A DNA stretch of 32,843 nt from an uncultured Burkholderiales bacterium (lineage in GTDB: Bacteria; Pseudomonadota; Gammaproteobacteria; Burkholderiales; Burkholderiaceae_D). Positions 1-32,843 of this stretch are shown here, one piece after another. The first letter of the stretch is position 1. Each line of letters begins with the position of its first letter. The notes beneath the pieces are model-generated. The model ran no database searches, was not told the DNA's origin, and was given only the letters and a program-made list of their open reading frames with translations. The stretch is from contig CAILRJ010000017.1 in the NCBI GenBank assembly GCA_903836575.1, forward strand, positions 1 through 32,843. Reading direction: 5' to 3'. The translations under genes and the position numbers were made by a program.

Positions 1-91
1 ACCACCCCTTCCCATCCCGAACAGGACCGTGAAACGACGTTGCGCCGATGATAGTGCGTCAACACGTGTGAAAGTAGGTCATCGTCAGGCT
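1..91 (+). rRNA. rrf: 5S ribosomal RNA, 3' part (5' truncated by window edge)
   Basis: Sequence ACCACCCCTTCCCATCCCGAACAGGACCGTGAAACGACGTTGCGCCGATGATAGTG...GTGAAAGTAGGTCATCGTCAGGC matches the typical betaproteobacterial 5S rRNA 3' portion; followed by a terminator. Exact 3' end approximate. Confidence 0.93.
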
Positions 92-111
92 AAGTTACAA
101 GCAGCAAACAA

Positions 112-139
112 GAGGGCCCTTCGAAAGAAGGGCCTTTTT
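112..139 (+). terminator. Rho-independent terminator of the rRNA operon
   Basis: GAGGGCCCTT-CGAAAG-AAGGGCCTTTTTG: strong GC stem followed by T run, directly downstream of 5S. Confidence 0.88.
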
Positions 140-265
140 GCGTTGGGTGATAAATAATTATTCATAGTGAATGGAGAATTATCTCAATAACTCGGAACAT
201 ACGTGTCACGAGTTGTTCTTCAATATGGTTTAGACTATGCCTAGAAAAATTCTGGAGAAGTATAA

Positions 266-1354
266 ATGAGCATTACCGTAGAAATCATCAAAGAAACCCT
301 ATCAAAAGTTATTGATCCGAATACAAATAAAGACTTAGTAATCGGTAAATGTATCAAAAATATCAAATTAGATGGCAGTGATGTTGCTTTTGACGTTGAG
401 CTTGGTTACCCGGCAAAAAGTCAAATTGATGGAATTCGTCGAAGTGCAATTTCTGCTGTGCGTCAATTGACAGGTATTGGTAACGTCAGCGTAAATGTGT
501 ATTCAAAAATAACCTCGCATACAGCCCAGCGTGGTGTCAAATTAATGGCGAATGTAAAAAACATTATTGCCGTTGCCTCGGGTAAAGGCGGCGTTGGAAA
601 ATCAACAACTGCAGTCAACCTTGCGCTCGCCTTGGCGGCTGAAGGTGCGCAAGTCGGTATTCTCGATGCGGATATTTATGGTCCCTCACAGCCAATGATG
701 ATGGGAATTTCAGGGCGTCCTGAAACCATCGATGGCAAGACAATGGAGCCGATGGAGAACCATGGTCTGCAAGTATCCAGTATAGGTTTCATGATTGATC
801 CGGATGAACCAATGGTTTGGCGCGGCCCGATAGTTACTCAAGCTCTGCAGCAATTACTCGACCAGACAAACTGGCGTGATCTTGACTACCTGATCGTGGA
901 CATGCCTCCTGGTACCGGTGACATACAACTAACGTTGTCCCAAAAAGTACCGGTTACTGGCGCAGTTATCGTAACTACGCCACAAGATATTGCGTTGCTC
1001 GATGCACGCAAAGGGTTAAAAATGTTCGAGAAGGTAGATATACCTATCCTCGGAATCGTCGAGAACATGAGTACGCATATTTGTTCTAATTGTGGACATG
1101 CCGAAGCAATTTTTGGACACGGTGGTGGTGAGAAAATGTGTCAGGAATACGGCGTCGACTTCTTGGGTGCACTGCCGCTCACCATGTCGATTCGCGAACA
1201 TGCTGACTCGGGTATGCCTACGGTAATCGCTGATCCAGACGGTGCTGTTGCTGAAATATACCGAAGTATTGCCCGGAAAATTGCTGTCAAGGTGGCAGAA
1301 AAAGCCAAAGACATGTCGAGTAAGTTCCCAAGTATCGTGATCAAGAACGATTAA
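266..1354 (+). CDS. apbC: Mrp/NBP35/ApbC-family iron-sulfur cluster carrier P-loop ATPase
   Basis: N-terminal MIP18-like domain, then VASGKGGVGKSTTAVNLALALA (deviant Walker A), DADIYGPSQP, VDMPPGTGDIQLT, C-terminal CSNCG. Confidence 0.93.
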   Translation: MSITVEIIKETLSKVIDPNTNKDLVIGKCIKNIKLDGSDVAFDVELGYPAKSQIDGIRRSAISAVRQLTGIGNVSVNVYSKITSHTAQRGVKLMANVKNIIAVASGKGGVGKSTTAVNLALALAAEGAQVGILDADIYGPSQPMMMGISGRPETIDGKTMEPMENHGLQVSSIGFMIDPDEPMVWRGPIVTQALQQLLDQTNWRDLDYLIVDMPPGTGDIQLTLSQKVPVTGAVIVTTPQDIALLDARKGLKMFEKVDIPILGIVENMSTHICSNCGHAEAIFGHGGGEKMCQEYGVDFLGALPLTMSIREHADSGMPTVIADPDGAVAEIYRSIARKIAVKVAEKAKDMSSKFPSIVIKND

Positions 1355-1863
1355 TGGAAACTGATGCACTCAACATAGGCGTTGTCATGCAACGCATGCG
1401 TATAGATAACAAATGGCAAACACATCAGTGGCAACCGTTGGAAATTCTCAGCGGCGTGCCGGATGAACGGCACTGTTTACTCGATCACGAAGAGGATCTG
1501 CGCTGGCTGTTCGGAGGCTTCGAAGTGCGTCTGTTCAGTGACGAAGCTGAAGGTTATTTTCTCAATATTAGTTCGCCCGAACCGTGTTGGTTTGTAATGT
1601 GGCGATTCGAGGAAATTGATGAATTGGAAGTTGCAGTTCCTAAAGTAGTGACATTGTCGTACCACGAGGGCGCGAGATTAATGGATGGCGGAGAAAAAGT
1701 AGAAACGATTCCTGCATCTGCTGAAATCATTGAGCGAGTGACTGCATTCGTCAAAACCTACTACGTGCCTGAACAAAAACGCAAACGCCGAAAGCCTTCT
1801 TTTGAAGGCGGTGCTGCAGTAGCACAAATGGCATTAGACGAAGGAAAGCTTAGTGGCAGCTAA
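1354..1863 (+). CDS. DUF3305-like protein (FDH-locus accessory)
   Basis: ORF starts overlapping the mrp stop (TAATG); VVMQRMRIDNKWQTHQWQPLEI resembles DUF3305 proteins of formate dehydrogenase loci. Confidence 0.75.
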   Translation: METDALNIGVVMQRMRIDNKWQTHQWQPLEILSGVPDERHCLLDHEEDLRWLFGGFEVRLFSDEAEGYFLNISSPEPCWFVMWRFEEIDELEVAVPKVVTLSYHEGARLMDGGEKVETIPASAEIIERVTAFVKTYYVPEQKRKRRKPSFEGGAAVAQMALDEGKLSGS

Positions 1864-2446
1864 TGATTTTTTTTCGCGCTGGGCGAAAAAAACAAATTCA
1901 GCAACCGATGAAGTGGTGCAGGATATTCCTCCTGCTGTAGTAGCAGCGCGTCCTGCTCCAACTTTGGATGATGTTGCCGAGTTAAGCGTTTCCTCTGATT
2001 TTTCTCCATTTGTTGCGCAGGGAGTAGACGACGTAGTGAAACGATTGGCATTAAAGAAATTGTTTTCTGATCCGCGTTTTAACATCATGGACGGACTCGA
2101 TACCTACATTGAGGACTACAACACTTTTGTGCCGATGACTGCTGACATGGTGGCCGAGTTGAACCACGCTAAGCTATTGATGAACCCATTGGCGCATCTC
2201 GAGCAACCGTTTATGCAAATGCTCGAGACGCCGCTGCCAAAAATGGCCGAGGAAGACGAGCAGATCATTGCTGAAAAAGATGACGTGGCAATTAGTCCGG
2301 AGGATAGCGACGCTGACTCTCTTGAAGAAGTCGCAGGTGCTAGCGTCCCATTGAGCAATGTCAATGATGCTGTTGAGAACCCCACATCCAATATGACGCC
2401 TACTCTTGTTGAGCCCTTGTTGCCCACTCCTGCAGTCCCAGAATAA
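1853..2446 (+). CDS. DUF3306-like protein (FDH-locus accessory)
   Basis: FFSRWAKKTNS N-terminus and DFSPFVAQGVDDVVKRLALKKLFSDPRFNIMDGLDTYIEDY typical of DUF3306; overlaps previous ORF by 11 bp. Confidence 0.78.
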   Translation: MAANDFFSRWAKKTNSATDEVVQDIPPAVVAARPAPTLDDVAELSVSSDFSPFVAQGVDDVVKRLALKKLFSDPRFNIMDGLDTYIEDYNTFVPMTADMVAELNHAKLLMNPLAHLEQPFMQMLETPLPKMAEEDEQIIAEKDDVAISPEDSDADSLEEVAGASVPLSNVNDAVENPTSNMTPTLVEPLLPTPAVPE

Positions 2447-2541
2447 ACATCTTGATGTGAGCTGGAAATAATGCAGTTGGTTACTGCAGAATAATGACGC
2501 CCCCACAGTGGCATATATTTACCTATATGTTCTTTCGAATT

Positions 2542-2565
2542 GGACGTTCAAAGCGTCCTTTCTTT
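2542..2565 (+). terminator. Possible weak terminator hairpin between DUF3306 and ferredoxin genes
   Basis: GGACG-TTCAAAG-CGTCC followed by TTTCTTT. Confidence 0.35.
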
Positions 2566-2669
2566 ATGACGCGGTGCGCCATGTTTTTTTTCTCGTTGAC
2601 GATTATAATTACGGCTCTTTTCAGATTCAATGAATTATTCAGTTTCCCATTGAAAGCGGTGTTTTCATT

Positions 2670-4772
2670 TTGACCACACAATTTAAAGTTTGCAGCTGTA
2701 ATGGCACTATGCCGCTGGATGATGCTGCTGGAGCTAGGCTCGGTGCCGCACTTGGTAATGGCAAATCTCTGCCGATAGCAACTGAGCTATGCCGCCATGA
2801 GGTAGGTAATTTTTTGGCTGTCATCGACGGAGTTGATGACGTTGTGGTGGCTTGTACGCAGGAGCGTGCATTGTTTTCGGAGTTGGCCGCCAGAAAATCA
2901 GCGGTATCGCCCATTCGGTTTGTAAATATTCGCGAATCAGGCGGTTGGAGCAAAGACAGCGCAGATGCCTTGCCTAAAATGGCCGCTTTGTTGGCCGCTG
3001 CGGCATTGCCCGATCCGGAACCAGTACCGGTTGTAAACTATCAGTCAAGTGGACACTTGCTAATCGTAGGTCCGGGTCAGCGCGTGCTGCCATGGGCGGA
3101 GAAACTTGCGGGACAACTCGATGTGAGTGTGATTCTCACAGACGGCGGTACGGGGATGCTGCAGGAGAGGACTTTTCCGACTTACTCTGGCAATCAGATT
3201 AAGCTGACGGGGTGGTTGGGAGCGTTCACTGCTAATTGGCAACAGGCAAATGCAATCGACCTTGAAATATGCACTCGCTGTAATGCTTGTGTGGAGGCCT
3301 GTCCTGAGCAAGCGATTGATCTGATGTACCAGATCGACCTGAACAAATGCACATCACACGGTGATTGCGTAAAGGCATGCGGATCAATCGGGGCTATTGA
3401 TTTCAATCGTACTGCAACGCAACGCAATGGTGATTTCGATTTGGTATTCGATTTGTGCGACGCGCCGCTGTTGACAATGCATCAGCCACCGCAAGGTTAT
3501 TTTGCTGCTGCGGACGATGCGCTACGCCAAACCGATGCGGTATTGAAGCTGGTGGCGCTGGTTGGTGAGTTTGAAAAGCCGAAATTCTTCATTTACAAGG
3601 ACAAGCTTTGCGCTCACGGTCGAAACGGTCAGATTGGTTGCACTTCTTGCATAGATGTTTGTTCGGCAGAGGCAATCCGTCACGATGGCAACCTGGTTAA
3701 AGTTATCCCGAATCTGTGTGTCGGCTGTGGTGCCTGCACGACTGTTTGCCCTTCAGGAGCGCTGACCTACGCTTATCCGCGAGCACCGGATACAGGGCAG
3801 CGTATCAAGACCATGTTGACTACCTTTGCGAAAGCCGGTGGAGAGCAGCCCGCGTTGTTATTGCATAGTGCCGAAAAAGGCGCAGCGTTGATTATGCAAT
3901 TGGGACGTCTGGCAAAGTCAGGTGGCAAACTGCATGGCGTGCCGGCGCGAGTGTTGCCACTATCGTTGCACCACACAGCATCGACAGGTATCGACTTGTG
4001 GCTGGCGGCCATTGCTTATGGAGCGAGCCATGTCGCTATCCTGTTAAGCGGAGAAGAAGCGCCGGATTACATAACCGCACTTGAAGAACAGATGGTAATT
4101 GCTCAGACAATACTCTCTGGACTCGGTTATAGCGGTACGCATTTGTCGCTAGTGCGTGCCGTTGCGCCGGCAGCATTAGATCGTGCCTTGCAAGTTATCG
4201 AAGTCGCTCAGGTGCCAGTTCAGCGAGCTCTGTTCGCTGTCGCTGCCGAAAAACGTGGAACGCTCGATCTGGTTATTAGCCATTTGTTGAAGCACGCCCC
4301 TGTCAAGCCTGAGCAGATCGCTCTGCCTGCGGGTGCCTTGTATGGCAACGTCAATATCAATACTTCAGCATGTACATTGTGCATGTCGTGTGTTGGTGCT
4401 TGTCCCGAGTCCGCTTTAATGGATAACGCCGATTTGCCGCAATTGCGTTTTGTGGAAAAAAATTGCGTGCAGTGTGGGTTGTGCGAAACCACCTGTCCTG
4501 AAAACGCTATCACGTTGACGCCCCGCTTGCTGTTGACAGATGTGGCGAAACAATCTCGCGTGCTCAATGAAGCGGCGCCGTTTCATTGCATTCGTTGCAG
4601 TAAGCCATTTGGTACCGCGCTAATGATTGAAACCATGCTTGGCAAGTTGTCGCTGCACGGTGCATTTGCTGGCAATCTGGATCGCATCAAAATGTGTGCC
4701 GATTGCCGTGTAATAGACATGATGAGTAATACCAAAGAAGCCTCGATCACCAACCTGAAGCGACCATTCTGA
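2670..4772 (+). CDS. Multi-[4Fe-4S] ferredoxin-type protein
   Basis: 700 aa; several Cys clusters: CTRCNACVEACP, CTSHGDCVKACG, CTSCIDVCS, CVGCGACTTVCP, CTLCMSCVGACP, CVQCGLCETTCP. Start codon appears to be TTG (start uncertain). Confidence 0.85.
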   Translation: MTTQFKVCSCNGTMPLDDAAGARLGAALGNGKSLPIATELCRHEVGNFLAVIDGVDDVVVACTQERALFSELAARKSAVSPIRFVNIRESGGWSKDSADALPKMAALLAAAALPDPEPVPVVNYQSSGHLLIVGPGQRVLPWAEKLAGQLDVSVILTDGGTGMLQERTFPTYSGNQIKLTGWLGAFTANWQQANAIDLEICTRCNACVEACPEQAIDLMYQIDLNKCTSHGDCVKACGSIGAIDFNRTATQRNGDFDLVFDLCDAPLLTMHQPPQGYFAAADDALRQTDAVLKLVALVGEFEKPKFFIYKDKLCAHGRNGQIGCTSCIDVCSAEAIRHDGNLVKVIPNLCVGCGACTTVCPSGALTYAYPRAPDTGQRIKTMLTTFAKAGGEQPALLLHSAEKGAALIMQLGRLAKSGGKLHGVPARVLPLSLHHTASTGIDLWLAAIAYGASHVAILLSGEEAPDYITALEEQMVIAQTILSGLGYSGTHLSLVRAVAPAALDRALQVIEVAQVPVQRALFAVAAEKRGTLDLVISHLLKHAPVKPEQIALPAGALYGNVNINTSACTLCMSCVGACPESALMDNADLPQLRFVEKNCVQCGLCETTCPENAITLTPRLLLTDVAKQSRVLNEAAPFHCIRCSKPFGTALMIETMLGKLSLHGAFAGNLDRIKMCADCRVIDMMSNTKEASITNLKRPF

Positions 4773-5389
4773 TGACGACGACGACGCATTCGTTAGTATT
4801 CGAACGCCAGGACCAGGGCGAAGAGACGGCCCGGGCCGATCTGTATGGCTTGCTTGCAACCTTGTTCTATGCGCCACCTTCGCAGGCGTTACTCGACACA
4901 ATAGCCTCAGCGCAGTCGGAAGGCGAAGGCGTGCTTGAACGGGCCTGGGCCGATCTGGTTATCGCTTGCAAGTCCGCCGAAGCCGAACCAGTTCGTGAAG
5001 AATATGAGTTCCTGTTCCTGGGAGTTGGCAAGCCTGAGGTCATGCTCTACGGGTCGTATTATTTGTCCGGATTCCTGATGGAAAAACCGTTGGCCGCGCT
5101 GCGTACTGATCTCTCGATGCTGGGAATAGAGCGCGTTAAAAGCGTAGTCGAAAGCGAAGATCATATTGCGTCACTCTGTGAGGTAATGCGCTATCTGATC
5201 GCCTCTGATGACCCATTGCACGGGAATTTAGCGTCACAGCAAACATTTTTTAGCGACCACATGCAAGCCTGGGTTGATGACATGTGCACCGCACTGGAAG
5301 CTCATCCTAAGACAGACTTTTACCTACCTGTGTCGCGCTTGGCTAGAGCCTATTTTGAAGTGGAAATGCAAGCGTTCGACATGGGTTAA
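4772..5389 (+). CDS. TorD/DmsD-family molecular chaperone
   Basis: ORF overlapping upstream stop by one base (TGATG context); LYGLLATLFYAPPSQ..., EYEFLFLGVGKPEVMLYGSYYLSGFLMEKPLAALR typical of TorD family. Confidence 0.85.
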   Translation: MTTTTHSLVFERQDQGEETARADLYGLLATLFYAPPSQALLDTIASAQSEGEGVLERAWADLVIACKSAEAEPVREEYEFLFLGVGKPEVMLYGSYYLSGFLMEKPLAALRTDLSMLGIERVKSVVESEDHIASLCEVMRYLIASDDPLHGNLASQQTFFSDHMQAWVDDMCTALEAHPKTDFYLPVSRLARAYFEVEMQAFDMG

Positions 5390-5527
5390 AACCCCTGAAT
5401 TTTATATTAGGTAAATAGTATAATATTTCCTCAAAGCATTAATTGATGGGCAGCACTTTAATAAAATGTCAGGTCAGCAGTATCGATATAGCTCGTTACT
5501 GGTTGACCGATATCTCTGGAGATAAAC

Positions 5528-5719
5528 ATGGCAGAACAAAAGAAAATCGCACGGCGCAGCTTTTTCGCCGGATTAGGGCTAGTTGCTGCGGCTGGTGTTG
5601 CCGTCAAATTAGCACCGCAAGCTATGACATCGTCGGTTGTGACGCCCGCCGAGCCTGAGGGCACCGGTTACCGGTTGACCGAGCATGTCAAGAAATACTA
5701 TCGCACGACCACTCTTTGA
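5528..5719 (+). CDS. Small formate dehydrogenase-region Tat-target protein
   Basis: MAEQKKIARRSFFAGLGLVAAAGVAVKLAP (twin-Arg signal) ... GTGYRLTEHVKKYYRTTTL, immediately upstream of FDH alpha. Confidence 0.8.
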   Translation: MAEQKKIARRSFFAGLGLVAAAGVAVKLAPQAMTSSVVTPAEPEGTGYRLTEHVKKYYRTTTL

Positions 5720-5735
5720 TTTTCGGGAATCCAAT

Positions 5736-8696
5736 ATGCTGCTAACTCGCAAGGGCCTGGATGGCCAACGTACGTCCACGCGTTTTTCTGCCGGCCTTGC
5801 CGACAGTCTCGCACGTGCCTTGCCCACAATGGACCGTCGCTCATTTTTGAAGCGTTCAGGTATCGGCGTCGGTGCTGGTATTGCCGCAGCACAACTCGGC
5901 TTGATTCAGCGCGCTCGTGCCGCTGACGGATCAACCGTCAAGGGCGGTGCCAAGATCGAAGTCAAACGTACTGTTTGTACTCACTGTTCAGTCGGTTGCG
6001 CGGTCGATGCAGTCGTTGAAAATGGTGTTTGGGTCCGTCAGGAAGCCGTTTTTGATTCACCAATCAACCTTGGTGCACACTGCGCCAAAGGTGCAGCGCT
6101 GCGCGAACATGGTCACGGTGAATTCCGTTTGAAATATCCGATGAAACTTGTCAATGGCAAGTATCAGCGCATTAGCTGGGATCTCGCTCTGACTGAAATT
6201 TCAGCACAGTTGCTCGAAGTTAAAAAGACCAGTGGTCCGGACTCCGTATTCTTTGTCGGTTCGTCCAAACATAACAACGAGCAAGCACAACTGCTGCGTA
6301 AATTTGTTTCGTTTTTCGGCACCAATAACACCGATCACCAGGCGCGTATCTGCCATTCAACGACGGTCGCTGGTGTTGCGAACACGTGGGGCTATGGCGC
6401 GATGACCAATAGCTTCAACGACATGCAGAATTCCAGAGCGATCATGTACATCGGCTCGAATGCTGCCGAAGCTCACCCGGTGTCGATGCTGCACATGCTG
6501 CACGCTAAAGAAGCCGGTGCAAAGATCATCGTGATCGATCCGCGCTACACCCGTACTGCAGCCAAGTCGGATCAGTACATCCGTATTCGTTCGGGATCGG
6601 ATATTCCTTTCCTTTGGGGCATGCTTTATCACATCTTCAAGAACAAATGGGAAGACACCAACTACATCAATGACCGTGTCTACGGCATGGACAAAGTACG
6701 TGCTGAAGTCATGACCTGGACCCCGGAAAAAGTCGAAGAAGCATGCGGTGTACCCGAAGCGGAAGTCTACAAGTGCGCTGAAACAATGGCCAAGAACAAG
6801 CCATCGACTTTGGTCTGGTGCATGGGACAAACCCAGCACACGATTGGCAATGCGATTGTGCGTGCGTCGTGCATCCTGCAACTCGCACTGGGTAATATCG
6901 GCAAGTCCGGCGGCGGTACAAACATTTTCCGTGGACATGACAATGTGCAGGGCGCAACTGACGTTGGCCCAAATCCGGATTCGTTGCCGGGTTACTACGG
7001 TTTGGCTACAGGCGCGTGGAAACACTGGGCGGCAGTCTGGGGTGTTGACTACGAGTGGATCAAAAAACAGTACGCTTCGCAAGCGATGATGGAAAAATCA
7101 GGCGTTACCGTATCGCGCTGGATCGATGCCGTGCTCGAGAAGAATGAGTTGATCGACCAGGAAAATAACGTTCGCGCGATGGTGTTCTGGGGTCATGCAC
7201 CGAACTCGCAAACGCGTGGATTGGAAATGAAGAAGGCATTCGACAAGCTCGACCTGTTGGTCGTGATTGATCCGTATCCATCGGCCTCGGCAGCGATGGC
7301 AAACATGAAAGTCGACGGTCAGGAATTGAACCCGAAACGTGCTGTCTATCTGCTGCCGGCAGCGACACAGTTCGAAACATCGGGTTCCGTGACTGCCTCG
7401 AACCGATCACTGCAATGGCGTGAGAAAGTCATCGAGCCGCTGTTTGAATCACGGACCGACCACATGATCATGTATCAGTTCGCAGAGAAGCTCGGCTTCG
7501 CCAAAGAACTGGTCGCAAAAATCAAGCTGGTGCCTGGCAAAGGCGGCATGATGGAGCCGGAACCGGAATCGATGCTTGAAGAAATCAATCGCGGTAACTG
7601 GACCATCGGCTATACCGGTCAGTCACCAATGCGCCTGAAAGCGCACATGAAGAACATGCATTTGTTCGACGTGAAAACCTTGCAATGCAAGGGCGGCAAA
7701 GACGCTGCATCAGGGTACGACATGACCGGCGACTATTTTGGTCTGCCATGGCCCTGTTACGGCACGCCGGAAATGAAACATCCCGGTACGCCTAACCTGT
7801 ACGACAACAGCAAGCACGTCATGGACGGCGGCGGTAACTTCCGCGCCAACTTTGGCGTCGAACGCGACGGTGTGAATCTGTTGGCGGAAGACGGCTCCCA
7901 TTCGCTGGGTGCCGACATCACGACAGGCTATCCGGAATTCGACCATATGCTGCTGAAAAAGTTAGGCTGGTGGAATGACCTGACCGATGCAGAGAAAAAA
8001 GCAGCAGAAGGTAAGAACTGGAAGACTGACCTCTCTGGTGGTATTCAACGTGTAGTCATGAAAGTCCATGGTTGCTCCCCGTTCGGTAACGCCAAGGCAC
8101 GTGCAGTGGTTTGGAATTTCCCGGATCCGGTGCCGCTGCATCGTGAGCCCTTGTTCGGCAATCGTCCTGATCTGGTCGCCAAGTACCCGACCCATGAAGA
8201 CAAAAAAGCGTTCTGGCGCATGCCGACGTTGTACAAGTCGGTGCAGCAAAAGAACGTCGAAAACAAGTTGTCGGAGAAATTCCCACTCATCATGACATCC
8301 GGGCGTTTGGTCGAATACGAAGGTGGCGGCGAAGAAACGCGCTCCAATCCTTGGCTGGCAGAACTGCAGCAAGAGAATTTCGTCGAGATCAACCCGAAGG
8401 CTGCCAACGAGCGTGGTCTGCGTGACGGCGAGTACGTTATCGTCTCGACCCCGACCGGTGCGCGTCTGAAGGTCAAGGCCATGGTGACGCCGCGTGTTGG
8501 TCCCGATACGGTATTTATTCCGTTTCACTTTTCAGGTTGGTGGCAGGGCAAGGACATGCTCGAGTACTACCCGGAAGGCGCCGCGCCGATTGTGCGTGGA
8601 GAAGCGGTCAATACCGGGACGACGTACGGTTACGACTCGGTAACTATGATGCAAGAAACCAAGACAACAATCTGCCAGATTGAGCGCATCGCTTAA
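5736..8696 (+). CDS. Formate dehydrogenase alpha subunit, molybdo/tungsto-pterin oxidoreductase, cysteine-type
   Basis: Tat motif DRRSFLKRSG; CTHCSVGCAVDAVVENG [4Fe-4S] motif; DHQARICHSTTVAGV with Cys (TGC) at the Sec/Cys active-site position; molybdopterin dinucleotide-binding C-terminus. Start at 5736 chosen over the longer 5685 ORF start. Confidence 0.95.
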   Translation: MLLTRKGLDGQRTSTRFSAGLADSLARALPTMDRRSFLKRSGIGVGAGIAAAQLGLIQRARAADGSTVKGGAKIEVKRTVCTHCSVGCAVDAVVENGVWVRQEAVFDSPINLGAHCAKGAALREHGHGEFRLKYPMKLVNGKYQRISWDLALTEISAQLLEVKKTSGPDSVFFVGSSKHNNEQAQLLRKFVSFFGTNNTDHQARICHSTTVAGVANTWGYGAMTNSFNDMQNSRAIMYIGSNAAEAHPVSMLHMLHAKEAGAKIIVIDPRYTRTAAKSDQYIRIRSGSDIPFLWGMLYHIFKNKWEDTNYINDRVYGMDKVRAEVMTWTPEKVEEACGVPEAEVYKCAETMAKNKPSTLVWCMGQTQHTIGNAIVRASCILQLALGNIGKSGGGTNIFRGHDNVQGATDVGPNPDSLPGYYGLATGAWKHWAAVWGVDYEWIKKQYASQAMMEKSGVTVSRWIDAVLEKNELIDQENNVRAMVFWGHAPNSQTRGLEMKKAFDKLDLLVVIDPYPSASAAMANMKVDGQELNPKRAVYLLPAATQFETSGSVTASNRSLQWREKVIEPLFESRTDHMIMYQFAEKLGFAKELVAKIKLVPGKGGMMEPEPESMLEEINRGNWTIGYTGQSPMRLKAHMKNMHLFDVKTLQCKGGKDAASGYDMTGDYFGLPWPCYGTPEMKHPGTPNLYDNSKHVMDGGGNFRANFGVERDGVNLLAEDGSHSLGADITTGYPEFDHMLLKKLGWWNDLTDAEKKAAEGKNWKTDLSGGIQRVVMKVHGCSPFGNAKARAVVWNFPDPVPLHREPLFGNRPDLVAKYPTHEDKKAFWRMPTLYKSVQQKNVENKLSEKFPLIMTSGRLVEYEGGGEETRSNPWLAELQQENFVEINPKAANERGLRDGEYVIVSTPTGARLKVKAMVTPRVGPDTVFIPFHFSGWWQGKDMLEYYPEGAAPIVRGEAVNTGTTYGYDSVTMMQETKTTICQIERIA

Positions 8697-8732
8697 GCGA
8701 CCTCAATCACAACAGAAATCAGGAGAGACACC

Positions 8733-9359
8733 ATGGCAAGAATGAAATTCATCTGCGATTCCGAGCGTTGCATCGAGTGCAACGGTTGCGTTACCGCCTG
8801 TAAAAATGAGCATGAAGTCCCGTGGGGCGTGAACCGCCGCCGCGTTATTACTGTCAACGACGGCATTATTGGCCAAGAAAAATCAATGTCGGTCGCCTGC
8901 ATGCATTGTTCCGATGCACCATGCATGGCAGTTTGTCCGGTTGACTGCTTTTACCGTACGGATGAAGGTGTGGTCCTGCATGACAAGGACATCTGTATCG
9001 GTTGCGGCTATTGCGCCTATGCATGCCCGTTCGGTGCACCTCAATTTCCGTCGAACGGCACGTTTGGTTTGCGCGGCAAAATGGACAAGTGCACATTCTG
9101 TGCTGGTGGTCCGGAAGAAGATGGCTCGAAAGAAGAGTTCGAGAAATACGGTCGCAACCGTTTGTCAGAAGGCAAACTGCCAGCCTGTGCCGAGATGTGT
9201 TCGACCAAGGCATTGCTTGGTGGTGACGGTGATGTGATTGCCGATATTTTCCGTACACGGGTAGTGCATCGGGGCAAGGGAAGCGAAGTGTGGGGTTGGG
9301 GCACGGCTTATGGCAAATCGCACGATCCACAAGCCAAAGCACCAGCGGGGAAATCATGA
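8733..9359 (+). CDS. Formate dehydrogenase beta subunit, 4Fe-4S ferredoxin
   Basis: CIECNGCVTACKNEHEVPWG, CMHCSDAPCMAVCPVDCF, CIGCGYCAYACPFGAPQFP; RBS GGAGAG upstream. Confidence 0.94.
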   Translation: MARMKFICDSERCIECNGCVTACKNEHEVPWGVNRRRVITVNDGIIGQEKSMSVACMHCSDAPCMAVCPVDCFYRTDEGVVLHDKDICIGCGYCAYACPFGAPQFPSNGTFGLRGKMDKCTFCAGGPEEDGSKEEFEKYGRNRLSEGKLPACAEMCSTKALLGGDGDVIADIFRTRVVHRGKGSEVWGWGTAYGKSHDPQAKAPAGKS

Positions 9360-9592
9360 TGCGCGCGCGGATAGCATTGATCATGTCGGCCGTTGCCATG
9401 CTGGCACTGGCTGGCTGTGGTGAAAAAAGTCAGGAAATGAGTAGTTCTGCCAGCAAGCCGGATGGCAAACCGTATGAGGGTGAACTCACCCGCTACGCGG
9501 CCAAAGGCTGGGAGAAGGGCGACAAGACGAAATGGCAACTGCAGTTGCGCGCCCGTGCTCAAAACCAGAACGAATACACCAGAACCAATTAA
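9356..9592 (+). CDS. Small predicted lipoprotein in the FDH operon
   Basis: MMRARIALIMSAVAMLALAGCGEKSQ lipobox (LAGC); ATG overlaps FDH beta stop (ATGA). Confidence 0.75.
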   Translation: MMRARIALIMSAVAMLALAGCGEKSQEMSSSASKPDGKPYEGELTRYAAKGWEKGDKTKWQLQLRARAQNQNEYTRTN

Positions 9593-9614
9593 TTTCGCAG
9601 CGACGGGAGCCATC

Positions 9615-10739
9615 ATGAAACAGGGGATTGCACGCTTGGTTGTCAGCTTACTGCTGACGACTGCTGTCATCGGGTCGGCGTTGGCGCAGCAAAATGCGTC
9701 AGCGCCGTCAAATACAGGGGGTATCGAGTCCATCGATATCCTCAATCAGAACCAGGCTGAACGCACCCGCGACCAGCCTGGTAATTCGGCACCGGTTTTC
9801 CGCACGATTAAAGAAGGAACGAAGAATTATTCGAGTCTTCCGGCGCTGGAATCCGGCGTGCTTATCCAGGGCAAGCAGCAATTTCCTGGCCAGGCACGCG
9901 CGACAACGGCTGGTGAAGCCTGGCGTCAGTATCGCAACGGACCGTTGACGCAAATCGGTGGTTGGCTGCTGCTGCTTGCGGCAATCGGTGTGGCCGGCGT
10001 GTACTTCGTTGCCGGTCCGGTCAAGCTCAAGGCTAAACCTACCGGAAGGCTCATCGAACGATTTACCTCGGTCGAAAGGATTGCCCACTGGAGCACGGCA
10101 ATCAGCTTCGTACTGCTTGCGTTGACCGGGTTAATCATTCTGTTCGGCAAACACATCCTGATGCCGGTATTCGGGCATACGCTTTATGGTTGGCTGTCGT
10201 TCGCCTGTAAAAATGCGCACAACTTTGCCGGGCCGGTGTTTACCGTATCGATCGTGGTGACCTTCATCATCTTCGTTAAAGACAATTTTCCTGCCAAGGA
10301 AGACTTGCAATGGCTTATCCGTTTGGGCGGCATGTTTGGTGGCAAACACGCTTCGTCAGGTCGCTTTAATGCAGGCGAGAAAATGTGGTTTTGGACAGGT
10401 GTGGTCGGCTTAGGTCTGATCATCAGCGCTTCCGGTTTTGTAATGAACAAAATCGTACCCGGCATGGATTATCCGCGTAGCGTCATGCAGATCGCCAACG
10501 TGATTCACCTGATCGCCGCGGTACTGGTGTCGACGATGGCAATGGGTCACATCTACATCGGTAGTATCGGTATGGATGGAGCATACAAGGCAATGCGAAC
10601 CGGTTATGTTGACGACGCATGGGCCAAGGAACATCACGATCTGTGGTACGCCGATATCGAAGCCGGCAAGGTGCCGCGCAGTCGTACCGAAGAAGCGGCG
10701 AAGCGCAGTCATGCGCCGCAGCCAAGCAGCGCAACCTGA
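9615..10739 (+). CDS. Formate dehydrogenase gamma subunit, membrane cytochrome b556
   Basis: Signal peptide; IERFTSVERIAHWSTAISFVLLALTGLIILFG and HLIAAVLVSTMAMGHIYIG typical of FDH gamma. Confidence 0.92.
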   Translation: MKQGIARLVVSLLLTTAVIGSALAQQNASAPSNTGGIESIDILNQNQAERTRDQPGNSAPVFRTIKEGTKNYSSLPALESGVLIQGKQQFPGQARATTAGEAWRQYRNGPLTQIGGWLLLLAAIGVAGVYFVAGPVKLKAKPTGRLIERFTSVERIAHWSTAISFVLLALTGLIILFGKHILMPVFGHTLYGWLSFACKNAHNFAGPVFTVSIVVTFIIFVKDNFPAKEDLQWLIRLGGMFGGKHASSGRFNAGEKMWFWTGVVGLGLIISASGFVMNKIVPGMDYPRSVMQIANVIHLIAAVLVSTMAMGHIYIGSIGMDGAYKAMRTGYVDDAWAKEHHDLWYADIEAGKVPRSRTEEAAKRSHAPQPSSAT

Positions 10740-10751
10740 TCAGGAATTAAC

Positions 10752-11033
10752 ATGAAAAAAATTATTGCACTCGCCGTCGGCGCCTTGTTTGCCAGTATTG
10801 CTATGGCCAAATTGCCGCCGCCGAGCGAAGACGCCGTCGCTAAGTCTGATGAAGCCAAGGCGAAAACCGAAGCCGGAAATAAAATTGCGGCCTATAAGTT
10901 GTGTCTGGCACAGGACAAAGCAGCAGCGTATTATTTCAAAGCCAAGACACCGGCGAACAAGGCCGTCGAGGGCTTGCCAGCTTGTGCGGACCCAGGTCCG
11001 TACGTCGTTGCCAAGGTAGTTGCCAAGAGTTGA
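10752..11033 (+). CDS. Small exported hypothetical protein
   Basis: MKKIIALAVGALFASIAMAKLPPP signal peptide; within FDH operon; AACATG start after AGGAATTA. Confidence 0.7.
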   Translation: MKKIIALAVGALFASIAMAKLPPPSEDAVAKSDEAKAKTEAGNKIAAYKLCLAQDKAAAYYFKAKTPANKAVEGLPACADPGPYVVAKVVAKS

Positions 11034-11085
11034 TGTGGCAATCACGACGTGCTGGATCATTGAACCCGTCAAAAAACAAGGAAAT

Positions 11086-11478
11086 ATGATGTTGAAAAGT
11101 CTCTCTTTTTTGCTTGCGTCACTATTATTGTCATCGATGGCCCATGCGGCCTCGGTCTCGTTCGTCGAGCCAGCGGATGGTGCCACTGTGCCGACCACCT
11201 TTCCGGTGAAATTTGCCGTAGAGGGCATGGACGTCAAACCGGCCGGTGAACTGTCTCCGACCAGTGGGCATCACCACTTGCTGATCAACGCCACGGCCAT
11301 ACCGGCCGGTGAGCCTGTGCCTTTCGACGAAACGCACATTCACTTCGGCAAAGGTCAGACTGAAGCAACGGTGACTCTCAAGCCGGGTACTTACAAGATG
11401 ACGTTGCAATTTGCCAATGGGGCGCACCAGTCTTACGGTGAACCGCTGAGCAAAACGATCACCGTCAACGTCAAGTAA
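11086..11478 (+). CDS. DUF4399-like exported protein
   Basis: MMLKSLSFLLASLLLSSMAHAA signal; VSFVEPADGATVPTTFPVKFAVEGM...GHHHLLINA..HFGKGQTEATVTLKPGTYKMTLQFANGAHQ pattern. Confidence 0.8.
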   Translation: MMLKSLSFLLASLLLSSMAHAASVSFVEPADGATVPTTFPVKFAVEGMDVKPAGELSPTSGHHHLLINATAIPAGEPVPFDETHIHFGKGQTEATVTLKPGTYKMTLQFANGAHQSYGEPLSKTITVNVK

Positions 11479-11484
11479 CCCGCT

Positions 11485-12333
11485 TTGACCCGCTACCGTC
11501 CCCAGCTGACCAATGCCCATGTCGATCTGACCCGTGAAGTCGAGGTCACGGATGAGCGCGGCCGTGTCTCGCTCATCTCGATCCCGGCCGAGCGGCCCTT
11601 GACCGTGTATGTCGACAAGCGTGAACTGGTCACGTTGATGACACTAGGCGGTGCACCCGAGGCGTTGACATTAGGCTACCTGCGCAATCAGCGCTTCATT
11701 CGAAATCTGGAAGATGTGGTGTCGGTGCAGGTGGATTGGGATGTTGAGGCTGTGGCAGTCATCACCCGCAACGGCATTGACGACATTGAAGCACGGACTG
11801 CCAAGCGGGTCGTGACGACCGGCTGTGGTCAAGGCTCGGTGTTTGGCGGGCTGATGGATGACGTTGCGGCAATTCGGCTTTCACCGGATGCGAAATTGAA
11901 GCAATCGGTATTGATCCGCATTGTTGACACGATTCGAACCCAGCAATCGATCTACAAGCAGGCTGGTTCGGTTCACGGCTGCGCCTTGTTTACATCAGAG
12001 GGCGAATTGTTATATTTCGTCGAAGATGTTGGCAGACACAATGCCGTCGACGCCATCGCCGGACGGATGTGGCTTGATGGCATGGCCGGCGACGATAAAA
12101 TTTTTTACACCACCGGACGCCTCACGTCCGAGATGGTCATCAAGGGAGGACAGATGGGGATTCCGTTCCTGCTGTCGCGCTCCGGCACCACCCAGATGGG
12201 ACACATGGTCGCCGAGCAATTGGGTATGGCGTTGCTAGCGCGCTGTAGCGGCAAGCATTTCCTGTTACTGACAGGTAAGGAGCGTCTTGTATTCGAGCCC
12301 GAGCTGTTCGATGGCGCACTGAAAGTGGCCTAA
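11485..12333 (+). CDS. fdhD: FdhD, formate dehydrogenase sulfurtransferase
   Basis: ERPLTVYVDKRELVTLMTLGGAPEALTLGYLRNQRFI..., TTGCGQGSVFG, VHGCALF...EDVGRHNAVDAIAG, TTGRLTSEMVIK, SRSGTTQMG. Confidence 0.93.
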   Translation: MTRYRPQLTNAHVDLTREVEVTDERGRVSLISIPAERPLTVYVDKRELVTLMTLGGAPEALTLGYLRNQRFIRNLEDVVSVQVDWDVEAVAVITRNGIDDIEARTAKRVVTTGCGQGSVFGGLMDDVAAIRLSPDAKLKQSVLIRIVDTIRTQQSIYKQAGSVHGCALFTSEGELLYFVEDVGRHNAVDAIAGRMWLDGMAGDDKIFYTTGRLTSEMVIKGGQMGIPFLLSRSGTTQMGHMVAEQLGMALLARCSGKHFLLLTGKERLVFEPELFDGALKVA

Positions 12334-12357
12334 GCGAATGGCATTGATGTTCGTGTT

Positions 12358-13047
12358 GTGCCGCTGATCGACGCAACACTGGCTGCGTTTGCATTGCTCT
12401 TTTCTGGCGATGCGGAACTGTGGCGCATTGTCTGGGTTTCTGTCTCGACCTCTGTCATCGGCCTGCTCATCGCCACGCCTTGTGCGGTACTCCTCGGATA
12501 TTTTGTAGCAACCCAATTGTTCCCTGGTCGCCGCGTCGTCATTTGGCTGGCGCAGGTGTCGCTGTCCATCCCGACGGTATTAATCGGCTTGTTGCTATAC
12601 CTGTTATTGTCGCGCAGCGGCCCGGCCGGCGATTTGCGCTGGCTATTTACGCAGTCGGGATTGATTGTCGGGCAAGTGCTGATCGCCATACCGGTACTGG
12701 TGGCCTTCACGCTCGCGGCGGTGCAAGCCGCCGATCCACGTTTGGCCGAAACCGCAACAACGCTGGGCGCATCCCGTTGGCGAGTAATGTGGACGGTACT
12801 GCGCGAAGTGCGTTTTGGCGTGATGGCCGCGATCATCAACGGATTTGGCAGAGTCATCTCGGAAGTCGGTTGCGCGATGATGGTCGGGGGCAATATTGCG
12901 GGTGAGACGCGTACCATCACGACCGCTATTGCGCTCGAAACCAGCAAGGGCGATTTCGCACAAGGCATTGCACTAGGAATGGTGCTGATTGCCATCGCTC
13001 TGGCCATTAACGCCGCATTGCTGCTGTTGCAAGGTGACACAAAATGA
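12358..13047 (+). CDS. tupB: Tungstate-type ABC transporter permease (TupB-like)
   Basis: Membrane permease with ATTLGASRWRVMWTVLREVRFGVMAAIINGFGRVISEVGCAMMVGGNI (EAA loop); GTG start; next to TupC/TupA-like ORFs. Confidence 0.85.
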   Translation: MPLIDATLAAFALLFSGDAELWRIVWVSVSTSVIGLLIATPCAVLLGYFVATQLFPGRRVVIWLAQVSLSIPTVLIGLLLYLLLSRSGPAGDLRWLFTQSGLIVGQVLIAIPVLVAFTLAAVQAADPRLAETATTLGASRWRVMWTVLREVRFGVMAAIINGFGRVISEVGCAMMVGGNIAGETRTITTAIALETSKGDFAQGIALGMVLIAIALAINAALLLLQGDTK

Positions 13048-13718
13048 ACATGCTGCTGACGATCGACGGGTTGCAACTGCGCTTTGGCGAGCGTTTGCTG
13101 CTCGACATTGAACACCTTGAGATTGCAACGGCCAGTGCCTACGTGCTTACTGGTGCCAACGGTTCCGGCAAGAGTACCTTGCTGCGTATCCTGTGCGGGC
13201 TGGAGTCTGCCCGCATCGACGGAGCACATTTCATGGACAAGCCGGTCAGTTTGAGGCCTTACCCGCCAATGCTGCGCGATGCGATTCTCTACGTGCATCA
13301 GCATCCTGTGATGTTTTCGACGACAGTAGAAGCCAACGTAGGATACGGACTGGTCGCGCGCGGGATCGCCAAGACTGCGCTGACAAAGCGCGTAGCCGAT
13401 GCGATGGAGTGGGCTGGCATCACGCACTTGCGCGGCACGCATCCGCGGCACTGGTCGGGCGGCGAAAAACAGCGGGTAGCCCTTGCCCGTGCGCGCGTGT
13501 TGCGTCCGCAATTGCTGTTGCTCGATGAACCCACTGCCAATCTCGATGGTCCCGCGCGCGAGCAAGTCATCGGCTTGATCCCGACCCTGCTGGCCGAAGG
13601 CCGCAGTGTCATCATGGCATGCCATGATCGTGACCTGATCGGCTTGCCTGGCGTGCGCCGCCTGAAACTGAAGGACGGCCGGCTTGAAATGCGTGAAGCC
13701 GCCCTCCGTAACGATTAA
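13044..13718 (+). CDS. tupC: Tungstate-type ABC transporter ATP-binding protein (TupC-like)
   Basis: GANGSGKSTLLRILCG Walker A, WSGGEKQRVALARARVLRPQLLLLDEPTANLD. Confidence 0.87.
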   Translation: MNMLLTIDGLQLRFGERLLLDIEHLEIATASAYVLTGANGSGKSTLLRILCGLESARIDGAHFMDKPVSLRPYPPMLRDAILYVHQHPVMFSTTVEANVGYGLVARGIAKTALTKRVADAMEWAGITHLRGTHPRHWSGGEKQRVALARARVLRPQLLLLDEPTANLDGPAREQVIGLIPTLLAEGRSVIMACHDRDLIGLPGVRRLKLKDGRLEMREAALRND

Positions 13719-13738
13719 TCACCCTGAAAGGCCTTATC

Positions 13739-14551
13739 ATGCCCCGTCGTCTCGTCCTCCAGTTCTCCCTCATTTTGCTCGCTGGCGCTATTGCTCCATT
13801 GGCCTCGGCACAGCAAGTCCTCAGGCTCTCGACCACGACCAGTACCGAAAATTCCGGCTTGCTCAAAGTCCTGCTGCCTGTTTTTGAAAAAAAATACGAC
13901 GTGAAAGTGCAAGTCATCTCGGTGGGTACCGGCAAGGCACTGGAACTGGCCAAGAATGGCGACGTCGACGTAACTCTGGTGCATGCCCGTCCGTCGGAAG
14001 ACAAGTTTGTTGCCGCCGGCTATGGCGTCAATCGGCAAGACGTAATGTATAACGACTTCATTCTGGTCGGCCCGGCCAGTGATCCGGCGGGTATTGCCGG
14101 TAGCAAGGATATTGTCGACAGCTTGAAAAAAGTATTCGCCAGCAAAGCCAAATTTATCTCACGCGGGGATAACTCGGGGACCGAGCAGATGGAGCAGTCT
14201 TACTGGAAAACCGCTGGCGTCAAACCGCAGGGCAGCGCTTATGTATCGGCTGGACGTGGCATGGGTGAAGTGCTGACGATGGCAGGCGAACTGCAAGCCT
14301 ACACACTGACCGATCGCGCAACTTTTAGCGCCTACCGTGCCAAGACCGGACTGACCATTGCGGTAGAAGGCGACAAGACGATGTTCAATCCCTACGGCAT
14401 CATTGCTGTCAATCCGGCGCGTTTCCCTGACATCAATCAAAAGGGTGCCAATCAGCTGATCGACTGGATCACATCCCCGGCTGGCCAGGCAGAAATTGCT
14501 GCATTCCGTGTCGATGGCGAACAAGTATTTTTCCCTTCGGCAAAGCGCTAG
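13739..14551 (+). CDS. tupA: Tungstate-binding periplasmic protein (TupA-like)
   Basis: Signal peptide; LRLSTTTSTENSGLLKVLLPVFEKKYDVKVQVISVGTGKALELAKNGDVDVTLVHARPSED typical of TupA (TTTS motif). Confidence 0.88.
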   Translation: MPRRLVLQFSLILLAGAIAPLASAQQVLRLSTTTSTENSGLLKVLLPVFEKKYDVKVQVISVGTGKALELAKNGDVDVTLVHARPSEDKFVAAGYGVNRQDVMYNDFILVGPASDPAGIAGSKDIVDSLKKVFASKAKFISRGDNSGTEQMEQSYWKTAGVKPQGSAYVSAGRGMGEVLTMAGELQAYTLTDRATFSAYRAKTGLTIAVEGDKTMFNPYGIIAVNPARFPDINQKGANQLIDWITSPAGQAEIAAFRVDGEQVFFPSAKR

Positions 14552-14562
14552 TCTGTACTGAA

Positions 14563-15348
14563 TTACCAGGGCACTTCGGTGCCATCCCACGCAACAAAAC
14601 GCCCGCTATTGCCGGGCGTTGCCGTTGCGATCACCGCCAGCAGCTGGGCTGCCGCGCGCGCTGGATCAAATAACTTTCCCTCTGCCACACCTCGCTGGAA
14701 CGGTCGCGACAGCGCGCTGTCGACCGTACCCGGATGCAGCAACTGGATGCTCAAGTGCGGATGGGTGCGACGACACTCAATCGCCGCCGTCTTCAGCAAC
14801 TGATTCTGTGCCGCTTTCGCCGCACGGTAGGCATACCAGCCACCGAGTTTGTTATCCCCGATTGAGCCAACCCGCGCTGATAACGACGCAAAGACTGCCG
14901 ATGTGTTGTGCCGCATCAAGGGCAGCATCGCCTGTGCCAGCAGAATAGGTCCGAAAGCATTAACTGCAAACACTTGCTGAAGATTGTCACCGGTCACAGC
15001 GGACAGGGATTTTTCCGGGGATAGTGCTGCCCCATGTAACAAGCCCGTGGCATTGATCACCAGATGCAGTGTCTGGATCGGCAGGCTGGCAGCCAAAGAC
15101 TGAAGACTGGTGCTGTCGGAAATGTCTGCACTGGCAATAGTAAGCCGGGTAGGGTGCTCTGCTTTTAATTCGGCAAGTTCCACCGAGTCTGGAGCATGGC
15201 GTGCTGCGGCAGTCACATGTCCAACAAATGGATGCGCAAGCAATTGTGCCGTAAGCGCCAGTCCGATCCCGCCCGTGGCGCCGATGACGAGCACCTGTGC
15301 CGGTTCGTCGAGGGTGGCAAGTAATTGGTTGGTGGCAGGGGAGGTCAT
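14563..15348 (-). CDS. Short-chain dehydrogenase/reductase
   Basis: VLVIGATGGIGLALTAQLLAHP (TGxxxGxG), NATG, SLSARVGSIGDN...GGWYAYRAAKAAQN (YxxxK). Start MTSPATNQLL at 15348 preferred over the longer ORF. Confidence 0.88.
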   Translation of the reverse strand: MTSPATNQLLATLDEPAQVLVIGATGGIGLALTAQLLAHPFVGHVTAAARHAPDSVELAELKAEHPTRLTIASADISDSTSLQSLAASLPIQTLHLVINATGLLHGAALSPEKSLSAVTGDNLQQVFAVNAFGPILLAQAMLPLMRHNTSAVFASLSARVGSIGDNKLGGWYAYRAAKAAQNQLLKTAAIECRRTHPHLSIQLLHPGTVDSALSRPFQRGVAEGKLFDPARAAAQLLAVIATATPGNSGRFVAWDGTEVPW

Positions 15349-15438
15349 GACGAGTCCGGAGTGAGGTAAGCAGGAGAAAACGTTGTCGATGCTAGCACGT
15401 GAACCAAATACTGTTTTTTCAACCATCGACTGTTTGCC

Positions 15439-17532
15439 ATGATGAATACTCCCGATACTGAAATGACGCGGCCGTCGCATTCGGCATTCGCCGAACGCAG
15501 CCGGATCAGGGCCTTGCTGGAGATCGAGGCCGCGTTGGCCGGTGCGCTGGCACAGCACGGAGTCATCAGCACGGCGTCTGCCACACAGATCGCTGACTGC
15601 TGCAGACACGAGTTGATTTCTTCAGACCTGCCTCAGGAGGTCGTCCGGCAATTGACGGTTGCGGTGGCCGAGCGCGATACCGAGGCGGCCAATTACGTGC
15701 ACTGGGGTATGTCCTTGCAGGATCTCGCGGATACCGCGCTCGTGCTGCAATTGCGCGTGGCGCTTGACGATATCGAGGTGAACCTTGCCCGGTTTGTTGC
15801 CGTGCTGGCCGAGTCTGCCGATCGTCACCGGCATACTGCACAAGTCGGGCGGGTCGGCTTGCAGCATGGCTTGCCGATCACATTTGGTCTTAAAACCGCC
15901 GGGTGGCTCGACGCCTTGCTGCGCCATCAGCAGCGTCTGCAGACCTTGCGCTCGCGCTTGCTGATGCTGCAGTTTGGTGGAACCACGGGTACGCTGGCCA
16001 GCCTCGGTGATGCGGCACTGCCGGTAGCCAGCGCGCTGGCAGCGACGCTGGAGCTGAGCCTGCCTGACATGCCGTGGCACGGTCAGCGCGATCGTTTTGC
16101 CGAGGTGGCCACGACGCTGGGCTTGCTGGCTGGCTCCCTTGGCAAGATCGCCCATGACATGATCCTGCTCACCCAGACCGAAGTGGCGGAACTGGCTTTT
16201 CCAATGACTCCCGCGATCGGCTGGTCGTCCACGCTGGCTGCTACGCAGCAGGTGCCGGCGCTGGTCGCCGCCATGCTGACCGTAATGCTGCCTGATCATG
16301 AGGGCCAGATCGACCAGGATGGCGATGCTGCCGCGCGCATTCTGCCGCAGATTGTGGTGCTCTGTGCCGCTGCCATTGAGCAATTGCAGTTGCAGGCCAG
16401 TAGCATGAAGGTCGACGCTGCGCGCATGCAGGCCAATCTTGCGCTGACACGCGGGCGCATTCTGGCTGAGCCACTGACACTGGCACTTGCTCGCAAAATC
16501 GGTCGTCAATCTGCCGAGGCGCTGGTTGCACAGGCCAGCGAGCAGGCGGCACAAAGCGATCAGGATTTGCGTGATGTGCTCGATCAATACGGCGTGGTCA
16601 GCCTGCATTTCAGTGCACTCGAACTGGACCGCTTGCTTGAGCCGGCCAGCTACAGCGGCCAGTCGGCGAGTTTCGTTGATCGCGTCTTGCAGAGCTGGCA
16701 GCACTTTTCGGGCATTCCGGCCGTTACCGATCAAGCTCCCATACTATTTGCTACCGGCAAGATACCGCTGCATTACCGCATAGACGGACTCGATGGCGCA
16801 CCGTGGTTGATCTTGTTGAACGCACTGGGGACCGCGCTGACTATTTGGGAACCGCAGATGCCAATTTTTCAAGAGCATTTCCGCGTACTGCGTTATGACA
16901 CGCGTGGTCATGGCCAGTCAGTAATGTGTAATGGCGCGGCGTCGCTGGCCGAATTGGGGGAAGACGTGATTGGCTTGATGGATCACCTCGGTATCGCACG
17001 CGCCCATGTTTGCGGCAGTTCACTTGGTGGCATGACCGGTCTCTGGATGGCGATTCATCACCCTGCTCGCCTCGAGCGATTGGTGGTGTGCAACGCGGCG
17101 CCGTTGCTGGGCCCACCCTCGGTCTGGGACGGCTGGATCGAGCAGGTCCGCCAGCATGGAGTCAAGGCAGTCGTCCCGGCCTTGATCGAACGCTGGTTCA
17201 CGCGCGACTTCGAACGTCATGCGGCACATCAGGTCGGTGTCGTTCGGGAAATGCTGCTGCAGACCTCGCCTGCCGGTTTTATTGCCGCGTGCAGCGCGAT
17301 ACGCGACATGGACTTGCGCGATGGCTTGTCCCGTATCAGCGTGCCGACCCTCGTCATTGGCGGCAAGCGCGACCGGCTGACACCACCAACACAGACGCGC
17401 CGAATGGCCACGCAGATTAATGGTGCCAGCTACGTCGAACTCAACGCAGGGCATTTGCCCAATCGGGAAGTGGCGCAGCGCTTCAACGCCGAGGTGACAG
17501 ATTTTTTACTGGCCGGATCATCGCTCCCGTAG
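15439..17532 (+). CDS. Fused 3-carboxy-cis,cis-muconate cycloisomerase-like / 3-oxoadipate enol-lactonase-like protein
   Basis: Single 697-aa ORF. N-half: RALLEIEAALAGALAQHGVIS, WGMSLQDLADTALVLQLR, GRVGLQHGLPITFGLKTAGW (PcaB-like lyase). C-half: IPLHYRIDG, YDTRGHGQS, CGSSLGGMTGLWMAIHHPARLERLVVCNAAP, GGKRDRLTPP, NAGHLPNRE (PcaD alpha/beta hydrolase). Confidence 0.85.
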   Translation: MMNTPDTEMTRPSHSAFAERSRIRALLEIEAALAGALAQHGVISTASATQIADCCRHELISSDLPQEVVRQLTVAVAERDTEAANYVHWGMSLQDLADTALVLQLRVALDDIEVNLARFVAVLAESADRHRHTAQVGRVGLQHGLPITFGLKTAGWLDALLRHQQRLQTLRSRLLMLQFGGTTGTLASLGDAALPVASALAATLELSLPDMPWHGQRDRFAEVATTLGLLAGSLGKIAHDMILLTQTEVAELAFPMTPAIGWSSTLAATQQVPALVAAMLTVMLPDHEGQIDQDGDAAARILPQIVVLCAAAIEQLQLQASSMKVDAARMQANLALTRGRILAEPLTLALARKIGRQSAEALVAQASEQAAQSDQDLRDVLDQYGVVSLHFSALELDRLLEPASYSGQSASFVDRVLQSWQHFSGIPAVTDQAPILFATGKIPLHYRIDGLDGAPWLILLNALGTALTIWEPQMPIFQEHFRVLRYDTRGHGQSVMCNGAASLAELGEDVIGLMDHLGIARAHVCGSSLGGMTGLWMAIHHPARLERLVVCNAAPLLGPPSVWDGWIEQVRQHGVKAVVPALIERWFTRDFERHAAHQVGVVREMLLQTSPAGFIAACSAIRDMDLRDGLSRISVPTLVIGGKRDRLTPPTQTRRMATQINGASYVELNAGHLPNREVAQRFNAEVTDFLLAGSSLP

Positions 17533-18010
17533 TTGCGGATTCTGCATGCGCCGTTGGTTGCAGGGTAACGGGAAGATCTTCGCTGCGCAGAAACCGTCGT
17601 CGGATGCCGATGTGGCCCGCCCGATGGTGCTTGTTGAAGTAATTGATACGCCGTGTCAACAAGCGCAGCAGGGTCAGCAAGGTGTCGGGCGTGTGGGCCG
17701 TCAGGGAAATTTTCTCGATCATGACGACGCTATCCTGATTTGGCGAAACACTAAACGTGCATTCGCGACTGCTGAGCATCATCATGTTTTCTTGCAATAG
17801 CAGGGGATACAGGGCGGCCTGTTCTTCGAGGTTGAACTGACCGAAATCGGCATACAGGAACAGTGCCCCGGAATCGGTAACGGGTTTGACCATCAACGTA
17901 AAGCCGACGCCATCAATCGTGATGGCACCACCATCGATGATTCGTTGGGGGACGTTGTCTCCAGTCAGGAGACACAGTCCCTCGATCAGCTGTTCGAATT
18001 CGGAATACAT
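17483..18010 (-). CDS. CesT/Tir-chaperone-family-like (type III secretion chaperone-like) protein
   Basis: FEQLIEGLCLLTGDNVPQRIIDGGAITIDGVGFTLMVKPV...LFLYADFGQFNLEEQAALYPLLLQENMMML...FSVSPNQDSVVMIEKISL pattern; RBS GAGGA upstream. Confidence 0.7.
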   Translation of the reverse strand: MYSEFEQLIEGLCLLTGDNVPQRIIDGGAITIDGVGFTLMVKPVTDSGALFLYADFGQFNLEEQAALYPLLLQENMMMLSSRECTFSVSPNQDSVVMIEKISLTAHTPDTLLTLLRLLTRRINYFNKHHRAGHIGIRRRFLRSEDLPVTLQPTAHAESATTGAMIRPVKNLSPRR

Positions 18011-18172
18011 GGTGTCCTCGGGGGCCGGGTTGCAGAGCAGAGTTTGTTGTCAATACGGCAGTAGGTGTGTGCTGGGAACGTGTGGTTCCATCCCCTGACT
18101 GATAACCAAGGTGCAGGAACCGGCACACCTTTCCGGTTACCTATCCCGGCATCATGGCGCCAAGGAGATCTG

Positions 18173-18589
18173 ATGGAACACCGTTTTGAAACCCTAGTCC
18201 GGGCTTTTTGCGAGCTCGAAAATTACAAGCAGCCGGAGCGTCTGCTGGAAGGAGAGTCGATCGAACTGCATGGCGTCGAGTTCTCGCTCCTGTACGACGA
18301 GGATATTGCTGTCGACGCAATGTATTTACGAATCGTGTTCGGTAATGCGCCGCTAAAAAACGAAACCGCGATTTATCGGGCGCTGCTCAAGGAAAATTAT
18401 GCAGGCTATTGCGGCAAGGGCCCGGGATTTTGCGTCTCGCCAGCATCCGGGCGGGTGTTGTTCCTGCTGAAGATGCCGTTGTGCGATGCCTCGCCCGCAA
18501 TGCTGCTCAATACAATATTGAGTTCCATAGGCAAAGTGAAGCAATGGCGGAGTACGTATTTTCTGACGTCGATGGCGCACCGTGATTAG
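18173..18589 (+). CDS. CesT/Tir-chaperone-family-like protein, divergent paralogue of the 17483-18010 gene
   Basis: FETLVRAFCELENYKQPERLLEGESIELHGVEFSLLYDE...YLRIVFGNAPLKNETAIYRALLKENYAG...FCVSPASGRVLFLLKMPL aligns along its length with the neighbour; RBS AAGGAG. Confidence 0.65.
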   Translation: MEHRFETLVRAFCELENYKQPERLLEGESIELHGVEFSLLYDEDIAVDAMYLRIVFGNAPLKNETAIYRALLKENYAGYCGKGPGFCVSPASGRVLFLLKMPLCDASPAMLLNTILSSIGKVKQWRSTYFLTSMAHRD

Positions 18590-18629
18590 CGTTTTCCCGT
18601 TTTGTTCGGATCTTGAGGGCCAAAGAAGG

Positions 18630-19775
18630 TCACTGAATCCCGTCCGGATCCTGAGCCTGCAATAACTTACGTGATCGAAACGGAGACACCAGTTGTTCCA
18701 GATACGATTGCGGTGCTTGAAAATGATCGATCCCATAGCGGCGAGGCCAGCCCGGCGGAAGATGCACGGTACCGAACAAGCGATCCCATAACGGAAGGAA
18801 CTGGGCAAAGTTCTTGTCGAGTCCTTCGGCGTCCGACGCATGGTGCCAATGGTGATACTGAGGAGTCGATATCACCCAGCGCAAACCGGGAAAGCGCCAG
18901 CGGACGTTGGCATGAATAAAAACCGCATGGAATGAAACAAACACCAGATAGCTGTACAGAGCGGCGGGTGCAAAGCCGAGTACGAAGACGGGGATGAAGG
19001 CGACCGCACGGGTGAGCAAGGCATCGACGGGATGGATGCGCGAGCCTGCCAGCCAGTCCATCTCTGTGCTGCAGTGGTGGATTGCGTGGAAGCGCCAGAG
19101 CCATGGGATGTGGTGAAACGCCCGGTGGATCCAGTACGTGGCAAGATCAACGAGCGCGATCATTTCCATGAATTGCAGCCAGAGCGGCTGGGCAGCAATA
19201 ACTCGTTGAAAGTCGGGCTGCACGGCCCACGAAAACAGCACTTGCGCAGGAATCAGCGCGGCAAACGAGAGCAACTGGACACCGGCATGGCTGACAAAAA
19301 AATGCTTCAGGTCGATCTGCCATCCATGACGCAAGACCTTTTGCCTGTGCAGCCAGAACAGCGCTTCGACCGGTATGAAGATCACTCCCAGCACCAGCAG
19401 TTCAAGGACGAAGTAGTCCAGGCCGGCTGACCAGAATCGCATGGCTCCGACATCGAGCGCCTGCGCCTGCGGGCCACCCATCGCCATTGCCACGACGCCA
19501 AAAGTGATGCCGAGCAGGCCAAGGCGACGTGTGCGCATGCGCGTGACGATGATGCCGATCGCCCCGAGCACGAATGTTGCAAAAATACTGACCTGAAGGA
19601 TGGCTCTGCACAGATCGATGTGCGCCTTGTACAGAGGCAGCGCATCGCGTGTCACCAGCAGTTCCGGCAACAGAAAGCACAGTTCGGCGACGATACACAG
19701 CGCACCCAGAAGCGCCGAGGACAGCGCAGCGCGCTTGCCGATCGCGATGAGCAGAGGGGCGATTAGCGGCGCCAT
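18630..19775 (-). CDS. Sterol desaturase / fatty acid hydroxylase superfamily membrane di-iron protein
   Basis: DLATYWIHRAFHHIPWLWRFHAIHHCSTEMDWLAGSRIHPVD ... ISTPQYHHWHHASDAEGLDKNFAQFLPLWDRLFGT His-box pattern. Start at 19775 overlaps the upstream gene by 13 bp. Confidence 0.88.
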   Translation of the reverse strand: MAPLIAPLLIAIGKRAALSSALLGALCIVAELCFLLPELLVTRDALPLYKAHIDLCRAILQVSIFATFVLGAIGIIVTRMRTRRLGLLGITFGVVAMAMGGPQAQALDVGAMRFWSAGLDYFVLELLVLGVIFIPVEALFWLHRQKVLRHGWQIDLKHFFVSHAGVQLLSFAALIPAQVLFSWAVQPDFQRVIAAQPLWLQFMEMIALVDLATYWIHRAFHHIPWLWRFHAIHHCSTEMDWLAGSRIHPVDALLTRAVAFIPVFVLGFAPAALYSYLVFVSFHAVFIHANVRWRFPGLRWVISTPQYHHWHHASDAEGLDKNFAQFLPLWDRLFGTVHLPPGWPRRYGIDHFQAPQSYLEQLVSPFRSRKLLQAQDPDGIQ

Positions 19776-20389
19776 CGTCGAAGCAGGGCGTTGCACAGCG
19801 GGTTGAACCAGCCGTTCGCCATGCAGAAGTGTGAGTCGAACGGCGCCGTGTGATGCTGATGATGATGCCAGCCCGGCAAAATAAGATGGTGGCGCTGCGC
19901 CCAGCGAATGCTCGCGGGTACCGATACGTCCTCCATGTGCGCCCATTTGTGGCACTGGTTGGTTGCCAGCGCCCCGAGCGCAATCGACAGCAGGGTTGCC
20001 TGCAGCAGCATGGTGATTCCGCTCAGCGGCAACAGACTCGACGCGATGACGAATGGCAGCGCCGCAAAACAGCTTGCTCCGTGCGTCTCGACAAAGTCGT
20101 GTCGGGTCATCGCCTGAGGGTCGCCATGATGTTCACGAAACGGACGAATGAGCAACGTGCCGAGGATTGGCGTGTTGACACTGCCGAAAGAATCGCAGGC
20201 CCAATGCACGAGGCCGCTCAACAAGTCGGTGAGCAGCCACGCGACCGGTACGGCAATCGACAGGATCGGCACGAGTAGCCAGCCTGCCGCAACCGCGAGG
20301 CGCAATCCGCTCCAGCAGACAAGCAGCACGAACAGTGCGATCACAATCTGTTCGACGATCCGTTGCGGCGACGTTGTGGACGGGGTCAT
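19763..20389 (-). CDS. TMEM189/Kua/CarF-type (plasmanylethanolamine desaturase family) membrane protein
   Basis: LLTDLLSGLVHWACDSFGSVNTPILGTLLIRPFREHHGDPQAMTRHDFVETHG ... TNQCHKWAH ... RHHLILPGWHHHQHHTAPFDSHFCMANGWFNP: His-rich motifs of the TMEM189/CarF family. Start 20389 overlaps upstream stop (ATGA). Confidence 0.85.
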   Translation of the reverse strand: MTPSTTSPQRIVEQIVIALFVLLVCWSGLRLAVAAGWLLVPILSIAVPVAWLLTDLLSGLVHWACDSFGSVNTPILGTLLIRPFREHHGDPQAMTRHDFVETHGASCFAALPFVIASSLLPLSGITMLLQATLLSIALGALATNQCHKWAHMEDVSVPASIRWAQRHHLILPGWHHHQHHTAPFDSHFCMANGWFNPLCNALLRRWRR

Positions 20390-21417
20390 GGTGCGCTGGC
20401 AATCCTGCGCAGGTGCGCTTGAATCGCGCACACCGCCGCGCGCCACGACACCCCGTTATAGGCGATTCCCTGCTTCTCAAAATGATGCCTGACGATGCTT
20501 TGTACGGCGGCAAGCCGGTGCGACGGCACTTTTGGAAACAGGTGATGCTCGATCTGGAAATTCAATCCTCCGAACAGCCAGTCCCACCGTGGCGCATTAA
20601 CGATGGTGCGCGAAGTGACTGTTTGATGCTCGAGGAATGAGAAATCAGAGACCTTTTTAATCAGTGGCATACCCATGTGATTGACCCAGAAGATCGCCGC
20701 CAGATACGGCCCGAGCAGGGTCAGCGGGATCAGATAGGTCAGCAGCGCCAGCGGTAACGAGACACCGAGCATCCCGCACGGAATGCCGAACCAGAGCCCG
20801 CCATGAAGCAGCAGTATCATGCTGTCAAGCCGGTAGCGGCGCGGATTACGCAACACGGCGGCTTGGGAAAGGCAGCGCTGGCTGTGACCGAACAGCAGTG
20901 ATAACAGCCAGATATGCGTGGTCTGGTAGCGGGTCAGGAATCTGCCGAATGGCGTTTTTCTGCGCCGCGATGCGTCGGTGAGCGAGACAACGAACTCGAC
21001 CATCAGGTCAGGATCCTGATCCTCGTCCTGACAGAACCGATGATGGGCCCGATGCCGCGTGATCCACTCGTCAAACGCCAGGCCCGTCAGCAGTGTCATG
21101 CTCAATTGGCCCAGCACCCGATTGAGGCGATCGTGCCGGCTGACAGCGCCGTGTCCGGCGTTGTGACCGATGAAAGCACATTGCGCGAGCAACAGCGCGA
21201 TAGCGGTGTAGACGCCAGCGAGCAACCAGAACGAGGGCGCCACCAGCCAGGCAGTGGCGAGTGCCGCACCGAGCATTGCGCACAGTGCGGCGAGCCTGAT
21301 GATGGTCGGTATAGCTGCGCTTGCGCAAAGCTGTTGCGCGTTGACGTCCTCGGACAGGGAGCACCACACTGCGTGTCCTTCCTGTTGACTTAATTTTGGC
21401 TGGATGGTGGTTTGCAT
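20386..21417 (-). CDS. Membrane fatty acid desaturase, front-end (QxxHH) type
   Basis: H-boxes HNAGHGAVSRHDR, HRAHHRFCQDEDQDPD, GGLNFQIEHHLFP. Start 21417 preferred (AAAGAG RBS) over the 21498 ORF start. Confidence 0.87.
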   Translation of the reverse strand: MQTTIQPKLSQQEGHAVWCSLSEDVNAQQLCASAAIPTIIRLAALCAMLGAALATAWLVAPSFWLLAGVYTAIALLLAQCAFIGHNAGHGAVSRHDRLNRVLGQLSMTLLTGLAFDEWITRHRAHHRFCQDEDQDPDLMVEFVVSLTDASRRRKTPFGRFLTRYQTTHIWLLSLLFGHSQRCLSQAAVLRNPRRYRLDSMILLLHGGLWFGIPCGMLGVSLPLALLTYLIPLTLLGPYLAAIFWVNHMGMPLIKKVSDFSFLEHQTVTSRTIVNAPRWDWLFGGLNFQIEHHLFPKVPSHRLAAVQSIVRHHFEKQGIAYNGVSWRAAVCAIQAHLRRIASAP

Positions 21418-21454
21418 GGCGCGCTCTTTATCTGCTGGGTCAATAAAGTTGCCA

Positions 21455-22369
21455 TCAGGTGCCGGCATGGTCACTTGCTCCACTGAACAGCAAGGCACCG
21501 TGCAATACCGTGACGTTGCCCGGTGCAGGCAACGTCACTTCACCATCGCCTTCGAAAACGAGGCAGTCGGGTCCGGTATCAATATCGATGGACTGCGCAC
21601 GCGCGTGATGCACGAACGGTGCGTTCAGATGAAGGCCCAGATAAATAGCTGGCAACCATGCCAGCAGTTTTGCTCTGGATGCCGCTTCGACCACGACGAT
21701 ATCGGCCTGGCCATCGGTGGCGTCTGCTCTCGGCGCAATGCACATTCCTTTCCCGAAATGCGTGCTGTTGGCAACCACCACCATCGAGAAAAAACCTTCG
21801 CGCCAGAGTTGCCCATCGAGACAAATACGTGCCCACTTAGGCTTGTAGTCAATGAGTTCGCGCAGTGCCGCGACGAGAAACGAGCCTGTGTTTCGGTGCG
21901 TCAACGCGTTGACACGTTCCGCAACCATTGCCGTCATACCGATGGATGTCTCATTGATGAAATACCGTGACTGCGCGCCGCAACGCAGGCGCAATACATC
22001 GAGATGGCCGGCCCGTGCCTCGAGGGCTTGTGTCAATGCATGCAGCGGTTGCGTCTCAATGCCTAACCCGCGTGCGAGGTCCGAGCCGGTACCGACCGGG
22101 ATCAGTCCCAGGCAGCGCGTCGCATCGGGTGCGTCGGCCAGCATTACATTTAATGTCGTGTGGAGCGTGCCATCGCCACCGAGCACCACGATCCGGCGAA
22201 TCGCCGGCGTCAGTGCGTCAATGATGGCCTGGCGCGCGATGCTGGCATCGTCACAATACACAACGTTGGCAGTGCGCAGGCATGGGAGGCGCGCACGCAA
22301 CGATGACCAGACGCGACTGGCACGACCGGAGGCCGCTGCGGGATTGACGACGAACAAAACATTTTCCAT
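21455..22369 (-). CDS. Diacylglycerol/lipid kinase family protein (YegS-like)
   Basis: VLFVVNPAAASGRA, VLGGDGTLHTTLNVM, GLIPVGTGSDLARGLGI, FEGDGE motifs of the DAGK catalytic family. Confidence 0.88.
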   Translation of the reverse strand: MENVLFVVNPAAASGRASRVWSSLRARLPCLRTANVVYCDDASIARQAIIDALTPAIRRIVVLGGDGTLHTTLNVMLADAPDATRCLGLIPVGTGSDLARGLGIETQPLHALTQALEARAGHLDVLRLRCGAQSRYFINETSIGMTAMVAERVNALTHRNTGSFLVAALRELIDYKPKWARICLDGQLWREGFFSMVVVANSTHFGKGMCIAPRADATDGQADIVVVEAASRAKLLAWLPAIYLGLHLNAPFVHHARAQSIDIDTGPDCLVFEGDGEVTLPAPGNVTVLHGALLFSGASDHAGT

Positions 22370-22557
22370 TGTCGTGACGCGTTATCAGATCGGGTAGTCG
22401 GGGTTGCTTAGCGCGAAGGATTTTCTCAGCCAAGTCTACTTGGAAAAAGTAGCCGCTTGTCGTCAAGCTGCTGATTGCGGCACTTTAAACAACGCTATGG
22501 AGGAGTGCGCAATGGTTGGGCTAGGGATGGATAACAACGTCGCGGGTCAGCGTCCAT

Positions 22558-22575
22558 GGCGGGCGCTGGCCCGCC
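22558..22575. repeat. Perfect inverted repeat (7-bp stem, 4-nt loop)
   Basis: GGCGGGC-GCTG-GCCCGCC in the intergenic region downstream of the pepO-like gene; no T tract. Confidence 0.5.
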
Positions 22576-22648
22576 TTGGCCGTCGCGGGAATGCGACAGA
22601 CAAGGCCCGCCCGGCCAGGTCATGGCGAGGCGGATTCACCGCATCACG

Positions 22649-24718
22649 TCACCAGATAATGACGCGCTGTGCTGCAGGCAAATACATCTTGTCGCCTTCC
22701 TTGACATCAAACGCGCTGTAAAAAGCCGGCTGGTTCGACAGGGTGCCATTGGTGCGGTATTGCGCCGGCGAGTGCGGATCAGTCTTAATCTGCACGATGG
22801 TTTGCGCATCACGCGACTTGGCGCGCCAGACTTGTGACCATCCCATGTACAAACGCTGGTCGCCGGTCAGGCCCGCGATAACCGGTGCTTCCTTGCCGCC
22901 TAGCGATAGCTTGTAGGCCTTGTACGCAATGGCCAGACCGGAGTTGTCGGCGATGTTTTCACCGAGCGTCAATGCGCCGTTGACGTGGTAACCGGGTAAT
23001 GGCGAGAACGCATCGTACTGCGCGATCAGCATCTTGGTCTTGGCTGAAAATCGTTCGTGATCCTGTTTGGTCCACCAGTCACGCAGGTTACCGTCGCCAT
23101 CGTATTGGGCACCTTGATCATCAAAGCCATGGCTGATTTCATGACCGATGACGGCACCGATACCGCCGTAGTTGACGGCGTCGTCGGCCTTCGCATCAAA
23201 GAACGGTGGTTGCAGGATCGCCGCCGGGAACACGATTTCATTGAGCTCCGGGTTGTAGTACGCATTGATGGTCTGTGGCGTCATGCCCCATTTGTCGCGA
23301 TCAATCGGCTTGCCCAGTTTGTCCAGCTCGAACTGATTCGCAAAAGTGCTTGCGCGCATGACGTTGCCGACCAGATCATCCTTGCTGATCTGCATGCCGG
23401 AATAGTCTTTCCACTTGTTCGGATAGCCGATCTTCGGCGTAAATTTGGCCAGCTTGATCTGTGCTTCTTTCTTGGTTTCAGGACTCATCCAGTCGATCGT
23501 TTCGATGCTCTGGCGATACGCTGCCAGCAGGTTTTGCACCAGCTTTTCCATGCGCACTTTGCGCTCCGGCGGGAAGTGTTCTGCAACATAGACCTTGCCG
23601 ACGGCTTCGCCGAGCGAGGCTTCGACCAGCATCACGCCGCGCTTCCAGCGGGGCTCGTTCTCCGGGATACCGCGCAGCGCTGTGCCCTTATAAGCAAAAT
23701 TGGTGTCGACGTACGGCTTCGACAGCATGCCGGCGTAGCGGCTGATCAACTGGGTTTCGAAATACTTCTTCCAGACCGGCAACGTGGTCTTCTGATAGAC
23801 CGTATTGAAGCCTTTCAGATAGCTCGGCTGGCTGACAATAACGTAATTGACCTTGCCATCAATACCCGCGGCCGTCAGGTACGACTTCCAGTCATATTTC
23901 GGCGCAAGGGCATTGAGTCCGGCAAAATCGAGCTTGTTATAAGTCTTGATCGGATCGCGGTTTTCGACTTTGGTCCACTGGACTTTGGCCAGCGCGGTTT
24001 CCAGTGCCAGCACATCGCGCGCACTGGCGGCAGCGGCCTTGTCACCGGACATCGTCAACAATGTCTGCACGAACTCCTGATACTTCGCGCGGGCGGCTAC
24101 GAGCTTGGCGTCGTTCGGTTTCAGGTAGTAATCCCGATCCGGTAGACCGAGCCCGCTTTGCGCCAGATCAACCACGTACTTGGTCGAATCGCGTGCATCC
24201 TGATGAATGCCAAAGCCATACGGCGTGTTCACACCGAGTTCGCTCAGGTGCGCGATCAGGGCAGGGATTTCTTTCTTGTCTTTTAGCGCCGCGATCTTTG
24301 CGAGTTCTGCTTGCAGTGGTTTCAGACCCAGTTCTTCGAGCTTTGCTTCATCCATGTAGCTGGTGTACAGATCACCGATCTTGCGTGTTTCCGCCGTGCC
24401 ACCGGACTCCTTGGCGGCGTTTTCGATGATGGCGCGCAATTGCGGCAGCGTGTCATCGCGCAATTTGGCGAACGAACCCCAGCTCGATTTGTCGGCGGGG
24501 ATGTCGGTCGTGGCCAGCCATTTGCCGCTGGTGTATTTGAAAAAATCGTCCTGGGCGCGCACGTCCTTGTCGATATATTGCAGCTCGATACCGGAGGCCG
24601 GTTGTGCTGCAGTTGTTGCCGCTGTCGTTGTTACTGTCGCAGGAGCATCGGCAGCGATAGCCGTCGAGGCAGAGGCGGCCATGCCGAGATAAAGCGCGTT
24701 CACCAGATAACGATTCAT
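22649..24718 (-). CDS. M13-family zinc metallopeptidase (neprilysin/PepO-like)
   Basis: VIGHEISHGFDDQGAQYDGDGN (HExxH), LGENIADNSGLAIAYKAY (ExxxD), NAYYNPELNEIVFPAAILQPPFF; signal peptide at MNRYLVNALYLGMAASASTAIAAD. Confidence 0.94.
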   Translation of the reverse strand: MNRYLVNALYLGMAASASTAIAADAPATVTTTAATTAAQPASGIELQYIDKDVRAQDDFFKYTSGKWLATTDIPADKSSWGSFAKLRDDTLPQLRAIIENAAKESGGTAETRKIGDLYTSYMDEAKLEELGLKPLQAELAKIAALKDKKEIPALIAHLSELGVNTPYGFGIHQDARDSTKYVVDLAQSGLGLPDRDYYLKPNDAKLVAARAKYQEFVQTLLTMSGDKAAAASARDVLALETALAKVQWTKVENRDPIKTYNKLDFAGLNALAPKYDWKSYLTAAGIDGKVNYVIVSQPSYLKGFNTVYQKTTLPVWKKYFETQLISRYAGMLSKPYVDTNFAYKGTALRGIPENEPRWKRGVMLVEASLGEAVGKVYVAEHFPPERKVRMEKLVQNLLAAYRQSIETIDWMSPETKKEAQIKLAKFTPKIGYPNKWKDYSGMQISKDDLVGNVMRASTFANQFELDKLGKPIDRDKWGMTPQTINAYYNPELNEIVFPAAILQPPFFDAKADDAVNYGGIGAVIGHEISHGFDDQGAQYDGDGNLRDWWTKQDHERFSAKTKMLIAQYDAFSPLPGYHVNGALTLGENIADNSGLAIAYKAYKLSLGGKEAPVIAGLTGDQRLYMGWSQVWRAKSRDAQTIVQIKTDPHSPAQYRTNGTLSNQPAFYSAFDVKEGDKMYLPAAQRVIIW

Positions 24719-24913
24719 GGAGGGTTTCCTTTTGGGTTCCTTTGCCAGTGGTCGGCAAAGCAAGGGGAAGAATTTACCATAGCCGACAATTGCAAGAGCC
24801 GGTCGGCGGGAACCGGGTACCGGCAGGTCGGTTTATGGTTCAGAATAGGGCGCTTGCCGGGCCGGCTGATCGTTGGCTTGGCCCATGACCCCGACACCAC
24901 TGGAGAAAACTGC

Positions 24914-26533
24914 ATGAAGCAACAACGCACATTGATCCTCAAGGCCAGCCTGATTGCGCTGCTGTGCGCATCGGCAGGATTTGCCGTCACCGCAAGTGCT
25001 GCCAAGTCCCTCGTATTTTGCTCGGAAGGTAGTCCGGAAGGCTTTAATCCGCAATTCTTCAGTACCGGTACCACGATGGACGCGTCATCGGTGCCGATGT
25101 TTAACCGGTTGGTCGAATTTGATATCGGTACCACCAACATTGTCCCCGGCCTGGCCGAATCGTGGACCATCGCGCCGGACGGCCTGAGCTATACCTTCAA
25201 GTTGCGCAAGGGCGTCAAGTTCCACAGTAGCGCCAAGTTCACGCCGACGCGTGATTTGAATGCGGATGACATCGTGTTTACTTACAACCGCATGGCCGAC
25301 CCCCGGCATCCGTTCCACAAGAACACGCCGGGGACGACCTACGCCTATTTCGAAGACATGGGCATGAACAAGATCGTCGACAAGATCGAGAAGGTCGACG
25401 CGATGACGGTGCGTTTCAAGTTGCTGCATCCGGAAGCGCCATTCCTGGCCGATCTGGCGATGGACTTCAATTCGATACAGTCGGCAGAATATGCCGACAA
25501 GATGAAAGCTGCCGGCACACCGGAAGTGATTGATCGTGAGCCGATCGGCACTGGCCCGTTCCAGTTCGTGTCGTACCGCAAGGACGCCGTGATCCGCTAC
25601 AAGGCATTCGATGCCTATTGGGGCGGCCGGCCAAAAATCGACAACCTGATCTATGCAATCACGCCAGATGCTTCGGTGCGCTATGCCAAGCTGAAAGCCG
25701 GCGAGTGCCAGGTGATGGCGTTTCCCAAGCCGGCCGATATCGCGCTGATGAAGGCCGACCCGGACCTGACCTTGTATTCCAAGGAAGGTCTGAACATTGG
25801 CTACATTGCGTTCAATGTCGAGAAAAAGCCGTTCGATAACAAGCTGGTGCGGCAAGCATTGACGATGGCGGTCGACAAGGAATCGATTCTGAAAACCGTG
25901 TTCCAGGGTTCAGGGCAAAACGCCAAGAATCCGATCCCGCCGATGCTCTGGTCCTACAACGACAAGATCGTCGATTATCCGTACGACCCTGCCAAGGCCA
26001 AGGCCCTGCTGGCCAAGGCCGGTTATCCGAATGGTGCCGCAGTCGACCTGTGGTATCTGCCGGTCAGTCGTCCGTACAATCCCGACGGCAAGCGCATGGC
26101 GGTGTTGATCCAGGCTGACTGGGCCAAGGTCGGTGTCAAGGCCAATCTGGTGACCTATGAGTGGGGCGAATACCGCAAGCGCAGCAAGTCGGGCGAACAA
26201 CAGGCGATGATGTTCGGCTGGTCTGGCGACAATGGCGACCCGGATAATTTCTTTGGTCCGCTACTCGGTTGTGATGCAGTCGCCGGCGGCGGTAACGTGG
26301 CGCGCTGGTGCAACAAGGATTTCGAAGCCCAGCTGCAAAAAGCCAAGACCACGTCTGTGCAAGCCGAGCGTGCCAAATTTTATGAGCGCGCTCAGGAAAT
26401 CGTCCATGAAGAAGCGCCGCTCATCGAAATCGCCCATTCGGTGCGTTTCACGCCGGTACGCAAGGAAGTGATCGGTTTCAAGATGGATGCGACCGCGCAT
26501 CATTATTTCAACAAGGTTGATCTGGCGAAATAA
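24914..26533 (+). CDS. Dipeptide/peptide-type ABC transporter substrate-binding protein (family 5)
   Basis: Signal MKQQRTLILKASLIALLCASAGFAVTASAAKSLVFCSEGSPEGFNPQFF; DDIVFTYNRMADPRHPFH; GTGPFQFVSYRKDAVIRYKAFDAYWGG; start 24914, upstream ORF extension is antisense to pepO. Confidence 0.92.
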   Translation: MKQQRTLILKASLIALLCASAGFAVTASAAKSLVFCSEGSPEGFNPQFFSTGTTMDASSVPMFNRLVEFDIGTTNIVPGLAESWTIAPDGLSYTFKLRKGVKFHSSAKFTPTRDLNADDIVFTYNRMADPRHPFHKNTPGTTYAYFEDMGMNKIVDKIEKVDAMTVRFKLLHPEAPFLADLAMDFNSIQSAEYADKMKAAGTPEVIDREPIGTGPFQFVSYRKDAVIRYKAFDAYWGGRPKIDNLIYAITPDASVRYAKLKAGECQVMAFPKPADIALMKADPDLTLYSKEGLNIGYIAFNVEKKPFDNKLVRQALTMAVDKESILKTVFQGSGQNAKNPIPPMLWSYNDKIVDYPYDPAKAKALLAKAGYPNGAAVDLWYLPVSRPYNPDGKRMAVLIQADWAKVGVKANLVTYEWGEYRKRSKSGEQQAMMFGWSGDNGDPDNFFGPLLGCDAVAGGGNVARWCNKDFEAQLQKAKTTSVQAERAKFYERAQEIVHEEAPLIEIAHSVRFTPVRKEVIGFKMDATAHHYFNKVDLAK

Positions 26534-26545
26534 GTCCGTCCGCGT

Positions 26546-26566
26546 GGGCACGATGACGCCGTGCCC
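26546..26566. terminator. Possible hairpin between convergent genes
   Basis: GGGCACG-ATGACGC-CGTGCCC perfect 7-bp stem just downstream of the SBP stop; no T run, so terminator function uncertain. Confidence 0.4.
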
Positions 26567-26611
26567 GCCCTCCGGGTAGGCACGCTGTTGCACCCACGCG
26601 TGCACCTCGCC

Positions 26612-27439
26612 TTACTTTTCCACCCACTGCTTGATTCCATTGACCCAGCTCTTGGCTGGCAACTTCGTGCGCGCCACCACGGTGGCAGCCAGCGCATACA
26701 GGTCGGTAAAGTCGATCTGACGTTTGCGCCGGAATGCCAGGGCTACGACGTTGCCCTCATGAACTTCCGGCAAACAGATCACGTCATCAAAGACAAATCG
26801 CATCGCCTTCAGGTTGCGGTTGAAACTCGGATGGTCGCCAAACAGGTTGACCGTCAGGATGCCGTCCGGGCGCAGGCAAGCCGCGCAGGATTGATAGAAC
26901 TCGGCCGATTCCAGTACCGGTCCCTTGGCTGTTGCGTCATACAAATCGACTTGCATCGCATCGACCGACTCCAGATTTTCCGGATCATTGACGAAGTCAT
27001 TAGCATCCATTTCCAGTACGCGCAGGCGCTCATCTTCCGGCGGCATTTTGAACATTGTTTCGCAGATGGTGATCACTGACGGATTGAGTTCGACGGCAGT
27101 GACGCGGGTCTTGACGAAGTTGCGGTAACAGAATTTGGTCAGCGTTCCGGTGCCCAGTCCCAGCTGCACCACGTGCTCCGGGTTCTCGATGAACAGCATC
27201 CACGCCATCATTTGCTGCGCGTATTCCAGTTCGATCCAGTCGGGTTTGCGCAGACGCATCGCACCTTGCACCCACTCGGTTCCAAAATGCAGGAAGCGCA
27301 CGCCCTCCTGTTCCGACAGGGTGACCGGAGCGTATTTGATTTTGCGCGGAGGTTTCGAGATCGGTGCGACGGGGGATTTTTTCCCGGGGCCGATCTTGTG
27401 ATTGGCTTGGGCTTCGATGGACTTGCGTTTGATGAGCAT
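26612..27439 (-). CDS. Spermidine synthase-like protein
   Basis: HVVQLGLGTGTLTKFCYRNFVKTRVTAVELNPSVITICETMF ... DAMQVDLYDATAKGP ... LRPDGILTVNLFGDH: spermidine synthase-like Rossmann fold. Confidence 0.82.
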   Translation of the reverse strand: MLIKRKSIEAQANHKIGPGKKSPVAPISKPPRKIKYAPVTLSEQEGVRFLHFGTEWVQGAMRLRKPDWIELEYAQQMMAWMLFIENPEHVVQLGLGTGTLTKFCYRNFVKTRVTAVELNPSVITICETMFKMPPEDERLRVLEMDANDFVNDPENLESVDAMQVDLYDATAKGPVLESAEFYQSCAACLRPDGILTVNLFGDHPSFNRNLKAMRFVFDDVICLPEVHEGNVVALAFRRKRQIDFTDLYALAATVVARTKLPAKSWVNGIKQWVEK

Positions 27440-27463
27440 GGTGAATTCGTACCCTGAAAAAAG

Positions 27464-27970
27464 TTACGCGATGATACCGCGCCAGTGCGCCAGTTTTTGC
27501 GCAAAGCTCGACATGGCATTGGCTGGCGACGAGGACGGCAGCACCAGCGTGTCGATGCCGCGTGCCGAAAACTCCGCCGCAAACTTGCCCGAGGTTTTGC
27601 CATTGAAGCAGATCCGGCGCAGTTGCGGGCAGTCGCGTTGCAAGCGCTCAAGGTCGTTGGCGCGGGCATCACGGATCGCGCTATCGAGACTGCCACGGCG
27701 CTGGCAACTGTCAATCACGTCCCACAGGCCGATGCCCTGCGCGAGCAGGCAGTGCAGTCGTTGCGGATACGGCATGGCGACCAGCGGTTGCTGCAGCACC
27801 TCTGCCAGCAGCGGCCAGAACTGGTTGCGCGGATGCGCGTAATACTGGCCGGCAGCAAGCGAGGCGACACCCGGAAAGCTACCCAGGATCAGGATGCGGG
27901 TCGTCTCATCGAGGACAGGCGCAAGGCCGCCGAGTAACCCGTCAGGCAGCTTGTCAGGCAAATTTTTCAT
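27464..27970 (-). CDS. Uracil-DNA-glycosylase superfamily, DNA-deoxyinosine glycosylase-like
   Basis: RILILGSFPGVASLAAGQYYAHPRNQFWPLL ... GIGLWDVIDSCQRRGSLDSAIR ... ICFNGKTS ... LPSSSPANA. Confidence 0.88.
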   Translation of the reverse strand: MKNLPDKLPDGLLGGLAPVLDETTRILILGSFPGVASLAAGQYYAHPRNQFWPLLAEVLQQPLVAMPYPQRLHCLLAQGIGLWDVIDSCQRRGSLDSAIRDARANDLERLQRDCPQLRRICFNGKTSGKFAAEFSARGIDTLVLPSSSPANAMSSFAQKLAHWRGIIA

Positions 27971-28045
27971 CCAGGCAGTATATGCGGCAGTTGCAGGGAG
28001 TGGCTGGCGTTACACTGTCGGCTAATTTATTTCTTCAGGGTCGAT

Positions 28046-28852
28046 ATGCCAGTCCCGTTCTTGCGCAACCTCACCGGCACCGTTCGCACGCGGCGCGCCA
28101 ATCGCCAGCTTGGGGCCGTGCTGGCGTTTGTCGCCGGAGCTGTCAATGCCGGTGGTTTTCTGGCAGTCCAGCAATACACATCGCATATGACCGGCATCGT
28201 GTCGATGATTGCCGATCAATTTGTCCTCGGAAATTTGCTGATGGTGTTTGCCGGTTTCTGTGCATTGTTCGCTTTCATTTCCGGTGCCGCCACGACGGCG
28301 ATCCTGATCAACTGGGCCCGACATCGGCAGATGTATAGCGAATACGCGATGTCGCTCGCGCTCGAAGCGATCTTGCTGCTGCTGTTCGGCTTGCTGGGGG
28401 CGAACCTTGAAACTTACGTGACCGTGATCCTGCCGGCCACCGTGATGGTGCTGTGTTTCATCATGGGTTTGCAGAATGCCATTGTGACCAAGCTGTCGCA
28501 GGCGCAGATCCGGACCACCCACGTCACCGGTCTGGTCACGGATCTGGGTATCGAACTGGGCAAGCTGATTTACTGGAACCGCCGGCACAAGGATGGCACC
28601 AGCAGCCTGGTGCGGGCTGACCGTGACAAGCTGGGAATACATAGCCTGATCCTGAGTATGTTTCTGACCGGTGGCGTGGTTGGTGCCTTCGGTTTCAAAC
28701 ATCTGGGTTTTAGCGCGACGCTACCGTTGGCGATCGTGCTGTTGGTGATGGCGGCCATCCCGATGTTCGACGACATCGCTCCGCACTTGCCGAACTTGCG
28801 GATACTTAAACCCTCCATGCCGGTCGATGCCGACAAAACGCCTAAACCATGA
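28046..28852 (+). CDS. DUF1275 (YoaK-like) membrane protein
   Basis: LGAVLAFVAGAVNAGGFLAVQQYTSHMTGIVSMIADQFVLG ... CFIMGLQNAIVTKLSQAQIRTTHVTGLVTDLGIELGKL. Confidence 0.92.
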   Translation: MPVPFLRNLTGTVRTRRANRQLGAVLAFVAGAVNAGGFLAVQQYTSHMTGIVSMIADQFVLGNLLMVFAGFCALFAFISGAATTAILINWARHRQMYSEYAMSLALEAILLLLFGLLGANLETYVTVILPATVMVLCFIMGLQNAIVTKLSQAQIRTTHVTGLVTDLGIELGKLIYWNRRHKDGTSSLVRADRDKLGIHSLILSMFLTGGVVGAFGFKHLGFSATLPLAIVLLVMAAIPMFDDIAPHLPNLRILKPSMPVDADKTPKP

Positions 28853-29859
28853 CAAGGCGAATCGTCGTACTGGGCAGTGGTTCGATAGGCACCTATGTTG
28901 GTGGTGCACTGCTCAGTGCGGGCGCCGACGTAATCCTGATCGGGCGTGAGCGAATGCGCCAACGCCTGCTGCAACACGGACTGAAGCTGTCCGACCTGCA
29001 GCAGCGCGAAGTGCGGCTTGCCGGTAGCGACGTCCCGTATCACGTCGACCCGCATGTGCTGGCCAGTGCGGACCTGATCCTGCTGACCGTCAAGAGCAGC
29101 GACACGGCTGCCGCTGCAGAACTCATCCTCAAGCATGCCAATCCGGTCGCGCCCTTACTGAGCTTGCAGAATGGCATAGGCAACGTCGCCACGCTGCGGC
29201 AACTGTTGCCTGACAGGGAAGTACTGGGCGGCATGGTGCCTTTCAATGTCGTGCAAACCGATGACGGACGATTGCATCGCGGCACGCAAGGCGAGTTGAT
29301 GGTGCAGGCCTCGCCGTCGCTGGCGACCTGGCTGCCCTTGTTTGTCAGCGCCCACCTGCCGCTGATCGAGCGGACCGACTTTATCGAAGTACAGTGGGGC
29401 AAGCTGCTGCTGAACCTGAATAATCCGCTCAATGCCTTGTCCGGCTTGCCACTCAAAACCCAGTTGTCGCAGCGGATCTGGCGACGCTGTCTGGCTTTGC
29501 TGGTCGATGAAGCACTCGTCACGCTGGACGCTGCCGGCATCGTGCCGGCACAAGTCACAAAAATCCCGCCGCGCAGGTTGTCCTTGCTGATGCGACTGCC
29601 TGATTGGTTATTCGCGCGGGTGGCCGCGCAAATGCTGCGGATTGATCCGGAAGCACGCTCGTCGATGTGGGAAGACTTGCAGGCAGGACGGCGTACCGAG
29701 ATCGATTACCTCAATGGCGCGGTAGTAAAACTGGCGGCATCGCTGGGGCGGACCGCGCCGGCCAACCAGCAGTTGGTGATGCTGGTCCGGCAGGCCGAGG
29801 GTGGTGCGATGCCTGCACTGGATGGCAAGGCGCTATGGCGTCAACTCCAGGAGCGATAG
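28849..29859 (+). CDS. 2-dehydropantoate 2-reductase family protein
   Basis: RIVVLGSGSIGTYVGGALLSAGADVILIGR, LQNGIGN, QWGKLLLNLNNPLNALSG; ATGA overlap with upstream gene. Confidence 0.9.
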   Translation: MTRRIVVLGSGSIGTYVGGALLSAGADVILIGRERMRQRLLQHGLKLSDLQQREVRLAGSDVPYHVDPHVLASADLILLTVKSSDTAAAAELILKHANPVAPLLSLQNGIGNVATLRQLLPDREVLGGMVPFNVVQTDDGRLHRGTQGELMVQASPSLATWLPLFVSAHLPLIERTDFIEVQWGKLLLNLNNPLNALSGLPLKTQLSQRIWRRCLALLVDEALVTLDAAGIVPAQVTKIPPRRLSLLMRLPDWLFARVAAQMLRIDPEARSSMWEDLQAGRRTEIDYLNGAVVKLAASLGRTAPANQQLVMLVRQAEGGAMPALDGKALWRQLQER

Positions 29860-29873
29860 AAACCCCTGTTCCA

Positions 29874-31169
29874 TCAGAGCAGGCCCATCTTCTTTGCGGC
29901 CTGCGTCAGTTCCGCCCGAAAATTCGGATGGGCGATGGAAATCATTTCGCGTGCCCGCTGGCTGCCCGATTTGCCACGTAGTTGTGCCACGCCAAATTCG
30001 GTGACCACGTAATTCACATCATTCTTGCTGGTACTGACATGGGTGCCCGGGCACAGCACCGGCGCGATGCGGGAAATCGTGTCGCCCTTGGCCGTGGCGG
30101 GCACGACGATGAAGGCCTTGCCGCCTTCGGAGCGATTGGCCGCACGCACGAAATCACTCTGGCCGCCGGTGCCGGAATAGGGCGTTGACGCCAGGCTTTC
30201 TGAACCACACTGACCAAGCAGGTCGACCTGCAAGGTCGCATTGATGGCGGCCAGCTTGTTGTTCTGGCCAGCCAGGTACGGGTCATTGGTGAAGTCCGAC
30301 GGATGCATCTCGACCATCGGATTGCGGTCGATAAACTTGTAGAGCTTGCGTGAACCGAGCACGAAGGTGCCCACGATCTTGCCCTTCATGTAGGTCTTCC
30401 TGCTGCAATCGACCGCGCCGCTTTCGACCAGCGACAGAATGCCGTCGCCGATCATTTCGGAATGGATACCGAGGTTTTTCTTGGCGCTCAGTTGCAGCAC
30501 CACCGCATCGGGAATCCCGCCGTAGCCGATCTGCAGCGTCGAACCATCGTCGATCAGGTCGGCGACATAACTGCCGATGGCTTGCTGGACCGGACCGATG
30601 ACTGGCATGCCGACTTCGGTCAGCGCTTCATCGCTTTCGACCAGTGCGGTCACTTGCGAAATATGGATGTGGCAATTGCCATTGGTGAACGGCACATTCG
30701 GATTAACTTCCAGCACGATGGCACGCGCCTTGTCGACTGCCGCCATCGTGTAATCGGTCCCCAGGCTGAGTGAAAAATAACCATGTTCGTCCATTGGCGA
30801 GGCGATCGACAACACCACGTCGGCGGCAATCTGGCCTTGGCGGATCATGCCCGGAATTTCGGAAAAATAATTCGGGATGAAATCGGCCCAACCGGACTGC
30901 CCGGCCGGGCGCGACGCCGGCCCGAAGAACAGCGCCGCATGCCGCACATTGCTGGCCGTCTCCGGATCGAAATAACCGTATTTGCGTACCGCCAGAATCT
31001 GCAGCACTTTGACATCCTGAAAATCACGCCGGTGTTCCGATAGCGCAGTCAGCAGGGTAGGCGGCTCGCCGACGCCGGTCGGCACGATGATCGCATCGCC
31101 ATTGCGAATCAGACGGATAGCCGCTTCGGCGGTGGTGCGCTTGCTGCGATAGGACTCTTGGACGGACAT
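29874..31169 (-). CDS. Acetyl-CoA hydrolase/transferase family protein
   Basis: GDAIIVPTGVGEPPTLLTALSEHR, LQIGYGGIPDAVVLQLSAKKNLGIHSEMIGDGILSLVESGAV, NDVNYVVTEFGVAQLRGKSGSQRAREMISIAHPNFR. Start MSVQESYRSKR at 31169. Confidence 0.92.
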   Translation of the reverse strand: MSVQESYRSKRTTAEAAIRLIRNGDAIIVPTGVGEPPTLLTALSEHRRDFQDVKVLQILAVRKYGYFDPETASNVRHAALFFGPASRPAGQSGWADFIPNYFSEIPGMIRQGQIAADVVLSIASPMDEHGYFSLSLGTDYTMAAVDKARAIVLEVNPNVPFTNGNCHIHISQVTALVESDEALTEVGMPVIGPVQQAIGSYVADLIDDGSTLQIGYGGIPDAVVLQLSAKKNLGIHSEMIGDGILSLVESGAVDCSRKTYMKGKIVGTFVLGSRKLYKFIDRNPMVEMHPSDFTNDPYLAGQNNKLAAINATLQVDLLGQCGSESLASTPYSGTGGQSDFVRAANRSEGGKAFIVVPATAKGDTISRIAPVLCPGTHVSTSKNDVNYVVTEFGVAQLRGKSGSQRAREMISIAHPNFRAELTQAAKKMGLL

Positions 31170-31279
31170 GCTGTCTCCTGAAGATGGCCGTGTCTTCTTT
31201 GCGAGAATGCGGCGGTGATTGTGCTCAATAAATGTGCCGGTTACTTCCGGCAGGTAACTCGTCATGATGCGACTGATTT

Positions 31280-31950
31280 CTTTCCGCTACCTTACAGCAG
31301 GTGGATATTGATTGCGGTGTGGTGTGCACCGGCGCTGCCGTGGCAAGCTTCATGGCGGCACGCGCCGGCAGTCTCGCCAACGCCAGCCTTGGCAGCATCG
31401 AAACCGCCTACGCCAGCACCCTCGTGCCGATCTACGGCGGCACCACCCCGTCCCAAGTGCAAGCCGCGTTCGATTGCGCACTAAGCGACGTCCGGTCCAA
31501 CGCCCGCATCGACATCCTCAACCCCACCACAGAAAGTTTTACCGACTGCAGAGGTCAAGAGCGTACTGGTCTACGGCTATGAATTCGTCAAGGGATTGCT
31601 GACCGGATTGAAAGACCAGATTGGCGACTTGCTCAGCCTGATCAGCCATGTCGACGATGTCGTACTGGGTCTGATCGATCTCGGCAAGGCGTTTTACAAC
31701 GATCCTCAGGGCACCTTGTTGAAACTGGCCTAACTGCCCGGCCAGGAAGCCATTGATGCCGTCACTCGCGCGACCCAGTGTGGTGCTTACGACGTGGGTA
31801 ATGATCACGGTGCCGACTTCGGCCTAAAAAGTGCCGTTGACAGGCACCTTTTGTGTAATGGATAAAGCAGGTACACCACGCACCATTTATAAACCTGACC
31901 CGGCAAAGCACGGCTACCCAACCAACCTTGATTACTTCAATGCGCAATAA
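31280..31950 (+). pseudogene. Decayed large-protein remnant, probably a polymorphic-toxin pre-toxin region
   Basis: Coding-like sequence broken across frames: VDIDCGVVCTGAAVASFMAARAGSLANASLGSIETAYASTLVPIYGGTTPSQVQAAFDCALSDVRSNARIDILNPTTE (frame of 31301), then in another frame EVKSVLVYGYEFVKGLLTGLKDQIGDLLSLISHVDDVVLGLIDLGKAFYNDPQGTLLKLA, TAA at 31731, then in the same frame PGQEAIDAVTRATQCGAYDVG, then a third frame ending KPDPAKHGYPTNLDYFNAQ-stop at 31950. Confidence 0.6.
31831..31852 (+). other. Hairpin with U-rich 3' flank inside the decayed region
   Basis: AAAAA-GTGCC-GTTGACA-GGCAC-CTTTT. Confidence 0.3.
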
Positions 31951-32206
31951 CGAAAATCTCTTCTGTCGCATCTGTGGATACAAATCAATCGATCCGCCAT
32001 GGGGTGCCGACAGCCGAACACCGCTTTATGACTATTGTCTTTGCTGCGGCGTCGAGCACGGCTATCAGGATGCCTCGCTGGCAGGAGTAAAAAAGTATCG
32101 CGAGGCCTGGATTAGCGCGGGAGCCGCATGGGAGTGCGAGAACGTAAAGCCGGCACATTGGAAGCTTGAAGAGCAACTCAAGCATGTGCCGATGGCATAT
32201 CGGTAG
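31940..32206 (+). CDS. Small CxxC/CxxC protein, candidate immunity protein
   Basis: MRNNENLFCRICGYKSIDPPWGADSRTPLYDYCLCCGVEHGYQDASLAGVKKYREAWISAGAAWECENVKPAHWK; ATG lies inside the last codons of the upstream toxin-like frame (AATGCGCAATAA). Confidence 0.6.
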   Translation: MRNNENLFCRICGYKSIDPPWGADSRTPLYDYCLCCGVEHGYQDASLAGVKKYREAWISAGAAWECENVKPAHWKLEEQLKHVPMAYR

Positions 32207-32235
32207 CGAACAGTTAGCAAATCAAGAAAGGTCGT

Positions 32236-32727
32236 ATGCCATCCATCTATATCCTCGGCAACCTGCTCGGCCGCGCACTGATCAGCTACGCGCTGGTCTG
32301 GCTCGTTTGCTGGCTGGCCAGTCGCCTGAACTGGCGCATGGCATTCACGCGCAGTGGCCGCTGGGTCAGCCTGCTGGCGGTCATTGCGCTAAGCCTGCTG
32401 GGTTTCTTCACCGTCGCAGCGATCCTTGCGATTCATCCCGCCGCGCTACTGGCCAGACCAGCCCCGCGCGAAATGCAGATCCACAAGGTGCCGGAACTCG
32501 GGCTGGAAATCTGGGTAGAAAACCAGCCGGCGTGGGATGCCAAGCTGACCGATGTCGCGCGGCCATCCGACATTCGTCGCGCAAAGCCCGTCGACTTACC
32601 ACCCACCGACCGTGATGACGTATGCCAGCTGGCCGAAACTGCTGGTCACGCCGAACATGTTGCCCGACGTGGCGGCGTCGGCGATCCGGCAAGCGAGTCA
32701 CCATTTCGGACTGGATCCCGGACGTAG
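32236..32727 (+). CDS. Membrane-anchored hypothetical protein, apparently frame-disrupted near 32560-32610
   Basis: N-terminus with two TM segments (ISYALVWLVCWLAS; WVSLLAVIALSLLGFFTVAAILA) then IHKVPELGLEIWVENQPAWDAKLTDVA; protein-like sequence resumes in another frame as PPTVMTYASWPKLLVTPNMLPDVAASAIRQASHHFGLDPGRSRMLAIKPASHGALQGFETDFAGKAEGVAMDVKIFVGQA to the window end. Confidence 0.5.
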   Translation: MPSIYILGNLLGRALISYALVWLVCWLASRLNWRMAFTRSGRWVSLLAVIALSLLGFFTVAAILAIHPAALLARPAPREMQIHKVPELGLEIWVENQPAWDAKLTDVARPSDIRRAKPVDLPPTDRDDVCQLAETAGHAEHVARRGGVGDPASESPFRTGSRT

Positions 32728-32843
32728 TCGCATGCTGGCGATCAAGCCGGCCAGTCACGGTGCGTTGCAGGGTTTCGAAACGGATTTTGCTGGCAAGGCG
32801 GAGGGTGTGGCGATGGACGTCAAGATTTTTGTCGGGCAGGCAC

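Follow-up and report, generated by a model that had tools for sequence, protein, structure and literature searches.

The window, a stretch of 32,843 nucleotides, carries a gene for a protein that very likely belongs to the CarF-type family of lipid desaturases. On balance, and with modest confidence, we read this protein as a functional, membrane-bound di-iron desaturase within the CarF/TMEM189 (PEDS1) clade, one that would form a vinyl ether from a 1-O-alkyl glycerolipid. The gene lies within a block of four genes, listed here with the compared loci and genomes given by our L and G labels:

18601..22634, no strand assigned: self-contained cassette of four genes, missing as a whole from the sister genome G001 (synteny)
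21455..22369, minus strand: lipid kinase of the YegS/DAGK type, 304 aa, which opens the block (PF00781, PF19279; conserved in L010 and L011)
20386..21417, minus strand: membrane acyl desaturase (FA_desaturase; PF00487, E = 6e-38; conserved in L010, L011, L012 and L013), about 343 aa when counted from the ATG used in the orthologue, the ORF itself opening at a GTG at 21498
19763..20389, minus strand: CarF/TMEM189-type lipid desaturase (PEDS1-like), 208 aa (PF10520, nine histidines plus D100 and F118, tree, AF2 model)
18630..19775, minus strand: FA_hydroxylase (sterol-desaturase superfamily) partner, 381 aa (PF04116, E = 3.6e-31)

The CarF-type protein and its relatives

The earlier note had placed an open reading frame at 19763-20389 and assigned it to the TMEM189/CarF family. 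Its coordinates are exact for the ATG start: in the ORF list the frame runs on the minus strand from the ATG at 20389 down to the stop at 19763, and an alternative GTG-start frame spans 20446-19763. All of the sequence motifs quoted in the note were found in the protein, and the family call was borne out by the Lipid_desat profile PF10520 (E = 4.3e-44, 151 bits versus a cut-off of 26.4), by the signature residues and by the tree described below. When the whole 4.0 Mb assembly was scanned (474 contigs, 96% complete, MAG quality), this was its only PF10520 gene. The nearest relatives of the protein are in Oxalobacteraceae genomes, with orthologues at 86% identity in L010 (MAG Jr-11dec17-22) and 74% in L011 (IMCC9480), the latter not labelled as a MAG and apparently an isolate. 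Equal identities and match positions suggest that L010 and L011 correspond to G002 and G003, two genomes of the same genus as the window. Measured against both orthologues, dN/dS was about 0.16-0.19 for the CarF-type gene and 0.13-0.21 across all four cassette genes; the gene and the rest of the block are under purifying selection. These orthologues and the dN/dS of the CarF-type gene indicate that the ORF is real, far above chance.

A phmmer search of the PDB returned no solved relative of the protein. Its AlphaFold (AF2) model is all-helical, with a mean pLDDT of 94.1; the closest solved structure, a weak match, is that of the di-iron hydroxylase Scs7p, and the best viral match is a giant-virus lipid desaturase. 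No relatives were detected in the viral contigs that we scanned, and the plasmid scan gave a single, distant match from Rhizobium.

Previous reports revealed that eight histidines are essential in all family members, and that a ninth (CarF H113, mouse H131), present in animals, myxobacteria and Leptospira, is needed for full activity (PMC9131029, PMC8960569). The ninth histidine is missing in plants and Alphaproteobacteria (PMC9131029), whose homologues did not complement a carF mutant (PMC9131029, PMC8960569), and D100 and F118 in mouse numbering are likewise required (PMC8960569). We found that the window protein keeps the essential eight (H62, H87, H88, H147, H151, H176, H179 and H180) and has the ninth as H97, so that every histidine known for CarF/TMEM189 is conserved; D66 corresponds to mouse D100 and F84 to mouse F118. 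Animal TMEM189/PEDS1, compared here through the papers and by published numbering, has the same essential residues (PMC8960569). FAD4 and the alphaproteobacterial Lipid_desat homologues share PF10520 and the eight histidines with the window protein but lack the ninth and do not complement carF (PMC9131029). Both H131 and F118 were missing from six of six alpha/FAD4-type homologues examined from other Pseudomonadota (L004-L009), which have R, K, Y, G, V or L at the H131 position; this contrast rests on such bacterial homologues and, for FAD4 itself, on the papers. Among the 80 loci retrieved by our genome scan the presence of F118 is partly selected, since the search patterns contain part of the F118-H122 block, and H131 lies outside the patterns. 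The seed alignment of one genome-contig scan contained a human PEDS1 stretch, which was used as seed only.

In a tree of 86 rows, the window protein forms a betaproteobacterial clade with L010, L011, L013, L014, L015 and L031 (support 100/98). This clade sits inside the CarF-type group, together with Myxococcus xanthus CarF (L039) and the Leptospiraceae. Five alpha-type rows fall outside the group (99/99), and a sixth, L006, strays into it on a very long branch, so its position is not to be taken literally. The phylogenetic part of the earlier proposal thus held for M. xanthus CarF and for separation from the alpha type, within a tree that contains no animal or plant sequences and hence neither TMEM189 nor FAD4. 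The window protein is 44.5% identical to M. xanthus CarF over 191 aa, as against 26-34% local identity to the alpha type. Such alpha-type genes belong to the same Pfam family and do occur in other Burkholderiales (L004, L005, L123-L126), and the likeness to CarF could in principle be superficial. The identities, the retention of H131 and F118 and the tree placement make it highly improbable that the window protein is an alphaproteobacterial/FAD4-type desaturase; they uphold the note's view that it is closer to TMEM189/CarF than to FAD4.

The protein is nonetheless diverged. Against the CarF equivalog model NF045946 it scored 164 bits, below the cut-off of 500, a naming threshold for close CarF equivalogs. 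Whereas M. xanthus CarF has 52 residues after N196 in the compared stretch, including the PRxDD motif, six of the seven betaproteobacterial members have 9-19 (13 in the window protein) and lack the FF..ER...PRxDD C-terminal tail found in most myxobacterial members. The Leptospiraceae members are also without PRxDD, indicating that the tail is neither universal in the CarF clade nor defining for it. On account of the score and the missing tail, we classed the window protein within the CarF clade as a divergent member, distinct from CarF itself.

The four-gene cassette and the hydroxylase partner

From upstream to downstream on the minus strand, the block reads lipid kinase, acyl desaturase, CarF-type gene and FA_hydroxylase. 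The CarF-type gene shares sequence with both of its neighbours: its start with the stop of the acyl desaturase (ATGA), and its last 13 bases with the start of the hydroxylase. Overlap among the last three genes suggests a putative single transcript; promoter and terminator scans gave chance-level results. The sister genome G001, which is of the same genus and a single contig, has no PF10520 gene. Window positions 6330-17519, 17622-18600 and 22635-25092 have matches in its DNA, and exactly the four-gene block is missing. Conversely, L011 matches the window only at 18671-22379 and has different neighbours there. Together, the gap in G001 and the restricted match of L011 indicate that the four genes are gained and lost together.

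Further away the block is kept in part. The Rubrivivax MAG L013 retains three of the four genes, L014 and L015 retain two, the CarF-type gene and the hydroxylase, whose order is reversed in L014, and L031 has the CarF-type gene without the hydroxylase. In G526 (L128) and in L103 the CarF-type gene is a short remnant between a glutamine synthetase gene and an intact hydroxylase, and in L012 a deletion of about 1 kb runs through the CarF-type and hydroxylase genes and joins them; G526 and L012 are draft contigs, so assembly error could account for their losses. These remnants and deletions, with the absence of the block from G001, speak for a reading in which the gene is a horizontally acquired accessory that is decaying and now does little. 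However, the window copy is intact, keeps every catalytic residue and shows constraint in its dN/dS, and we regard decay as improbable.

The hydroxylase adjoins the CarF-type gene in three further betaproteobacterial contigs (L013, L014 and L015), at about 65% identity to the window's copy. Across the CarF-linked set, identities to the window hydroxylase are 62-90%, compared with about 42% for homologues elsewhere in Burkholderiales. With the ether-cleaving enzyme AGMO (TMEM195) it has in common the FA_hydroxylase domain, nine histidines and the equivalents of D233, N235, W243 and D244, the AGMO residues (PMC3617469, PMC7911779) having been mapped onto it by spacing. The AGMO-required E137, Q162 and Y236, however, are replaced by H, I and F in the window hydroxylase and by H/Q/K, I/M and F across the set, and on these residues we rejected the partner as an AGMO-type ether-cleaving enzyme. 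A model match to OlsE (E = 3e-30) reached 105 bits versus the OlsE cut-off of 475. The structure model of the partner was of low confidence (75.6), and its fold-search matches are meaningless.

Several observations concern related genes and the surroundings. The widespread Burkholderiales FA_hydroxylases that are not linked to PEDS (L108-L121) mostly have AGMO-like E137, Q162 and Y236 without W243, in contrast with a review calling E137 peculiar to AGMO. In another betaproteobacterial lineage (L015, L031 and L103), the CarF-type gene or the hydroxylase follows a glutamine-synthetase-family gene and not the kinase and desaturase. The cassette of the window is bordered by two divergent genes of the CesT type (type III secretion chaperone family), at 17483-18010 on the minus strand and 18065-18589 on the plus strand, whose mutual similarity suggests a duplication. 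At 15439-17532 there is a 697-aa ORF which, read by eye, appears to combine a lyase/cycloisomerase-like half with an alpha/beta-hydrolase half.

Substrate supply and the possible reaction

Animals carry the full FAR1-GNPAT-AGPS pathway, and M. xanthus, unlike the window genome, has AGPS and FAR-type genes, the former located at L098 and followed by the latter. When M. xanthus AGPS was used as the query against 31 genomes, most of the PEDS-bearing genomes from myxobacteria, Leptospiraceae, silvanigrellids, Nannocystis and planctomycetes gave AGPS-like matches, either full-length or in two pieces. Among the PEDS-bearing genomes, L042 (a Leptospiraceae MAG), L083, L088, L065 and L078 gave none or paralogue-level matches only. 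Alkyl-DHAP synthase was not found in the window genome or in seven other betaproteobacterial genomes with a CarF-type gene. The best matches in these eight, which include L012 with its broken CarF-type copy, were partial (E of about 1e-22 to 1e-27) and at the same level as in PEDS-less G001. The best match in the window genome, an FAD-oxidase_C protein, was rejected as AGPS, being a D-lactate dehydrogenase by its PDB match; the other FAD-oxidase_C proteins, judged by eye, were rejected as D-2-hydroxyglutarate dehydrogenase-like, a glycolate oxidase and a large FAD protein.

NAD_binding_4, a domain of both FAR and ElbD, was not found in the window genome or in IMCC9480, and is present in some of the other betaproteobacterial PEDS genomes (E = 2e-51 in Rubrivivax). 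Searches for DUF2229 (PF09989), which marks PlsA of the anaerobic PlsA/PlsR pathway, gave no matches in 12 genomes including the window genome, and the control genomes were positive. As the window genome is a 96% complete MAG, genes may have been missed and these absences are not proof, yet chance is an unlikely cause of the same absence of AGPS in eight genomes. We found nothing on point in the literature on betaproteobacterial plasmalogens. The suggestion in the earlier note that the organism could make plasmalogens aerobically is therefore only half supported: the CarF-type enzyme is there, and no alkyl-DHAP synthase, FAR/ElbD-type domain or PlsA-type DUF2229 was found to go with it.

Formation of vinyl ethers in vivo by the CarF-type protein seems to us somewhat probable. 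Like CarF, the enzyme would consume O2 and reducing equivalents and desaturate a 1-O-alkyl glycerolipid beside its ether oxygen, with the removal of two hydrogens. The alkyl lipid would be taken up from outside or made by a route not yet recognised. Dietary alkylglycerol is known to join the pathway via alkylglycerol kinase (PMC9131029), and the lipid kinase of the cassette could conceivably act as such a kinase in salvage, a conjecture consistent with the gene content. The hydroxylase partner might, again conjecturally, modify the same lipid.

A credible reading that we hold to be less likely is that the CarF chemistry has been kept and applied to a lipid that has no alkyl ether, such as a phospholipid acyl chain or another amphiphile, in sequence with the FA_hydroxylase and the acyl desaturase. 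Such a substrate would fit the lack of recognised alkyl-ether-forming genes in the window genome, the lost C-terminal tail, and the conserved pairing with a hydroxylase whose relatives do not adjoin CarF in myxobacterial loci (none was found at L039); moreover, the acyl-chain enzyme FAD4 belongs to the same superfamily (PMC8960569). Against it, the residues separating the ether-lipid enzymes from the others are all kept, H131 and F118 included, and in the tree the clade falls with CarF, apart from the alpha type. A sphingolipid reading of the lipid kinase, desaturase and hydroxylase was also considered. Returning to vinyl-ether formation, a broader proposal is that in Betaproteobacteria a CarF-type desaturase has become independent of the alkyl-DHAP pathway. 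It would work with a dedicated hydroxylase, the acyl desaturase and the lipid kinase in a cassette that can be transferred, and would yield a vinyl ether or a related unsaturated lipid through a route not described so far; we offer this tentatively and think it rather unlikely as a whole.

Distribution beyond the myxobacteria

A 2022 review reported true CarF homologues beyond the myxobacteria only in Leptospira (PMC9131029). Our analysis adds a CarF-type clade in Betaproteobacteria and members in contigs labelled Planctomycetota, Bdellovibrionota and others. The surroundings are also new: in betaproteobacteria the gene is in most cases linked to a hydroxylase, and the usual alkyl-ether synthase does not accompany it. 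Should vinyl ethers be made, these bacteria would either obtain ether lipids by salvage or form the ether bond in a step not yet known; otherwise, the signature residues accepted so far are no guide to substrate. IMCC9480, a related and apparently cultured isolate, makes the question of substrate directly testable.

CarF-type genes with all of the signature residues and no AGPS match also occur in L065 and L078, contigs labelled Woesearchaeota and Patescibacteria that could be binning errors. In L049, titled Comamonas sp. KCTC 72670, CarF is nested among Myxococcus sequences and AGPS is 90% identical to that of M. xanthus, indicating that this is probably a mislabelled myxobacterial genome.
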